Shown piece after piece: positions 1-57,961 of a stretch of DNA of 57,961 nt. A model generated the notes under the pieces. That model saw only the letters and a list, made by a program, of their open reading frames with translations. It had not been told where the DNA came from and did not search any database. Location: assembly GCA_018812485.1 (NCBI GenBank), contig JAHJDO010000062.1, positions 1 to 57,961 on the forward strand. The letters are read 5' to 3'. A program made the position numbers and the translations under genes. Position 1 is the stretch's first letter. Every line of letters starts with the position of its first letter. This stretch comes from a bacterium (GTDB lineage Bacteria > JAHJDO01).

Positions 1-2
1 AT

Positions 3-65
3 CATGATGATGGTCAAAGCTATTTGCATTGTCCCAATTGCGGCGAGATGATAGAGATAAAGTGA
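3..65 (+). CDS. C-terminal end of a truncated gene with a zinc-ribbon-like tail
   Basis: Only the last 20 codons lie in the window, ending in TGA at 63-65. The frame reads into a His-Cys-Pro-Asn-Cys-Gly-Glu stretch, half of a typical CxxC zinc knuckle, then a short acidic/basic tail. The rest of the gene is outside the window, so neither family nor function can be named. Frame choice rests on the CPNCGE motif; the other frames stop earlier or look non-coding. Confidence 0.35.
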   Translation, partial: HDDGQSYLHCPNCGEMIEIK

Positions 66-134
66 TTATTCTTGTGGAAAACCGTAACGGTTCCCCGCTT
101 GTGAAAGCTTCCTGAGCAAAGCGAAGGATTTTTC

Positions 135-163
135 TTGACAAGAATCCAAAAACAAGATATAAT
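135..163 (+). promoter_or_regulatory. consensus sigma-70 promoter for the iclR-type gene
   Basis: TTGACA at 135-140 and TATAAT at 158-163 are separated by exactly 17 bases, a perfect match to the housekeeping consensus. The start codon at 213 lies about 43 bases after the expected transcription start, so the leader contains the palindrome at 184-198. So strong a promoter in front of a regulator usually implies repression. Confidence 0.8.
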
Positions 164-183
164 TCATCTATTCATACTAAATT

Positions 184-198
184 TTCATCTATGATGAA
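184..198. promoter_or_regulatory. operator-like palindrome downstream of the promoter
   Basis: TTCATC-TAT-GATGAA is a perfect 6+6 dyad with a 3-base centre in the 5' leader. The half site TTCATC also occurs at 163-168, overlapping the end of the -10 box, and TTCAT occurs again at 171-175. Repeated half sites around the start of transcription suit binding by the IclR-family protein encoded just downstream. Autorepression is inferred. Confidence 0.55.
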
Positions 199-212
199 TA
201 TATGAGGAAATT

Positions 213-965
213 ATGGCGCATAACGAATTAGTACAATCTTTACTACGAAGTCTTGATATTTTGCAGTTTATAAGCCGTTCTGACGACGGGGTAACCATTC
301 AACAGCTGGCTGATACTCTTGGCCTGAAATCGTCCACTGCTTATAATCTTGTGCGTACTCTGACGTCCAGACAGTTTCTCGAAAAAACAAAACGCCCTAC
401 AAGATATCAGCTCGGGTCTGCTGTGGTGGAACTCTCAAACACATATTCTCAACATTCGTTGTTGAATCGTTCATCAAAGGTTCTAAAACAGCTTTTTAAA
501 CAGTATAGTAGTGCTTGTTTTGTCTTATCAGAGGTTGTAAGTGGCGAGATAATGCTGAGCCTGTGTATAAGCCCGGAAAGACCAGGAATCATAGAACAGC
601 CGCGCGCTAAAATCTTTCATGCTTATGGTACTGCTTCTGCATTACTCTTTCAGGCATTCTGGACTGAGGAAGAGAGGATTGCATATCGTAAGCGCTATCC
701 ATTCTGGGAATTCGGAGCTCATTTATGGAAAACACCTGAGCGTCTTGACGAAGCTCTTGAAGTAATCCGCCAGAAGGGTTATTCTGCTCCATGGTCTTGT
801 TCGGATGGTATTTATCCTGTAGCAGCACCTATTATCAGACCAAATAATGAAATTGCAGCCGCATTCGGCGGCAGTATTCCGAATAAAGAACTGAAAGGGA
901 AAAAAAGGCAGAATTTCAGAAGATGTATCGTGCAGGCAGCAAAGGAATTGTCGAAAAAATATTAA
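213..965 (+). CDS. IclR-family transcriptional regulator
   Basis: A 250-residue protein of normal IclR length. Residues about 8-60 form the winged helix-turn-helix (SLLRSLDILQFISR, then a GVTIQQLADTLGLKSSTAYN recognition region). Residues about 75-250 look like the small-molecule-binding effector domain. The ATG follows AGGAAATT. It is followed after 22 bases by an Fe-S oxidoreductase and a Cys-rich TIM-barrel-like protein, the likely targets together with its own promoter. The ligand cannot be read from sequence. IclR proteins next to catabolic genes usually sense a pathway substrate or intermediate. Confidence 0.9.
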   Translation: MAHNELVQSLLRSLDILQFISRSDDGVTIQQLADTLGLKSSTAYNLVRTLTSRQFLEKTKRPTRYQLGSAVVELSNTYSQHSLLNRSSKVLKQLFKQYSSACFVLSEVVSGEIMLSLCISPERPGIIEQPRAKIFHAYGTASALLFQAFWTEEERIAYRKRYPFWEFGAHLWKTPERLDEALEVIRQKGYSAPWSCSDGIYPVAAPIIRPNNEIAAAFGGSIPNKELKGKKRQNFRRCIVQAAKELSKKY

Positions 966-987
966 TTAATATAGGGAGACAGGTATC

Positions 988-2016
988 ATGTTAACCAAAA
1001 ATGATGTTAAGGCATACGCCAAAAAGTGCGGGGCTGACTTGGTGGGCATTGGCTCAATGGATAGGTTTGAAGGAGCGCCAAAATGGGCAGACCCCCGATA
1101 TGTATTCCCGGAGGCAAAGGCGATTATCGGCCTTGGTTTTCGTATTCCCCGTGGGTATCTGCGCGGCATTGAAGAAGGAACCAACTTTTTTCAATATCCT
1201 TCTATGGGCTATGCCAATATTAATGAGAATTATGCTCCAATGGTCTTAAGAGAAGTTGCTTGTTTCTTAGAGGACCATGGTTATGAAGCCTGTGTCTGGC
1301 GGAATACTGGAGCAAGAGGCCCTGTTTCCGATATGGATGGTACCTCCGGAGTAACGGCATCACCTGAAGAAGCCTCTACCCGTCGCAGACTCGTCCATTT
1401 TGAATCTGTATCCCCGGATAGGCCCGCACCTGATATCTTCTTACATTTCAGGATTGCCGCTTATATCTGTGGGATGGGAGAAATAGGCTACAGCAAGGTG
1501 TTTCTTACCCCGGAGTTTGGACCGAGACAAAGATTTGCTTTTATCCTCACAGATGCTCCCTTAGAACCTGATCCCATATATGATGGCCCTGAACTCTGCG
1601 ATAAATGTATGCTCTGTGTTAAGAACTGTCCGGGCAAGGCAATAAACGGCAAGGAAACAGTAAAAGTCAAGATAGCCTGCAGAGAAATAGAATGGAATAA
1701 ACTTGATGAATGGCAGTGTTTCTATGCCTATATGGGAGGAGTAAAGGAAATCAATCCCTTCCTTCCGGCAGACGCCTATAAAGACCTGCCTGATGGTGAG
1801 AAGATAATGAAAGGCGAAAAGAAACTTTCCCCGGAAGAGGTGGCGAAGGTCCAGGAAATAGTGCGTAAATATGCTCCGAATGCATCTGACTACAACAATG
1901 CCATGTGTGGTGGAAGAGGTTGCATCCGCGCGTGCATGATTCATTTGGAGCAGCAGGACAAGCTTAAGAACAAATTTAAGGAACCATTCCGTAAAAGAAA
2001 ACCCTGGAGATTATAA
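988..2016 (+). CDS. QueG-like 4Fe-4S oxidoreductase
   Basis: A 342-residue cytoplasmic protein. The N-terminal part resembles the DUF1730-type domain of epoxyqueuosine reductase and reductive dehalogenase relatives. A bacterial ferredoxin-type motif, CDKCMLCVKNCPGKAI, lies near residues 208-223. A second Cys group (CGGRGCIRACMIHLE) near residues 308-322 probably completes the double-cluster arrangement. True QueG is a tRNA-modification gene usually found alone. Here the gene sits behind an IclR regulator and is followed 2 bases later by a Cys-rich partner, which argues for a catabolic or redox role instead. The substrate is unknown. Confidence 0.7.
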   Translation: MLTKNDVKAYAKKCGADLVGIGSMDRFEGAPKWADPRYVFPEAKAIIGLGFRIPRGYLRGIEEGTNFFQYPSMGYANINENYAPMVLREVACFLEDHGYEACVWRNTGARGPVSDMDGTSGVTASPEEASTRRRLVHFESVSPDRPAPDIFLHFRIAAYICGMGEIGYSKVFLTPEFGPRQRFAFILTDAPLEPDPIYDGPELCDKCMLCVKNCPGKAINGKETVKVKIACREIEWNKLDEWQCFYAYMGGVKEINPFLPADAYKDLPDGEKIMKGEKKLSPEEVAKVQEIVRKYAPNASDYNNAMCGGRGCIRACMIHLEQQDKLKNKFKEPFRKRKPWRL

Positions 2017-2018
2017 AA

Positions 2019-3038
2019 ATGAAATTCGCCGTTGGTTATCAACTTGCCGAAGCGGATGAGGAATCTTTTGTCGATATTGTGAAAGATTTCCGCGAACATA
2101 TAGAAGAGGTTTACTTCCCTTGGCTCGATATGCCATCTGGCCGTTCACCGCTGACTATGCGCGAGGGGTTCGTAGACTGGGATGGTCAGCGTAAACTCGA
2201 AGCGGAATTGAAGAAGTTCAAGGAGATGGACATCAAGCTGGATCTACTCTTAAACGCCAACTGTTATGGCAAAGATAGCCTATCACAACATCTCAGAAAC
2301 CGCGTCTGTTCTATTCTCACACATCTGAAAGAGAGAATAGGACTGGATGTAGTCACAACTACCTCCCTCATGATTGCAAAGACCATAAAAGAGAATTTTT
2401 CGGCGATAGATGTTCGCGCCTCGGTTAACATGCGGATCGGTTCGGTAAGCGCAATGGAGTATGTGGCAGACCTTTTTGATAGTTTCTACATCCAGCGGGA
2501 ATATAACCGCAATTTCCATAGGATAGCGGAAATGAAGAAGTGGGCGGATAAACAAGGCAAGGGTTTGTATGTCCTCGCGAACAGCGGTTGTTTAAACTTC
2601 TGTTCGGGACAGATCTTCCACGATAACCTCGTTGCCCATGAGGCAGAGATAGGAGCAACGCAGAATATTGTGGGTTGGAATCCCTCTGTGTGCTGGAATT
2701 ATTACAGAAAAAGGGAGAACTGGATTGCCTTCTTGCAGAATTCCTGGATTCGGCCTGAGGATTTACATAGTTACAATACCTACTTCTCCGTGGCAAAACT
2801 TGCTATGCGGATGCATGCCAATCCGCGGATGGTTATCCAGGCTTATACGGAGAAGAAGTTTGACGGGAATTTACTCAACTTGCTTGAGCCAGGGCACAGC
2901 CCAATATTTTCCCCTTTTATCATAGACAATTCAAAATTCCCGGAGGATTGGTTTGTAAAAACAACCGTGTGTGATAAAAGATGTCATAATTGCAAGTATT
3001 GTGGGTCGGTTTTAGAGAAAGTCTTAGTAAAAATGTAG
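2019..3038 (+). CDS. Cys-rich U32-peptidase-like protein, partner of the Fe-S oxidoreductase
   Basis: A 339-residue soluble protein starting 2 bases after the preceding stop, so almost certainly co-translated. The N-terminal half has the feel of a TIM-barrel enzyme. The motif NSGCLNFCSG near residues 190-200 recalls the Cys pattern of U32-family proteins. The C-terminus has four closely spaced Cys (CDKRCHNCKYC), suggesting an Fe-S or zinc site. U32-type proteins act in tRNA hydroxylation, collagen cleavage and ubiquinone hydroxylation; none can be assigned here. The pairing is more informative than either protein alone. Confidence 0.5.
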   Translation: MKFAVGYQLAEADEESFVDIVKDFREHIEEVYFPWLDMPSGRSPLTMREGFVDWDGQRKLEAELKKFKEMDIKLDLLLNANCYGKDSLSQHLRNRVCSILTHLKERIGLDVVTTTSLMIAKTIKENFSAIDVRASVNMRIGSVSAMEYVADLFDSFYIQREYNRNFHRIAEMKKWADKQGKGLYVLANSGCLNFCSGQIFHDNLVAHEAEIGATQNIVGWNPSVCWNYYRKRENWIAFLQNSWIRPEDLHSYNTYFSVAKLAMRMHANPRMVIQAYTEKKFDGNLLNLLEPGHSPIFSPFIIDNSKFPEDWFVKTTVCDKRCHNCKYCGSVLEKVLVKM

Positions 3039-3049
3039 CAGCGATTAGT

Positions 3050-3148
3050 ATGAATAATTATGTATGTGCGCAACTTCGTATATTTTGGAGACGACGAAAA
3101 CAACGAAGGGATATATGCTGGTACTCGGAAATGGCCGAATGCTTTCTT
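3050..3148 (+). pseudogene. possible C-terminal remnant of a group II intron maturase
   Basis: A short frame beginning at an ATG at 3050 reads [19 protein letters not shown] and stops within about 33 codons. The Arg/Lys-rich segment after a hydrophobic-aromatic run loosely resembles the C-terminal part of intron-encoded proteins. It ends about 75 bases before the domain V-like hairpin, about the right distance. On its own this would be meaningless; it is listed because of the neighbouring intron signal. Confidence 0.25.
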
Positions 3149-3168
3149 TTATGAAAAGGAGGTGTGCT

Positions 3169-3945
3169 GTGTTCCAAACTTACTTTAGTACTCGACGAAT
3201 GCTACATAAAGAAACTCAGGGGGAAAGCCGTGTGAGGGAAAACCGCACGCACGGTTTGGTCGGTGAGGCGAAGGCATGGCTTCTAAACAGGGCGTCCTTT
3301 ACTTTAATAGAACTTTTGGTCGTTATAGCGATCATTGCTCTACTCTCGTCCATGCTTTTGCCTGCGTTGCTGGGTGCAAGGGAAAGGGCAAGGAAGGTTA
3401 AATGTGTATCTAATTTAAAACAAATTGGTTTAGCAGTGCACATGTATCTTCAGGATCACGATGATTGGCTTCCACTGGCATTTCATGAAGGAGGAAACAA
3501 TTGGTATCGTAACAATGACTTTTTGTTATATATGGGTTATTACTATGATGGTACTTCAACTCTGAAATGGTTGGGTAATAAAGGAACAATTACCGAATGT
3601 CCATCCGCTCCGATAGGTTGGCCTAAGGCCTGGGACTCTGCTAGTTATCCTAATGTCAACTATCTTTCCTATGGATTCAACTCTAAGCTTGGTTATATAG
3701 ATTCGGTAATTACACTGGTAAGAAAGTCTGGGCAAATTAGCTTTCCTAGCGAGATTTTGGTGGCGACAGATGCAGACGAGACTGATGCCAATTGCTATTG
3801 GGTGGATTCTCCTCTTAGTCGACAGCGACCAACCAGTCGTCATAATGGAGGTCGAAATATTCTCTATCTGGATGGACATGTAAATTGGCGTGAAGGAGAG
3901 GATTTACCGACAGATAGTTCTGATCCTATCTGGGGAGCCCCTTGA
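3169..3945 (+). CDS. prepilin-like protein with H-X9-DG C-terminus; leader overlaps an intron relic
   Basis: The conserved core is [16 protein letters not shown] followed by SMLLPAL, a type IV pilin/type II secretion pseudopilin N-terminal helix. The C-terminus has [17 protein letters not shown], the H-X9-DG signature. A GTG at 3169 is chosen because AAAGGAGG lies 6 bases upstream, giving about 258 residues; in-frame ATGs at 3151 and earlier are also possible. The residue before the Phe is Ser in [10 protein letters not shown], not the Gly normally needed by prepilin peptidase. The long leader is translated from the group II intron relic. The exported part may be intact while processing is doubtful. 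Confidence 0.7.
3225..3257 (+). mobile_element. group II intron domain V relic
   Basis: The segment has the shape of bacterial domain V. The lower helix is AAGCCGTG pairing with CACGGTTT across a two-base bulge (GC). The upper helix TGAGG/CCGCA has one mismatch and is closed by a GAAAA loop. The catalytic AGC triad is in place. The following bases (GGTCGGTGAGG) also resemble the sequence after domain V. No complete maturase, domain I or splice boundaries are visible, so this is a 3' fragment. Confidence 0.65.
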
Positions 3946-3946
3946 T

Positions 3947-4033
3947 ATGGATAGAAAGGAAGAAATTAACAAAGCAGCTAAACTGTTGCAATCAAAGATA
4001 GCGCAAGAATTGGCTTTCGCTATATTATCATAG
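3947..4033 (+). CDS. possible 28-residue peptide
   Basis: ATG at 3947, one base after the pseudopilin stop, opens a 28-codon frame that is Lys-, Ala- and Ile-rich and ends in TAG at 4031-4033. The stop overlaps the AGGAGGG ribosome-binding site of the next gene. It could be a coupling leader peptide or chance. No family is recognised. Confidence 0.2.
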   Translation: MDRKEEINKAAKLLQSKIAQELAFAILS

Positions 4034-4042
4034 GAGGGTAAG

Positions 4043-7000
4043 ATGATGAAACTGAGCCAAAAGAATTTTGAATTGTTTTTCTTTATAGTTTGTATTCCTT
4101 TTTTATGTGTGTCCTCACTAAGAGGTGCTGAAAATTTGTTTAAAGTTGATTTTACCAGCAAGCAACCTTGCGGTGTTTTTTTTGTCGATAGTAAATTAGG
4201 ACAGCAAGTTCCTGGGAAAGCAACCATTGAGTATAGAGAAGATGGCACTCAAACTATAGTAGATTTTGATAAAGCAGATATGGGTGTTGGTAATTACTGC
4301 CTTTTCACATATAGACTAGCTGAAAGCCTTAAAATAGATAGTCCCATAAAAATAAAATGCAAATTTAAAACTTCAAACGATGACTTGAAAATAATTTTTT
4401 TAGCTTTCTGTAAGAATAATAAATATTATCGTTATGTTATTAAAACTACAGAAAAAAACAACAGTGGCTGGACAGAGATTGAATTTCCATTGCCTGATAT
4501 ATCTGGAGAAATTGATAGATTTTCCTTACATATTAGTCTTAAAACAAATAGCAAAGAAAAAGCAGATAAAATAAATAGATCGGTAACATTAAATTATATA
4601 GAGGTGTACGAAGATGAAGAGAAAAAAAAGGAGATAAAAAAAGAAATGATAGAAACTATCCAAAAAGCAGAAAATTTCCTACTTAAAAAGAAGTCTCAAT
4701 ATCCTGAGAATAAGCGTATAAAAAATATTTCGTATAATTTTTCAAAAAAACGCGACGCAGGAACATTGATAGAATATCTTCAGAAACCTGTAGAATCATT
4801 CGGGTCTTCCTCCGATTATTATTCCTGTACCAATCGTATTTATTTGTATAAAGATATTGCCGCTAAACTTTCCGAACAATATAATGATTCTGCAGTGGTT
4901 TTTGAATACGCAGGCGAGGACTGCAATATCAAATATTTGCTTAAGGCGGAAAAGTTTCATACTGGAGAGATGGAACTTTATTACAACAATCAGAAGATGT
5001 CTGTGTTCAATGAATATGCGGGTGGAGTTTTACGGCTTAACGATGGTGTGTTACTTAATGAATGTGAAGCAGAACTTAAAGATCAATTCTTGTGGTCTAA
5101 TCAGCTGGTTCAAATCGTTGCCTATAAATATAAAAGCGCATCATATCTTGTTGAATACAGATATATGATGAACGGAAAGACTTTGGTCATTACGGTCGAA
5201 GCAGAGCCCAACATACTTAGCGAATATAGGCTTGGAATCAAGGACGGGAAGCGGGTGGTCATCCCTTATTTAAACTGGACAAAAATTTACAGGATGGGAG
5301 ATTGTTTTTATACGTGTTATTTCGATTATGCGGAATCTCACATGGGATATCTGGTTGACATCTCGTGGAAAAATACGGCTGTTTATCCGCTTTTGACCGA
5401 CGGCAACAGGAATCCATTCCATGAAAAGATATATTTAACCCTGTCGCCGGACATTAGAGAGTGTTTTCCTAACAATCCTCATTCTCCTTCAAAATATAAA
5501 AACGAGTTATCACCGGTTATCTGGCTGAATGACATGTATCTCCTGCGGGATTTTGAGAACATTCAATACGCTTTTAAAATTTTTAAAGATTACGGCATCG
5601 ATCATGTCCTGTTCCAGAGAAAGCAATGGCAGCATTACGGCTGGGATGCGTATCCGTTTATTTTCCCCGCGGCAGGTCTTTGGGGTGGGGACGAGAGCAT
5701 GCAAAAAGCGATTACAGCCGCAAAAAATAGCGGCTATTACTATTGCCTGCATGAAAATTATCTCGGCGCATTTGATTTTAATAATATGTTAAATGAAAAA
5801 GATCTTATACTGCCTTTTGGAAAGGAGAGGTTTTTCGACCTCCAGCCGGGAAAGCCAAGGGGTGGGTACGCCAATAACCGTTTTCAGATGCAGATGCTGA
5901 ACGATAGAATTAAATATTATTTAAAAAATTATAACCAAAACGCCACTCATATTGATATCACCGGCAGCATGCCTCATTATATGTTTACAATGACAACCTT
6001 AGATGCGGAAGAACAAAATGCCGGCATGATATATGATAATTTCCAGACAAGAACAAATATTATGGCTGCACTAAAAAATGCCTTTGGGCCGGTAACTGGC
6101 GAAGGCAATTATTCGACGCTTTGGACAGGCGCTGTGGATGCCCCCGAAGGTAAAACCTGGCTGAGAACCGATTCTTTGCGGGACCAGTGGTTCTGTTTGA
6201 ATACCATGGAAGAGATACCGGAAATACTAGATTTCTCCCTATTAAAGGTTAAACCGAAAGCTACAACATTCGGATTCGGCGGTTATTATAATTATTATCG
6301 CCAAACACTAAATGGGGACTATTCCAAAGCCAGATACTCAAAATATCCGGAAAACGTATTCGCTTTCAACAATAATATCAGGTCCAAACAGACAGCCTTC
6401 GGCCACAACGGCTATGTGGAGTTTTACTTTTTAAATGACATTTCCTTTATTCTCAGACATTATTATATGAGCTCTTATCTGCAAAAATATTTCAGCAATA
6501 CCAGCCTTGCGGAAATTTCTTATTACAATGAGAATAATAAACAGTATGGGGATATAAATGACGTGATAAAGAGGGAATGGCCGTATAACAGAATCAGATT
6601 GAAATATACGAATAATCTCGTTATTTATATAAATCGTAGTGAAGAAGTGTGGGAAATTGAAAACAAAAGGCTGCCGGAATACGGCATGCTTGCCCGTCTG
6701 GACGGAGAATTGGTCCAATACACAGCTCTTGATAAAAAGAACAGAAATATAGATTACCTTGAAACCAAAGATGTTGTTTTTGCGGATCCTAAGACGTCAG
6801 TCTTTTGTCTTAATGTCAAAGAGATACAGAATAATATATTAATAACACCGGCTGACTTCAAGTTTGATGCCAGCAAACAGACTTTGCAGTTCAAACTGAA
6901 TATAAAAGTCAATGAGGAATTGAAGCTGCCTGATTTACAGCACATTCAAGAGTGTAATTGGAATAATAAAAAAATAGCCGTTAGCGGATTCTCGTTCGAG

Positions 7001-7633
7001 GTGGTCTTAGTAAACAAAGAAACCGATATACATATATTTAATCCTGACCCTAAGACTGGAAATTTTCCTGTCAGGTGGGGGACAGCCGAATATATAACTA
7101 ATACGGATATATTTAAGAAAATCGGAAATTATGATTTAAACATTACGCTGCCGCTGCATAAAAAAACGAGGTCAGGTATGTATTATATATGCGTTAACGT
7201 AGGAACACCGACACTGCAATATAAATATAGGTATTATCCGCGCGGCCCAAAGGATCCTTTCGAGAGAACAATCATCGCTGAAGGCGAATTAAAAGGGGCA
7301 GCTGGGATAGATGAAGCAATGTTTTCCGCTACGGATATTAATAAAGAGATATTTTATAACTGGCCCGGTGCCAATCCGCGCGACCTGTATGACTTTGACA
7401 AAATCAAAACAACCGGCACGGTTGCGCTGGGAAACAGGGGAGAATACCTTGAATTGATTCCCATCCCTCTATCTGAAAGCGGTCAGGTATACATTAATGA
7501 TGCGGAGATTTTTTTAAAGAAAAGGATAAATAAAGTTTTAAACAGTGAAAACCAGATAGTGCCGGTTAAAAGAGACGGTGATTTTTTATCCATTCCAATA
7601 GATGGCAAAGGGAAGTACAAGTTGTATTATTAA
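4043..7633 (+). CDS. very large secreted glycosidase-like protein
   Basis: A 1196-residue protein with an N-terminal signal peptide (hydrophobic FFFIVCIPFLCVSSL, likely cleaved after LRGA). Residues about 35-195 look like an all-beta carbohydrate-binding-type region, followed by a basic/acidic linker. The middle (residues about 490-760) alternates strand and helix as in a TIM barrel. It carries acidic motifs at strand ends such as THIDITG and GPVTGEGN, candidate catalytic sites. The C-terminus is again beta-rich. This resembles large glycoside hydrolases acting on complex glycans, but no GH family is assigned. AGGAGGG lies 4 bases upstream of ATGATGAAA. The first 750 bases are more AT-rich than the rest. 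Confidence 0.5.
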   Translation: MMKLSQKNFELFFFIVCIPFLCVSSLRGAENLFKVDFTSKQPCGVFFVDSKLGQQVPGKATIEYREDGTQTIVDFDKADMGVGNYCLFTYRLAESLKIDSPIKIKCKFKTSNDDLKIIFLAFCKNNKYYRYVIKTTEKNNSGWTEIEFPLPDISGEIDRFSLHISLKTNSKEKADKINRSVTLNYIEVYEDEEKKKEIKKEMIETIQKAENFLLKKKSQYPENKRIKNISYNFSKKRDAGTLIEYLQKPVESFGSSSDYYSCTNRIYLYKDIAAKLSEQYNDSAVVFEYAGEDCNIKYLLKAEKFHTGEMELYYNNQKMSVFNEYAGGVLRLNDGVLLNECEAELKDQFLWSNQLVQIVAYKYKSASYLVEYRYMMNGKTLVITVEAEPNILSEYRLGIKDGKRVVIPYLNWTKIYRMGDCFYTCYFDYAESHMGYLVDISWKNTAVYPLLTDGNRNPFHEKIYLTLSPDIRECFPNNPHSPSKYKNELSPVIWLNDMYLLRDFENIQYAFKIFKDYGIDHVLFQRKQWQHYGWDAYPFIFPAAGLWGGDESMQKAITAAKNSGYYYCLHENYLGAFDFNNMLNEKDLILPFGKERFFDLQPGKPRGGYANNRFQMQMLNDRIKYYLKNYNQNATHIDITGSMPHYMFTMTTLDAEEQNAGMIYDNFQTRTNIMAALKNAFGPVTGEGNYSTLWTGAVDAPEGKTWLRTDSLRDQWFCLNTMEEIPEILDFSLLKVKPKATTFGFGGYYNYYRQTLNGDYSKARYSKYPENVFAFNNNIRSKQTAFGHNGYVEFYFLNDISFILRHYYMSSYLQKYFSNTSLAEISYYNENNKQYGDINDVIKREWPYNRIRLKYTNNLVIYINRSEEVWEIENKRLPEYGMLARLDGELVQYTALDKKNRNIDYLETKDVVFADPKTSVFCLNVKEIQNNILITPADFKFDASKQTLQFKLNIKVNEELKLPDLQHIQECNWNNKKIAVSGFSFEVVLVNKETDIHIFNPDPKTGNFPVRWGTAEYITNTDIFKKIGNYDLNITLPLHKKTRSGMYYICVNVGTPTLQYKYRYYPRGPKDPFERTIIAEGELKGAAGIDEAMFSATDINKEIFYNWPGANPRDLYDFDKIKTTGTVALGNRGEYLELIPIPLSESGQVYINDAEIFLKKRINKVLNSENQIVPVKRDGDFLSIPIDGKGKYKLYY

Positions 7634-7943
7634 CCAGAAATTTTTATATATATAATTGTGGCCCATGAATGCAAGAAGGATGGAAAAGGTACTTTAAGCA
7701 CTCATTGCGAGGGATTTTTTTTTGACCATGCCGTTAAGAATAGAATACGAAGAGTACTTTTCTCGGAAGTCTGGTAGAGGTATATCTTGCAGGAATAACA
7801 GCAATTATTTTAGGCTTATGACTCTTCATAACAATACATGCTATCATTATGCGCTGGTTTTGACAAGCAGGAAAAGCATTGCAAGGAAAGAATAAGTATG
7901 CTATATTCTGAAAACAAGTTTTTAAATATCGGAGAATTTTAAG
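7634..7943. other. 310-base stretch without a convincing gene
   Basis: It begins with AT-rich sequence after the large secreted protein and contains a run of nine T at 7714-7723 without a good stem. A 55-codon frame lies at 7728-7895. It starts MPLRIEYEE, which recalls the N-terminus of REP-associated Y1 transposases, but loses similarity quickly; at best it is a decayed relic. The promoter of rpmB occupies the last part (7879-7907). Confidence 0.4.
7879..7907 (+). promoter_or_regulatory. promoter of rpmB
   Basis: TTGCAA at 7879-7884 and TATATT at 7902-7907 are 17 bases apart. The expected start near 7914 leaves a leader of about 30 bases with GGAG about 9 bases before the rpmB ATG at 7944. 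Confidence 0.6.
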
Positions 7944-8135
7944 ATGTCGAGAAAGTGTGAAGTTTGTGGGAAAGGGCCAATGACCGGCAATAACGTCAGT
8001 CATGCAAATAATAGAACAAAGCGGAGATGGCTTCCCAATCTGCAGTCTGTAAAAGTTCTGATCAAAGGTCAACCTAAACGAATAAAAGTTTGCACGCAGT
8101 GTATTCGTTCCGGGAAGGCAGAAAGAACCGCTTAG
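7944..8135 (+). CDS. rpmB: 50S ribosomal protein L28
   Basis: A 63-residue basic protein with the L28 signature: [20 protein letters not shown] at the start and the [11 protein letters not shown] motif. Two CxxC-like pairs (CEVC and CTQC) suggest the zinc-binding version of L28. It is transcribed alone and convergent to recJ, overlapping its stop codon by 4 bases. Confidence 0.96.
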
Positions 8136-9907
8136 GTTCTAAATCTCATATCTTTTAAATTTAGTTGCAAACTTTTCCTGCCCTGCCAAGTATTTACCTG
8201 TGGAGTATAGATAATATCAATATGGTTTTGACCTCTGTAATTATCCATATAGTCAGCCATTCTAAATCCAATAGCTTCAAATTGCCTACCTTGTTGAGAT
8301 AGTGCAAGTTTGATATGATTATCGCCAACTTTTCTGGGAGAAAAGCCTAGTTTAAGACCTTTTGCAATGAATACAGGTTTGGGGTTTCCCATACCATAAG
8401 GTTCAAGGTATTCTATTTCAAGTAAAAACTTGTTTGTGATATTAGATGGAGAGAGGGCTAAATCTATGCATAGTTTTGGCTGAAGATGCTCTTTTGTTAT
8501 TACTCTTGTTCCAATCTGGTTGATTTTGCTTCTAAAGATTCTGATATTATTTTTATTAATTGTCACACCTGCAGCATAAGAATGTCCCCCGAATCTAATC
8601 AGGCAATCTTTGCATTCCCGAAGAGCATCAACAAGATTAAACCCTGATATGCTTCTTCCAGAGCCTTTTGCCTCTTCTTTGTTGGTACATACAAGAATTG
8701 CAGGCCTATAGAAAATTTCTACAAGTCTTTGTGCAACTATGCCTATAACTCCCTCATGCCACTCATCACTTCCAAGCACAATAACAGGTTCGTTATCCAG
8801 GTCAATTGAGTCTTTTACCATTTCAATAGCGTTGGCAAGAACCTCTTTCTCTATTTCCTGTCTGTTGATGTTTTCTGTACAAAGGGACCTGGCTTTTTTG
8901 GATGCAACTTCCTGAGAATTTGTTGTAAGAAGCGTAACACTTTCCCGAGCGCTCTGCATTCTGCCTGCAGCATTAAGTCTTGGAGCTAGCATAAATGCCA
9001 CCTGCCCGCTGGATATGTTGTTCTGTTTTAGTCCGGATTCTTTAATTAGTGTCTTAAGCCCAATGTTTTCTGAGGTTTTGAGTTTTGTGATTCCGAGTTT
9101 GACGATTATTCTATTATCCCCCAAGAGAGGCACAACATCTGCTATGGTGCCTATTGCTGCAAGATCCATGTATTTAAGGATTCCTTCAGAAGATATATCT
9201 CCAAGAAGATGCTTTGCCAGCACTCTGCATAACTGAAATACAACACCCACACCAGCAAGTTCAGAAAAAGGATATTCAGAATCATTTCTTTTTGGATTAA
9301 CTATAGGGTATTTTTGCAACATGGGAATTTCAACAGTATGATGGTCAGTAATGATAACGTCTGTCCCCATGCTGATTGCAGCCTTGGCCTCTTCAATAGA
9401 ATTTGTTCCACAGTCAACAGTAATAATAAGCTTTGTGCCTTTTTTGCATAAGTCTTTAATTATATTAGTATTAAGCCCATAACCTTCATTCATCCTGTTC
9501 GGAATATAAAAATCAATATCTGCGCCAGAATCCTTTAAAAATCTATATAACAGAGCAGTGGAGGTTATTCCATCAGCATCATAGTCTCCATAAATAGTTA
9601 TTTTTTCCTTATGTTTAATTGCCTTTAGAATTCTCTTTACGCTTATTTCTACATCAGGCAGTAAAAATGGATCTGATAACACGCTTATTGTAGTGTATAA
9701 AAAACTCTCTGCAGCAGGAATGTCCTTTATTCCTCGATTTATAAGAATTTGAGATGTATTTGGCATAATGCCAAGCTTATCTGATAATTCTCTCTGCAGC
9801 TCTATATTATCCTCATACATTTCCCATGTGTAATTTTTCAAACCAGTTTCCTTATTTTTGTTATTTAATATGAAACTGATTATAGGGCGAATCCTACTCA
9901 AAATCAA
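8132..9907 (-). CDS. recJ: single-stranded-DNA-specific exonuclease RecJ
   Basis: 591 residues, the usual RecJ size. It degrades single-stranded DNA 5' to 3' in recombination and mismatch repair. The DHH-phosphoesterase metal motifs are visible: [16 protein letters not shown] near residue 100 and IITDHHTVE near 190. The DHHA1 glycine motif GGHSYAAG lies near residue 435, followed by the OB-fold region. The first 20 residues before [12 protein letters not shown] are unusual for RecJ; an in-frame TTG at Leu22 is an alternative start. Confidence 0.95.
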
Positions 9908-9974
9908 ACTTTCCCTTCAAAGATTTTCATGCAAAAGATTGCATAAGACGTTCATATAAGGTATTCTAGGGGGC

Positions 9975-10577
9975 ATGATAAAAGCAATAATATTTGATTT
10001 TGGGAATGTTATCTGTCGTTTTGATGATAATATATTTCTGAATAAACTCTTAAAGTATACGAACAAATCCTTTGAGCAGTTGAATAGTTTAATTTATGAT
10101 TCCGGTTTAATAGATAAATATGAATCCGGGGGCATTTCTTCTGATGAAACATTTGCAGCTATTAAAAAAACATGTGGATTATCAATTTTAAAAGATGAAT
10201 TTATAGAAGCTTATAGTAATATATTCACCTCTATAGAGGATACCATCGAGTTAATAAAAAAATTAAAAAGAAATTATAAAATCGGTTTATTATCTAACAC
10301 CAATCCATGGGATTTTGAAATTAATATTAAACAGGTGGAGATTTTTGACTTGTTTGATGCAGTTAGTCTTTCATACGAAGTTGGAGAAAAGAAGCCAGGT
10401 AAGAGAATGTATATGGACATATTAAACAAGCTCAAGTTAAAGCCGGATGAATGTGTGTTTGTAGATGATATTAAAAAAAATATTGAGGCCGCATCAGAAA
10501 TAGGGCTACACGGAATACATTACACAACATATCAAAAACTAGTTGAGGGATTGAGGAAGCTCCGTATTACTTTTTAA
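9975..10577 (+). CDS. HAD-superfamily hydrolase (YihX-like)
   Basis: A 200-residue cytosolic protein. Motif I is IIFDFGNV: the nucleophile Asp is present but the usual second Asp is replaced by Gly-Asn, as in YihX-type sugar-phosphate phosphatases. Motif II is LLSNTN, motif III lies around EKKPGKRMY, and motif IV is FVDDIKKN. A mixed-helical cap sits between motifs I and II. It diverges from recJ, and its 3' end overlaps that of rsmA by 11 bases. The substrate is unknown, probably a small phosphorylated metabolite. Confidence 0.8.
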   Translation: MIKAIIFDFGNVICRFDDNIFLNKLLKYTNKSFEQLNSLIYDSGLIDKYESGGISSDETFAAIKKTCGLSILKDEFIEAYSNIFTSIEDTIELIKKLKRNYKIGLLSNTNPWDFEINIKQVEIFDLFDAVSLSYEVGEKKPGKRMYMDILNKLKLKPDECVFVDDIKKNIEAASEIGLHGIHYTTYQKLVEGLRKLRITF

Positions 10578-11403
10578 TATAATTACTCAGGTCTGCCAGT
10601 TCAGACATTGAGAGTTTTTCTGCACGAATACTCGGGGATAACTTAAGATACTTAAAGACCTTTTCCAACTCTTCTCTAGCAATTCCTAAATTGGAATATC
10701 TTGATATTGCATTAATGAACATTTTTCTTCTATACATGAAACCTGCCTGGATAATGTCAAAAAACAAACTTTCGTTTTTTACTTTGACTGGCGGTTTATC
10801 TAAAAGAGTAAATTTTACCAGAGCAGAATCCACATCTGGCTGAGGGTAAAAAGCAGTCTTTTTTATATATTTAACAATCTCTACTCTGCACCTGTATTGC
10901 ACAAAGATTGATAGAGAGCCATAAGCTTTGGATCCTGGCTTAGCCGTAAGTCTTTGCGCCACTTCTTTCTGGATCATTAGTACGAAAAGTTCTGGGCTTT
11001 GAGTAATGGACAGAAGAAATGATATAACAGGTGTTGTAATGTAATAAGGGATATTTCCTACTACTTTATAATTTCCATGAATATTAAAACTAGTTTTTAA
11101 GATATCTTTATTGATGAATTCAATGTTGCTATATGCTGAGAGCAAGTTCTTTGAAATATCAAGCAGTTTTGTATCAGTTTCCACTGCTATTATATTTTTT
11201 ACCTTAGCAGCAATAAGGTGTGTTAAGGCTCCTAGTCCTGAGCCAATCTCAACTATAACATCACTTTTTTTGATATTGAGAGTGTTAATTATTATATTGG
11301 CTATGTTCCTGTCTATAAGAAAGTTCTGCCCAAACTTTTTTTTTGGATGAAGATTGTGTTTTTTGAGTTCTTCCTTAATGCTATTTGGAGAGAAGAAATT
11401 CAT
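10567..11403 (-). CDS. rsmA: 16S rRNA dimethyladenosine transferase
   Basis: 278 residues. It dimethylates the two adjacent adenosines near the 3' end of 16S rRNA using S-adenosylmethionine. Visible landmarks are KKFGQNFLIDRNI at the N-terminus, the SAM loop VVEIGSGLGALTHLI, the acidic VETD, and the catalytic NIPYYITTPV motif. Its start overlaps the stop of pdxA by 4 bases, the classical pdxA-rsmA pairing. Confidence 0.96.
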   Translation of the reverse strand: MNFFSPNSIKEELKKHNLHPKKKFGQNFLIDRNIANIIINTLNIKKSDVIVEIGSGLGALTHLIAAKVKNIIAVETDTKLLDISKNLLSAYSNIEFINKDILKTSFNIHGNYKVVGNIPYYITTPVISFLLSITQSPELFVLMIQKEVAQRLTAKPGSKAYGSLSIFVQYRCRVEIVKYIKKTAFYPQPDVDSALVKFTLLDKPPVKVKNESLFFDIIQAGFMYRRKMFINAISRYSNLGIAREELEKVFKYLKLSPSIRAEKLSMSELADLSNYIKK

Positions 11404-12407
11404 TGCTTGTGAAGAGATTGTTTTATGATAGCCATCTTTGAAGCCATTTTAATTGCCTCTATTAAACTTCTCTCATTTGCAATGCCCTGCCCAGCTATAT
11501 CATATGCTGTTCCGTGGTCAGGAGATGTTCGGATAATTGGAAGTCCTATTGTTACATTAACGCCTTTGCCAAAAGAGAGCGTCTTAAAAGGTATAAGCCC
11601 TTGGTCATGATACATTGCCAAAATGAAATCATATTTTTTATACTCACAATTCCCAAAGAATGCATCAGCAGAGAAAGGGCCTTGGACATTTATGCCATTT
11701 CCCATAGCTTTCCTAATGGCAGGGATAATTTCTTCTATTTCCTCTTTTCCAATAGCCCCTCCATCTCCGCAATGAGGATTTAGTCCAAGTACTGCAATGC
11801 TTGGTTTATATATGCCAAACAGAAAACTATTCTGATCGATCAGTTCAATTGTATCAATTATGTACTGCCTTTTTATTAATCTATTAATGTTTTTTATTTG
11901 AACGTGTCGTGTTAGAAGAATAATGCGGATTTTTTCACTTGCCATAACCATTGCATATTTATGTGTAGTTGTAAGTGTTGCTAAAAACTCTGTCTGTCCC
12001 CTAAACTTAACGCCCGCCTCATTAATTGCGTACTTATTTACAGGAGCAGTTACAACTGCATCAATCTCCTTATTAAGAGCAAATACAGCTGCATCTTTTA
12101 AAAATTCAATAGCAGCTTTGGCTTGTATAGGGTTTGATTTGCCAAGTATTATATTTTTTAATTTTAAATTCTGTGGATTAATCAAGTATGCTTTTTCAGA
12201 TATATTTTTAATGTCTGACGGATGGTTTATTATTTCTATTTTATAAGAGGGGCTTATTTTTTTAGTTTTATAAAGAGCTTTTTGAACTCCGATTATAATT
12301 GGAGTACAGCACCTGTAGACTTGTTTATTAGCTAGAGCCTTTACGACAACCTCTGGACCAATTCCTCCAGGGTCACCAAGAGTAATTGCAATTACAGGCT
12401 TTTGCAT
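11400..12407 (-). CDS. pdxA: 4-hydroxythreonine-4-phosphate dehydrogenase
   Basis: About 335 residues. It catalyses NAD-dependent oxidation of 4-phosphohydroxythreonine in the DXP-dependent vitamin B6 pathway. MQKPVIAITLGDPGGIGPEV is the family N-terminus, VTAPVNKYAI is near the active site, and metal-binding His are seen in RHVQIKNI, NPHCGDGG and AMYHDQGLIP. The start is placed at the ATG at 12407. A longer frame from 12437 would run back through the terminal stem and U-tract of the probable 6S RNA. GAGAG stands 5 bases before the chosen ATG. Confidence 0.93.
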   Translation of the reverse strand: MQKPVIAITLGDPGGIGPEVVVKALANKQVYRCCTPIIIGVQKALYKTKKISPSYKIEIINHPSDIKNISEKAYLINPQNLKLKNIILGKSNPIQAKAAIEFLKDAAVFALNKEIDAVVTAPVNKYAINEAGVKFRGQTEFLATLTTTHKYAMVMASEKIRIILLTRHVQIKNINRLIKRQYIIDTIELIDQNSFLFGIYKPSIAVLGLNPHCGDGGAIGKEEIEEIIPAIRKAMGNGINVQGPFSADAFFGNCEYKKYDFILAMYHDQGLIPFKTLSFGKGVNVTIGLPIIRTSPDHGTAYDIAGQGIANERSLIEAIKMASKMAIIKQSLHKQ

Positions 12408-12419
12408 AAAATCTCTCAT

Positions 12420-12434
12420 AAAAAAATTCCCCGC
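12420..12434 (-). terminator. 3' end of the 6S-like RNA, stem followed by U-tract
   Basis: On the minus strand GCGGGGAA, the 3' half of the closing stem, is followed immediately by seven T. Its partner UUCCCUGC is at 12582-12589. This gives a long-range terminal helix plus U-run, as at the end of many 6S RNAs, rather than a compact hairpin terminator. Confidence 0.5.
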
Positions 12435-12592
12435 CAAATGCCGTCTAAATAGGGTCGTTTTGAAGCCGTTAAGGCCACGTGGGTGCTCTCTTAAATGTTC
12501 AATGCAATTGCATATCCCACCAAATACGAACTCCCATTTTCTTACTGTTGGCTCAAAATAACCAAACTTATAACAAACACAGCAGGGAATAC
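12424..12592 (-). ncRNA. ssrS: 6S RNA (probable)
   Basis: About 170 nt directly downstream of zapA, where 6S RNA sits in many bacteria. The ends pair as UUCCCUGC with GCGGGGAA; the next arm UGCUGU can pair with ACGGCA. The middle holds 6S-like blocks: UGAGCC, GGGAGUUCG, UUGGUGGG opposite CACCCAC, then GGCCUUAA. 6S RNA mimics an open promoter and binds the housekeeping RNA polymerase in stationary phase. The assignment rests on synteny, length and helix layout, not on a covariance search. Confidence 0.7.
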
Positions 12593-12598
12593 TAAGCT

Positions 12599-12626
12599 AG
12601 TATAACACAATTTATGATTAGTTAAA
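12599..12626 (-). promoter_or_regulatory. promoter of the 6S-like RNA
   Basis: On the minus strand TTTAAC (12621-12626) is followed 16 bases later by TATACT (12599-12604). Transcription would begin near 12592, just ahead of the closing stem. The -35 box is weak. Confidence 0.45.
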
Positions 12627-12634
12627 GAGAAAAT

Positions 12635-12916
12635 TTATGTTTCCAGATTTGTTTCGTCTATTTTTTTAATTATATCATCAATTTTTTGTGCATGTTTTTC
12701 ATTTTTTTCTTTATATGAAAGAAATTCTTCTGTAATAAATAAGGCAGCCCAAGTAGTGATTTTAAGAGATGATGCTATATGTGTGTTGTTAGAAATTTCA
12801 CTTATTTTATTATTCAGATACTCTTCAATTTTTCGAATCTGGGATGGGTCTTTATCAGTCTTAACTTTATATTCTGTGCCAAGCACACTGATTTTTATCT
12901 GTTGTTGATCTAACAT
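12635..12916 (-). CDS. zapA: cell division protein ZapA
   Basis: A 93-residue cytoplasmic protein that bundles FtsZ. The N-terminus (QQIKISVLGTEYKVKTDKD) matches the ZapA beta-hairpin region, and the rest is a long helix predicted to form a coiled coil ending in a charged tail. It follows rpsI by 12 bases and precedes the 6S-like RNA, a conserved linkage that supports both calls. Confidence 0.88.
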   Translation of the reverse strand: MLDQQQIKISVLGTEYKVKTDKDPSQIRKIEEYLNNKISEISNNTHIASSLKITTWAALFITEEFLSYKEKNEKHAQKIDDIIKKIDETNLET

Positions 12917-12928
12917 ATAGGAAGCTTA

Positions 12929-13336
12929 CTATCTCTTAGTAAACTGAAACTGTTTACGCGCGCCCTTTTGTCCGTATTTCTTTCTTTCTTTCTTTCTCGG
13001 ATCACGGGTAAGGAACCCTGCTTTCTTTAACACATCCTTTAGTCCTTCATCAGCCTTTACTAATGCTCTTGATACACCATGGCGAACTGCGCCTGCCTGA
13101 CCAGAGCTTCCTCCGCCTTTAACATTTGCAAAGATATGATATTTTTCAAGGGTATTTGTTTCATGAAACGGTTGGCATATAATTATGCTTAATGTATCAT
13201 TTCCAAAATAATCTTTATAAGGTTTTTTATTTATTATTATTTCTCCTTTTCCTGGAATTAATCTTACACGGGCGACAGACGTTTTCCGTCTGCCAGTAGA
13301 GTAGAATATTTGTTTTGCTTTCGCTGCTTTTGCCAC
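12929..13336 (-). CDS. rpsI: 30S ribosomal protein S9
   Basis: 135 residues with the S9 landmarks [15 protein letters not shown] near the N-terminus, [19 protein letters not shown] in the middle and the basic tail ending QFTKR that reaches the P-site tRNA. It lies 12 bases downstream of rplM, the universal L13-S9 operon order. Confidence 0.97.
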
Positions 13337-13348
13337 AATAGATCTCCT

Positions 13349-13789
13349 TTATATTTCCATTTCTCGAGGGATAGGAACAGGTTTTTGAGCTTCCTGATGA
13401 TGCTCTTTATCTGGATAGACTTTTAATTTTGTCAGCATTTTTTTACCAAGCTTATTTTTAGGAAGCATACCCTTAACAGCCCTTTTTATAACTTCCTCCG
13501 GGTTTTTTTTCATCAGGTCAAAAAGGCGTGTCTCTTTAAGGCCTCCCGGATACCCTGAGTAGTGATAATAAACTTTTTGTTCCAGTTTTTTACCTGTTAG
13601 GCGAACCTTAGCTGCATTAATAACAATTACATAGTCTCCAACATCAGCATGAGGGACATATATAGGTTTATGTTTCCCTCTGAGTATAGCTGCAACTTTA
13701 GATGCCAATCTCCCTAGAACCTTATCTTCTGCATTTACAATATACCATATTCTTTCTGTATCATCTTCTTTAGGAATAAATGTTTTCAC
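13349..13789 (-). CDS. rplM: 50S ribosomal protein L13
   Basis: 146 residues. The core has [20 protein letters not shown] and the [13 protein letters not shown] motif of L13, then [12 protein letters not shown]. It is normal length and the first of the L13-S9 pair, 15 bases after a MerR-like regulator gene. Confidence 0.97.
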
Positions 13790-13804
13790 TGTCTTGATCT
13801 CCTA

Positions 13805-14146
13805 TTATCCGTTTATTTTATCTAAAAATTCGTTTTCATTAAAGTCAGGGTCATATATCGTGTTTTTCAGCTCGTTTACCGGATGCAATTTTTGCATATG
13901 AGTTAATAACTTTAATCGTTTTAGCGCTTTATCCTTTTTAAATAATTTCCTTCCGTAAGGTGTTTCAGCATCTATTTCAAGAAGTCCAGTCTGGATATAA
14001 TTTTGGATTGCAAAAAAAGAAATTTTCGTTTCTTTTACAAGCTCCCTATCCTCAACGTAACCTATTCGTTTTCTCTCAGCAATAGGCACATTTAACTCCT
14101 GAAAATCCTTGCTTTTCCTCATGTCTCTGTCAGTTTTAATAGCCAT
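13805..14146 (-). CDS. MerR-like small regulator
   Basis: A 113-residue protein. Residues about 30-85 (VKETKISFFAIQNYIQTGLL, then GRKLFKKDKALKRLKLL) match the winged-helix pattern of MerR proteins: a helix-turn-helix, an Arg/Tyr wing and a helix with LKRL. No Cys-rich or long coiled-coil effector region follows, so this is a minimal MerR-type DNA-binding protein. It sits between clpP (15 bases away) and rplM in what looks like one transcription unit. A role in coupling proteolysis and ribosome synthesis is possible but not shown. Confidence 0.55.
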   Translation of the reverse strand: MAIKTDRDMRKSKDFQELNVPIAERKRIGYVEDRELVKETKISFFAIQNYIQTGLLEIDAETPYGRKLFKKDKALKRLKLLTHMQKLHPVNELKNTIYDPDFNENEFLDKING

Positions 14147-14161
14147 TAACTTAAACTCCCA

Positions 14162-14746
14162 TTACTTCTTCTTCGTGATTACTTCATCAATAATACCATA
14201 TTCCCTGGCTTGTTCAGCTGACATAAAAAAGTCTCTATCTGTATCAGTTTCTATTTTTTCTATTGACTGCCCTGTGTGCTTTGCGAGAATTTTATTTACT
14301 CTCTCTTTTAAGTCAAGCATTTCTTTTGCGTGAATATTAATATCTGACACCTGTCCCTGCATACCTCCTGAAGGCTGATGAATAAGGACACGCGCATTTG
14401 GAAGAGACATTCTTTTTCCTTTTGTCCCTGCAGCGAGTAATATGGCAGCTGCACTTGCTGCCTGCCCCATGCAAATAGTAGAAATATCTGATTTCACAAA
14501 CTGCATAGTGTCGTATATTGCTAATCCTGCGGTAGCGACTCCTCCAGGACTGTTTATATAAATAGTTATGTCTTTATCTGGAGCTTCAAACTCCAGATAC
14601 AATATTTGTGCAATTACAACATTAGCCACATTGTCATCTATAGGAGTTCCGATAATTATATTTCTATCCTTTAATAACCTTGAATAAATGTCATACGCGC
14701 GTTCGGTTCTGCCTGTCTGCTCTATTACCATTGGAATTAAACTCAT
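14162..14746 (-). CDS. clpP: ATP-dependent Clp protease proteolytic subunit
   Basis: 194 residues. Subunits form the tetradecameric protease barrel used with ClpX or ClpA. The catalytic triad is visible: Ser98 in MGQAASAAA, His123 in [11 protein letters not shown], and Asp near 172 in [10 protein letters not shown]. The INSPGG motif of the oxyanion region is present. It follows tig, the common tig-clpP order, but clpX is absent here. Confidence 0.97.
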
Positions 14747-14790
14747 AATACCACCTCCATCAGGCTACGTGCCTGCAGCAATTATTAATT

Positions 14791-16008
14791 CTAAATTGAA
14801 ATTTTGGCGTTTTCATATATGAAGTCAAGAATTTTCTGTCTTTTCATTTGTCTTTGTATATATTCAATGTAGTTGTCCATCTTATCTGTTTTATTAGAGC
14901 CTGCAAGATTCTGAAGTTTCTGTTTTGCCTCTTCTTCGCTAACATCTATTTTTTCTTTTTCAGCAATCTCCTCCAGAACGAGCATCTTTTTTACGTCTTT
15001 AGTTGCTTCTTTTGAATATTTCTCTTTCCATTTATTCTTGTCAGTATCTTTTTCTCTTAGGCTAGTACCCATGTAGTCTATTTGTTTATCTAAAAGTCCT
15101 CCTGGAATTAACATCTCGGAGTTTTCACTAACCATGTCTAATAATTGTTCCTTAATATCTGCTTTTTGTTTGTCTTCAGCAACGCTTTTAAGTTTCTTCC
15201 GAATATCATCTTTAAACTCATTAAGGGTTTTGAAATTACCCAATTCCTTTGCAAAATCGTCGTTAATCGGTAAAAGCTTTTTCTCTTTTACCTGTCTGAT
15301 AGTTACTTTGTAAATAGTTTTTATGCCTTTTCCTTTTGAAATTACCTCAACTTCTCTCTTATCGTCTATTTTTGTCCCAACGAGTTCTTTCTCTACTTTT
15401 TCAGGAAGAATTTTAGAACCTAATATATATGGAGCATTAGTCTGTTTTTTTGACGGTGTGGCGTCGGTAATTATCTCATAATCTATTATTATTTGATCAC
15501 TGACTTTTGCAGGCCGATTGATCGGAACAAATTCCGCTCCCTGTTCTTGTCTCATTTTCAATACATTGTTAACGTCATCATCAGAAACATTAACGGATTT
15601 TACAGCCATTTCTAGTTCTTTGTATTTAGCAAGTTTTATATCGGGCTTTACTTCTAACGACATCTCATATGTAAATGGCTTTCCTTCTTCAAATGTGACC
15701 TTATCTATCTTGGGCTCAGAAACAGGGATTAAATTATTATTCTTAAGTATATCTTGATAAGATTGATTGATGAGTTTCTCCTTGATTTCCTCATTCAGAG
15801 CTTTTCCAAAGCGTATCTTCAAAATAGAACATGGGGTTTTGCCTGTCCTGAATCCATGCACGGATGCAGTCTTTTGGATGGCATTATATGCATTTTTTGT
15901 CTCTTTCTCAACTAGTTCAACAGGCACCTCAATCTTTAAGAGACGGCCGCAATTTCCAAGATCCTGTATATCCACCTTAACATCGTTACTGCTACTAGTA
16001 TCTGCCAT
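14791..16008 (-). CDS. tig: trigger factor
   Basis: 405 residues, slightly short. It is a ribosome-associated chaperone acting on nascent chains. The N-terminal domain has the ribosome-binding loop region GFRTGKTPCSILKIRFG, where GFRxGK is the family signature. The PPIase domain around residues 155-240 is recognisable but degenerate. The C-terminal helical arms are Lys/Glu-rich. It stands just downstream of three tRNA genes and upstream of clpP on the same strand. Confidence 0.93.
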   Translation of the reverse strand: MADTSSSNDVKVDIQDLGNCGRLLKIEVPVELVEKETKNAYNAIQKTASVHGFRTGKTPCSILKIRFGKALNEEIKEKLINQSYQDILKNNNLIPVSEPKIDKVTFEEGKPFTYEMSLEVKPDIKLAKYKELEMAVKSVNVSDDDVNNVLKMRQEQGAEFVPINRPAKVSDQIIIDYEIITDATPSKKQTNAPYILGSKILPEKVEKELVGTKIDDKREVEVISKGKGIKTIYKVTIRQVKEKKLLPINDDFAKELGNFKTLNEFKDDIRKKLKSVAEDKQKADIKEQLLDMVSENSEMLIPGGLLDKQIDYMGTSLREKDTDKNKWKEKYSKEATKDVKKMLVLEEIAEKEKIDVSEEEAKQKLQNLAGSNKTDKMDNYIEYIQRQMKRQKILDFIYENAKISI

Positions 16009-16054
16009 TGTTCCTTCCTTATTTTATTCTTCTAGTTCAAAATCCTTCCATCAG

Positions 16055-16126
16055 AGCGGGTGATGAGATTCGAACCCACGACCACTTCGTTGGCAACGAA
16101 GGGCTCTACCACTGAGCTACACCCGC
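16055..16126 (-). tRNA. tRNA-Gly (GCC)
   Basis: A 72-nt cloverleaf: acceptor GCGGGTG/CACCCGC, D-arm GCTCAGTGGTAGAGC, anticodon stem-loop CTTCG-TTGCCAA-CGAAG with anticodon GCC, T-arm with GGTTCGAAT. The CCA end is not encoded. It is the last of three tRNAs before tig. Confidence 0.95.
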
Positions 16127-16140
16127 GTAAAACTTACCAG

Positions 16141-16224
16141 TGCGAGAGGCGGGAGTTGAACCCGCATCCCTGTAAAGGGACTAGATCCTAAATCTAGCGC
16201 GTATGCCAGTTCCGCCACCCTCGC
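16141..16224 (-). tRNA. tRNA-Leu (TAG)
   Basis: An 84-nt class II tRNA: acceptor GCGAGGG/CTCTCGC with one wobble, anticodon stem-loop CTAGA-TTTAGGA-TCTAG giving TAG, an extended variable arm TCCCTTTACAGGGA, and GGTTCAACT in the T-loop. CCA is not encoded. Confidence 0.95.
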
Positions 16225-16230
16225 TCTTAG

Positions 16231-16303
16231 TAGGCCGTGAGGGAATCGAACCCACAACCAACGGATTAAGAGTCCGCTGCTCTGCCAATTGAGCTAACGA
16301 CCC
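16231..16303 (-). tRNA. tRNA-Lys (CTT)
   Basis: A 73-nt cloverleaf: acceptor GGGTCGT/ACGGCCT with two G-U pairs, D-arm AGCTCAATTGGCAGAGC, anticodon stem-loop CGGA-CTCTTAA-TCCG with CTT, T-loop GGTTCGATT. CCA is not encoded. It is first in the Lys-Leu-Gly cluster. Confidence 0.95.
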
Positions 16304-16316
16304 CAATAATTCCGCT

Positions 16317-16344
16317 ATTATACAGATTTTTTAAATGATGGCAA
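16317..16344 (-). promoter_or_regulatory. promoter of the tRNA cluster
   Basis: On the minus strand TTGCCA (16339-16344) and TATAAT (16317-16322) are 16 bases apart. They lie about a dozen bases ahead of tRNA-Lys and divergent from the secretin-like gene. Confidence 0.65.
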
Positions 16345-16375
16345 TGGAAAGTTTCGGGAGTTCCCCTATTTTTTA

Positions 16376-16404
16376 TTGACCTGTGTAACTGCCTTTGATA
16401 GTAT
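16376..16404 (+). promoter_or_regulatory. promoter giving a probably leaderless mRNA
   Basis: TTGACC at 16376-16381 and TAGTAT at 16399-16404 are 17 bases apart. The ATG of the next gene is at 16411, only 6 bases after the -10 box, where transcription should start, and no Shine-Dalgarno is present. Confidence 0.55.
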
Positions 16405-16410
16405 ACGGTT

Positions 16411-17289
16411 ATGCCAAAAAGGATTAAAAAAACCGGGCTAAAACTTGTTTTAGTTTTACTAATATCATTATTTATTTGCAGTATAACACATGCTGAAGAG
16501 ACAGTAATAAAGTCATTAGACCTTGGATTTATACCATTTAAATCCTTTGAAGAAGCAGCAAAATCTTTCCTATCCAAAGAGGGGAAAATAGTCTATTTTG
16601 CACCTACAAATAAAATTATAGTAGTTGATTATCCTAAAAACTGTAAGAATATTTCTGGTCTATTAACAAATTTACAAATGAACATTAAAAACGTGGAAAT
16701 AAAAGTAGAATTTATTGAACATTCCTTAGAGAATGTTTCAGAAGCTAAGGCAAAAACCAGATACAGCGAAAAAAACTGGGAAATTACTACTGGTGGTATA
16801 GCTGTTGGAACTGACGATAGAGGATTCCATGGAGCTTTTTCGGCGGGAATTGGAAAGAAAAAATCTGAGCGCGCTACAACCCAGATAATATCAGTTCTTG
16901 ATAGACATACAGGCCGGTTCCTCGTGGTTGAGGAATACCCGCAATTGGAGTGGTTTAGAACCTATGGAATAGCTAATCATTTGATTGATGCAGGACTTAC
17001 TTACAAAAGCGTTGGGGCAAAACTTGCTGTTATGCCTGTGGTTCAAGGTAATCTCATAAAAGTATCACTGACTCCAGAATTGAGCTATTTTACAGATAGA
17101 GGAACTAAAACTGTAAAAGTTAATACCTTAACTACTACAGTTGTCGCTCGCAGTGGACAGTCAATATGCATTGGGGGATATTCTTCAAGCAATAAGGATT
17201 TCTCAATGCATTTCTTCAGAAAAATCGGCAAGTCCGGTAAAATTGTAACCTTCGATATTATCCTGACTCCAAAAATAAAGGAACCGTAA
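16411..17289 (+). CDS. secretin-domain protein, type II/III secretion related, standalone
   Basis: 292 residues with a signal peptide (basic MPKRIKKTG, then LKLVLVLLISLFICSITHA). Residues about 90-290 follow the secretin beta pattern: an opening IKVEFIEHS strand, then VGAKLAVMPVVQGNLIKVSLTPELSYF and VVARSGQSICIGG, equivalent to the C-terminal secretin motif. It is much shorter than a pore-forming secretin (usually over 500 residues) and lacks the N0-N3 domains. It may form a smaller outer-membrane or periplasmic assembly. It is not linked to other secretion genes. Confidence 0.6.
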   Translation: MPKRIKKTGLKLVLVLLISLFICSITHAEETVIKSLDLGFIPFKSFEEAAKSFLSKEGKIVYFAPTNKIIVVDYPKNCKNISGLLTNLQMNIKNVEIKVEFIEHSLENVSEAKAKTRYSEKNWEITTGGIAVGTDDRGFHGAFSAGIGKKKSERATTQIISVLDRHTGRFLVVEEYPQLEWFRTYGIANHLIDAGLTYKSVGAKLAVMPVVQGNLIKVSLTPELSYFTDRGTKTVKVNTLTTTVVARSGQSICIGGYSSSNKDFSMHFFRKIGKSGKIVTFDIILTPKIKEP

Positions 17290-17305
17290 AGGTTTTTAAG
17301 TTTTA

Positions 17306-18055
17306 CTATTTTACTATCGCCTTCGTCGGGCATTTTTTAATACATTCGCCGCAGTTGGTGCATTTTTTGGGATCTATTACTGCAAGATTGTTCTCTAAGG
17401 TTATTGCATCTAGCGGACATGCCTTAATGCATACGCTACATCCGATACAGGCAGCTTTACATACCGCTCTTGCGTCTTTTCCCTTATCTCTGTTGCTGCA
17501 CGCGACATAAACTTCCTGATTATTGGGAACAAGTTTAATAATATTTTTAGGACATACTTCTATGCATTTTTCGCATATTTTACAAAGCTCTTTGTCAAAT
17601 ACAGGTATGCCTTGTTTAAGAGAAATTGCTCCAAAGGGACATATTTTAGAGCAATCTCCAAACCCTAGGCATCCATAATCGCATGAGTTGTTTCCACCAC
17701 TGAGGAGCATAGCAGCTTTACATGTTTGAATACCAATATAAAGAAATTTTCTCTGCTGATTAGCAGTTCTCTGACACAAGAGAACAGGGAAGGTTTTTGA
17801 GATTAGTTCTGTCTCTTTTTTATCCATAAGTACGCATCTATCGGGTAAAACTTTACCGTCTGCGACGGCTTTGGCAAAACCCATACAGCCTGTAAATCCA
17901 CATGCGCCGCAATTTGCACCAGGGAGAGCTTTGAAAATCTCTTCTATTTTGGGATCAATTTTTACAGCGAATTTTCTTGATGCATAACCAAGCACAAGAC
18001 CAAAGACCAGTCCAAGCCCTCCAAGAAGCAGAGTTGCTGTTAAAATAGTTTGCAT
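17306..18055 (-). CDS. rnfB: Rnf complex subunit B, ferredoxin-type
   Basis: 249 residues with one N-terminal membrane helix anchoring cytoplasmic Fe-S domains. Near residues 47-60 the CGACGFTGC motif marks the Fe-S domain with a 4Fe-4S cluster. Several ferredoxin motifs follow ([50 protein letters not shown]). It passes electrons between ferredoxin and the membrane subunits. Last gene of the operon, convergent with the secretin-like gene. Confidence 0.95.
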
Positions 18056-18069
18056 ATTGAACCTTTTTA

Positions 18070-18657
18070 TTATTGAGAAACTAAACCGGTAAATCCCATG
18101 AAAGCAAGAGACATTAAACCAGCTATGATAAATGCAATTGGTATACCTCTCATGCAGTCAGGCACGTCGGTTAGATCCAGCCTTTCCCTTATTGCAGACA
18201 TAAGAAGTAATGCGATAGTAAAACCCACACCAGCGCCCAAACCATTTACAATGCTACCTATAAAATCAAGATTAGAATCACTATTAATTGTTGCTACACC
18301 GAGAACAGCACAGTTTGTAGTAATAAGAGGAAGGTATATTCCCAATGCTTGTTGAAGAGCAGGGCTTATTTTAGCAATGACCATTTCCACAAATTGAACC
18401 AGTGTTGCAATAACAAGAATAAAGGTAATTGTTTGTAAAAACGTTATATTTAATGGGATTAATAAGTAATGCTGTATGACCCATGTAGCCATTGATGCAA
18501 TGGTCATGACAAAAATTACAGCCATTCCCATTCCAAATGCAGCGGAACTTTTTTTAGAAACACCTAAGAATGGGCATATGCCAAGAAATCTATTTAATAC
18601 ATAGTTATTTACCAGAGCTGCAGAAAGGAATATTATAAATAATTTAGTAAGAAGCAT
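18070..18657 (-). CDS. rnfA: Rnf complex subunit A
   Basis: A 195-residue integral membrane protein with six predicted helices. The N-terminal [19 protein letters not shown] is the RnfA/NqrE signature and includes the Cys of the membrane Fe-S site shared with RnfE. It lies 3 bases downstream of rnfE. Confidence 0.96.
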
Positions 18658-18660
18658 CGT

Positions 18661-19257
18661 TTACGCCTTCCTTTTTTTTGCCAGACTATTGAATAATCCA
18701 AGGAATAGACCGAGAGCTATAAATGCTCCTGGGGGGAGTATCATTATTATCACAGGATTAAATCCAGATCCCAATACATGATATCCCCAGATTGTTCCTG
18801 CTCCCAGTATTTCTCTTGTAGCTCCAAGAAGCGCAAGTGCGCCTGTAAATCCTATTCCCATGCCTAGTGCGTCCATGATTGAAGGGGAAACAGGATTTTT
18901 TGATGCAAAAGCCTCTGCTCTGCCAAGTATAATACAGTTCACAACAATCAATGGAATAAATATCCCGAGGGATTTATTTAATGCAGGGAAATATGCCTGC
19001 ATTATAAGTTCTACTATAGTTACAAAAGTAGCAATGATCACAATAAACGCAGGGATACGAATATTTGATGGTATAAGTTTTCGGAATAGAGAAACAAGTA
19101 TGTTTGACCCTAAAAGCACAAAGGTAGTAGCCGCTCCCATGCCTATAGCATTTACCAGCGAGGTTGAAACAGCAAGTGTTGGACACATGCCCAGAATGAG
19201 CCGAAATGTTGGATTCTCTGCAAAAATACCTCTTGTAAAATCTTGTTTAAGACTCAT
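18661..19257 (-). CDS. rnfE: Rnf complex subunit E
   Basis: A 198-residue membrane protein homologous to RnfA. N-terminal NPTFRLILGMCPTLAVSTS carries the conserved Cys of the intramembrane Fe-S site. Six hydrophobic segments follow. Its start is 2 bases after the stop of rnfG. Confidence 0.95.
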   Translation of the reverse strand: MSLKQDFTRGIFAENPTFRLILGMCPTLAVSTSLVNAIGMGAATTFVLLGSNILVSLFRKLIPSNIRIPAFIVIIATFVTIVELIMQAYFPALNKSLGIFIPLIVVNCIILGRAEAFASKNPVSPSIMDALGMGIGFTGALALLGATREILGAGTIWGYHVLGSGFNPVIIMILPPGAFIALGLFLGLFNSLAKKRKA

Positions 19258-19259
19258 TT

Positions 19260-19799
19260 CTATTTTCTCTCAGTCTTTAAAAATTCTGTTATAGATTTTT
19301 GCACGGCTTCACTAACAGCTCGCGATGATATAGTAGCTCCGGTTAAAGCGTCAATAGTTCCTTTGCTGGAATCCTTTTTTAACAAAACCTGTTTCAAGGT
19401 TTTGTTAAAAAACTGATTTGTGAACTTCGTTCCTTCTACTCTTGTTCCAAGACCTGGAGTTTCATTTTGACTTGTGATTCTGATAGCTTTAATTGTTTTG
19501 TTCAAATTCATACCCACTTTAATTTTAATTGTGCTGCCAAACCCTTCCCCAGACGCATCAATTGCGTAGCCTATTAACTTATTTTTTGTATAAACTTCAT
19601 AATAGGTATAGTTGTCTTTACCAGTAGTTAGGTTAAAGCTTGTTGCTTCCGGGAAAATATCTCTTAGGGCTTTTTCTTCTTCAAGTTTAATTCGTTTTAC
19701 AATTGGTTCCTTTGTTACAGTATAGATTATACCTAGAATTGTGCCCGAGATAGCGGCAATTATAAGCAGACTCGCTGATAATTTTAATATATTACGCAT
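19260..19799 (-). CDS. rnfG: Rnf complex subunit G, covalent FMN carrier
   Basis: 179 residues with one N-terminal membrane helix and an extracytoplasmic FMN-binding domain. ALTGATISSRAV contains the Thr to which FMN is attached by phosphoester bond (the S/T-G-A-T motif). ETPGLGTRVEG is the other conserved block. It overlaps rnfD by 8 bases. Confidence 0.95.
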   Translation of the reverse strand: MRNILKLSASLLIIAAISGTILGIIYTVTKEPIVKRIKLEEEKALRDIFPEATSFNLTTGKDNYTYYEVYTKNKLIGYAIDASGEGFGSTIKIKVGMNLNKTIKAIRITSQNETPGLGTRVEGTKFTNQFFNKTLKQVLLKKDSSKGTIDALTGATISSRAVSEAVQKSITEFLKTERK

Positions 19800-20748
19800 T
19801 TATTTTCCCAAATTTTTTAGGTATAGTCCATTTCCACCTATCTATTAATGGAGTCACGGCATTCATCAATAATATAGAATAGCACACTCCTTCAGGGTAT
19901 CCGCCTTTCAACCTTATCAAAACCACTATTATCCCAGCCCCTAATCCAAATATAATTTTACCCTTGGGTGTTATAGGGGTTGTTACATAATCTGTTGCCA
20001 TGAAGAAAGCGCCAAGAATTAATCCTCCACTCAGCATGCTGAATAATGCGTCTCCTGTGAATAAGCCGTTACGGCCGAATATCCATGAAAGCAGTGCTAC
20101 ACACCCAATGTAGGAAACAGGAGTATGCCATGAAATCCGTTTTCTTATAAATAAAAATATTGCGCCCAGCAGCAGGGCAAAAGCAGACGTCTCTCCGATG
20201 CATCCTCCTACATTCCCAACAAACAGGCTCCAGTGGGAAGGAAGTTCTTGAACCAGATTGAGCTTTACTATTGCTAATGGAGTTGCGCAGGTTTCAGCAT
20301 CAATCCTTCTGAACCAGCCCGGTTGTGGCGCCAGCCATGTGGTCATAAAACCAGGCCAGGAAGCTACAAGTATTGCTCTGCCTATAAGTGCCGGGTTGAA
20401 TATATTGCGTCCAAGACCACCAAATACTTCTTTTCCCAGTATGATGGCACATGCAGTTCCAACTGCAGGTAGCCATAAAGGTACGCCAGGAGGTATTATC
20501 ATAGCTAATAAAAGTCCCGTCACAATGCCGCTTCCGTTTGATATAGTTTTGTGTCCTCTTATTTTGGAAATGATTGCTTCAGTTATTAGGGCTGTGAAGA
20601 TGCTTATTACGACTGGATACAGCACTTGTGTGCCAAAAAAATAAATTCCCATACCGAGTGCAGGCACAAGAGCTATTATAACATCCCACATTATCTTTTT
20701 GACGGATAAATTAGAATGGATATGCGGGGATGCTGAAAGAGTATACAT
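19792..20748 (-). CDS. rnfD: Rnf complex subunit D
   Basis: About 318 residues with around nine membrane helices. The start at 20748 (MYTLSASPHIHS) is preferred because its ATG shares one base with the TAA of rnfC (TAATG); a longer frame to 20844 would lie inside rnfC. The FMN-attachment region reads DAETCATPLA instead of the usual SGATPLA: the acceptor Thr is kept but Gly is replaced by Cys. ATDYVTTPITPKG is the second family motif. Confidence 0.94.
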   Translation of the reverse strand: MYTLSASPHIHSNLSVKKIMWDVIIALVPALGMGIYFFGTQVLYPVVISIFTALITEAIISKIRGHKTISNGSGIVTGLLLAMIIPPGVPLWLPAVGTACAIILGKEVFGGLGRNIFNPALIGRAILVASWPGFMTTWLAPQPGWFRRIDAETCATPLAIVKLNLVQELPSHWSLFVGNVGGCIGETSAFALLLGAIFLFIRKRISWHTPVSYIGCVALLSWIFGRNGLFTGDALFSMLSGGLILGAFFMATDYVTTPITPKGKIIFGLGAGIIVVLIRLKGGYPEGVCYSILLMNAVTPLIDRWKWTIPKKFGKINA

Positions 20749-22061
20749 TAAAATTTTCTCAGTTGCGTTTTTCCATATTTTATATACTGGACTATTGGTA
20801 TACGTGCAGGACATACATATGTACAAGCCCCACATTCCATACAATCTAATAATCCGTATTCTTTTGCATGTTCAAAACGATCATTTTTTATGGAGTTAGT
20901 TATTACATTAGGCAATATTTTCATTGGGCAAACACTACTACAGTTGCCACATCTTATACAACATTTCTCAAGCTCGTCACAAATCTCGTCCTTTGTTTGT
21001 ACAAGTATTCCAGACGTGCCTTTAATTACCGGGACATCTGCTGTATGCTGGGCGATCCCCATCATTGGACCGCCCATTATTATTTTGCCTATTTCTTCTT
21101 TGACTCCTTCGCATGCCTCTATTAAATTTGAAAAAGGAGTTCCTATTCTTACTCTAAGATTTTGTGGATTCCTGATGCCTCCTCCTGTTACAGTTACAAT
21201 TCGCTCTACCAGAGGTTTCCTTTCCACAACAGATTCATATACTGCAAATGAGGTGCCAACATTACTAACTATTACTCCTACATCCATTGGAAGTCCGCCG
21301 CTTGGCACTTCACGTTTCAGGAGAGCTTTTATAAGCTGTTTTTCAGCTCCCTGAGGATATTTTACCTTAAGTGCCATTATGTCAACATCTGTATCTGATT
21401 CTTTATTGATTTCGTCAGTAATTTTTTTAAGCGCATCAGGTTTATTTTGTTCAATACCAATTATGCCTTTCTTTACGCCAGTTGCTTTCATTAAGATTTT
21501 GAGTCCTATGACAACTTGTTTTGCATATTCCAGCATTAGTCTGTGATCAGCTGTTAGAAATGGTTCACATTCAGCGCCATTTAAAATATATGTATCAATT
21601 TTTTTGTTTTTTGGCGGGCTAAGTTTTACATGTAAAGGAAACATAGCCCCGCCAAGGCCAACAACACCTGCTTCCCGCACAATATGTTTTATTTGTTCTG
21701 ATCCAAGCGTTTTCCAGTCTCTTTTTGTTTCTTCAATAGCCCATGTATCGGCCTCATCAGATTCTATAATAATAGATAGAACTTTAGTCCCTAAAGGATG
21801 TGGCATAAGGGAAATATCTACTACTTTACCCGATATTGTGGCATGAACAGGTGCAGATATAAATGCCTGCGCATCACCAATCTTTTGCCCTACTTTAACA
21901 ATGTCTCCAATATTAACTAATGGCTTACATACTGCGCCTGTATGCTGCTGCAGGGGAATGATTGCTTTTTTAGGAGGGAGAAGATTCAGGATTTTTTTTG
22001 TATTTGTGCTATTTTTAAAATCCTCAGGATGAATCCCTCCATGAAAGCTAGAATTTATCAT
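20748..22061 (-). CDS. rnfC: Rnf complex subunit C
   Basis: 437 residues, peripheral cytoplasmic subunit. N-terminal GGIHPEDFKN is typical. A glycine-rich GVVGLGGAMFPLHVKL block and NGAECEPFLTADHR belong to the FMN/NADH-binding region. Two 4Fe-4S motifs are at the C-terminus (CIRCGNCSSVCPMKI and CMECGACTYVCPARI). It oxidises or reduces NAD as the Rnf complex couples ferredoxin to ion transport. First gene of the operon, with its own consensus promoter. Confidence 0.96.
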   Translation of the reverse strand: MINSSFHGGIHPEDFKNSTNTKKILNLLPPKKAIIPLQQHTGAVCKPLVNIGDIVKVGQKIGDAQAFISAPVHATISGKVVDISLMPHPLGTKVLSIIIESDEADTWAIEETKRDWKTLGSEQIKHIVREAGVVGLGGAMFPLHVKLSPPKNKKIDTYILNGAECEPFLTADHRLMLEYAKQVVIGLKILMKATGVKKGIIGIEQNKPDALKKITDEINKESDTDVDIMALKVKYPQGAEKQLIKALLKREVPSGGLPMDVGVIVSNVGTSFAVYESVVERKPLVERIVTVTGGGIRNPQNLRVRIGTPFSNLIEACEGVKEEIGKIIMGGPMMGIAQHTADVPVIKGTSGILVQTKDEICDELEKCCIRCGNCSSVCPMKILPNVITNSIKNDRFEHAKEYGLLDCMECGACTYVCPARIPIVQYIKYGKTQLRKF

Positions 22062-22085
22062 ATTATTTATTTATTATAGATTAAA

Positions 22086-22114
22086 TTGACAGTTTATAAG
22101 TTACTTGCTAAAAT
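22086..22114 (+). promoter_or_regulatory. promoter of hldD
   Basis: TTGACA at 22086-22091 and TAAAAT at 22109-22114 are separated by 17 bases. It overlaps the leader of the divergent rnfC promoter. Confidence 0.7.
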
Positions 22115-22122
22115 TCTGTGCA

Positions 22123-22151
22123 ATGATATCAACTAATTTTTAGTTTGTCAA
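22123..22151 (-). promoter_or_regulatory. promoter of the rnf operon with palindromic spacer
   Basis: On the minus strand TTGACA (22146-22151) and TATCAT (22123-22128) are 17 bases apart. The spacer is filled by the perfect dyad AACTAA-TTT-TTAGTT (22131-22145), a good position for a repressor. Confidence 0.65.
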
Positions 22152-22176
22152 AACGCCTAGAGAGTAGGGGGCAGGA

Positions 22177-23163
22177 ATGCGGAAGATGATTATTATTACT
22201 GGTGGAGCAGGGTTTATTGGAAGTGCCATTGTATGGAAGTTAAATCAGCAAGGAGAGTTTAATATTCTTGTTGTTGATGAGTTAGGAAAGAGCAGCAAAT
22301 GGAAGAATCTTCGGACTCTTCGATTTTTAGATTGTATTGATAAGGATGTTTTTCTTGAGAAAGTACTTAAAGGAGATTTTAAGTCAGGTGTTCGTGCATT
22401 GATTCATATGGGAGCATGTTCAGATACTACTGAGCAGGATGCAGATTATCTTTTACTGAATAATTATGAGTACACAAAGCATCTTGCTTCTTATGCTGTC
22501 AGGTGTAATGTGCGCTTTATCTACGCTTCCAGCGCTGCGACATATGGAGACGGTTCTTACGGATATTCCGATAAAGAAAAAGATTTGTATAAATTTTGTC
22601 CTCTAAATATGTATGCCTATTCTAAGCATCTTTTTGATCTCTGGGCAGAAAAAAATGGATTACTGAAAAAAGTTGCAGGACTTAAATTCTTCAATGTTTT
22701 TGGGCCGAACGAGTATCATAAAGGAAAAATGAGAAGCATGGTTATTAAGGCCTTTGAACAGATAAAAAAGGAAGGAGAAATTAGGCTCTTTAAGTCGCAT
22801 AGAACAGAATATGGGCATGGTGAGCAGAAAAGGGATTTTTTATATGTAAAGGATGCTGTAGAAATGACGCTGTTTTTTTTACAGAATCCGGGTGTTAATG
22901 GAATATTCAATATTGGTACAGGCAGGGCAGAAACATGGAACAAGCTTACAGAACTGGTTTTTGAGGCATTGAAGCTTAAACCCGACATTAAATATATCTC
23001 AATGCCTGAAGAGATAAAGGATTCTTATCAATACTTTACTCAGGCTGACATATCCAAACTTCATCGTGCAGGATACAGAATGCCCACAACATCCCTGAAG
23101 AAGGCTGTTTTTGATTATGTTCAGAATTACTTGCAGCAAAAAAAATATTTGACAGGAATATAG
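22177..23163 (+). CDS. hldD: ADP-L-glycero-D-manno-heptose 6-epimerase
   Basis: 328 residues. It epimerises ADP-D-glycero- to ADP-L-glycero-manno-heptose for the lipopolysaccharide inner core. The NADP-binding loop is IIITGGAGFIGSAIVWKLN, followed by VVDELGKSSKWKNL, characteristic of the heptose epimerase subgroup. ASSAATYG and the YAYSKHLFD Tyr-Lys pair form the catalytic site. The gene implies an LPS with heptose. Confidence 0.93.
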   Translation: MRKMIIITGGAGFIGSAIVWKLNQQGEFNILVVDELGKSSKWKNLRTLRFLDCIDKDVFLEKVLKGDFKSGVRALIHMGACSDTTEQDADYLLLNNYEYTKHLASYAVRCNVRFIYASSAATYGDGSYGYSDKEKDLYKFCPLNMYAYSKHLFDLWAEKNGLLKKVAGLKFFNVFGPNEYHKGKMRSMVIKAFEQIKKEGEIRLFKSHRTEYGHGEQKRDFLYVKDAVEMTLFFLQNPGVNGIFNIGTGRAETWNKLTELVFEALKLKPDIKYISMPEEIKDSYQYFTQADISKLHRAGYRMPTTSLKKAVFDYVQNYLQQKKYLTGI

Positions 23164-23219
23164 TAACTATGCAATAATCTGATAAAATAAATTTGAAAGC
23201 GGAGGAGGTGAATAATAAA

Positions 23220-23795
23220 ATGTTGAAATTTCTTAGAAGATCCAAGGGTTTTACGCTTATTGAATTGCTGGTTGTTATAGCAATTATTGCTCTTCTTGCA
23301 TCCATGCTGCTGCCAGCGCTGGCAAGAGCAAGAGAAATGGCAAGGAGAACAAAGTGCCTGAGCAATCTGAAACAGCTTGGTCTTGGTTTGCATATGTACG
23401 CTCAGGACTATGATGAGTATTTTCCAAAAGGGAATACTAGTGAGGTAGGCAAACTGAATTTGGGTAGCACGGACAATGTTACAGTGATGAATTTCTACCC
23501 TAATTATATTTCATCTCTATCTGTATTTTTGTGTCCGTCCAGCTCAGATGCTATTGCTAACGAGACTGCAATTGGTACCGCTGTCCCTGCCGGCTCAAGC
23601 TATGGATACAACAGTCCTACCGAGGACTGTCTGACAGAGATGGATGATTCGGATACGCCAATGATGTGTGATATATCCACTACTTATCATACAAATCCAA
23701 CCATCATCAATGTGCTGTATCTTGACGGGCATGTTTCAGCTCTAAAGGACGGAAATCCTGCAAAAATAACTCCGAGCAACGCTGTATGTAACTAG
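23220..23795 (+). CDS. prepilin-like protein with H-X9-DG C-terminus
   Basis: About 191 residues from the ATG at 23220, chosen for GGAGGAGGTG 9 bases upstream. [20 protein letters not shown] has the canonical Gly before Phe for prepilin peptidase. The helix runs to [16 protein letters not shown]. The C-terminus has [19 protein letters not shown]. Such proteins are numerous in PVC-type and related bacteria; function is usually unknown. Followed by a strong terminator, so transcribed alone or as the end of the hldD unit. Confidence 0.85.
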
Positions 23796-23817
23796 TGCTC
23801 CGTAATGCTGTGGAAAA

Positions 23818-23849
23818 AACATCCCCGATGATCTCGGGGATGTTTTTTT
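23818..23849 (+). terminator. rho-independent terminator
   Basis: Perfect 11-bp stem AACATCCCCGA/TCGGGGATGTT with a 5-base loop TGATC, followed by a run of T. It lies just after the pseudopilin gene. Confidence 0.9.
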
Positions 23850-23890
23850 GCTTTAATTCCTGATTATCAGTATAATAAACAACGATATGG

Positions 23891-24035
23891 AGAAGTACAA
23901 ATTCGAAGCACGAAGCACGAAATCCGAAACAATATCAAATGACCAAAATACAAATGCTCAAAACAATGTTTTGAATTTTAGAAATTTAAATTTAGAATTT
24001 GTTTCGAGTTTCGGATTTAGAGTTTCGGATTTTTT
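23891..24035. repeat. AT-rich inverted-repeat element
   Basis: The left arm AAATCCGAAAC (23920-23930), preceded by CGAAGCACGAAGCACG, matches in inverse the right arm GTTTCGGATTT (24008-24018), and a second GTTTCGGATT follows at 24022. Inside is the hairpin TCAAAAC-AAT-GTTTTGA (23958-23974). Elements of this wording are dispersed in several uncultured bacterial lineages. Here it lies directly before the O-antigen-ligase-like gene and extends into its possible N-terminus. Confidence 0.6.
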
Positions 24036-24076
24036 CAACGGAATTTCTATTAAGAATATTCCAACAGGAGAGAAAT

Positions 24077-26149
24077 TTGAGAAGAAAAATACCAGAGATA
24101 TGTCTGTTAATTATTATCTTCTTTGTTCCAACAGCGGTTTTTAAGGCTGCGCATAATTATGTATTAATAAAGTTTGTCATAGCTCAAGCTATGGTGTTTT
24201 GTATCGTTCTATTATGGATATATAAGTTTCTCTCTCATCCAGAAAGCTTTCGGGACAAAATTTTCCCAGAATTCCCCAGATATTATTTGGCCGCTTTCTG
24301 TATATGGTGCCTAGCGTCATTCTTTATGGCAAGGAATAAATTTGCTGGCGCCACAGAACTGGTAAACTTATTTACATATGTTCTGCTCTATTTTGTGGTA
24401 TTAGAAACATGTAAGTCAAGATCTACGTTTTTAAGAATTTGTTTTGTGTGGTTTTTAGCTACATTCATAGCAGAAGCTCCTACAGTGCTTAACCATTTCA
24501 GCATTCCTGTAATTCATAACTTGCCGCAATTATTTGGTAATCCTACATTCTTTGCCCCGTATATTGTTTTGTGCATACCTGTAATTCTATCTTTTATTCT
24601 ATATTTTTTTGTGGAAAATTTAAAATTTAAAATTAAAAATTTAAAATTGCTTTTTCCTTTAGTGCTGTGTTTTATTCTAGTGGTAACCAGCATTATTTCC
24701 CTTTACAAATTAGAAGCGAGAGCCGCATGGATCGGATTTTGTGTTTCCATTGTGTTTTTTGCCTGCGCATTTGTCTATTTAAGGTGGGGTCTGGCTAAAA
24801 GTTTTTACTTATTTATTGGAGTAATTCTCTTATGCGCTGCTGCATGGCAGGTAAGATCAGAGTCAATAATGCGAGTTATTAATGAGGAACTGCTCACAGG
24901 AACTATTGGAATACGGAAGTGGATTTGGCTGGGATCACTGAAGATGTTTCTAGCCATGCCTTTTACAGGTTGGGGAATAGGTAATTTTGCCACGATTTAT
25001 CCACAATTCAGATTCCCTGATTATTTTTTGAATCCACACGCTGTAAATGCAACACAGCACGTACACTGTGAGGTGCTTGAAATTGGATGCGAACTGGGAG
25101 TTGTAGGACTGGTGCTTTTTGTTGGAATTGTAGGTAGTATTCTTTTTCGAGGCATAAATATAGCAAGAAATACTGATGATAAACTCAGAAAGTATTTGCT
25201 TATAGGATTTGTATCTGGAGTAGTAGGTATGCTTTTTGAAAATCTGGGAAATGTAGATTTGAGATTTCATTCTTCAGGTATATTTCTGTGGTTTGCTCTG
25301 GGATGCGTGTCCGCTCTAAGCGGTAAAAAAAATCAAAAATCAAAAATCAAAATTCAAAATTCAATAAACGAAGACACAGAAAGATTTATTCTCATAGTAA
25401 ACAGATTGAGAATTCCGGTTATAATTCTGTTTTCAGCTTTATTTTTATTTGTGTTTAATTATTTTTCAGTAAATCCATTGAGAGCGGAGGCATATTTTAG
25501 AAAGGGGGTTGAATGTCGCAACAAAGAGGACTGGAATAAAGCTATAAGTATGTATAAGAATACAATCAAGCTCAATAGAGGGCATCTTAAGGCATATTAT
25601 CGCCTTGCATTTGCATATGCTAAGGTAGGGAAAACAGAAGATGCTTTTAGAGTATATTATCAGCTTGCTGAGCTAGCTCCGGATTATGCTGATATCCACT
25701 ATAATCTAGCAAAGTTGTATATCAGTATTGAGGATTACAAAAAAGCTGCTAGAGAGCTAGAAATAGCTGTGAGACAGAATCCTTATAGTGATAAGGCGTT
25801 AATGGGCTTGGGAAATGCGTATGAAAAGCTGGGAAAGCTTAACGGGGCAGTTCAGCAGTATAAAAAGGCTGTTAAGCTTAATCCTGATTTTGGAGGGGCG
25901 CACAATAATCTGGGGAATATTTATATGATGAAAAAAGAGTGGGATGAGGCAGTTGAAGAGTATAAAATTGCCCTAAGGCTTATGCCGAAAGCTCTTGGTG
26001 TTGCTCGTAATTTAGGAGTAGCTTATTATAAGAAAGGGGATTACAAAGAATCCAAGAATATATTCAAAAAAATCCTGCATATACAGCCTGATGATAAACA
26101 GGCGTGTGATTATCTGGAACAGATAAATAAAGTGATGAGTAAACAGTGA
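24077..26149 (+). CDS. O-antigen ligase-like membrane protein with TPR tail
   Basis: About 690 residues from a TTG at 24077, which has AGGAG 6 bases upstream. An earlier in-frame start at 23999 would translate part of the repeat element. The N-terminal 430 residues hold about a dozen membrane segments with a Wzy/WaaL-like periplasmic loop (GWGIGNFATIYPQ and NATQHVHCEVLEIGCELG). Residues about 470-690 form about six TPR repeats. Such proteins ligate or polymerise surface glycans, and the TPR part probably recruits partners. The linker is encoded by five AATCAAA-type heptamers (25331-25365). Confidence 0.75.
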   Translation: MRRKIPEICLLIIIFFVPTAVFKAAHNYVLIKFVIAQAMVFCIVLLWIYKFLSHPESFRDKIFPEFPRYYLAAFCIWCLASFFMARNKFAGATELVNLFTYVLLYFVVLETCKSRSTFLRICFVWFLATFIAEAPTVLNHFSIPVIHNLPQLFGNPTFFAPYIVLCIPVILSFILYFFVENLKFKIKNLKLLFPLVLCFILVVTSIISLYKLEARAAWIGFCVSIVFFACAFVYLRWGLAKSFYLFIGVILLCAAAWQVRSESIMRVINEELLTGTIGIRKWIWLGSLKMFLAMPFTGWGIGNFATIYPQFRFPDYFLNPHAVNATQHVHCEVLEIGCELGVVGLVLFVGIVGSILFRGINIARNTDDKLRKYLLIGFVSGVVGMLFENLGNVDLRFHSSGIFLWFALGCVSALSGKKNQKSKIKIQNSINEDTERFILIVNRLRIPVIILFSALFLFVFNYFSVNPLRAEAYFRKGVECRNKEDWNKAISMYKNTIKLNRGHLKAYYRLAFAYAKVGKTEDAFRVYYQLAELAPDYADIHYNLAKLYISIEDYKKAARELEIAVRQNPYSDKALMGLGNAYEKLGKLNGAVQQYKKAVKLNPDFGGAHNNLGNIYMMKKEWDEAVEEYKIALRLMPKALGVARNLGVAYYKKGDYKESKNIFKKILHIQPDDKQACDYLEQINKVMSKQ
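25331..25365. repeat. heptamer tandem repeat inside a coding linker
   Basis: Three copies of AATCAAA are followed by ATTCAAA and ATTCAAT, in frame, encoding a Lys/Ile/Gln/Asn-rich linker between the membrane and TPR parts. A related TTTAAAA-rich stretch occurs at 24615-24648 in the same gene. Confidence 0.7.
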
Positions 26150-27531
26150 TTGGCCTAATTGTTCTTTTCGGATGTTTTTTGCGGTTGTATAAAATCGGTT
26201 CCAAAAGCCTCTGGCTTGACGAAGCATATAGTGTGTATATTACAAAGCTATCTCTATTTGAAATGCTTTCACAAATAATAAAAGCAGACATACATCCGCC
26301 GTTCTACAATCTGCTTCTGCATTTCTGGGTAACGCTTGGTAGTACAGAATGGTATGTGCGTCTACTATCAGCATTATTCAGCGTAATAATTATCTGGATA
26401 GTATATTTAATAGGCAAAAACTTATTTTCTGCAAAAGCGGGAATTATTGCGAGTCTTATAACTTCAATTTCTTCATATCAGATATATTATGCTCAGGAAG
26501 CAAGATTATATGCGCTTATTACACTTCTATGCGCACTGTCCCTTCTAGCTTTTATCCGTGCATTAAAAACACATAGCACAAAAACATGGATACTGCTCTG
26601 CCTTATAAACATACTTGCGCTCTACACTTACATATACAGTGCCTTTTTTATCATAGGGGAATATGTAATCGCTGTCTGGTTTTCAAAATCTGCTAAAAGC
26701 AGTATGAAAATAATTTTATTAACAATATTGGTAACATGTTTGGTCTTTATTCCAGAGATATTAGTATTGTTCAGCAGAAAGGCTGAAATAGTAAATCTCC
26801 TAAAGCCATTTGATCTAAGCAGTATTATAGTAATGCTTCCACAATTTATTTTAGGTTATTTTCTCTTACAAAGCGGACTTACTGCTATTATGGTTTTTAT
26901 TTTATTTGCAATTATTATTGCTGTAGGCGTTTTCTATGACAGATATAATAAAAATATTTATTTACTTATATTATTGATTGTAATTCCTGTAATTATAACG
27001 ATTTTATCTCCATTCAGAACAACGGATTTTCAATCCAAACATTTGATATTTATATCGCCTGTTATATATCTATTAATTGCTCATAGCGTTACTAAAATCC
27101 ATAAAAAAAGCGTGTCTGCATTGGTTCTTATTTTTGTAGTGCTGTTAAATCTTGCATCTCTGAGAATTTATTACTCTCGGGATTTTGTAAAAGAAAACTG
27201 GAGAGATGTTGCATTATTTGTAAGTAAAAATTCCATGCAGGATGACATCATTTGTTACAACCCATCATATGCAGGATTTGGATTTGATTATTATGACAAA
27301 ACTAGTTTAAAAAAATATGGTCTTAATAAAGATGATATTCCGCAAACATTATTAAATATAATAAAGTTAAAGAGACGCATATGGCTTATACAGAATTCGA
27401 GCCCTGTTGCTACTCCAAATCCAGAAGTTAAAGGAATATTCGAAAAAAATTGCGAAACTAAAATCTCAAAACATTATAATGGTTTTATTGGGAATATAGA
27501 TTTGATGCTTTATAAGCCACAACAACCTTAG
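26146..27531 (+). CDS. GT-C family membrane glycosyltransferase (GT39/ArnT-like)
   Basis: 461 residues, starting with GTG that overlaps the TGA of the previous gene (GTGA). About eleven membrane helices. The first loop has LWLDEAYSVYITK with Asp-Glu as the likely catalytic acid, then KADIHPPFYNLLLHFW, a typical GT-C motif. Such enzymes transfer sugars from polyprenyl-phosphate donors on the outer face of the inner membrane. Translational coupling to the ligase-like protein suggests surface glycan work. Confidence 0.8.
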   Translation: MIGLIVLFGCFLRLYKIGSKSLWLDEAYSVYITKLSLFEMLSQIIKADIHPPFYNLLLHFWVTLGSTEWYVRLLSALFSVIIIWIVYLIGKNLFSAKAGIIASLITSISSYQIYYAQEARLYALITLLCALSLLAFIRALKTHSTKTWILLCLINILALYTYIYSAFFIIGEYVIAVWFSKSAKSSMKIILLTILVTCLVFIPEILVLFSRKAEIVNLLKPFDLSSIIVMLPQFILGYFLLQSGLTAIMVFILFAIIIAVGVFYDRYNKNIYLLILLIVIPVIITILSPFRTTDFQSKHLIFISPVIYLLIAHSVTKIHKKSVSALVLIFVVLLNLASLRIYYSRDFVKENWRDVALFVSKNSMQDDIICYNPSYAGFGFDYYDKTSLKKYGLNKDDIPQTLLNIIKLKRRIWLIQNSSPVATPNPEVKGIFEKNCETKISKHYNGFIGNIDLMLYKPQQP

Positions 27532-27573
27532 TAGTAATATAACTTACCAATCTGATAACTCTCTAAAAAAAAG

Positions 27574-27602
27574 TTTAATTTTTCTCTTTTGTGTATTATA
27601 AT
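27574..27602 (+). promoter_or_regulatory. possible promoter of the aldolase gene
   Basis: TATAAT at 27597-27602 is perfect; TTTAAT 17 bases upstream is a weak -35. The leader of about 45 bases contains AAAGGAGA before the ATG at 27654. Confidence 0.4.
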
Positions 27603-27653
27603 GCAAATTCAAATTTAAACTAGTAATCGTTAACTACTAAAAGGAGAAACAAG

Positions 27654-28643
27654 ATGTCACTCGTACCGATGAGACAGATTCTGGATGAAGCAGAGAAAGG
27701 GGATTACGGAGTAGGGGCTTATAACGTCAACAATATGGAGCAGCTACAGGCAATAGTGTGGGCTGCAGACGAGACTAAGTCTCCTGTAATACTTCAGGTT
27801 TCAAAGACAGCACTTAAATATACAGATAAGAAGTTATTAGTTGCAATGGTTAATGTTGTAGCAGACACGTATAAGGATATTCCCATTGCTCTGCATCTGG
27901 ATCACGGATCCAGCCTTGAACTGGTTAAAGAGGTTATAGATTTAGGTTTTACTTCTGTAATGATTGACGGCTCTCTGGAAGAAGATGGGAAAACACCAAG
28001 AAGTTTTGAAGGTAATGCTGAAATTACACAAAAAGCAGCTGAATATGCACATCAATTTGGGGTTACAGTAGAAGGCGAGCTGGGGACTCTCGGAGGGATT
28101 GAGGATGAAATAGCTGCAAGTAAGATTATTCTAACAGACCCGGATGATGCTATAAAATTTATTCGGCAGACAAAGGTTGACGCTTTAGCTCTTGCTATAG
28201 GGACCTCTCACGGAGCTTATAAATTCAAAGCAACACCAGTCTTAGCATTTGATATTGTAGAGAAGACACACAAGAATTGTCCTGATACAACTCTTGTTAT
28301 GCACGGTTCCTCAAGCGTTCCTCCCGAACTAATAGAAGAAATAAATAAATATGGCGGAAATGTACAGAAAGCAATGGGAGTTCCTGTAAGTATGATTCAG
28401 AAGGCTATCAAGCTTGGTGTTAGAAAGATAAACATAGATACAGATGGGCGGCTTGCCTGTACTGGAGCTATAAGAAAATACTTTTCTGAGCATCCGGAAG
28501 TATTTGATCAAAGAAAATATCTTGGGGAAGCACGAGAAGCTATTAAAAAATGGGTAAAGAGTAAGATGATTGATTTTGGCTCCTCAGGACATGCTACTGA
28601 CTATGAGCCCAAGACTTTGGAGGATATGAAAAATCTTTACTAA
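27654..28643 (+). CDS. fba: class II fructose-bisphosphate aldolase
   Basis: 329 residues. It interconverts fructose-1,6-bisphosphate with dihydroxyacetone phosphate and glyceraldehyde 3-phosphate using a divalent metal. Landmarks are GVGAYNVNNMEQLQAI, HLDHGSS (metal-binding His), SVMIDGSLEED, VEGELGTLGG and the late VMHGSSSVP with a second metal His. The C-terminal codons overlap the Shine-Dalgarno and start of the next gene. Confidence 0.93.
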   Translation: MSLVPMRQILDEAEKGDYGVGAYNVNNMEQLQAIVWAADETKSPVILQVSKTALKYTDKKLLVAMVNVVADTYKDIPIALHLDHGSSLELVKEVIDLGFTSVMIDGSLEEDGKTPRSFEGNAEITQKAAEYAHQFGVTVEGELGTLGGIEDEIAASKIILTDPDDAIKFIRQTKVDALALAIGTSHGAYKFKATPVLAFDIVEKTHKNCPDTTLVMHGSSSVPPELIEEINKYGGNVQKAMGVPVSMIQKAIKLGVRKINIDTDGRLACTGAIRKYFSEHPEVFDQRKYLGEAREAIKKWVKSKMIDFGSSGHATDYEPKTLEDMKNLY

Positions 28644-29877
28644 ACTTGCTATTAGTGGCGGTCTTCCGACAAGAACTAGATCTTTTCCCACATGGCCTGT
28701 TTTTGGAGAAGAAGAAAAAAAGGCTGTTTGTGATGTTATTGACAGCGGCAAGTGGTGGTATGGAGAAAAAATCGCAGAATTTGAGAAAAAATTTGCTGAT
28801 CTTCAGGGAGCAAAGCACGCTGTAACGACATGTAACGGGACAATTGGCTTAGAGATTGCGCTCATTGTTTGCGGGATTGGAGCCGGAGATGAGGTTATTG
28901 TTCCTGCTTATACATTCATAGCAACAGCAAGTTCTGTTCTCAAAGCAAACGCTGTGCCTGTCTTTGCCGACATCTCTGAACAAACCTTATGTATCAGCCC
29001 TGAAAGTATAGAGAAACTAATTACCGAAAAGACAAAAGCTATTATTCCTGTTCATATAGCAGGTCAGCCAGCTGATATGGATAGGATTAAGGAGATTGCA
29101 GCTAAGTATGACTTAAAGGTCATAGAAGACGCTGCACAGGCATGGAGCGCCGAGTGGCGCAATAAGGGAGTTGGTGCTATTGGAGATATAGGAGAGTTCA
29201 GTTTTCAAGCCAGCAAGAATTTGAATGCCGGGGAAGGAGGGATACTCTTAACAAATAATAGCGAACTTGCAGAAGCAGCCCGCTCATACACAAATTGTGG
29301 CAGAGGAAAGGGCAAAGCATGGTATGAACACTATACTCTTGCAGGAAATTACCGTATGACAGAGTTTCAGGCGGCGCTTTTACTTGTTCAGCTTACTAGG
29401 TTTGAGGGACTTGAGAACACACGCAGGAAAAACGCTGAGTATCTAAATAAAAAGCTCTCACAAATAGACGGGATACAAACTATACACACAGACACGAGAG
29501 TAACAAAAAGGCCTTATCATATTTATATATTCAAGTATCTTGAAAATAAGTTTTGCGGCATTCCAAGAGAGTTCTTCTTAAAGGCTCTTGAAGCAGAAGG
29601 GATTCCATGCAGACCCGGTTATCCATTTCCGTTATATGAAAATCCACTGTTTCAGAAAAAAGGGAAAGGACCTGGTTTTTGTCCATTATCCTGTCCATAT
29701 TATGGAAAGGAAATAGACTTCTCCAATACTTCCTGTCCTGTTACAGAACGAATTTCTAAAAAAGAAGCAGTTTGGCTAAGACAGGAAATGCTTCTGGGAA
29801 CAAAAGAGGATATGGACGATATTGTAAGAGCAATTAAAAAAATCAAAGAGAACGCTAAAGAGCTAAGAGGAGGATAA
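28633..29877 (+). CDS. DegT/DnrJ/EryC1-type aminotransferase with non-canonical start
   Basis: Coding similarity begins at KLAISGGLPTRT, yet the frame holds no ATG, GTG or TTG between its upstream stop (TGA, 28627-28629) and a GTG at 28954. That GTG would delete about 107 residues including ACNGT-like cofactor residues (TTCNGTIGLEIAL). GGAGG at 28619-28623 lies 9 bases before an ATC at 28633, chosen here. ATT at 28651 is the alternative. The full protein is about 414 residues. The PLP Lys is Lys195 in SFQASKNLNAGEGG. The family makes amino sugars, amino-inositols or 3-amino-5-hydroxybenzoate-type compounds; the substrate is unknown. Confidence 0.8.
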   Translation: MFTKLAISGGLPTRTRSFPTWPVFGEEEKKAVCDVIDSGKWWYGEKIAEFEKKFADLQGAKHAVTTCNGTIGLEIALIVCGIGAGDEVIVPAYTFIATASSVLKANAVPVFADISEQTLCISPESIEKLITEKTKAIIPVHIAGQPADMDRIKEIAAKYDLKVIEDAAQAWSAEWRNKGVGAIGDIGEFSFQASKNLNAGEGGILLTNNSELAEAARSYTNCGRGKGKAWYEHYTLAGNYRMTEFQAALLLVQLTRFEGLENTRRKNAEYLNKKLSQIDGIQTIHTDTRVTKRPYHIYIFKYLENKFCGIPREFFLKALEAEGIPCRPGYPFPLYENPLFQKKGKGPGFCPLSCPYYGKEIDFSNTSCPVTERISKKEAVWLRQEMLLGTKEDMDDIVRAIKKIKENAKELRGG

Positions 29878-30027
29878 ATGGCAAGACCTAATTATCAATA
29901 TGAAAAGCGTATGAAAGATTTAGCAAAAAAGAAAAAGCGGGAAGAAAAAAGACAACGCAAGCTAGATAAAAAAAATTTAAAGTCCAAAGAGAGCCCTGAT
30001 CAATCTCGCGATGACGAAGAAAAATAA
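29878..30027 (+). CDS. 49-residue Lys/Arg-rich conserved-type small protein
   Basis: ATG directly follows the aminotransferase TAA with GAGGAGG just ahead. The protein begins MARPNYQYEKRMKDLAKKKK and is more than 40% charged, a predicted single helix with an acidic end. Small proteins of this kind (basic, starting MARPN/MGRK) recur in many Gram-negatives with unknown function. It overlaps the ketoreductase gene by 17 bases, so the three genes are likely co-translated. Confidence 0.6.
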   Translation: MARPNYQYEKRMKDLAKKKKREEKRQRKLDKKNLKSKESPDQSRDDEEK

Positions 30028-30751
30028 TAACACAAAAACTGCTCTGATTATTGGCGGAAGCCGGGGTATAGGACGAGCGATAGCTCTGCGTCTTGCTAGG
30101 TCAGGATTTGATATATGGCTGACTTATAAAAGCAACCATACTGCTGCTAAGAGGGTAAAAGAAGAGATAGAGAAAATAGGAAGAGCGTGCGATACTCTCT
30201 CTTTTGACGTTTCCAACTATAATGAGACCAAAGCTGCTCTGGAGAAAAGGCTAGACACTCACACTCCCTACATAGTTGTATATAACACAGGCATTACCAG
30301 AGACAATCTTTTGGTATGGATGACAAAGGAAGAATGGGATACGGTACTCTCTACAAATCTGGATGGGTTTTATAATGTAATGCACTTTGTTTTATTCCCA
30401 ATGCTGCGGGAAAAACAGGGGCGCATCGTTGTTGTATCATCAGCTTCTGGACAAGTTGGCCGTGCAGGTCAGGCAAACTATTCTGCTTCAAAAGCAGGAT
30501 TAATCGGCGCTGCTAAGGCGTTAGCGCTGGAGGTTGGCAAGAAGAATATTCTTGTTAATGTTGTTGCTCCGGGTGTTATTGAGACAGATATGATTGAAAA
30601 TCTTCCTAAAGATAAGATACTTCCGCTTATTCCATTACAGAGGTTTGGGAATCCGGATGACGTTGCATCAGTAGTGAACTTTTTATGCACGGAAGAGCAT
30701 ATGTATATTCATGGTCAGGTCATTGGTATTAACGGCGGCTTGGCTCTCTAA
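30011..30751 (+). CDS. fabG: 3-oxoacyl-ACP reductase, polyene-cluster type
   Basis: 246 residues, short-chain dehydrogenase fold. NADP loop ALIIGGSRGIGRAIALRL; catalytic Ser in VVSSASGQVG; Tyr and Lys in YSASKAG. YNTGITRDNLLVWMTKEEWD resembles the ketoreductase of aryl-polyene clusters more than housekeeping FabG. The product would be the 3-hydroxyacyl-ACP that the two dehydratases act on. It is separated from the rest of the cluster by 2 kb of accessory genes. Confidence 0.82.
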   Translation: MTKKNNNTKTALIIGGSRGIGRAIALRLARSGFDIWLTYKSNHTAAKRVKEEIEKIGRACDTLSFDVSNYNETKAALEKRLDTHTPYIVVYNTGITRDNLLVWMTKEEWDTVLSTNLDGFYNVMHFVLFPMLREKQGRIVVVSSASGQVGRAGQANYSASKAGLIGAAKALALEVGKKNILVNVVAPGVIETDMIENLPKDKILPLIPLQRFGNPDDVASVVNFLCTEEHMYIHGQVIGINGGLAL

Positions 30752-30816
30752 GGTTATCTCGTATGAAACATACATGCCAACAAGTGGGCACAAAAGAGAA
30801 TAAAAATCTTTCTGTC

Positions 30817-30839
30817 ATTCCACGACTTGTTCGAGGAAT
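30817..30839. repeat. REP-like hairpin
   Basis: ATTCC-A-CGA ... TCG-A-GGAAT forms an imperfect stem in the intergenic space after the ketoreductase, in a TCATTCC...GGAATCCAG context common for dispersed bacterial palindromes. It lacks a T-run. Confidence 0.45.
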
Positions 30840-30937
30840 CCAGCATTTTGTTTATTTTTATTGAAGTTTTAAGTATAGTACTTCTAAAGTAACAGCAAAC
30901 GTTCAGTGGTTGATGTTGGCCAGAAAGGAGAAAACTG

Positions 30938-32107
30938 ATGAAATTGTACCCTTGCACCAAGACGTTCTCTGCAACCATTATGTTATTGTTGCTCTGGGTC
31001 GTTGTTGTCTTTGGTGACGAAAGGATTCTGATCGATACGAAAGTAAACGACAAGCCTGTTTGCTTTGTCTTTGATACCGGCACCGAGTATTCAATCTTGT
31101 TCCGTGAGGCGGCTCAGCGCCTTGGACTTCGGGTGACTGATCCTCCTGAACACCTAGTCGTAGAGGCTGGCAAGGTAAAGATGGGGTTTTCGGAAGAATG
31201 TCGATTATCCCTCCTCGGCAGTACAGCAAATAAAATGAGATTTCGCATTTTCGACCAACCATCATATCTTCCCTTTAAGGTGGACGGATTCATAGCTTGG
31301 GCGAATCTGAAGAACAATATTTTTCATATCGATGCGGAGGAGAAGGAACTCACGGTGTTGGATGCTCTTTCAGAAGATATAGGACTGTGGACCAAATGGA
31401 CTATTCGGCAGGATTCACGTTTGCTGGCGTTCCGATTGTCTGAAGGAGGGACAATCTTTATTGATACCGGTTCGCCCTACGGAGTTCGTCTTAGTCCGAA
31501 AAGGTGGATAGACTGGCGCCGCAAACATCCAAAGCAACCATCTACATTGACTGTATATTACGTGCCTGCGGACGGGCTCGTTATACATGAGGAATGTTGG
31601 GCTCAAGAACTTAGCGTCGGAGAGTTCTCAATTTGTAATATACCCGTCGCACAGTCTGCGCCATATGAAAGCCTCTTATTCAAAGACTATGAGGCTACGC
31701 TTGGCTTATTTGCTCTAACCCGTCTGGATATCATTATTGATGGCAAAAAAGGTAGAATTTACACAAGGCCGAACCCGAAATCGGCATCGCAATACCAATA
31801 CAATAGATTCGGTGCTGTCTTCGTGCCGAAGGATATGAAGAGCAATGACTTGATTGCGCACGTCATAGATGGTAGTCCTGCACACGATGCAGGTATTCGG
31901 AATGATGACATTTTACTGAGCATAGACGACTTGGATGCTACGAAGTGGCGCACAGACCCAAGCGTATTACCGCTATCCCGTTTTTGGGGACGACCGGCAG
32001 GAACTAAACTGAAATTGATACTCAAACGAGACAAGAGAGCTTTTACGAGGGTTGTTCAACTCAAAGAGATTTTTGGCGAACAATCGTCAATTCTTCGTGC
32101 CCCATGA
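30938..32107 (+). CDS. secreted retropepsin-like aspartic protease with C-terminal PDZ
   Basis: 389 residues. A hydrophobic signal segment (ATIMLLLLWVVVVFG) precedes two pepsin-type lobes: the active Asp46 in CFVFDTGTEYS and Asp176 in FIDTGSPYG. Having two DTG motifs in one chain suggests an intramolecular dimer. Residues about 300-385 form a PDZ domain (GSPAHDAGIRNDDILLSIDD). The gene has a higher G+C content than its neighbours. It is followed by an attC-like sequence and preceded by GTTCAGT at 30901, so it may be a gene cassette. It interrupts the lipid cluster. Confidence 0.72.
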   Translation: MKLYPCTKTFSATIMLLLLWVVVVFGDERILIDTKVNDKPVCFVFDTGTEYSILFREAAQRLGLRVTDPPEHLVVEAGKVKMGFSEECRLSLLGSTANKMRFRIFDQPSYLPFKVDGFIAWANLKNNIFHIDAEEKELTVLDALSEDIGLWTKWTIRQDSRLLAFRLSEGGTIFIDTGSPYGVRLSPKRWIDWRRKHPKQPSTLTVYYVPADGLVIHEECWAQELSVGEFSICNIPVAQSAPYESLLFKDYEATLGLFALTRLDIIIDGKKGRIYTRPNPKSASQYQYNRFGAVFVPKDMKSNDLIAHVIDGSPAHDAGIRNDDILLSIDDLDATKWRTDPSVLPLSRFWGRPAGTKLKLILKRDKRAFTRVVQLKEIFGEQSSILRAP

Positions 32108-32117
32108 GAATTCGACT

Positions 32118-32174
32118 GGCCAACAAGACACTGGATCGGACGCGTAAACGCGCCGCTCATTTCGGACGTTATAA
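32118..32174 (+). mobile_element. attC-like site 1 (weak)
   Basis: 57 nt from GGCCAAC to GTTATAA. The core CGG-A-CGCG-TAAA-CGCG-CCG is a hairpin with one extrahelical A, as in integron attC sites, flanked by AACAAG and GGACGTTA. The outer R boxes fit the consensus poorly. It lies right after the aspartic protease gene. Confidence 0.4.
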
Positions 32175-32277
32175 AAAAACAATTAAAATTTATGAATAGA
32201 TTTTGTTGCAATTGCTTATATCATAGAGACAAAGAGCCATATAAAAATAAATATTGAAATATGTATGGTAGTATGGT

Positions 32278-32565
32278 ATGGATAGAGTACATTTTGAATG
32301 GAATTCTGATAAAGATAAAATAAATCAGAAGAAACACGATGTTTCATTTGCAATAGCTCAATATGCGTTTTTAGATCCGAAACGTATAATTGCAAAAGAT
32401 TTAAAACATAGCGGTAGCGAAGAGCGTTATTTTTGTATCGGTAAGGTGGATGATGAGATTATAACTGTTCGCTTTACTTATAGAGGTAATATTATAAGAA
32501 TAATAGGTGCAGGATATTGGAGAAAGGGTAAGGTGGTATATGAAAAAAAGAATAAAATACACTAA
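32278..32565 (+). CDS. brnT: BrnT-type toxin
   Basis: 95 residues. Family pattern: FEWNSDKDKINQKKHDVSF at the N-terminus, LDPKRI in the middle and GKVDDEIITVRFTYRGNIIRII toward the C-terminus. BrnT is a small ribonuclease related to RelE. The gene overlaps the antitoxin gene by 26 bases. Confidence 0.88.
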   Translation: MDRVHFEWNSDKDKINQKKHDVSFAIAQYAFLDPKRIIAKDLKHSGSEERYFCIGKVDDEIITVRFTYRGNIIRIIGAGYWRKGKVVYEKKNKIH

Positions 32566-32767
32566 TGAACCAATAAGTCTTAAGGCTGTTGACGATTTTC
32601 TTCCTTCCCCTGAAGAACTTGTTTTAAGGGAAGAAAATGTCAAAATAACTATTGCTTTAAGCAAGGCGAGCGTAGAATTCTTCAAGAAACATGCGAAAAA
32701 AACTCATAATCATTATCAAACAATGATCAAAAGAATTCTTGATTATTATGTTGCGCATTATCAATAA
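32540..32767 (+). CDS. brnA: BrnA-type antitoxin
   Basis: 75 residues with a ribbon-helix-helix C-terminus (VKITIALSKASVEFFKKHA, then NHYQTMIKRILDYYVAHY). It neutralises BrnT and normally autorepresses the operon. The start ATG at 32540 lies inside brnT. The pair sits between the aspartic protease and the CrtI-like gene. Confidence 0.85.
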   Translation: MKKRIKYTNEPISLKAVDDFLPSPEELVLREENVKITIALSKASVEFFKKHAKKTHNHYQTMIKRILDYYVAHYQ

Positions 32768-32774
32768 AACCCAC

Positions 32775-32794
32775 GGGTCAGGCATGCCTGACCC
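32775..32794. repeat. perfect 20-bp palindrome
   Basis: GGGTCAGGCA is followed by its exact reverse complement with no spacer, between brnA and the CrtI-like gene. There is no T-run, so it is not a standard terminator. It could be a REP-type element or an operator for the cluster. Confidence 0.7.
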
Positions 32795-32821
32795 CTACAG
32801 CAATGACAAGAGAGTATTTAG

Positions 32822-34324
32822 ATGAAAAAATATGACGACATAATTGTGGGAAGCGGTGTCAGCGGTCTAACACTTGCGCTTTTACTTGGCATGAATGGGC
32901 ATAAAGTGCTGCTTGTTGAAAAAAACGCGCATATCGGAGGATCATTGAGGCGGTTTTATTCTCAAGGCATTCCTTTTGATACAGGATTTCACTTTACAGG
33001 CGGATTCTATAAAAATGGGATTCTTCAGGATATGCTGATGGTTCTCGGTATTAGGGATCATATTCAGCCCATTTATCTGTCAGAGGATAAAAACAACCAG
33101 TTTATAATTGGTCCGGAACAGACAACATATAATCTGCCAACTGGTTATCAGCGAATAATAGAAAAGATAAAGGAATACTTTCCTTGCGAAGAACATGCCA
33201 TAGACAAATATTTTGCTATGATCAAGAATGTTTGTACTCATACTGCTGCCATGGATTTGCGTAAAATTTCTATGCCAACGACTTTTTTGGATGAGGATCT
33301 TTTAAGTCTTGAGGATGCTTTGAGACAATTAACTAATAATCACAAGTTGAAAGCGCTGCTGGCCGGATACAGCATGTGTTACGGGGTTAAACCTCAAGAG
33401 ATTTCATTTGCCAATCACAGCAGAATTTGTTACAGCCTGTATGAATCCGTTGCCAGAGTAAAGGACGGTGGTGATGCATTTATCAGAGCATTTCAGAAAC
33501 GTTTTGGAGAATTCGATATTGAAATTATGCTCGATAAGCATATTACAGAATGTGTCGATATCCAGAATAATTATGTAGGACGTTTTGTTCTGAATACAGG
33601 AGAAGAAATATCCTGTGACCAGTGTATCTTTACAATACATCCCAAGGAAGTATTAAAGACCTTGCCTAAGAACCATTTGAGCAAGGCTTTTGTTGATAGG
33701 GTCTCAGCATTTGAATCGTCAGCAGGGTTCTTTTCAGTGTATGGCGTTGTGGAATCTCCTAACTTAGCAGATGATTTTACCCCAACAATCACCTCTCTAT
33801 TTCCAACAGCGGATATAAATCAGTTGCTCGATCCGGGAAATAGCGAGATGCCGGCTATGGTAATTATGCAGAATGCAGAAGAAGTAAATGGGAAATCCTA
33901 TCATGTATTGAGCGCGCTTGAAGTATCTTTCCCTGAGCATGTAGAAGCATGGAAGCTTTCAAAGCATGGGAATCGCCCTTCTGACTACCTGAAATATAAA
34001 CAACAACATGTTAGCAGTATCAAAGATCGTATTATCGAAAAATTCCCAGAGTATAAGGATTCTTTTAAAGTAATAGATTCTGCATCTATCCTAACATTCA
34101 GAGATTATTTAAATTCTCCCGATGGATCAGCGTATGGTGTGAAACAGAAGATCAGACAGTTTAATCTTTTTGGAAAACTTCCTCTTCGCAATATATATGC
34201 TGCCGGCCAGAGCTCTATGCTGCCGGGAGTGGTAGGGGCAATGATGTCTTCATTTATTGTTGGAAGAACTATTGTTGGAAAAGAAAAATATAATCATTTT
34301 ATTGAGCAGAGATTATGCAATTAA
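32822..34324 (+). CDS. CrtI/phytoene-desaturase-like FAD oxidoreductase
   Basis: 500 residues. FAD loop DIIVGSGVSGLTLALLLG plus VEKNAHIGGSLRRF. The C-terminal motif is NIYAAGQSSMLPGVVGAMMS, as in carotenoid desaturases and isomerases. Members remove or move double bonds in long chains. No carotenoid gene is nearby; the partners are KS, ACP and dehydratase genes, so an acyl-bound polyene or similar chain is the likely substrate. The stop overlaps the next KS gene by 10 bases. Confidence 0.82.
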   Translation: MKKYDDIIVGSGVSGLTLALLLGMNGHKVLLVEKNAHIGGSLRRFYSQGIPFDTGFHFTGGFYKNGILQDMLMVLGIRDHIQPIYLSEDKNNQFIIGPEQTTYNLPTGYQRIIEKIKEYFPCEEHAIDKYFAMIKNVCTHTAAMDLRKISMPTTFLDEDLLSLEDALRQLTNNHKLKALLAGYSMCYGVKPQEISFANHSRICYSLYESVARVKDGGDAFIRAFQKRFGEFDIEIMLDKHITECVDIQNNYVGRFVLNTGEEISCDQCIFTIHPKEVLKTLPKNHLSKAFVDRVSAFESSAGFFSVYGVVESPNLADDFTPTITSLFPTADINQLLDPGNSEMPAMVIMQNAEEVNGKSYHVLSALEVSFPEHVEAWKLSKHGNRPSDYLKYKQQHVSSIKDRIIEKFPEYKDSFKVIDSASILTFRDYLNSPDGSAYGVKQKIRQFNLFGKLPLRNIYAAGQSSMLPGVVGAMMSSFIVGRTIVGKEKYNHFIEQRLCN

Positions 34325-35556
34325 AACGGGTAGTAATAACTGGTGTTGGAGCTATTTCTCCTTTAGGCAATGACGTTCCCGCTCTTACTGCGGGAATTGA
34401 ACAAAGGAAAAGCGCTGTTCGTTATATGGAGGATTGGAACCAGTACATCGGCCTGCGCAGTTTAGTTGCAGCGCCTGCAGAAGTTAAAAATGAAAAATTA
34501 ATACCGAGGCAGAACAGACGATCAATGGGAAGAATGAGTATTTTTGCAGTTCAGGCAGCGCAACAAGCTCTATCGGACGCTGATATAGACCGTGAAGCAT
34601 TATCTACAGGAAGGATTGGATGTATTATTGGGTCAACTACAGGAAGCGCTCAAAGCCTCACCGAGACCTTTGAAATTATGATTCCAGCAAAGGATCTAAC
34701 TCAGCTCAATTCAACAAAATTCTTTCAGTGCATTTCCCATACAGCAGCTATGAATGTATCTCAGTATCTGGGAATAACAGGCTGCGTTATGGCAACCTCT
34801 GCTGCGTGCGCGTCTGCATTACAAGCTATTGGAGCAGGCTGCGATCTGATCAGGTTAGGCAAACAAGATGCGCTATTATGCGGCGGTGCAGAAGAACTTC
34901 ATCCAACTGTTACTGGATCTTTTGATATTCTCTTTGCAACATCAACAAATTATAATCAATCTCCTCATAAGACCCCGCGGCCTTTTGACATGAAACGGGA
35001 CGGTTTGGTATGTGGAGAAGGAAGCGGGATACTTGTTCTGGAGGAGTATGAAAGGGCTGTAGCAAGAAAGGCGAAAATATACGCTGAAGTTATAGGATAT
35101 CATACATGCGGAAATGGAGCTCATATCAGTCAGTCCAGCAAAGCTGGTATGGTTTCATGCATCAGTAATGCCTTAAGCAATGCGCATGTTGAACCAAAAG
35201 ATGTTGATTACATCAATGCTCATGCAACAGCAACGGTCCAGGGCGACAAGGAAGAAGCTCAGGCAATAAGAGAGATATTCGGCGATCGTGTTCCAGTAAG
35301 CAGTTTAAAGGGATATATCGGACATACACTCGGCGCATCAGGAGCATTGGAACTAATTGCTTCTTTGGTAATGATGAAAAAAGGGTGCATATATCCCACT
35401 CTAAACCTTGAAAAAGTAGATCCGGATTGTGAAGGCATTTGTCATGTAATGAAACCATTAAGCAGAGAAATTAAAATTATGGTAAAAAATTGCTTTGCAT
35501 TTGGCGGGATTAACGCAGCGCTGGTGTGCAAAAGAATGACTAATTCTAATGGATAA
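34315..35556 (+). CDS. beta-ketoacyl-ACP synthase, FabF-type, intact triad
   Basis: 413 residues. Nucleophile Cys165 in TSAACASALQA, His303 in NAHATATVQGD and His337 in YIGHTLGASGA form the complete Cys-His-His triad of an elongating ketosynthase. It is translationally coupled to the CrtI-like gene. It would elongate the ACP-bound chain with malonyl-ACP. Twelve bases after its stop a RhuM-Fic gene intervenes before the ACP gene. Confidence 0.9.
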   Translation: MQLKRVVITGVGAISPLGNDVPALTAGIEQRKSAVRYMEDWNQYIGLRSLVAAPAEVKNEKLIPRQNRRSMGRMSIFAVQAAQQALSDADIDREALSTGRIGCIIGSTTGSAQSLTETFEIMIPAKDLTQLNSTKFFQCISHTAAMNVSQYLGITGCVMATSAACASALQAIGAGCDLIRLGKQDALLCGGAEELHPTVTGSFDILFATSTNYNQSPHKTPRPFDMKRDGLVCGEGSGILVLEEYERAVARKAKIYAEVIGYHTCGNGAHISQSSKAGMVSCISNALSNAHVEPKDVDYINAHATATVQGDKEEAQAIREIFGDRVPVSSLKGYIGHTLGASGALELIASLVMMKKGCIYPTLNLEKVDPDCEGICHVMKPLSREIKIMVKNCFAFGGINAALVCKRMTNSNG

Positions 35557-35568
35557 AAGATAGATAAG

Positions 35569-36549
35569 ATGAGCGTTAGGGATTTGTCTAAAGGACAGGT
35601 TATAGTATATGAGAATAAGGTTGAAGTCAGGCTGGAAAAAGAAACTGTCTGGCTTGCACAAAAGCAGATGGCTATCCTTTTTGAAAAAGGAATTCCAACG
35701 ATAAACGAACATATTAAAAATATTTACAAAGAGAAAGAACTGGATAAAAATTCAACTATTCGGAAATTCCGAATAGTTCAAACCGAAGGTGGAAGACAAG
35801 TAGAAAGGGATATAGAGTTTTATAATTTAGATGTTATTATCTCTATTGGTTATCGTGTAAAATCCCATTGCGGCACCCAATTTCGTATCTGGGCAACAAA
35901 TGTGCTTAAGCAGCATTTGGTTAACGGATATACGATCAATGAGAAACGGTTAAAGTCTGCCCGGCATAAGTATCAGGAATTACAGAAATCATTAAAACTT
36001 TTAGGCAACGTTATTCAGATTGAAGCAGTTTCCGGTGAGACAAAAGGACTTATTCAGGTGATAACCGAATACTCACATGCGCTTGATATTCTGGATGATT
36101 TTGATCACGAGCGGCTTTCTGTGCCAAAAGGAACAAAACAGTCAAAATTTAAGCTTACCTATGAAGAAGCTAGAAAAATAATTGAGGCTATGAAGCGAAA
36201 ATTTAAGCATTCAGCATTTGTTGGACAGGAAAAAGACGAAAGTTTCAAAAGTTCAATAGGGACGATTTACCAAACATTTGGCGGCGTAGACCTTTATCCA
36301 ACCGTTGAGGATAAAGCAGCTCATTTATTATATTTTGTTACTAAGAACCACAGTTTTGTGGACGGAAATAAACGCATTGCAGCAGCGCTTTTTATTTGCT
36401 TCTTGCAAGGCAATGGGCTTTTAGTCCGTAAAGATGGAGATAAACGGATTGATGATAATACACTTGTAGCCTTAACACTTATGATTGCAGCCAGTAAAGC
36501 ATCTGAAAAGGAGACAATGATTAAGGTAATATTAAATCTATTAATATAG
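35569..36549 (+). CDS. RhuM-type DNA-binding domain fused to a Fic/Doc domain
   Basis: 326 residues. Residues about 1-120 match the RhuM virulence-protein pattern (VRLEKETVWLAQKQMAILF, YNLDVIISIGYRVKS, FRIWATNVLKQHL). Residues about 210-326 are a Fic domain with the full motif HSFVDGNKR beginning at His261, so AMP- or phosphate-transfer activity is possible. It fits exactly between the KS and ACP genes with 12-base gaps on each side. This family is normally part of mobile or defence modules. Confidence 0.85.
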   Translation: MSVRDLSKGQVIVYENKVEVRLEKETVWLAQKQMAILFEKGIPTINEHIKNIYKEKELDKNSTIRKFRIVQTEGGRQVERDIEFYNLDVIISIGYRVKSHCGTQFRIWATNVLKQHLVNGYTINEKRLKSARHKYQELQKSLKLLGNVIQIEAVSGETKGLIQVITEYSHALDILDDFDHERLSVPKGTKQSKFKLTYEEARKIIEAMKRKFKHSAFVGQEKDESFKSSIGTIYQTFGGVDLYPTVEDKAAHLLYFVTKNHSFVDGNKRIAAALFICFLQGNGLLVRKDGDKRIDDNTLVALTLMIAASKASEKETMIKVILNLLI

Positions 36550-36561
36550 GGGGAATTTGGA

Positions 36562-36825
36562 ATGGATAAGCAGGAAATTATAGATAAAATAAATCGGGTA
36601 TTTGAGGAATCCTTTGAGATTAAAAAAGAAAAACTCTTACCGCAAGCGAATATTTTTGAAGATCTTGGCTTGGACAGTTTAGATGTTGTGGACCTGGTTG
36701 TTGCCTTACAGCAGAAGTTTGGCATTAAAATACGCGATGACCAACGCCTCAGAAACATCCGGACACTTGAGGATATCTACAAATTTGTTCTTACTTTAAA
36801 AGATGAAGAAAACGCAGTTAATTAA
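36562..36825 (+). CDS. acyl carrier protein
   Basis: 87 residues. The phosphopantetheine site is Ser39 in FEDLGLDSLDVVDLVVAL, followed by the acidic helix. It is the only ACP of the cluster, whereas APE clusters usually have two. It is preceded by AGGGGGAATTTGG and followed after 5 bases by the acyltransferase. Confidence 0.93.
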   Translation: MDKQEIIDKINRVFEESFEIKKEKLLPQANIFEDLGLDSLDVVDLVVALQQKFGIKIRDDQRLRNIRTLEDIYKFVLTLKDEENAVN

Positions 36826-36830
36826 TTGGA

Positions 36831-37583
36831 ATGAAGACCTTAGAGCTGATATATTTTAACATAGTGTTTTATACACTGTTCTTATCGTTCTCTGTGTTTA
36901 GTATTCCTATTTTAAGTTTATCTGTTATTTTTCTTGGTTTGTTTTCATCTCGCCGCAAGACTATGAAGCGATTTCGCAGAGCAATCAATTGGTACGGCAA
37001 TGTAATTATCAGAGTTCTTCCGTTTCCTTTTGTGCGTTTCAGGTATAAAGATTATGCAAAGAATAAAGGCAGAGGTCCGTATATTTTTGTTTGTAATCAC
37101 CGCTCCAGCTCAGATCCATTTTTAATTGGATGCCTTCCCTATGAACTTATTCAGATTGTAAATACATGGCCATTTCGTCTTCCGGTGCTGGGGATATTTG
37201 CAAGATGGGCGGGTTATTTGAATGTCAAGAGAATGCAGTTTAAGAAATTTTCCTATAAAACAATCGAGTTACTCGGACAGGGAGTTTCCATTGTTGCATT
37301 TCCTGAAGGAACACGTTCCAGAAATAAAAAAATCGGACAGTTTCACAGCTCAATCTTTCGCGTTGCCTTGCAAGCGCAATGTCCGATTGTACCTATATGT
37401 ATTTCCGGGAATGAGAATATCCCTCCACGCGGATCACTTCTCTTGCATCAGGGAATAATCAGACTGCACAAATTGCCAGGTCTCGAATGGGAACAGTACA
37501 AGGATTTAGGACCGTTTAAGCTTAAAAACAAAGTGCGTGATATAATAGCTTCGGAGCTTGCTGTTATGGAGGATGGGGCATGA
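36831..37583 (+). CDS. PlsC-type 1-acylglycerol-phosphate acyltransferase-like
   Basis: 250 residues. N-terminal membrane segments (ELIYFNIVFYTLFLSFSVF and IPILSLSVIFLGLF). Catalytic motif NHRSSSDPF (NHx4D) and substrate motif FPEGTRSRN. It probably transfers the finished acyl chain from ACP to a lipid acceptor at the inner membrane. It overlaps the ligase gene by 4 bases (ATGA). Confidence 0.88.
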   Translation: MKTLELIYFNIVFYTLFLSFSVFSIPILSLSVIFLGLFSSRRKTMKRFRRAINWYGNVIIRVLPFPFVRFRYKDYAKNKGRGPYIFVCNHRSSSDPFLIGCLPYELIQIVNTWPFRLPVLGIFARWAGYLNVKRMQFKKFSYKTIELLGQGVSIVAFPEGTRSRNKKIGQFHSSIFRVALQAQCPIVPICISGNENIPPRGSLLLHQGIIRLHKLPGLEWEQYKDLGPFKLKNKVRDIIASELAVMEDGA

Positions 37584-38875
37584 GAGATTTATATCGTTAT
37601 CGTGATATAGCGTTTAGTTCGCCGAAAGAAATCCGAGAGATTCAGGAAAGGCAATTACAGGAACACATTGCATACTGTATCAAACATTCTCCTTTTTACA
37701 GCAAGGCGCTGAAGAATATCAAAGCTGAATGCAGTAATATAACGATTAATCAGCTATCAAAACTTCCCTTTACTGAGAAGTCTGATATTGAGCAAAATAA
37801 TGACGATTTTTGCGCAGTTACTTCTGATAAGATTGTTGATGTTGTTTTATCTTCAGGAACAACGGGCAAACCGATCAGGATGATGTATACTGATTATGAC
37901 TTAAAGCGGCTTGCCTATAATGAGGAAAGATCGTTTACGGGATGCGGACTGACTTCCAATGATACGGTGTTATTAACCTGCACAATGGATCGCTGTTTCG
38001 TTGCAGGTCTGGCGTATTTTCTTGGGATACGCAGTGTTGGCGCAGCAGCTATTAGAAACGGGCATAACAGTCTTGAGAGTCATCTGCAGATTATAAAACA
38101 AATGGAGCCAACAGCTCTTATCGGAGTTCCGAGTTTTCTGAGGAAACTGGGTTTGTACTTAAAGGAAAGCGGAATAGATCCTGATAAAACTGCTGTGTCC
38201 AAACTAATTTGTATTGGTGAACCGTTACGCGGAAAAAATCTTGAATTGTTAAAAGTAGGGGATGATTTGCAGAGCATATGGCAGGCACATGCTTTTTCCA
38301 CATACGCTTCTTCTGAGATTGTAACTACATTCTGTGAATGTACTGCTCAGCAAGGAGGCCATTCCCTTCCTGATCTGGCAGTTGTAGAAATCATTGATAA
38401 AAACGGCACCGTTCTTCCTCCTGGTAATACAGGCGAAATCGTTATAACGCCAATGGCAGTAGAAGGAATGCCTCTGATACGGTTTAAGACAGGTGATGTA
38501 AGTTTTCTGATTGATGAGCAATGTTCTTGCGGACGATTCTCTTCCAGGCTGGGGCCGATTATGGGAAGGAAAAAACAAATGATGAAGATTAAAGGAACTA
38601 CTCTCTATCCGCAGGCAATATATTCTGTCTTAGAAGAGATTGAGGCAATAAATGACTATTATGTAACAGTATCCGGAGAAAGCGAACTTTCAGATATCAT
38701 AGAAATCAATGTATCAATTAATGATTCGTCATGCACCGCAGATATGATACAGGATAAACTTCAGGCGCGTCTGAGAGTAAAACCTGAGATAATAATCGTC
38801 GATTCAGAAGCCATTAAACAGAAGGTCTATGATCCAAAGTCGCGAAAGCCAATTCGCTTTATAGATAGGAGATAA
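37580..38875 (+). CDS. PaaK-like adenylate-forming ligase
   Basis: 431 residues. The phosphate loop is VLSSGTTGKPIRM near residue 90. ASSEIVTTFCE and RFKTGDVSFLI are the later ANL motifs, and a small C-terminal domain has MMKIKGTTLYP. This is the phenylacetate-CoA ligase type, which activates carboxylic acids. It may load a starter acid onto ACP or CoA. No ammonia lyase or chorismate lyase is nearby, so an aromatic starter is not supported. Confidence 0.8.
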   Translation: MRDLYRYRDIAFSSPKEIREIQERQLQEHIAYCIKHSPFYSKALKNIKAECSNITINQLSKLPFTEKSDIEQNNDDFCAVTSDKIVDVVLSSGTTGKPIRMMYTDYDLKRLAYNEERSFTGCGLTSNDTVLLTCTMDRCFVAGLAYFLGIRSVGAAAIRNGHNSLESHLQIIKQMEPTALIGVPSFLRKLGLYLKESGIDPDKTAVSKLICIGEPLRGKNLELLKVGDDLQSIWQAHAFSTYASSEIVTTFCECTAQQGGHSLPDLAVVEIIDKNGTVLPPGNTGEIVITPMAVEGMPLIRFKTGDVSFLIDEQCSCGRFSSRLGPIMGRKKQMMKIKGTTLYPQAIYSVLEEIEAINDYYVTVSGESELSDIIEINVSINDSSCTADMIQDKLQARLRVKPEIIIVDSEAIKQKVYDPKSRKPIRFIDRR

Positions 38876-38883
38876 ATAAAACA

Positions 38884-40353
38884 GTGAGTTGTCACACCCC
38901 AATACCAAATTTCGAATTTGCACGAGAGGAAATAGAAGATGCAGTACGCAATGGCAGGCTTCTATCTATGGAAATTGAACCCAGTCTGCGTTGTAATTTC
39001 CACTGTCCATATTGTTATATACCTGAGAATTCTTCTCTTGAAAACGAGTTGACCGTAGAGGAAATCTGCGATGTTATTTTACAAGCGCAGGATCTTGGAG
39101 CAAAAAAAATTATTATTCTCGGCGGAGAGCCGATGATATATCCGCATATTATGGAAATAATTAAGTTTATCAGAACGCATCATCTTAATGTGGAGGTATT
39201 TACCAATGGTTCTAATATTACTGCTGATATAGCAAAACAGCTTTTTGACTATGGAGTAAATGTAGTTCTAAAAATGAACACGTTTAATGAGCATACTCAG
39301 GATATGCTTGCCGGGAAAAAGGGAGCGTTCAAGACCATTCAGGAAGCATTCCACAATCTAAAGCAAGCAAGACGGCCTTCCGGAGAAACATTTCTGGCAG
39401 TCAGTACCGTTATATGCTCTCAGAATATTGATGAGTTGGTGGACATGTGGCAAAGACTGCGGGATCAGAATATTATCCCGTATTTTGAGATGATTACTCC
39501 GCAGGGAAATATTAGACAAAACGGATGGTTAAATATTGAATCTCAAAAGATACATGATATTTTTTGTAAAATTGCCGAAATTGACCGTACCCACTATGGA
39601 TACTTCTGGGAGCCTCAGCCTCCTCTGATAGGGAATAGATGCCTGCGGCACCAGTTTTCATGTCTTGTTACTTCTCAAGGATATGTTACGCCGTGTGTTG
39701 GGGTAACTATACCGGTTGGAAGCATACGAGAGCAAAAGCTTCGAGATATTATAAAAGACAGTGAGGTCATTCAGGATCTTAGAAACTACCATGATACAAT
39801 GAAGGCTCCTTGCCGTGAATGCGAAAAATCAAATGAATGTTACGGATGCCGCGGAGCAGCATACCAGCTGACAGGCGATTATCTGGCTTCTGACCCTATG
39901 TGCTGGAAGAATGTTGATAAACAGGGTAAAATTGCCAGTTTACCAATTGCAGTTGAAGAACTAATTCCGCAGAAATCGCCAATGAGAGTCATTGATACAC
40001 TTGTGAAAGTTGGTGAGCGTTCAGCAGATGTAACTGTGACATTGTCGAAAGATATGCTATTTATTGATGAAGACGGTCTACTTGACGAGGTTGCGTATCT
40101 TGAAATGATCGCGCAGGCAATAGCAGCGCTAAGCGGATTTAAACATATGGGTGCATCCAAACCGGCGCCGGGAGGATTCCTGCTTGGAGCGAAAAAGCTT
40201 GAGATATTAGGAAAAGCGCATGTTGGAGATACATTAAATATATCATTCTATAAATATGCAAGGTATGGCGGTTTTGGCATTGTTAAAGGAACCGTATCGC
40301 GGGGCAACCACGTGCTTGCCAGAGGAGAGGTAAAGATCTGGCATGAGATATGA
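38884..40353 (+). CDS. radical SAM enzyme fused to a hotdog dehydratase
   Basis: 489 residues from a GTG with AGGAGA 12 bases upstream. Residues about 25-300 form a radical SAM domain: Cys37, Cys41 and Cys44 in CNFHCPYC, then ILGGEPMIYP. Residues about 310-345 hold a SPASM-like Cys cluster (CRECEKSNECYGCRG). Residues about 355-489 are a FabA/FabZ/ApeP-like hotdog domain (ELIPQKSPMRVIDTLVKVGE; GGFLLGAKKLEILGKAHVGD). Radical chemistry is thus tethered to a 3-hydroxyacyl-ACP dehydratase. The junction is continuous without frameshift. Located between the ligase and cutA. Confidence 0.85.
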   Translation: MSCHTPIPNFEFAREEIEDAVRNGRLLSMEIEPSLRCNFHCPYCYIPENSSLENELTVEEICDVILQAQDLGAKKIIILGGEPMIYPHIMEIIKFIRTHHLNVEVFTNGSNITADIAKQLFDYGVNVVLKMNTFNEHTQDMLAGKKGAFKTIQEAFHNLKQARRPSGETFLAVSTVICSQNIDELVDMWQRLRDQNIIPYFEMITPQGNIRQNGWLNIESQKIHDIFCKIAEIDRTHYGYFWEPQPPLIGNRCLRHQFSCLVTSQGYVTPCVGVTIPVGSIREQKLRDIIKDSEVIQDLRNYHDTMKAPCRECEKSNECYGCRGAAYQLTGDYLASDPMCWKNVDKQGKIASLPIAVEELIPQKSPMRVIDTLVKVGERSADVTVTLSKDMLFIDEDGLLDEVAYLEMIAQAIAALSGFKHMGASKPAPGGFLLGAKKLEILGKAHVGDTLNISFYKYARYGGFGIVKGTVSRGNHVLARGEVKIWHEI

Positions 40354-40661
40354 ATAAAATGATTTTTCTTTACATTTCCAATGAATCAGCCAAAGAGGCA
40401 AAAAAAATTGCCAGGCACTTGCTTGAAAAACGTATGATTGGCTGTGCGAATATTTTCCCAGTCAATGCTATGTATTGGTGGAAAGGCAAAATTGCCGATG
40501 AAACGGAGGTTGTGCTTATTGCTAAAACAACGAAGGAGAATTATCAAAAAGTTCGGGATGAAATTGCCAGAATCCATCCTTTTGACACTCCTTGCATAAT
40601 CAAGCTGGACGCTGATCCCAATGAAAAGTATTTACAATGGATCAAAAGTGAACTCAAATAG
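40350..40661 (+). CDS. cutA: CutA1-type divalent cation tolerance protein
   Basis: 103 residues, cytoplasmic trimer in the family. MIGCANIFPVNAMYWWKGKI and HPFDTPCIIKL are the family signatures. It overlaps the fusion enzyme gene by ATGA, hence co-translated, which is unusual for cutA. Its role here is unclear. Confidence 0.92.
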   Translation: MNKMIFLYISNESAKEAKKIARHLLEKRMIGCANIFPVNAMYWWKGKIADETEVVLIAKTTKENYQKVRDEIARIHPFDTPCIIKLDADPNEKYLQWIKSELK

Positions 40662-40720
40662 GCAGTGAGCCGGAATGGAATCCGCTTTTACTGGTATTAT
40701 TTTGCTAAATCAGTAAAGGT

Positions 40721-40747
40721 TTGCTATATTTTAGATAGTTTTATAAT
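40721..40747 (+). promoter_or_regulatory. possible promoter of the small membrane-protein gene
   Basis: TATAAT at 40742-40747 is perfect; TTGCTA at 40721-40726 gives a short 15-base spacer. It would allow the cassette-like gene to be expressed independently. Confidence 0.35.
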
Positions 40748-40801
40748 GAGGAATCGAGAAAATATGGATTCCATATATTAATTGTTAGGAGAAAATAAAA
40801 T

Positions 40802-41086
40802 ATGTCAATAGACCCGAAAGTATTGTTTCCAATATTAGAAAATACTGGTGAATCACAAGTAAGAATAAAACTTGCACAAGGAGTATACGGAGAAGAGAAA
40901 ATTCCTATTGTTTATGAATGGCTCCGCATAAAAGATGAAGAACGAATTAATCTTTCTTCTTCTCGCAATAAAGCAGCAGCTTTAGAACAACTCCGTATAG
41001 CAAGTAGTGCAAAAAATGCAGCATGGATTGCTGCTATCGCTGCAATTATTGCTGCGGCAACTACTATATTTGTTGTTGTGAAATAA
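40802..41086 (+). CDS. small tail-anchored membrane protein, cassette-like
   Basis: 94 residues. A soluble N-terminal half (GVYGEEKIPIVYEWLRIKDE) is followed by an Ala-rich helix and one C-terminal membrane segment (AAWIAAIAAIIAAATTIFVV). AGGAG precedes the ATG by 9 bases. No family recognised. The attC-like site begins 13 bases after the stop, so gene plus site have the anatomy of an integron gene cassette, inserted between cutA and the lolA-like gene. Confidence 0.6.
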   Translation: MSIDPKVLFPILENTGESQVRIKLAQGVYGEEKIPIVYEWLRIKDEERINLSSSRNKAAALEQLRIASSAKNAAWIAAIAAIIAAATTIFVVVK

Positions 41087-41099
41087 TACAAAATAAGAC

Positions 41100-41158
41100 T
41101 CCTAACAACGCGCTGCACTTGACCCGCAATAGCGGGCAAGTGAGCTTTAACGTTCAGC
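41100..41158 (+). mobile_element. attC-like site 2
   Basis: 59 nt from TCCTAAC to GTTCAGC. The central hairpin CACTTG-A-CCCGC / GCGGG-CAAGTG has an AATA loop and a single extrahelical A, the hallmark that sets the recombinogenic strand. Flanks AACAACGCGCTG and AGCTTTAACGTT match the wording of environmental attC sites. The R boxes are degenerate but the overall form is convincing. Confidence 0.7.
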
Positions 41159-41206
41159 CAAATATGATCAACAAAAACATCCCGTGTAAAATATACAAAA
41201 TCCTAG

Positions 41207-41212
41207 TATAAT
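41207..41212 (+). promoter_or_regulatory. possible -10 box of the export genes
   Basis: TATAAT at 41207-41212 lies about 37 bases before the lolA-like start, downstream of the attC-like site. The -35 region (GTGTAA) is poor. If used, the second half of the cluster has its own promoter. Confidence 0.35.
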
Positions 41213-41248
41213 TACAAATCAGGTTTTGAAATTATGTTTGGAGCAACT

Positions 41249-41890
41249 ATGAATAAAATCACAATAATACTAATCGCATTATGTATGTCTCTAGTCTCGC
41301 TTAATGCTTACACTGAGCAGAGTGTAGAGGATGTGCTCAGTAGACTTGAGGTGAAGATGTCGGAGATAAAAACTTTGCAAACTGATTTTGTTCAGGAGAA
41401 AAAGCTGGCGATCTTTGATAGAGAGATTATTTTGAAGGGCAAAATATTTCTTAAAAAGCCGGATCTTTTTGCATGGCATACTGAAGAGCCAACTCGGTAT
41501 TCCATGGTTATAAGGGATGATATTATTTCCCAGTGGGATGAAGATATAGACCAGGTTCAGAAGGTAAGTATGAAGGATAATCCTGCGTTTCAAACCGTTG
41601 TCGGGCAAATGAGAAAGTGGCTTTCAGGCATATATATGCCATTACTGGAAGAATACAATATAACAGTACTCGGGCAAAACCCGGTTTCTCTTAAATTCAC
41701 GCCGCGCGAAAATACAATGGCTTATAATATTATCAACTATGTAAGGATTGTATTCAGAGAGGATGAACGCTATATCCACGAGATATACATAAATGAGAAA
41801 ACAGGCGATTCTACGCTTCTCAGGTTTAATGACACCATGCTGAATACTCCGATCGATGATGCAGCATGGGAGGTCAAACCGCGTGGCTGA
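41249..41890 (+). CDS. LolA-like periplasmic lipid carrier
   Basis: About 213 residues from the ATG at 41249 (GGAG 6 bases upstream; an ATG at 41234 would also be in frame). Signal peptide MNKITIILIALCMSLVSLNA. The mature part follows the LolA half-barrel: IKTLQTDFVQEKKLAIFDRE, KGKIFLKKPDLFAWHTEEP. APE and flexirubin clusters carry such a LolA homologue, thought to move the lipid product across the periplasm. The 3' end overlaps the MMPL gene. Confidence 0.82.
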   Translation: MNKITIILIALCMSLVSLNAYTEQSVEDVLSRLEVKMSEIKTLQTDFVQEKKLAIFDREIILKGKIFLKKPDLFAWHTEEPTRYSMVIRDDIISQWDEDIDQVQKVSMKDNPAFQTVVGQMRKWLSGIYMPLLEEYNITVLGQNPVSLKFTPRENTMAYNIINYVRIVFREDERYIHEIYINEKTGDSTLLRFNDTMLNTPIDDAAWEVKPRG

Positions 41891-44240
41891 TAAACGGAAA
41901 CGTCTTATATCCGTGCTTGCAGCAGGCATAATCATTTTTGCAGCGATTGGTCTCAGGTTTATTTCTTTTGATAATAACATTGAACTAATGCTTCCTGCGA
42001 ATCCTGAGATTCTTCGCAGTATGCGTTTTCTCAGAGACTCAAATCTTTCGGATAAGGTTATTCTTTCTCTAAAACTGAAATCTTCAAAATATACAACTCA
42101 AGACCTTATTCAGGCTGTTGACCAATTAGAAAAGGCTTTAAAGCCGCCTCTGATAACAGATGTAATAAGCGGCATTTCCAAAGCAGATCTAGTGCAGGAG
42201 ATGCATTTATTTATGAGGTATGTTCCGCAGCTGCTCAACGAACAGGCTCTCTCCAAAATTGATAGACAGATAACCCCTGAAGGAGTAAAAACGAGCTTAA
42301 GCAGAAACTATCAGCAATTACTGACTCCTGGCAGTGGATTTGTAATGCCGTTCATTCGCTCTGACCCGCTTGGGATAAAATCCGGATTTCTTGCTAATAT
42401 AGGAAAGCTTTCCAGTTCATTAGGATATAAGGTTAAGATTAGGGATGGACATTTTATCAGTCAGAACGGCAGAAATGCTATGCTTATTCTTAAAACTCCT
42501 GTACGTCTTACTGATGGATTCGGCTCCAAAAAGCTGGTGGCGTATCTGCATAAACAGTTAGAGTCTCTACCTGAATTTGTTTCAGCTGATATCATAGCTG
42601 GTCACATTCATACAATCAGCAATGAAGATGTAATAAAAAGGGATATTCTCCTGACATTGACTATTGCCTCAGTTGCCTTTCTCTTATTATTCCTGTTCAT
42701 ATTCAGGGATATAAGGGCAATTCTTATCTTTCTTATACCTCTGATATCAGTTCTTGTTTCCATAAATCTCTCAGCTATTGTTCTTGGAAAGTTGTCATAT
42801 TTTATTATTGGTATGGGAGCTGTTATTGCCGGCATTGCTGTAGATTATGGGATTCACGTTTATCTGGCCGTACGCACAGGAGCTGGCCGGCCTGATGCAG
42901 TTAAGAAAATAATAAAACCGGTAATAATTGCTGCATTAACTACAATAGGTGTTTTTGCTGCATTCTTCTTTTCCAGTGTTCAGGGGTATCATCAGCTCGC
43001 CCTTTTCTCAATCATCAGTATTATTCTCTGTCTTATCTGTGCCTTGTTTGTCTTACCCTATCTTTTAACCGGGAAGCATTACATGGAGCTTCCTGCTATA
43101 CTCAAACAAAGAAGTTCTATGCACTCGCAGGTTTTCGATCGGATATGTGTTGCCTGCTGGGGAGTGATTATAATTGCTGCAATAGCTCTATCGTGGCAGG
43201 TAGAATTTAATAGCGATATTAGTCAATTGGATGGGAGTAAACAAGAGATTATACAGACTGAACAGGAATTCCATAATGTGTGGGGAGGCGCGGATAAACC
43301 AGCAATCTTAGTGATATCGGGGGAAAATTTGGAAGAAGCGCTTCAGTGTAATGAGCGCATTTACACCGAAGCAGTAAATGAAATAGGAGAAAAAATTTTT
43401 TCAAGTTTTGCAGAATTGTGGCTGTCAAATCAAGCACGAATAGCAAACTCTGCGCGCTGGAACAAGTTCTGGAGAGAAGGAAGAGAAACAAAATTGAAAG
43501 AGCTTCTCCAAGAGCATGGTCAGGCATATCATTTTTCCGATGATGCATTTTCCCCGTTTTTTAAAAATCTCTATACTGAAAAGGTTATTAAAAATACACC
43601 TGAGGGGCTTACTTTCTTTGACCAGTTAAAAGAACGATTTGTACTGAAGAAAGCAGATGAATATCAGGTGTTATCATTTTTTCCGGATAAGGATAAATGT
43701 GTTAAGACGCTGAACGCAATAATCAGCCGTTATCCGAGGACATTCTTAGTATCCAGAAATGCTTTTTCCAGCATACTTTCTCAGGCAGTTTCTTCAGAAG
43801 TTATTTTTTTATCGGTAATTGCTGGGCTGTTAATTCTGATATTAACCTGTTTATTGCTAAGAAACATACGGCTAACTGTGCTTGCCCTGATTCCGGTTAT
43901 CACAGGCATTCTATTGATATTAGGGATCATTCCTGTACTGGGGTTATCTCTAAATGCTCCTTGTGTTATTGCCGGGATAATTGTTATTGGTCTCTGCATT
44001 GACTATGGGATATTCATGGTTTATACTTGTGAATATAATTTAAAAACAGGAACGCGCATGGCAGTTTCATTGTCAGCTCTCACAACAGTTATTGGGGCAG
44101 GTGCGCTTTTGTTTGCTCTGCATCCGGTATTGTTTTCTATTGGGATAACACTTGTAATAGGAGTATCAGGAGGGTATATTTCAGCGCTATTGGTTATTCC
44201 CTCAATGTATAGATTATGGCAAAAACCAAAAAAAGCATAG
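41883..44240 (+). CDS. MMPL/RND-type lipid exporter
   Basis: About 785 residues from GTG at 41883, which follows GGAGG and overlaps the lolA-like stop. Twelve membrane helices are expected in the 1+5, 1+5 RND arrangement with two large periplasmic loops. AVIAGIAVDYGIHVYLAVRT and GIIVIGLCIDYGIFMVYT are the duplicated TM4-type motifs with the Asp-Tyr-Gly of MMPL proteins. It probably extracts the lipid from the inner membrane and hands it to the LolA-like carrier. Confidence 0.87.
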   Translation: MADKRKRLISVLAAGIIIFAAIGLRFISFDNNIELMLPANPEILRSMRFLRDSNLSDKVILSLKLKSSKYTTQDLIQAVDQLEKALKPPLITDVISGISKADLVQEMHLFMRYVPQLLNEQALSKIDRQITPEGVKTSLSRNYQQLLTPGSGFVMPFIRSDPLGIKSGFLANIGKLSSSLGYKVKIRDGHFISQNGRNAMLILKTPVRLTDGFGSKKLVAYLHKQLESLPEFVSADIIAGHIHTISNEDVIKRDILLTLTIASVAFLLLFLFIFRDIRAILIFLIPLISVLVSINLSAIVLGKLSYFIIGMGAVIAGIAVDYGIHVYLAVRTGAGRPDAVKKIIKPVIIAALTTIGVFAAFFFSSVQGYHQLALFSIISIILCLICALFVLPYLLTGKHYMELPAILKQRSSMHSQVFDRICVACWGVIIIAAIALSWQVEFNSDISQLDGSKQEIIQTEQEFHNVWGGADKPAILVISGENLEEALQCNERIYTEAVNEIGEKIFSSFAELWLSNQARIANSARWNKFWREGRETKLKELLQEHGQAYHFSDDAFSPFFKNLYTEKVIKNTPEGLTFFDQLKERFVLKKADEYQVLSFFPDKDKCVKTLNAIISRYPRTFLVSRNAFSSILSQAVSSEVIFLSVIAGLLILILTCLLLRNIRLTVLALIPVITGILLILGIIPVLGLSLNAPCVIAGIIVIGLCIDYGIFMVYTCEYNLKTGTRMAVSLSALTTVIGAGALLFALHPVLFSIGITLVIGVSGGYISALLVIPSMYRLWQKPKKA

Positions 44241-44905
44241 CGTTATATTTGCTGTTTGCAGGATTAGTTGGATTGTGCAGTACAGGGTGCAGCAGTGTTC
44301 CGTTTAAAAAGGTTCAATATGTTTCGGTCAGCAAAGTGCAGCCTGCAGCAATTCGGGAACAATTTGCCAGTACACTTCCTCGAAAATTTAAGATAGTTAG
44401 CACAATTGTTTTTCAGTATAGGCGGCATAAGTTCTCTGCTATTGGCTACACTGATATTGATTCTCTTCAAAAGCTTTTCAAAATTGTCTGTCTTAATCAT
44501 GCAGGTATTAAGTTATTTGAGTTAGCCGGAAATGATAATAGCGTTGAATGCAAGTTCGCTTTTGAAGGAGCTTCTTTCCCCGGCAATTTTGCCCAAGCAG
44601 TGGCAGATGATATCAGAAGAATTTATTTTGACTCTATTCCTGATCCTGAAGCTAAAATATATAAAAAGAAAAAGAAGATTGTTTTCAGGCAGCCTTCAGA
44701 AACAGGTGTAATGGAATACATATTTGCCGGCGCTGACAATCTCTTAGTTGAAAAACGGTATTATAAAGGGTGGCGAAGAATCTGGAGTGTTTTTTATTAT
44801 GAGTATCGCAGAAAGAACGGAAAACTATATCCATCAGGCATTATGCTCAGACATCATAAATACAACTATCAGCTAACTGTGCGATTGAAGGAGATTCAAA
44901 CATGA
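44216..44905 (+). CDS. outer-membrane-type lipoprotein (DUF3261-like)
   Basis: 229 residues. The N-terminal segment LYLLFAGLVGLCSTGC is a lipoprotein signal with the lipidated Cys in STGCSS. The rest is beta-rich and LolB-like in character. A lipoprotein of this kind is standard beside the MMPL gene in APE clusters and may receive the cargo at the outer membrane. It overlaps the MMPL gene by 25 bases and the dehydratase by 4. Confidence 0.65.
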   Translation: MAKTKKSIALYLLFAGLVGLCSTGCSSVPFKKVQYVSVSKVQPAAIREQFASTLPRKFKIVSTIVFQYRRHKFSAIGYTDIDSLQKLFKIVCLNHAGIKLFELAGNDNSVECKFAFEGASFPGNFAQAVADDIRRIYFDSIPDPEAKIYKKKKKIVFRQPSETGVMEYIFAGADNLLVEKRYYKGWRRIWSVFYYEYRRKNGKLYPSGIMLRHHKYNYQLTVRLKEIQT

Positions 44906-45288
44906 ATAAACTTATGCAGGAGATAAAACAATGCATGTTTGATTTAGCTGAAACTAAGAAAGGGGAAGTAACTGCGCGCTTTCTTTTTCCCGCAGAGTTC
45001 ATTGGGTTTCAGGGGCATTTTCCAGACAAACCTGTTCTACCGGGTGTTTGTAAAATACAGGCGGTTATAGTAATGCTTCAGGCATGGGAAAAGGGGAATG
45101 TCAGACTGAAGGAAATTGTTCTGGCAAAATTCCTTTCACCAGTTTCCCCCGAAGAAGAAATTGTTTTTAATTACAGTAAGCAAACAGAAAGCAACGGCGA
45201 AGCACTCATAAAAGCATCAGTAACCAGTCAGGATAAAAAAGTTGCTGAACTGCAACTGAAGGTAAGTTTTAAAAATGAAACACAGTAG
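44902..45288 (+). CDS. hotdog 3-hydroxyacyl-ACP dehydratase (FabZ/ApeI-like)
   Basis: 128 residues. GFQGHFPDKPVLPGVCKIQAV is the FabZ active-site motif with the catalytic His. The C-terminal strands are typical of the hotdog fold, but the protein is somewhat divergent. It dehydrates the 3-hydroxyacyl-ACP from the ketoreductase. Together with the fused dehydratase this gives two, as in APE systems. Confidence 0.85.
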   Translation: MNKLMQEIKQCMFDLAETKKGEVTARFLFPAEFIGFQGHFPDKPVLPGVCKIQAVIVMLQAWEKGNVRLKEIVLAKFLSPVSPEEEIVFNYSKQTESNGEALIKASVTSQDKKVAELQLKVSFKNETQ

Positions 45289-46438
45289 AACTAATATGCA
45301 TGCGCCAGAGGCAGTTGTTGTTGCCTGTGACCTCATAACTCCTTACGGCTTGGGCATTGATGCGTGCTGGAATGGGCTTTTATCCGGGAAGACCGCAATA
45401 AATCCATTAGACCGTTTTGATACAGATGTATTTCAAACAAAAAAAGCGGCTACAATCGCTGAACTCAAGACTGGTCAAAGTGATTCTCTGGTAATGCAGA
45501 TGCTGAAGCCGTTGCTAGAGAAAGCGTCTGCTATTATTCCAAAAGACGCTCTTTTAATTTTAGCAACCACAACAGGCGAAATAGATATTCTGGAGAAACA
45601 GGTTCTTAATGCCAAAGATAATGCGGACGAAAGCGCACCAGGATATTTGTTGGAGAAGGTACAATGTTTGAGCGGAATAAAAGCGCCCGGGATTATTGTA
45701 TCTGCAGCATGTACTTCTTCAAGCAGCGCAATTGCGCAGGCAGGAGCAATGATCCGTAGTAAAGAGCATGACTGTGTGCTGATAGTTGCCTGTGATATTG
45801 TAAGTGAATTTGTTTTTGCCGGGTTTTCTTCTTTGATGGCATTAGATAAAGATACAGCGCGGCCTTTTGATAAAAACAGAAGCGGTCTAAGTCTTGGCGA
45901 AGCAGCAGGATTTGTTCTGGTTATGAGTAAAGAAAGAGCTATTCAAGAAGAAAGGTCTATTATTGGAGAAATAGCCGGTTGGGGACTGACAAATGATGCT
46001 AATCATATGACCGGTCCGTCCAGAGATGGAAGCGGACTGGCGCTGGCTATGCGTAAAGCCATGCGATCAGCAGATATTTCTGAGGATGCTGTAGGATGCA
46101 TAGCTGCGCATGGCACTGGAACTATGTATAATGACGCTATGGAAATGAAGGCGTTTAAATCTGTTTTTGCCTCCGGAGCTCTTCCAACATATTCCATTAA
46201 GGGAGGAATAGGCCATACAATGGGAGCGGCAGGTCTGGTGGAAACAATTGTGGCATTGCGCTCGTTAAGAGAAAAACTTGTTCCTCCTACAGTTAATCTG
46301 CTCGTTGCTGATGATGAAGCTGAGGGCTGGGTCTCCACTGAGCCGGACTCATTTGACAACCCTGTAACTATTTCTATTAATGCTGGTTTTGGCGGAGTGA
46401 ATTCCGCATTGGTATTGAAAAAAGGGAATAGGCAGTAG
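45275..46438 (+). CDS. second beta-ketoacyl-ACP synthase, intact triad
   Basis: 387 residues. Cys146 in VSAACTSSSSAIAQ, His279 in AAHGTGTMYND and His314 in GGIGHTMGAAGLVE are all present. Compared with the first KS the active-site surroundings differ (ACTS versus ACAS), suggesting a different chain-length or priming role. It overlaps the dehydratase gene by 14 bases and is followed after 2 bases by a KS-like protein. Confidence 0.9.
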   Translation: MKHSRTNMHAPEAVVVACDLITPYGLGIDACWNGLLSGKTAINPLDRFDTDVFQTKKAATIAELKTGQSDSLVMQMLKPLLEKASAIIPKDALLILATTTGEIDILEKQVLNAKDNADESAPGYLLEKVQCLSGIKAPGIIVSAACTSSSSAIAQAGAMIRSKEHDCVLIVACDIVSEFVFAGFSSLMALDKDTARPFDKNRSGLSLGEAAGFVLVMSKERAIQEERSIIGEIAGWGLTNDANHMTGPSRDGSGLALAMRKAMRSADISEDAVGCIAAHGTGTMYNDAMEMKAFKSVFASGALPTYSIKGGIGHTMGAAGLVETIVALRSLREKLVPPTVNLLVADDEAEGWVSTEPDSFDNPVTISINAGFGGVNSALVLKKGNRQ

Positions 46439-46440
46439 TT

Positions 46441-47016
46441 ATGATAGTTATTTCAGGTATTGGCTGGATTAGTAAAAAAAAATATGGCTGTGTGAAAAAG
46501 GCAGTATGCAGAGGTTATACTGATATAAAGTCCCTGCATTCAAAGCTGCAGAATGAATCGATATTTTTGTATCCTGTGAAGAATTTCGGAAGATTTGACA
46601 TGACTTCAAAAATGGCTTGCTGTGCAGGCGCTCTGGCACTGCATGATGCAGGAGTAAAGTATTCCGAAAAACGCAAACAGGATATTGGAATTATCGGCAC
46701 AAATACTGATGGATGTCTAAGATCCAATCTTAATTATTTCAAAGATTATGTGCAGACAGGCAGAAAACTTGCGCGTGGTAATCTTTTTATCTATACACTT
46801 CCATCAAGCTCTCTGGCAGAAGCAGCAATTCACTTTGGATTTCAGTGTCCATTGCTGTATATCATGTTTCCACAAAAACAGGTTTCTTCCTTACTGCAAT
46901 ATGTAGAAGGCATAATATCCCGCAAAGAGGCATCAACAGTGCTGGCTATGAAAGTAGATGAAAAGAAGGCTGTATGTTTTGTTCTGAGCGGGGAAGATGA
47001 CTCTTCTTCCAAATAA
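46441..47016 (+). CDS. short ketosynthase-like protein lacking the active Cys
   Basis: 191 residues, about half of a KS. It begins as a KS N-terminal domain (MIVISGIGWISKK; MTSKMACCAGALALHDAGV; IGIIGTNTDGCLRS). Where the nucleophile Cys would lie it reads NLFIYTLPSSSLAEAAIHFG, with no Cys. Similar short KS-like proteins occur in APE and flexirubin clusters. It probably pairs with the adjacent intact KS as a chain-length-factor-like subunit. Confidence 0.72.
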   Translation: MIVISGIGWISKKKYGCVKKAVCRGYTDIKSLHSKLQNESIFLYPVKNFGRFDMTSKMACCAGALALHDAGVKYSEKRKQDIGIIGTNTDGCLRSNLNYFKDYVQTGRKLARGNLFIYTLPSSSLAEAAIHFGFQCPLLYIMFPQKQVSSLLQYVEGIISRKEASTVLAMKVDEKKAVCFVLSGEDDSSSK

Positions 47017-47184
47017 ATACGCAGTTCATCCTTTCCCCTTTATGGTTTGAGAATGGTGGAGTATAATACTTTTGCCTATTTTATTGAGATTTTAAGCAAT
47101 TTGAGCTATGGTAATATTAAAGGAGAATGACTGGGAGAAGATTTTAAAGCAAGGACAAATAAATAGGTCAAAAATAGAATTGAG

Positions 47185-50100
47185 ATGATAGAGAAAATAA
47201 TCAGTTTTTTCCTGAAACGACATTTACTTGCAAATTTAATATTTATTACTATTTTTCTGGGTGGGATTATTGCCTGGAACAATACCGGGAAAGAGGAGAT
47301 GCCTGATATTGAATTTGATCACGCCAACGTAGTAGCGCGCTATCCTGGCGCAACTGCCGAGGAAATCGAGCATTTTCTTACCAAGCCGCTGGAAGAGCAG
47401 GTAAAAGGGCTTGATGGTGTTTATCGGGTTACCAGTACTATCAGTGATGGGAGCACTAACATAAGTATTGATTTTGAGAAGGGTTATCCTAATCTTGATG
47501 AAGCCCTGATGGAAGTAAAAAACGCGGTGCTCGAGGTGAATCTGCCTGATGATGTGGTTGATGAGCCGGAGGTGCATGTCTGGAAGACCTCCAAAATGGC
47601 GATCATTGATATAGTATTAATTGATACCCAGCAACACCTTCTTGATAATGGCTCACGCAAACGTCTGCAGCAATATGTGTATACCCTTGAGCAGCAGCTT
47701 TTGAACTTGCCTGAAGTCAACAGTATAGAAAAATCCGGCTATCTTCAGGAAGAGATCCAGATAATGATTAAACCGGAAAAATTAAAGGAATTTGATATTC
47801 CTTTTAATACTGTGATGCAGGAAGTCAAGAACAGTCATATCCGTCAGCCTGCCGGGAGCATAGAAGCAAAGGATGAGCCGAAAGTAACATTGCTCTCTGA
47901 GCTTGATACAGTCGAAAAATTAGAAAATTTTGTAATACAAGGCGGTTTTGATGGTCAATTTGTCAGGCTCAAAGATGTAGCCGATATTAATCATAGCTTT
48001 AAAAAGAATGATTCAATACTTAAAGTTAATGGCCATGAAGGCGTAGTCATCAGAGTGGTTAAAAACAGTTCTTACGGTATACTTGAGGCGCTTGAGGCGG
48101 TAAAAAAACAAATTAAGACTTTTCACGATAATAACCTCAAGGACACGAAAATTGAGCTTATTGCGCTGGATGATGCATCTGTGGATTTGAAAAACAGATT
48201 ATCTATTGTTATGACAAATGGTTTATTAGGATTTATATTGATACTGATTGCACTTTTCATCTTTTTGAATTTCAGAGCAGCCATCTGGGTAGCGATGGGT
48301 ATTCCCTTTACGTTTTGTTTCGCGATGATTTGTTTGTTTATGTACGGTTACACGATTAACAATATAACTCTTGCCGCAGTGATCATAGTTTTAGGTATGA
48401 TCGTCGATGACGCTATTGTGGTTTCTGAGAATATTACTCGTCTGCGCCTGGAAGGGGTGCCGTCTGAGCAAGCCGCAATCAAGGGGACCGCGTTTGTTTT
48501 TATTCCGGTGGTGGCGAGTATTTTAACTACTTGTGTCGCTTTTGTTCCTCTTTTTTTCTTTCAGGGCCGCTTTGGTAAGATGCTTGTCTTTATCCCGCCG
48601 GTCATATTTTTTATGCTTGGAGCGAGCCTTTTTGAATCATTATTTATCCTTCCCGGGCATATGCACCTAAATCTTTCGGTATTCAAGAAAAAAACATTTC
48701 GCCAGACCGAAGAGCACTGGTTTAATAGAATAGAAGATAAATATGCTAAACTCTTAAATAAGCTTCTTTCTTTTAAATGGCGTATATTTTTAGTTTTTGT
48801 CTTGCTGCTTATTTTCTCAGGGTATATCGTTAAGACAAAGATGAAGTATGTTATGTTTCCGCGTGAGGAGACCAGGGAGATTTCTTTAACCGGCGAGGCT
48901 GGTGAGCAGGCGGATAAATATGAAACTGCTAAGCTTACCATGCAGGTTGAGGAGGTGATCGAGTCTTACCTTGGGAAAGAAGTTATAGGTTTCAAGACGC
49001 AGATAGCCAGGAGCAGGTGGGGCAGAGCGGTACAGGAGAATAAATTTCAAATGGGTGTTGAAATTCTGCCGAAAGAGAAGCGTAGAAAATCAGCTGATCA
49101 GATAATTAGGGAGTGGGAGAAGAGCTTCGCAGATATTAAAGGCCTTAAAGATATACAAGTCACAAAGAGCCGATGGGGGCACGCGTCAGGGAGCCCGATA
49201 GAGCTGATCGTTCAGGAGAATGATGATCAGGTAAGAGACACGGTCGCTCAAGAGCTTGCCAGCATAATGAAAAAGCATCCGGCGCTTGAGAATGTTGAAA
49301 TAGAGAAGCCTTTAGATAATCAGGAATACAAGATCAGTCTTAATCGTGAAAAGATCAAGCGTTTATCCATAACCCCGAGTGATGTTTCTTCCACTCTTAG
49401 AGCGGCGCTTGAAGGAACGGTTATTTATGAAATACTGCAAGGCGATGAAGATATAGATGTTCGATTTACTATTATTGAGCAGGCCAAGGCTGATATTGAG
49501 CGTGTTCTTGATATTCCTATAGAGAATGCGGGCAAATACTTGGTCCCTTTAAGAGATATAGTGGATGTTAAACAGACTGTCACGCCGAATTCTATTGAAA
49601 GAAAAGACTCAAAAAGGATTACAACTATCTTTGCTGATATCAAAAAAGGAGCCGGCCTGACGCCTGTTGAAATAGCTGAGCAGCTTGAAGATAGAGAGTT
49701 CCCTAACATATTATCTAAGCACCCTACGCTTTTGCTTAATTTCGAAGGGGAAGTTAAGGATACGCGTGAGAGTAAGGGGGATTTTGCCAGTTCCATAATT
49801 ATGGCAATATTGCTCATATATATTATCCTTGTTTTAATATTGAATTCATTATTGAAGCCGATTATTATTCTGCTGGCGATCCCTTTTGGTATTGTTGGGG
49901 TAGTACTGGCCTTCTGGCTGCATGGTAAAGTCTTGTTTGGTTTCTTCGCGGCCATTGGCGTGATCGGATTGGCAGGTGTCGTGGTTAATGATGCTATAAT
50001 CATGCTGGTAAAGTTAGAGAAGACTTTTGATAGCACTAAGGGGAGGGCGGGTTTAAATGAGCGGATCTCTTCGATAGCGAAAACCAGGTTAAGAGCGATA

Positions 50101-50295
50101 GTATTGACTACGCTTACGACCGTTGCCGGGCTTCTTCCTACTGCCTATGGATTTACCGGATATGACGCTATGCTGGCGGAGATGATGCTTGCTCTTTGCT
50201 GGGGTTTGATTTTCAGTACCGTGATCACGCTTATTTTAGTTCCTTGTATGTATAGCGTGATTAAAGAAATTCAGGTTAAATTAGGAAAGCTGTGA
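47185..50295 (+). CDS. RND-family efflux pump (AcrB/HAE1-like)
   Basis: 1036 residues, full length, with twelve membrane helices and two periplasmic loops. N-terminal NTGKEEMPDIEFDHANVVARYPGA-type sequence and the TM4 motif VLGMIVDDAIVVSEN with the two proton-relay Asp are present. It is followed directly by a TolC-like gene, but no periplasmic adaptor gene is in the window. Codon use looks richer in G/C than the preceding cluster genes, so it may have joined later. Possible roles are product export or general efflux. Confidence 0.92.
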   Translation: MIEKIISFFLKRHLLANLIFITIFLGGIIAWNNTGKEEMPDIEFDHANVVARYPGATAEEIEHFLTKPLEEQVKGLDGVYRVTSTISDGSTNISIDFEKGYPNLDEALMEVKNAVLEVNLPDDVVDEPEVHVWKTSKMAIIDIVLIDTQQHLLDNGSRKRLQQYVYTLEQQLLNLPEVNSIEKSGYLQEEIQIMIKPEKLKEFDIPFNTVMQEVKNSHIRQPAGSIEAKDEPKVTLLSELDTVEKLENFVIQGGFDGQFVRLKDVADINHSFKKNDSILKVNGHEGVVIRVVKNSSYGILEALEAVKKQIKTFHDNNLKDTKIELIALDDASVDLKNRLSIVMTNGLLGFILILIALFIFLNFRAAIWVAMGIPFTFCFAMICLFMYGYTINNITLAAVIIVLGMIVDDAIVVSENITRLRLEGVPSEQAAIKGTAFVFIPVVASILTTCVAFVPLFFFQGRFGKMLVFIPPVIFFMLGASLFESLFILPGHMHLNLSVFKKKTFRQTEEHWFNRIEDKYAKLLNKLLSFKWRIFLVFVLLLIFSGYIVKTKMKYVMFPREETREISLTGEAGEQADKYETAKLTMQVEEVIESYLGKEVIGFKTQIARSRWGRAVQENKFQMGVEILPKEKRRKSADQIIREWEKSFADIKGLKDIQVTKSRWGHASGSPIELIVQENDDQVRDTVAQELASIMKKHPALENVEIEKPLDNQEYKISLNREKIKRLSITPSDVSSTLRAALEGTVIYEILQGDEDIDVRFTIIEQAKADIERVLDIPIENAGKYLVPLRDIVDVKQTVTPNSIERKDSKRITTIFADIKKGAGLTPVEIAEQLEDREFPNILSKHPTLLLNFEGEVKDTRESKGDFASSIIMAILLIYIILVLILNSLLKPIIILLAIPFGIVGVVLAFWLHGKVLFGFFAAIGVIGLAGVVVNDAIIMLVKLEKTFDSTKGRAGLNERISSIAKTRLRAIVLTTLTTVAGLLPTAYGFTGYDAMLAEMMLALCWGLIFSTVITLILVPCMYSVIKEIQVKLGKL

Positions 50296-51695
50296 AAAAA
50301 ATACTATTAATTTTCTTTATTGTTTTCTTTCTATTTATCGAGAGACACGCGGCGTATTCTCAGGATGTTTCAGCCCGCGATATTTCGCTTAAGGGATTCA
50401 TTAAAGAGGCATACGCGAATGATACCGTATTTCAAAAGATCCTTATTGACCAGCTTAATCTCAAGTATCAAAAAGCGCTGAAGATTCCTGCGGGAGATTT
50501 AGTGCTTTCTGTTGCTAGTCAGTATAATGCTTATCTTGATATCGATGAGAGCGAGGTGGATAACTCTTTGTCGTTAAGCAAATTATTCCCTTATCTAGGA
50601 ACTGCGATTACCGCTGACTATACTTCATCTGACCCATCATCGTCTACTCCGGTTACCTCAGAAATAGATGCTTATATTTCACAGCCGATCGCTGAAAATG
50701 CCTTTGGCAGGGATACCCGTCTTTTGAGTAAAATCATTGGCGTTGAAACTGAGGTAGCTAAGCATCAGATTGTTGAGGCCTATGAGGATTATTTAGCAAC
50801 GCTTATTCAGACATATCTTGATTGGTTTTCAGCTTACAAAAATGTTGAAACGGCTCAAAATTCCTATAACGAAAATATGAAATTGCTGGAAAACATTAAA
50901 CAGCGCCAGAGCAGCCATATTGCTCTTGCGATTGATGTGAATAAAGTTAAATTACAGGTGCTAGTGAAAAAAGAAAATTTGATTTCCCTTGAGAATCAGT
51001 ATGAACAGTATTTAAATATCGTTAAGCAGGCGATGCGCTATAAAGAAGAGGCGCGGCTTAGTCCCCAGGATCCTTGCGACTACGACAATATCGCAGTTGA
51101 TTTTAATGATGGCTACGCTCGGTTTTGCCGAGAGAGCAGAACTTATCAGGTGCTTTCTTTGCTTGGAGAAAAGAGCTTGCTTCAAGTGGATAGAGATGCT
51201 GATAAGCTTCTACCTTCAATTGAGCTAAAAATTGGCTATTTGGTGGAAGGAGAAGAGTATGATCTGCGGCAAGATACAAGGACAGCCTATGGCAAGGTTG
51301 AGGTGGAGTGGCCGATTATTGGGCAGAAAGAACGCGCGCAACATAAGCTTTCCAAGATCGCTCTCCGGAAACAGCAATTATCTAATCAGGGGACCTATGC
51401 CGGCCTGCGTACAAAATTAAAGAATATTTACGACGCGATAGTACGGGAAAAAGAATTGATCACTATCGCGGATAAGAAAATACGCTTAGCCGAAGATATT
51501 GTAAGAGATGAAACTAGAAATTATTCATACGGAAAAGTAACTTTAAATGACTTTATTGATCAGATAAATGAACTAGAAGATAATAAGTTCAACAAAATTA
51601 ATCATATCATCCAATTACGCAAGTTGATTATTGAATGGATGCGCTTAACCGATAATTTGATCACCAAAGACGAAGCAAAAGAGCTTAACAATTAG
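50292..51695 (+). CDS. TolC-like outer membrane channel protein
   Basis: 467 residues starting with GTG that overlaps the RND stop (GTGA). Signal peptide KKILLIFFIVFFLFIERHAAYS. The rest is mostly long helices with coiled-coil character and a duplicated arrangement, as in OEP-family proteins. It would connect the RND pump to the outside. The usual adaptor (HlyD/AcrA-type) is missing. Confidence 0.85.
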   Translation: MKKILLIFFIVFFLFIERHAAYSQDVSARDISLKGFIKEAYANDTVFQKILIDQLNLKYQKALKIPAGDLVLSVASQYNAYLDIDESEVDNSLSLSKLFPYLGTAITADYTSSDPSSSTPVTSEIDAYISQPIAENAFGRDTRLLSKIIGVETEVAKHQIVEAYEDYLATLIQTYLDWFSAYKNVETAQNSYNENMKLLENIKQRQSSHIALAIDVNKVKLQVLVKKENLISLENQYEQYLNIVKQAMRYKEEARLSPQDPCDYDNIAVDFNDGYARFCRESRTYQVLSLLGEKSLLQVDRDADKLLPSIELKIGYLVEGEEYDLRQDTRTAYGKVEVEWPIIGQKERAQHKLSKIALRKQQLSNQGTYAGLRTKLKNIYDAIVREKELITIADKKIRLAEDIVRDETRNYSYGKVTLNDFIDQINELEDNKFNKINHIIQLRKLIIEWMRLTDNLITKDEAKELNN

Positions 51696-51748
51696 GATTC
51701 AAGTTTATTAAAGAAATAAGAGTGGGCAATCAGGATGAATGACGTAAC

Positions 51749-52996
51749 ATGAAGATAAAACTAATATATCCCACATGGCCGAAACTAATGGATCAGACGG
51801 AATTTAATCTGCCTCCTCATGGTCCTGTGTGTTTTGCAGCAACGGTAAGTGATGATATTGAAATATCTTTTTGTGATGAGAATGTTGAGAAACTTGATTT
51901 TTCTGAAGATGCAGACTTGATTGTGCTCTCAGTTATGCTGACATGCCAGATGCCCCGCGCATGGGAAATTAGCGATTGGTATCGAGCTCATGGTAAGAAG
52001 GTGGTGTTTGGCGGCATTGCAACAATGCTTCATGCGGAAGAGACAATATCTCACGCTGATAGTGTTTTTTTGGGAGAGGCTGAAGGCAGGATTGATAAGG
52101 TTATTGATGATTTTAAGAAAGGACGTATGGAAAAGATGTATGATTTTTTCCATAATTTTCCGGATATGAACATAATTGGCACTGCCAGACGCAGCATTCT
52201 GAAGAGTGAATTATATAATTTTCGCGGCGTACAGATGGTTGATCTGGTGCATGCGTCCAGAGGATGCCGATTTAATTGTTTTCCTTGCTGCACACCATAT
52301 TTGGGAGGGCGCAAATTCAGACCGCGTCCTATTGATGCAGTAGTGAGGGAACTGGAAAGTATTGACAATAACCGCCTGTTTTTTGTTGATAATTCTATGG
52401 CGCAGAACGATGAATGGGAGAGAGAACTGTTTAAGGCAATTGCTCCGTTAAAAAAGAAATGGATATCTCATCCCATAAAGGATGATGACGAAATATTGAC
52501 GCTAGCCGCTAAAGCAGGATGTTGGTATGTATATCAGGCAATAATAGATACCTCAGATCATATTCGCAGAAGAGTCAAGCGGCTGCAGGAACATGGCATT
52601 GGGGTTGAAGGGACAGTTATTCTCGGGTTGGATTATCATGATGAAGATTACATAAAGAGATTAGTTGATTTTCTTCTTGAGATAGATCTTGACCTTGCCG
52701 AATTTACTATCCTTACTCCATTTCCTCATGCACCGATCAGAGCCCAGCTGGAAAAAGAAAACAGGATCCTTCATAATAACTGGATTCAGTACACAACAGG
52801 GGAAGTTGTGTTTAAACCGGCAAAAATGACTGTGGACTCTTTGCAAAGCATGTATCACTATGCGTGGGAAACCTTTTACTCTGACTGCAGCAGGGAAATA
52901 AAGATGGCAAAACTGTTTCTTAAAGTTATTGAAAAAGAAAAAAAAGATGGGACTTATAAAAGAGCCAGATTGAATGCTAATCGAGCGTGGCCATGA
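51749..52996 (+). CDS. B12-binding-type radical SAM enzyme
   Basis: 415 residues. The N-terminal 140 residues look like the cobalamin-binding Rossmann domain of B12-dependent radical SAM proteins, though the DxHxxG cobalt-ligand motif is not evident. The cluster-binding motif CRFNCFPC lies near residue 180 (ASRGCRFNCFPCCTPYLGG). The C-terminus is helical and Lys-rich. Enzymes of this class catalyse C-methylations, cyclisations and rearrangements. It overlaps the next radical SAM gene by ATGA. Confidence 0.85.
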   Translation: MKIKLIYPTWPKLMDQTEFNLPPHGPVCFAATVSDDIEISFCDENVEKLDFSEDADLIVLSVMLTCQMPRAWEISDWYRAHGKKVVFGGIATMLHAEETISHADSVFLGEAEGRIDKVIDDFKKGRMEKMYDFFHNFPDMNIIGTARRSILKSELYNFRGVQMVDLVHASRGCRFNCFPCCTPYLGGRKFRPRPIDAVVRELESIDNNRLFFVDNSMAQNDEWERELFKAIAPLKKKWISHPIKDDDEILTLAAKAGCWYVYQAIIDTSDHIRRRVKRLQEHGIGVEGTVILGLDYHDEDYIKRLVDFLLEIDLDLAEFTILTPFPHAPIRAQLEKENRILHNNWIQYTTGEVVFKPAKMTVDSLQSMYHYAWETFYSDCSREIKMAKLFLKVIEKEKKDGTYKRARLNANRAWP

Positions 52997-55479
52997 AAAT
53001 CCTGCTGATTGCTTCTAATATTGCCAGTACTCCGTATCCTATTTATCCGCTTGGCTTGAGTATGGTTGCAGCTGCTTTGAGTAACGCTGGGCATAAGGTA
53101 TATCAGTTTGATTTTCTTCAGAGTAATAAGTCCATGGAGGCACTTTGCAGGGTAATCAAAGACAGTACTCCCGACATTATAGGTGTATCAATTCGCAATA
53201 TAGATAATGTGAACTTCTTAAGTGAACAGCGCTATATTGATGTTGCGAGGGATATTGTGAAAATGGTCCGCACACAAACCAGTGTGCCAGTAGTGCTGGG
53301 CGGCGCAGGATTTTCTATTATGCCGGAAGCAATCCTGCGTGAGGTTGGCGCTGATTATGGAATTGTCGGAGAAGGAGAGGCTCTAATGCTTGAATTTATT
53401 GCAAATGCTGAAAAAGGCGTTTATCCAAAAGAACACTGCATACAGCCCAGCTCCAGCCTAAAAGGCGAAGAAATTCCCTCTGCATATTATGATCCAAAGA
53501 TTATGGAGTTTTATCTAAAAAGAGGGAGTATTGGATCTGTGCAGACAAAGCGGGGATGTACACATAACTGCGTATATTGTGCGTATCCCATTTTAGAAGG
53601 CACGAGTATTCGCTGCAGGGATCCTCAGGCAGTTGTTGATGATATTCAGATGCTGACTGATACGCACAAGGCAAAATATATATTTTTTACTGATTCGGTT
53701 TTTAATGATGACCAAAAACATTATCTTGATGTAGTTCGAGAAATGGCGAAAAGAGGGGTGTCTATCCCTTGGACTGCATTTTTCAAGCCGGAAAAGCTGG
53801 ATGATGAGATTACAGCGCTAATGAAACAGACCGGGCTGAAAGCAGCAGAGCTTGGATCTGATGCGCCGACCGATACAACGCTTCGTAGACTTGGCAAGTC
53901 ATTCTTATTTAAGGACATTATTGAGTGTAATGACTCCTTTGTCCGCTCTGGTATTGCCACAGCGCATTATTATATGTTTGGTTGTCCGGGCGAGACGCGA
54001 GAAACAGTGCTGGAAGGAATAGAAAATATCAAAAGTCTGAGAAAGGCAGTATCTTTTATCTTTATGGGGATACGGATTCTTCCTGGTACTGGTCTTGAGC
54101 ACATAGCGCTTAAAGAAGGGATTCTTTCCAATGGTCAGGATTTACTGAAGTCTGTTTATTATATTTCTCCAAACATTGATAAACAGTGGCTAAAGGAGAC
54201 ATTAACTAAAGCATTCTCCGGCATTAAACATTGTATTTTCCCTCCGGATGCAGGGGACACTACTTTACAGTTTCTTCACAAACTTGGATATTCAGGCCCT
54301 ATGTGGGATATGCTTATTACCGGGGATAAAAAAGAGCATATCTGGTGTGTTATCCCTGTATTTAATAACAAGGGTACTGTGAAAGACGTTGCTTTGTCCT
54401 GCCGTTCCTATTTGCAGCATATAGTTGTTGTTGATGACGGCAGTAATGACATTAATGTATCTGCTTTATTTGTTGACACTGATATTATTGTGCTCAGGCA
54501 CGAGAAAAATCTTGGCAAAGGCAAAGCAATTCTTACTGCGTTAAGGTATGTTAAAGCTCAAGGCGGGCGCTTTATGATTACAATTGATGCAGACGGGCAG
54601 CACTATCCGCAGGATTTGGAGAAGTTCATTCCTTTGCTTCAAAAAGATGAAACAAATATTGTTATTGGATGCAGAAAACTTCATGGGAAACATGTTCCCC
54701 GTAAGAGTCATTTTGGAAGAATGATTGCTAATTTCTGGCTGCGTGTAGAAACAGGTGTTTTAATTGAAGATTGTCAGAGCGGGTTTCGCTCGTATCCGGT
54801 GCAGTACCTTTCACAAATGAAGTTAACAGGCTCCCATTATGATTTTGAAACTGAAGTTCTGGCAAGGGCAGTATGGGCGGGGCTGCATTTGAAGACAATT
54901 GAGATTGATGCATGGTATCCTGAACCTCAATCCCGTATTTCGAATTTCAAACCATTTGTGGATAATATGCGTATTTCTTGTATGCATACTCGATTAGTAG
55001 GCAGATGCCTTTTGCCGATTCCACACAGGAAACTAGTTTTTGAAACTGCAAAAAAAATCGACCTGAGCATGCTTCGCCATCCTATTAAATTACTGAAGAT
55101 GCTGCTAAAAGAGAATGCAAGTTCCTCTGGATTAGCTGTATCAGCAGGAGTTGGGATCTTTCTTGCTGTACTGCCTCTTATCGCAATTCATACACTGGTG
55201 ATTATTTATGTGACAGCGCGCTTGCATTTGAACAAAGTGATGGCTGTAACCATACAGAATTTATGCACGCCGCCTTTCGTTCCTGCAGTCTGCATTGAAC
55301 TTGGGTACTATATGCGGCACGGCCGCTGGTTAACCGATGTTTCCATGGATGTCATTTTTAAACAATTCCCCGACAGGTTGTTTGAGTGGCTGCTCGGATC
55401 CCTTATAGTTGCGCCTGTATTGGCAGTCATTATAGGGACAAGTATTTTTTTTACAGCAAAAGCATTACAGAAAAGCTGA
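52993..55479 (+). CDS. fusion of B12-type radical SAM, GT2 glycosyltransferase and DUF2062
   Basis: 828 residues from the ATG at 52993 (ATGA overlap; a GTG at 52987 is in frame). Residues 1-140 are B12-binding-like; 180-420 are radical SAM with Cys189, Cys193 and Cys196 in RGCTHNCVYCAYP. From about 450 a GT2 domain follows (WCVIPVFNNKGTVKDV, VVDDGSND, and the DxD Asp532/Asp534 in TIDADGQHYP). From about 690 a DUF2062 domain with membrane helices follows (GVGIFLAVLPLIAIH). The frame is open throughout. It may modify and glycosylate a lipid at the membrane. Confidence 0.87.
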   Translation: MKILLIASNIASTPYPIYPLGLSMVAAALSNAGHKVYQFDFLQSNKSMEALCRVIKDSTPDIIGVSIRNIDNVNFLSEQRYIDVARDIVKMVRTQTSVPVVLGGAGFSIMPEAILREVGADYGIVGEGEALMLEFIANAEKGVYPKEHCIQPSSSLKGEEIPSAYYDPKIMEFYLKRGSIGSVQTKRGCTHNCVYCAYPILEGTSIRCRDPQAVVDDIQMLTDTHKAKYIFFTDSVFNDDQKHYLDVVREMAKRGVSIPWTAFFKPEKLDDEITALMKQTGLKAAELGSDAPTDTTLRRLGKSFLFKDIIECNDSFVRSGIATAHYYMFGCPGETRETVLEGIENIKSLRKAVSFIFMGIRILPGTGLEHIALKEGILSNGQDLLKSVYYISPNIDKQWLKETLTKAFSGIKHCIFPPDAGDTTLQFLHKLGYSGPMWDMLITGDKKEHIWCVIPVFNNKGTVKDVALSCRSYLQHIVVVDDGSNDINVSALFVDTDIIVLRHEKNLGKGKAILTALRYVKAQGGRFMITIDADGQHYPQDLEKFIPLLQKDETNIVIGCRKLHGKHVPRKSHFGRMIANFWLRVETGVLIEDCQSGFRSYPVQYLSQMKLTGSHYDFETEVLARAVWAGLHLKTIEIDAWYPEPQSRISNFKPFVDNMRISCMHTRLVGRCLLPIPHRKLVFETAKKIDLSMLRHPIKLLKMLLKENASSSGLAVSAGVGIFLAVLPLIAIHTLVIIYVTARLHLNKVMAVTIQNLCTPPFVPAVCIELGYYMRHGRWLTDVSMDVIFKQFPDRLFEWLLGSLIVAPVLAVIIGTSIFFTAKALQKS

Positions 55480-57051
55480 GCCGTTTATGACGTCTTTCAG
55501 TTCATCGTAAGCCGCTCTTTTCATGTCTTTCATAACGATGAGACTGGCATTCGCACCGGCCTTTACAGCCATTGGAACACCCCCGCCATATTCCGCACAA
55601 TGACCTCCCAACAATAAATTCTTCACAGGCGTTTTGTAACGTGCTACACCGGCTCTGATATTTCTTCCAGTTGGTTTAACCCCTGAAATGCTTCCCTTGG
55701 TGTTGCCCGTATATCTCCAATATGTTACAGGTGTTGCAATCTCCATCACCTCTATGTGCTCCCTCAGCCCGGGAGCGAAAGTTTTCTCAATCCGGTCCAG
55801 CAGAATGTCGGCAAACTTTCTTTTCAATGCTTTGTAGGTCTCGCCCCTTGCCAGCCCCTCGCCGGTTCTCCAGTTGTCTTCGTAATCAAGATACGCCGGA
55901 CAGTGTATCATAACGGTTCCCTTGTCTTTCGGTGCCAGAGAAGGATCACGAACTGAAGGCGCGATGACGATCATGATCGTGCGATGTGCGTCACCACTCA
56001 TGTGATCTTCACGTGATACATCGCTCATGGTAAGATTCAATACTTCTTCTCCGAACCCCAAAGAAGAAGCATCGCAATCCAGTCCCAGAAATATGCTGAA
56101 GCTGGAATGATAAATATCGGCATTATGCAGTGCTTTTCGCATTCGTGCCGGAATGCAGCTCTCCGGCAGCATCTTTTCATAAAGCATCTGTACGTCGCAG
56201 GCTGCAATCACGTATCGAGCGCTCAGGGAACTTCCGTCTGCCAGTAATACACCGGTCGCTTCTTTTCTGTCGTTCAACAGCACTCTTTCCACGTGCTGGT
56301 TCAGCAATACTTTCGACCCGGCAGACCTGATTCTGTCACACAACCATAAAGCCAGTGTGCGACTTCCTCCTTTGGGACAAGTCTGAAAATTCCCGGCGAA
56401 TGCCCAAGCGATAGGCACCATAACGGACATAAAGGATTCTTGACTGCAGAATATCTTTTGAGCACCCTCCGTACTGAAATAGCGGCGCAGCCCTTTCTCG
56501 ACAGGGCTCCTCACGTGTTTGAAAATCGGAATTGCCCAAAACAGCATTTGCAAGCTGCGAATAGCTCTTTCAAAGAATGGCATGGTCTCTTTCGCCATTG
56601 TCCTGCTGTTTAGGACATTCAGCCGCTGTCCCAGTCTTTTCCCATCCTTGAAAAAAGATCTGATACCGCTCTCATCATCCGGAAAGTCCTTGATAAGACA
56701 ATCCTGTAACTCAATAGGATTGGAACTCAGCAAATAGTCGAACGAATCGCTTTTATATCTGTGTATGCGAGTCAATGGCGCGCAGGTTGGAAACTCGCCA
56801 CCTAAATGACGCCAGATGTTGTAGACGAATCCGCCGGGACCGCATTGATTGAGCCATTGGATGGAAGTGTTGAACTGAAAGCCCTGCCGCTGAAAACCTG
56901 CCAGGTATCCCCCCGGCTGCGGCTGAGTCTCAAGAACTACTGTTTGAAGACCCGCCTTTGAGAGAAACCCTGCTGCGGTGAGTCCACCTGCCCCTGCCCC
57001 GATGATTACAACATCACACCTGTCAGGGACTTGATTATTCACCTGTATCAT
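55465..57051 (-). CDS. second CrtI/retinol-saturase-like FAD oxidoreductase
   Basis: 528 residues. FAD loop VVIIGAGAGGLTAAGFLSKAG and VLETQPQPGGYLAGF; C-terminal LLLGGHCAEYGGGVPMAVKAG. It resembles carotenoid desaturases and all-trans-retinol saturases. Encoded on the opposite strand, overlapping the fusion gene by 15 bases at their 3' ends. Its G+C content is clearly higher than that of the cluster, suggesting separate origin. It brackets the cluster with the CrtI-like gene at 32.8 kb. A possible minus-strand promoter with a TAATAT box lies within 57060-57110. Confidence 0.82.
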   Translation of the reverse strand: MIQVNNQVPDRCDVVIIGAGAGGLTAAGFLSKAGLQTVVLETQPQPGGYLAGFQRQGFQFNTSIQWLNQCGPGGFVYNIWRHLGGEFPTCAPLTRIHRYKSDSFDYLLSSNPIELQDCLIKDFPDDESGIRSFFKDGKRLGQRLNVLNSRTMAKETMPFFERAIRSLQMLFWAIPIFKHVRSPVEKGLRRYFSTEGAQKIFCSQESFMSVMVPIAWAFAGNFQTCPKGGSRTLALWLCDRIRSAGSKVLLNQHVERVLLNDRKEATGVLLADGSSLSARYVIAACDVQMLYEKMLPESCIPARMRKALHNADIYHSSFSIFLGLDCDASSLGFGEEVLNLTMSDVSREDHMSGDAHRTIMIVIAPSVRDPSLAPKDKGTVMIHCPAYLDYEDNWRTGEGLARGETYKALKRKFADILLDRIEKTFAPGLREHIEVMEIATPVTYWRYTGNTKGSISGVKPTGRNIRAGVARYKTPVKNLLLGGHCAEYGGGVPMAVKAGANASLIVMKDMKRAAYDELKDVINGSAFL

Positions 57052-57187
57052 CTTCTGTTTTTATAATAAAATTAGATATTACTCTAAAGAAAAGCTTCAA
57101 CAATATCAAGTTAAAATAAGCGAACTACTTTGTTCTTAGGCAATTGAAAAGAGAAAAATAATCTGTTAAGATTTCTATGTGAAAAAA

Positions 57188-57246
57188 GCTGAACGTCAAA
57201 GGTCACCGGTGCCCGTCAGGACGTCCGGTGCACTGCCTTGTTCGCA
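57188..57246 (-). mobile_element. attC-like site 3
   Basis: On the minus strand 59 nt run from TGCGAAC to GTTCAGC, the same length and the same right box as attC-like site 2. The interior reads AACAAGGCAGTGCACCGG, then a loop region with CGTC-CT-GACG, then CACCGGTGACCTTTGACGTT. The outer stem is CACCGG/CCGGTG. The wording TGCACCGG...CCGGTGA.CTTT.ACGTT is typical of environmental attC sites. It lies downstream of the GH43 fragment on the same strand. Confidence 0.65.
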
Positions 57247-57268
57247 GTTCCCTGAATCTCGCCCACGC

Positions 57269-57291
57269 TCTCACAACGAAGAAGTGTGAGA
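57269..57291. repeat. 7-bp stem hairpin
   Basis: TCTCACA and TGTGAGA are separated by 9 bases between attC-like site 3 and the GH43 fragment. There is no T-run. It could act as a weak transcription-end structure. Confidence 0.4.
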
Positions 57292-57316
57292 ATGCGGGTT
57301 AGTGCAGTGCCTTGAC

Positions 57317-57838
57317 TCACGCTTGGCCCTTCAGTAAGTCCAGATCGTCACGCATCGAACCGTTCGGGCTGTACGTCACCGGGGCGATGAAGCAGTCCCG
57401 AATCCGGTCGCGGCTGAGGTCGCGGTATTTACACCAAACATGATACCACTCACCCTTCCATGTGAAGAAATCGCCGTGGGCATAGCCTGTTTCAAGTTGC
57501 CAACCCGTGCCGACGAGACCCTGGTGCTCATAGGGGCCGTAGAGTTCCCGTGACGTAGCGTAATACCCGGAGCAGCTCAGATAGTAGATGCCGTTGCGTT
57601 TATGCAGTGAGTTCTTATCGGTGTTGGGGAACACGCCTTTGCGATCCAGCGAGATTACCCGTGGCTCTTCGTCAAGTTCGACCATCGAGTCTTTAAGGCG
57701 CGCGATCCGATAGTCGTGCATGCCGTAAATAATGTAGGGCGTACCGTCATTCTCTATGTACACGGTCGGATCGAATGAGTCGACGAGCGGGCGCCCAAGG
57801 GCATCGACATAGGGCCCCTCTGGGGCATACGTGTTAAG
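57317..57838 (-). pseudogene. 5'-truncated GH43-type glycosidase fragment
   Basis: On the minus strand coding similarity runs from GPYVDALGRPLVDSFDPTVY to the TGA at 57317-57319. The stretch SFDPTVYIENDGTPYIIYGM is a GH43 beta-propeller motif. The first blades, including the expected first catalytic Asp, are missing because the frame is closed by TAA at 57839-57841. An internal GTG at 57763 could start a 148-residue product but not a working enzyme. The G+C content is much higher than the surroundings. Confidence 0.65.
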
Positions 57839-57961
57839 TTAAGCGATGCATTTTCTGATTATGGGTTTCTCAATTTCGAGTATTGGATCACATTGAGTTT
57901 CCATGATTTCGAGAGTGGTCAGGCGTGATCGCTGTCGGTTTTTGAGACAAGCGGGAATGAT
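57839..57961 (-). CDS. C-terminal end of a gene running off the window
   Basis: On the minus strand an open frame enters from the window edge and ends with TAA at 57839-57841 after 40 codons. It reads CLKNRQRSRLTTLEIM and then an acidic/basic tail ending RKCIA. The style and position, abutting a broken GH43 gene, suggest a transposase C-terminus, but no family is recognised. Confidence 0.3.
   Translation of the reverse strand: MIPACLKNRQRSRLTTLEIMETQCDPILEIEKPIIRKCIA

Follow-up and report, generated by a model that had tools for sequence, protein, structure and literature searches.

A 57,961-nucleotide stretch of bacterial DNA (hereafter the window) encodes, at 38884–40353 on the + strand, a 489-aa protein in which a radical SAM/SPASM enzyme is continuous with an ApeP-type hotdog domain. 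This locus raises the question of whether the fusion is genuine and what a radical enzyme does when it is attached to dehydratase machinery. An initial annotation of the window took the protein for a radical SAM/SPASM-like enzyme fused to an acyl-ACP dehydratase and concluded from the fusion that the radical enzyme acts on, or next to, the ACP-bound 3-hydroxy or enoyl chain. To our knowledge, neither a substrate nor a pathway position has been known for the radical SAM enzymes of ladderane-type clusters since their proposal in 2006–2009, and the fusion is of above-average interest because it offers a handle on them. A description of a radical SAM/SPASM-ApeP fusion was not found in the literature searched, in keeping with the initial annotation, which knew of no well-characterized enzyme of this architecture; the components come from known families, and it is their combination that lacks a description in that literature.

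Reading Frame and Domain Architecture

The fusion gene is an uninterrupted frame from a GTG start codon at 38884 to a TGA stop codon at 40351–40353, and an AGGAG sequence about 12 nt 5′ of the GTG is a plausible ribosome-binding site. The radical SAM core (residues 31–188; 38974–39447) matches Pfam PF04055 with an E-value of 1.3e-24 and 87.7 bits against a cut-off of 29.5, and carries the motif CNFHCPYC (residues 37–44; 38992–39015), whose cysteines are the predicted ligands of the SAM-binding [4Fe-4S] cluster. Profile and motif together place the protein in the radical SAM superfamily, and the CxxxCxxC motif is present in all examined relatives, both fused and unfused, and gone in a single variant (G297) described below. 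The SPASM domain (39640–39903) matches PF13186 over residues 253–314 (E 5.1e-9; 36.7 bits against a cut-off of 21.5), which assigns the enzyme to the SPASM subgroup. Its eight cysteines (C253, C260, C271, C310, C313, C319, C322, and C340) are expected to bind two auxiliary [4Fe-4S] clusters, and their spacing of 6-10-38-2-5-2-17 is identical in 16 of 16 fused sequences and in nearly all unfused relatives. A linker of about 13 residues (341–353; 39904–39942), delimited by alignment of the fused relatives, leads to the ApeP-type hotdog domain (residues 354–489; 39943–40350), in which Glu407 (40102–40104) is kept and the position of the catalytic histidine is missing.

The AlphaFold models are of medium confidence (pLDDT of 60 for the fusion and 61 for the separate hotdog), at which the fold is readable and the domain geometry unreliable. 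In Foldseek comparisons, the N-terminal part matched radical SAM/SPASM folds and the C-terminal part matched FabZ/ApeP hotdogs. The two-domain reading of the initial annotation is thus borne out by Pfam, by the structure predictions, and by the PDB sequence match of the hotdog given below.

Distribution and Conservation of the Fusion

The same fusion occurs at full length in L009, L012, L010, and L011, with 87, 71, 68, and 61% identity, respectively. A search for it in other genomes, which the initial annotation had proposed, found the fusion in 15 species-level genomes from several phyla: three genomes from the genus of the window, G038, L010, L012, and at least nine genomes among the 285 Omnitrophota sampled. 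Compared with near relatives, dN/dS is 0.11–0.21 in the core, the SPASM domain, and the hotdog, and both halves are therefore under purifying selection. An assembly artefact or a frameshift join is ruled out by this recurrence together with the dN/dS values; because the frame both recurs in relatives and is maintained by selection, the one continuous frame originally described stands, and the fusion is almost certainly genuine and conserved.

In the tree of the fusion, a clade of unfused sequences from ladderane-like clusters is strongly separated from the remaining sequences. That the fusion arose once is not rejected by the tree (AU p 0.27, or 0.40 with L154 included); a single origin is compatible with these sequences rather than shown by them. 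The host genome (G000) is a small deep lineage; the genomes compared included four relatives of the same genus and none beyond the genus, from family to phylum level.

The Hotdog Half and Its Expected Partner

The last ~138 residues of the fusion match the ApeP-like profile PF22817 with an E-value of 5e-4 and 20.1 bits, under the curated cut-off of 27 bits. The best PDB sequence match of the fused hotdog is 6qsr_B (E 3e-7), the ApeP chain in the ApeI:ApeP crystal structure, and it is this match that identifies the domain as ApeP by sequence, the PF22817 score being below cut-off.

FabZ requires a histidine (GHFP) and a glutamate (EAxAQ). In the fused hotdogs, the glutamate is retained and the catalytic histidine position is missing in 16 of 16, while the ApeI proteins of the fused operons keep the histidine in 13 of 13 and have the glutamate replaced by Q, L, G, or T, each of these counts including one locus (L012/L148) that was read twice. 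FabZ-like proteins of related clusters retain both residues. Such complete pairs are seen in the FabZ of the ladderane-like clusters L158 (16653–17063), L163 (6731–7159), and L162 (16885–17334), and the FabZ of another ladderane-like cluster (L160; 12939–13346) is without the histidine. A complete stand-alone FabZ-type dehydratase is excluded for the fused hotdog by the histidine missing from all 16 sequences.

The expected partner subunit is encoded in the window at 44902–45288 (+ strand) by an ApeI-type hotdog protein, which is FabA/ApeI-like by Pfam and has 6qsr_A as its best PDB match. It keeps His39 of the GHFP motif (45016–45018) and has glutamine in place of the glutamate. An ApeI was detected in every fused genome checked, including those where it is encoded on another contig, and an ApeI with the histidine and without the glutamate therefore accompanies the fusion in the same operon or genome. 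ApeI and ApeP are described as heterodimerizing around one active site, and in Acinetobacter baumannii ApeI is fused to the starter ligase ApeH (PMC8041823). Because two proteins of the window match the two chains of one complex, have complementary residues, and agree with the published ApeI/ApeP pairing, the 44902–45288 protein is most likely the partner of the fused hotdog.

The fused hotdog is very probably the ApeP half of a heterodimeric ApeI/ApeP-type dehydratase, as judged from sequence matches and active-site residues. The initial annotation was right about the FabZ/ApeP type of the domain, but since the catalytic histidine is absent, its "acyl-ACP dehydratase" has to be narrowed to a single subunit of a heterodimer, a subunit that would need the ApeI of the operon for dehydration of acyl-ACP. 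The same complementary loss of histidine and glutamate is found in the ApeI:ApeP heterocomplex of Xenorhabdus doucetiae (PDB 6QSR), whose two chains are matched here, although in the window ApeP bears a radical SAM/SPASM enzyme at its N terminus. The fused half in Acinetobacter is instead ApeI, and its fusion partner is the ligase ApeH (PMC8041823). The Xenorhabdus chain 6qsr_A is deposited as an AMP-dependent ligase.

The Operon Encoding the Fusion

In nearly all fused genomes, the gene lies in an operon of the order SDR-CrtI-KS-ACP-LPLAT-AMP-ligase-fusion-LolA-MMPL-DUF3261-ApeI-(thioesterase)-KS-half KS-B12 radical SAM-TIGR04072. In the window, where all of these genes are on the + strand, the operon begins with a 3-ketoacyl-ACP reductase (SDR, FabG/ApeQ-like; 30011–30751), a CrtI/phytoene-desaturase-like flavoenzyme (32822–34324), beta-ketoacyl-ACP synthase 1 (34315–35556), an acyl carrier protein (36562–36825), and a lysophospholipid acyltransferase-like protein (ApeD-like; 36831–37583). 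Directly upstream of the fusion is an AMP-dependent acid ligase (37580–38875), which is FlxY/PaaK-like and scores 480 bits (E 7e-144) against NCBIfam FlxY, whose cut-off is 520. Downstream are a LolA-like carrier (ApeL-like; 41234–41890), an MMPL/RND lipid exporter (ApeM-like; 41856–44240), a DUF3261 lipoprotein (ApeN-like; 44216–44905; E 1e-3, below cut-off), the ApeI-type protein, beta-ketoacyl-ACP synthase 2 (45275–46438), and a half-size ketosynthase-like protein (46441–47016) that is a possible chain-length factor, being ApeC-like by size only. Last in this order are a B12-binding radical SAM protein (51749–52996) and a TIGR04072 lipid-biosynthesis B12/radical SAM protein (52987–55479), which matches its NCBIfam profile with 640 bits against a cut-off of 360. 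The latter is fused to GT2 and DUF2062 in one 830-aa frame, and in G003 (L138; 17575–20000) the first and second parts lie in two overlapping frames.

There are some departures from this order. A RhuM-plus-Fic/DOC gene (35569–36549, + strand) lies between synthase 1 and the ACP; at this place G003, a genome of the same genus, is without a gene. A CutA1 gene and a small unknown ORF lie between the fusion and LolA (40350–41086, + strand), whereas in most other operons LolA follows the fusion directly with a 4-nt overlap. The operon of the same-genus genome G004 is divided over two contigs (C4 and C14; L188 and L191), one holding the LPLAT-ligase-fusion unit, which is located among housekeeping genes, and the other the LolA-to-TIGR04072 unit. 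CrtI was not found in the stretch read of the G038 operon, and the L010 operon carries a 4HBT thioesterase gene.

The window contains the aryl polyene gene set, namely an ACP, a ketosynthase pair, a ketoreductase, an ApeI/ApeP dehydratase, an LPLAT, and LolA/RND/DUF3261 export genes. It shares with described aryl polyene clusters the ACP, LPLAT, ligase, ApeI, ApeP, LolA, RND/MMPL, DUF3261, ketosynthases, and ketoreductase, and in L010 also the thioesterase (PMC8253772), but it adds a CrtI-like protein and three radical SAM proteins, and its ligase is FlxY/PaaK-like. Also unlike aryl polyene clusters, the fused genomes have few known enzymes for an aromatic starter: UbiC (PF04345) was detected in none of the 16 fused genomes, and the PF00221 ammonia lyase in only 2 of the 16 and was absent in 14. 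An aromatic starter (4-hydroxybenzoate or 4-coumarate) supplied by these two known enzymes, both largely absent, is accordingly rejected.

Likeness to ladderane-type FASII (Kuenenia kuste3335–3352 and Desulfotalea psychrophila; Rattray 2009) lies in the radical SAM enzymes, the CrtI-like protein, the PaaK-type ligase, the extra ketosynthases, the MMPL-type exporter, and the TIGR04072 protein in the operon, and also in an unfused radical SAM/SPASM enzyme at the place of kuste3343 in the gene order. In contrast to the window, FabZ has a gene of its own in ladderane-type FASII (PMC4790861), and ApeI/ApeP, LolA, and DUF3261, which aryl polyene clusters also have, are additions of the window. No counterpart of the Kuste3338/3347 methyltransferases was seen in it.

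The Radical SAM/SPASM Half and Its Unfused Relatives

The radical half shares the core CxxxCxxC motif and SPASM cysteines for auxiliary clusters with AhbD, NirJ2, and PqqE, which are its best NCBIfam matches; however, at 118–127 bits against cut-offs of 381–500, it is not a member of these families. Its highest score for a named family is 126.9 bits for AhbD (cut-off 500), and its best PDB sequence match is SkfB. On sequence comparison, the radical half represents a defined subfamily of SPASM enzymes that is also found unfused in ladderane-like clusters. Unfused forms, mostly 343–419 aa, are present in about 20 of the 395 Desulfobacterota, and the FASII clusters that hold them are of two kinds. 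One kind, represented by L158, has the order ligase-radical SAM/SPASM-B12 radical SAM-SDR-ACP-FabZ, and L163 has the same order without a called ACP. In the Desulfobulbaceae-type clusters, the unfused enzyme adjoins a B12-radical SAM gene and a CrtI-like gene rather than an FlxY/PaaK-like ligase. In G913 and most ladderane-like clusters, the unfused enzyme has the AMP-ligase as its neighbor. G063 has individual genes for the radical SAM/SPASM enzyme, ApeP, and ApeI, all within a single 27-kb contig.

The gene order of the unfused clusters L158 and L163 matches that of kuste3344–3339 in Kuenenia, as taken from PMC4790861, and this gene order suggests that the radical half corresponds to kuste3343. 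For a comparison with anammox bacteria (Planctomycetota), the 85-genome phylum of G043, a genome rich in PSD1 domains, was searched and yielded only one weak match.

A Natural Variant Without the Radical SAM Core

One fusion relative, G297 (L149; 9384–10517, + strand), has a decayed radical SAM core. All three radical SAM cysteines and about 120 core residues are lost, and 32 of 100 aligned residues of the remaining core are identical. The SPASM domain (58 of 93 residues identical) keeps all eight cysteines, and the ApeP domain (84 of 136) is as similar as in the control, and these two domains have 62% identity, as in controls. In G297, selection thus retained the dehydratase half. The remaining operon genes are present, including the elongation genes, and the AMP-ligase was not detected anywhere in the genome at a threshold of E 1e-60. 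All 15 intact fused genomes have this ligase immediately before the fusion, and G297 is the only one in which it is missing genome-wide.

Because G297 keeps the dehydratase half without the radical core, radical chemistry would not be needed in every round of dehydration and elongation. Moreover, the joint loss of core and ligase makes the radical step look tied to the acid substrate of the ligase. Given gene adjacency and one co-loss event, we put the chance of such a tie slightly below even. Against it count the Desulfobulbaceae-type clusters, where the ligase is not the neighbor of the unfused enzyme, and the failure to find UbiC, or in most genomes the ammonia lyase, as a source of an aromatic acid.

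Proposed Function and Alternative Explanations

The ApeP hotdog of the fusion may pair with the operon ApeI to form a single-site 3-hydroxyacyl-ACP dehydratase, and through this pairing the radical SAM/SPASM half would be tethered to the dehydratase and the ACP docking zone, which makes radical chemistry near an ACP-bound substrate plausible. The radical half, with its predicted SAM cluster and pair of auxiliary [4Fe-4S] clusters, would generate a 5′-deoxyadenosyl radical that abstracts a hydrogen from a substrate, either acyl or aryl, and would pass an electron on to an auxiliary cluster. The net reaction may be an O2-free two-electron oxidation of the desaturation or oxidative decarboxylation type, a possibility somewhat short of an even chance that draws on the weak subfamily resemblance to AhbD, NirJ2, and PqqE, far below their cut-offs. 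The substrate would be the acid activated by the adjacent AMP-ligase, or a thioester derived from it, serving as a starter or accessory unit. The radical half would carry out priming or tailoring while docked at the dehydratase, a step that is not obligatory in each elongation round. Taken as a whole, the explanation of the fusion as a conserved two-part enzyme with a ligase-linked radical step, encoded in an APE/ladderane-like operon for anaerobic type II polyene-lipid synthesis, is a working proposal that we regard as not quite an even bet.

In the main alternative, the growing ACP-bound chain, as 3-hydroxyacyl or enoyl, is itself the substrate of the radical half, which would desaturate or isomerize it or form a C–C bond during elongation, with the hotdog handing over the substrate. 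The short linker that covalently tethers the two halves would fit such direct action, as would the ACP, two ketosynthases, and CrtI-like flavoenzyme of the operon. However, G297 dispenses with the radical core while retaining elongation genes and the dehydratase half, unfused relatives lack the hotdog, and in APE systems the other dehydratase half is fused to a starter ligase, which shows that a tether is not equivalent to action on the chain (PMC8041823). Direct action is therefore rather unlikely, and the conclusion of the initial annotation that the fusion means action on or next to the 3-hydroxy or enoyl chain does not follow, given the ApeI-ApeH precedent and G297. Improbable, too, is a tether serving as a scaffold only, in which the radical half uses a small free metabolite and the fusion serves dosage or complex assembly. 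Related clusters with unfused versions and the split genes on one contig in G063 would be expected from a scaffold, but the fusion is kept across phyla with a conserved linker region and a single origin is not rejected by the tree.

Another alternative is radical cyclization, in which enzymes of this SPASM family would close carbon rings, of the ladderane or another type, on an ACP-bound polyene, the fusion delivering the freshly dehydrated polyene. The gene order shared by L158 and L163 with kuste3344–3339 (PMC4790861), long proposed to act in ladderane synthesis (PMC2649909), and the presence of TIGR04072 in the same operon as the fusion point in this direction, but the hydrocarbons of Desulfotalea psychrophila, which has homologues (Kuste3343/DP1855), are acyclic and polyunsaturated, and it does not produce ladderanes (PMC2649909), and heterologous expression yielded no ladderanes (PMC4790861). 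We regard ring closure as quite improbable. The fused hosts are uncultured, and we know of no anammox or ring product in them, which also counts against it. SPASM proteins are mostly maturases, and with SkfB as best PDB sequence match, the radical half could be a peptide or protein maturase of the SPASM/RiPP type incidentally fused to a hotdog. That reading is rejected as very improbable: there is no conserved precursor-like small gene beside the fusion, which LolA adjoins in most operons; an RRE/PqqD domain was not detected in a profile search of the window proteins; and the gene context is that of fatty acid or polyketide synthesis in every case.

The fusion physically ties the radical enzyme family of ladderane-type clusters to the chain-building machinery, and its natural joining to a dehydratase half suggests that the ladderane-type radical enzyme works at an ACP-bound stage. 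More tentatively, and with the odds leaning against it, the radical SAM/SPASM enzyme may belong to the same family as kuste3343 and act, at the dehydratase of a polyene synthase that works anaerobically, on intermediates carried by ACP; if true, the fusion would be the first physical pointer to the substrate carrier and pathway position of a kuste3343-family enzyme. The fusion offers one construct, whose dehydratase part can be assayed separately, in which to seek the substrate of the radical enzyme, and the G297 variant and the split versions are ready-made comparisons.

Follow-up and report, generated by a model that had tools for sequence, protein, structure and literature searches.

Integrons are usually pictured as one platform, in which the integrase gene intI lies beside one attI site and the cassette array is read from one promoter. 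In such a classical array only the first cassettes are well expressed. As far as the accessible text of the published reports goes, the arrangements described are one attI beside intI, CALINs, and attG insertions at many loci (PMC9024848, PMC12444791, PMC12901181, PMC9668308), and the literature searched, which omits most subscription papers, gave no match for a multi-attI or dispersed-attI arrangement. IntegronFinder 2.0 by default omits isolated single attCs (PMC9024848), and a dispersed architecture could easily be overlooked because standard finders would see in it only such single attCs.

Here we describe gene cassettes in a stretch of 57,961 nucleotides, which is referred to at its full length as the window, and the putative sites that receive them (Table 1). 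They share with the integrons organised as intI-attI-Pc-array (class 1, and the chromosomal ones of Vibrio and Xanthomonas) a canonical attC, crossover at G^TT and sense-orientated cassettes, and a candidate promoter likewise precedes the putative recipient site. Here, however, the recipient sites are numerous and unlinked and mostly hold one cassette each, and no intI was found in the five genomes of the genus. As in CALINs and isolated single attCs (IntegronFinder 2.0, PMC9024848), cassettes with an attC occur without a neighbouring integrase; unlike in those, a conserved promoter-attI-like element stands before each cassette, and slots are common to species while their cassettes differ. The CALINs of Xanthomonas likewise lie at conserved chromosomal positions, with cassettes away from intI, whereas each of them comprises two or more clustered attCs and an intI is retained in many of the genomes concerned; the accessible text of that report describes no shared attI-promoter element (PMC12444791). 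Two or more clustered attCs without intI, by which CALINs are recognised, are not the general pattern here. We consider it probable that the cassettes belong to a distributed integron, in which many promoter-attI-like slots hold mostly one cassette each and the integrase acts in trans or was recently lost.

Table 1. Cassettes, attC sites and recipient elements in the window.
Feature	Positions	Strand	Basis or remark
Type A dispersed element, promoter and attI-like end (...GGATTCCATATATTAATT)	40675-40783	+	BLAST/pattern copies; identity drops at the boundary
Candidate Pc, sigma70-like promoter TTGCTA-17-TATATT (extended -10)	40702-40730	+	Conserved across element copies
5' core site GTTAGGAG	40784-40791	+	Crossover G40784/T40785; perfect complement of the attC R'' box
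Integrated gene cassette, 368 bp	40785-41152	+	Core-site boundaries; other cassettes at the orthologous G003 locus
Cassette ORF, 94 aa	40802-41086	+	C-terminus hydrophobic by eye; no match in a Pfam search
attC of the 94-aa cassette	41099-41159	+	Crossover between G41152 and T41153
Right flank of slot, leads to lolA	41153-41233	+	Occurs in G003 after each of its two cassettes
Type B attI-like end AACAGCAAACGTTCAGTGGTTGAT	30891-30914	+	Left of second cassette
Second cassette	30916-32168	+	Core GTTGGCCA at 30915; core and R'' complementary (GTTGGCCA/TGGCCAAC)
Second-cassette ORF, 389 aa, aspartyl protease-like plus PDZ	30938-32107	+	Pfam
Second-cassette attC	32117-32174	+	31.8 bits, E 1.4e-5 in window (match at 32118-32174)
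Third-cassette attC (R'' TGCGAAC)	57188-57246	-	20.7 bits, E 0.008 in window (match at 57188-57245)
Third cassette, runs off contig	57194-57961	-	Remaining 5' half on G000:C106

The earlier note had pointed to a 59-nt attC-like hairpin with one extrahelical A. The hairpin indeed lies at that place and is a real attC, but its extrahelical bases are two (G and A) and not A alone, and their spacing matches that in the aadA1 and aadB attCs. Read 5' to 3', the site consists of R'' CTCCTAAC (41099-41106), an AACGC spacer, L'' GCT[G]CACTTG[A], a CCCGC arm and an AATA loop, followed in the 3' half by a GCGGG arm, L' CAAGTG-AGC, a TTTAAC spacer and G^TTCAGCC, with the G at 41152. The R''/R' and L''/L' pairing and the extrahelical bases required of the attC of a gene cassette are all present. 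We scored the site with a covariance model (R1) of 9 reference plasmid attCs from class 1 integron cassettes, the variable loops of which were trimmed because they misaligned in the full-length references. The score was 26.7 bits (E 2.5e-4 in the window, E 0.012 in the whole genome), and R1 matched 8 attCs on 6 contigs of the genome, 3 of them inside the window; a low covariance score and a lack of similar sites elsewhere, which had been named beforehand as what would speak against an attC, were thus not what we obtained. Folding of the circular-form attC (R' restored as GTTAGGAG) as single-stranded DNA gave z of about -6 to -6.7 for either strand, and in the single-stranded fold of the attC an R stem of 8 bp is followed by an unpaired spacer, by the L stem carrying the two extrahelical bases and by a terminal hairpin. 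A GC-rich stem downstream of an ORF might also be a chance hairpin, or the intrinsic terminator of an ordinary gene. Against this stand the covariance score, the core complementarity and the replacement of cassettes described below, no terminator-like match was obtained at the attC, and comparison of the orthologous sites refuted it. An Rfam scan of the window returned tRNAs and 6S RNA only. A small gene cassette ends in the 59-base hairpin, which is a true site of integron recombination.

That the gene and the attC together form a gene cassette, as had been proposed, was borne out at both ends of the 94-aa unit. Over all of its 10 nt, the 5' end TTGTTAGGAG (40782-40791) matches the reverse complement of CTCCTAACAA (41099-41108), a complementarity that is expected if both ends were once joined in a circular cassette, and one sense-orientated ORF fills the 368 bp, as is usual for gene cassettes. 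Relatives of the 94-aa protein were not found in plasmids and viral contigs. It is not, however, the single cassette that it had been taken for, as the window holds 3 in all. The 5' half of the third, with a type B site (see below), the core GTTCGCA and a GH43-like gene, lies on contig C106 of the same genome (G000). The attCs are mostly single and at separate loci, with two in a row on G000:C96 and two in separate slots on G003:C31, and some of them lack a site of either type described below. The cassettes in most cases carry one ORF or few, sense orientated and of unrelated families. Outside the genus, 33 of 40 genomes were without an attC match at E<=0.05 with the covariance model, and in G035, an attC-bearing genome, no common sequence was seen upstream of its 7 attCs on 7 contigs.

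The DNA left of the crossover recurs at 5 places in the genome, 4 of which end exactly in GGATTCCATATATTAATT/GTT(A/G)G (the slash marks the end of the element) and 1 with three mismatches. This type A family ends GGATTCCATATATTAATT/GTT after a sigma70-like promoter. Its full copies (L062, L065) are about 150 bp long, have inverted repeats ATATGGAATCC / GGATTCCATAT, and contain TTGACTAAATC(A/G)ATAAAAATTTGATATATT, a sigma70-like promoter directed at the cassette. Searching 5' of the other attCs revealed a second family, type B, which ends TGTTCAATGATTAAT/GTT and several copies of which carry TTGACACATATAAAATTATTCGCTATCTT. TTGACT/TTGACA and -10-like hexamers are conserved in many element copies; the number of promoter-like sites in the window stretch, 4 as compared to 3.1 in shuffles, is not above that of the shuffles. 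Each of the four congeners had type A copies and three of them also type B copies, with essentially none in 54 other genera, among which type A gave a single 23-nt match. Matches to the type A end pattern in GTDB genomes and IMG/VR, beyond those in two congener MAGs, were set aside as chance, since their flanks were without the promoter element.

In the five congeneric genomes we mapped 29 sites (18 type A, 11 type B); 15 had a fully cognate attC, 5 a near match and 9 no recognisable cognate attC. In the 20 bp that precede G^TT, pairwise comparison of the copies gave a mean identity of 0.84 for type A and 0.74 for type B, and right after GTT it was 0.36 and 0.32, respectively, which for type A is close to background. 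Core and R'' agreed at 7 of 7 positions in 15 of 20 site-attC pairs, with a mean of 1.2 and never more than 8 upon random re-pairing, a figure that is supportive only because the pairs were partly chosen by that agreement. The type A and type B ends look like putative attI-like recipient sites, conserved up to G^TT.

These data bear on the proposal of the earlier note that the cassette had entered a secondary site. The cassette was inserted where a repeated attI-like element with a promoter terminates, and copies of this element stand at several loci of the genome and in all four congeners. The insertion point looks like one of many dedicated slots of the attI type. Entry of single cassettes at non-specific secondary (attG-type) sites through an integrase from elsewhere would fit the mostly single attCs, the lack of a linked intI and the attCs without a type A or B site, and attG insertion is a known activity of IntI (cited in the accessible text of PMC12901181 and PMC12444791). 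We regard it as quite unlikely here. An attG recipient has no homology to a dedicated site, whereas the left flank here belongs to a repeat family found at many cassette loci, with homologous promoter-bearing copies ending exactly at the crossover; the same slot is used repeatedly across species; and attG insertions in E. coli are reported over many loci in the accessible part of PMC12444791. The attG insertions of Loot et al. 2024, as described in papers that cite this work, likewise place cassettes outside a classical array, but at diverse genomic sites and not in a family of homologous promoter-bearing repeats. The single-insertion view accounts for the cassette, not for the shared left element.

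Comparison with a sister species supported dedicated slots. The cutA-lolA locus of G003 has the same site and right flank with different cassettes, i.e. a 166-aa gene and a DUF3800 gene in place of the 94-aa gene, the left element being 96% and the right flank 93% identical between the two genomes. Each of the two G003 cassettes is closed by its own attC with a cognate core site, and the second has its own partial element, a tandem duplication of the site. Similarly, the slot split between G000:C106 and the right end of the window holds the GH43-like cassette here and a hybrid-cluster-protein (Prismane) cassette in G003:C32, and the xerD-linked slot carries different cassettes in G000 and G003. 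Not every slot is conserved between species: G003 lacks the type B site, second cassette and BrnT/BrnA pair (30769-32821), and the genes on either side are directly adjacent there. That BrnT/BrnA-like toxin-antitoxin pair (32278-32767) lies directly downstream of the attC of the second cassette.

The flanks of slots with differing cassettes are 93-97% identical between species, and different cassettes with intact cognate ends in such flanks require recent recombination; we infer recombination at the slots from this outcome. The main rival to a distributed integron is a relic, i.e. an ancestral integron that was broken up and duplicated by rearrangement and whose cassettes are no longer mobile. 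It would explain why no intI was found in five genomes, the degenerate site copies and truncated attCs, and the tandem duplication of the site in G003, but the differing cassettes with intact ends in near-identical flanks argue against it and leave it unlikely. The cassette loci of the own assembly also cluster at contig ends, as variable loci would: 7 of 13 lie there, one locus being included twice, whereas the probability expected by chance is 0.07 for each. Such an excess is what assembly breaks at variable cassettes would give, and repeats could give it too.

No match to TIGR02249 (integron integrase) over the cut-off was obtained in the five congeneric genomes, all of which are incomplete MAGs (62-96% completeness), so that the earlier remark that no integrase was visible holds for the whole own genome as assembled. 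The same search gave 505.6 bits for plasmid IntI1 as a positive control. In the Pfam search, the only PF00589 proteins of G003 were XerD, XerC and, at the end of a contig, a fragment of 63 aa. Candidates in other contigs were rejected as integron integrases: those on C44 and C139 are XerD and XerC, respectively, over the NCBIfam cut-offs, and that on C121 (about 290 aa) is below the integron-integrase cut-off. Multi-copy tyrosine recombinases of ~210-235 aa with a catalytic domain only, often at contig ends, are present in G000, G002 and G004 (L101, L103, L105, L179, L180); these were also rejected as the integrase of the slots, no full copy being present in G003. Modules driven by XerC/XerD, of the pdif kind, would agree with the short list of PF00589 proteins in G003 and with the site that adjoins xerD in G003 and G000, but what closes the modules is a canonical attC that folds with extrahelical bases, inspection of the cassette flanks by eye showed no dif-like pair, and XerC and XerD are ordinary by NCBIfam. 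We consider this reading very improbable. The integrase may be encoded on DNA that the MAGs lack, it may have been lost recently, or its role may be taken by another recombinase.

In the distributed integron that we favour, recipient sites would be numerous and unlinked in the genome. Each would consist of an attI-like end ...TTAAT(T)/GTT, of one of two sequence families, preceded by a promoter of the sigma70 type, and would usually hold one cassette whose gene is orientated for reading from that promoter. A tyrosine recombinase of the integron type, whose gene lies elsewhere or was lost recently, would join the folded attC of a circular donor cassette to the double-stranded attI-like site at G^TT and would also excise the cassette, so that the gene in each slot could be swapped; the identity and presence of this recombinase, its present-day activity and expression from the promoter we infer. 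Against a distributed integron count the lack of an intI match in the five genomes, the number of promoter-like sites not above shuffles, the 9 of 29 sites without a recognisable cognate attC, the attCs without a type A or B site and the use of MAGs only. We think it doubtful, and put it forward tentatively, that a genome-wide promoter-attI network with mobile or duplicating sites is the normal integron architecture of the genus, with a trans recombinase that is not a recognisable IntI and is possibly XerC/XerD.

With many promoter-attI slots of usually one cassette, each gene that is captured would occupy the first position; these genes lie between ordinary ones, also within the biosynthetic cluster of the window. 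If an unlinked integrase serves the slots, the recipient site has become separated from the integrase, and how attI sites multiply is a new question. The presence of different cassettes in the same slot of close relatives makes the architecture directly testable; the emptied cutA-lolA slot would read ATTAATTG-TTCAGCC.

Some further features were observed in the window and around slots and elements elsewhere. A RhuM-Fic fusion gene (35569-36549) lies within the biosynthetic cluster of the window and is missing at that place in G003. In G004:C14 (L070) a fragment like the beginning of lolA lies between the attC and the intact lolA. At four loci (L072, L083, L082, L073) the promoter part of type A occurs without the attI-like end, upstream of ordinary genes, which include an apparent transketolase gene in two species. 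Two cassette-bearing contigs, G000:C75 (L061) and G000:C44 (L145), have identical last 129 bp, like an assembly fork, and this possibly reflects strain variation at one slot. Near-direct repeats of the ATTATAGAATATAT type (L063 4790-4830 and 6170-6200; L074) flank a site plus cassette on G000:C119, where G004:C114 has a single copy of this repeat; the repeats are a possible trace of the way in which site and cassette came in.
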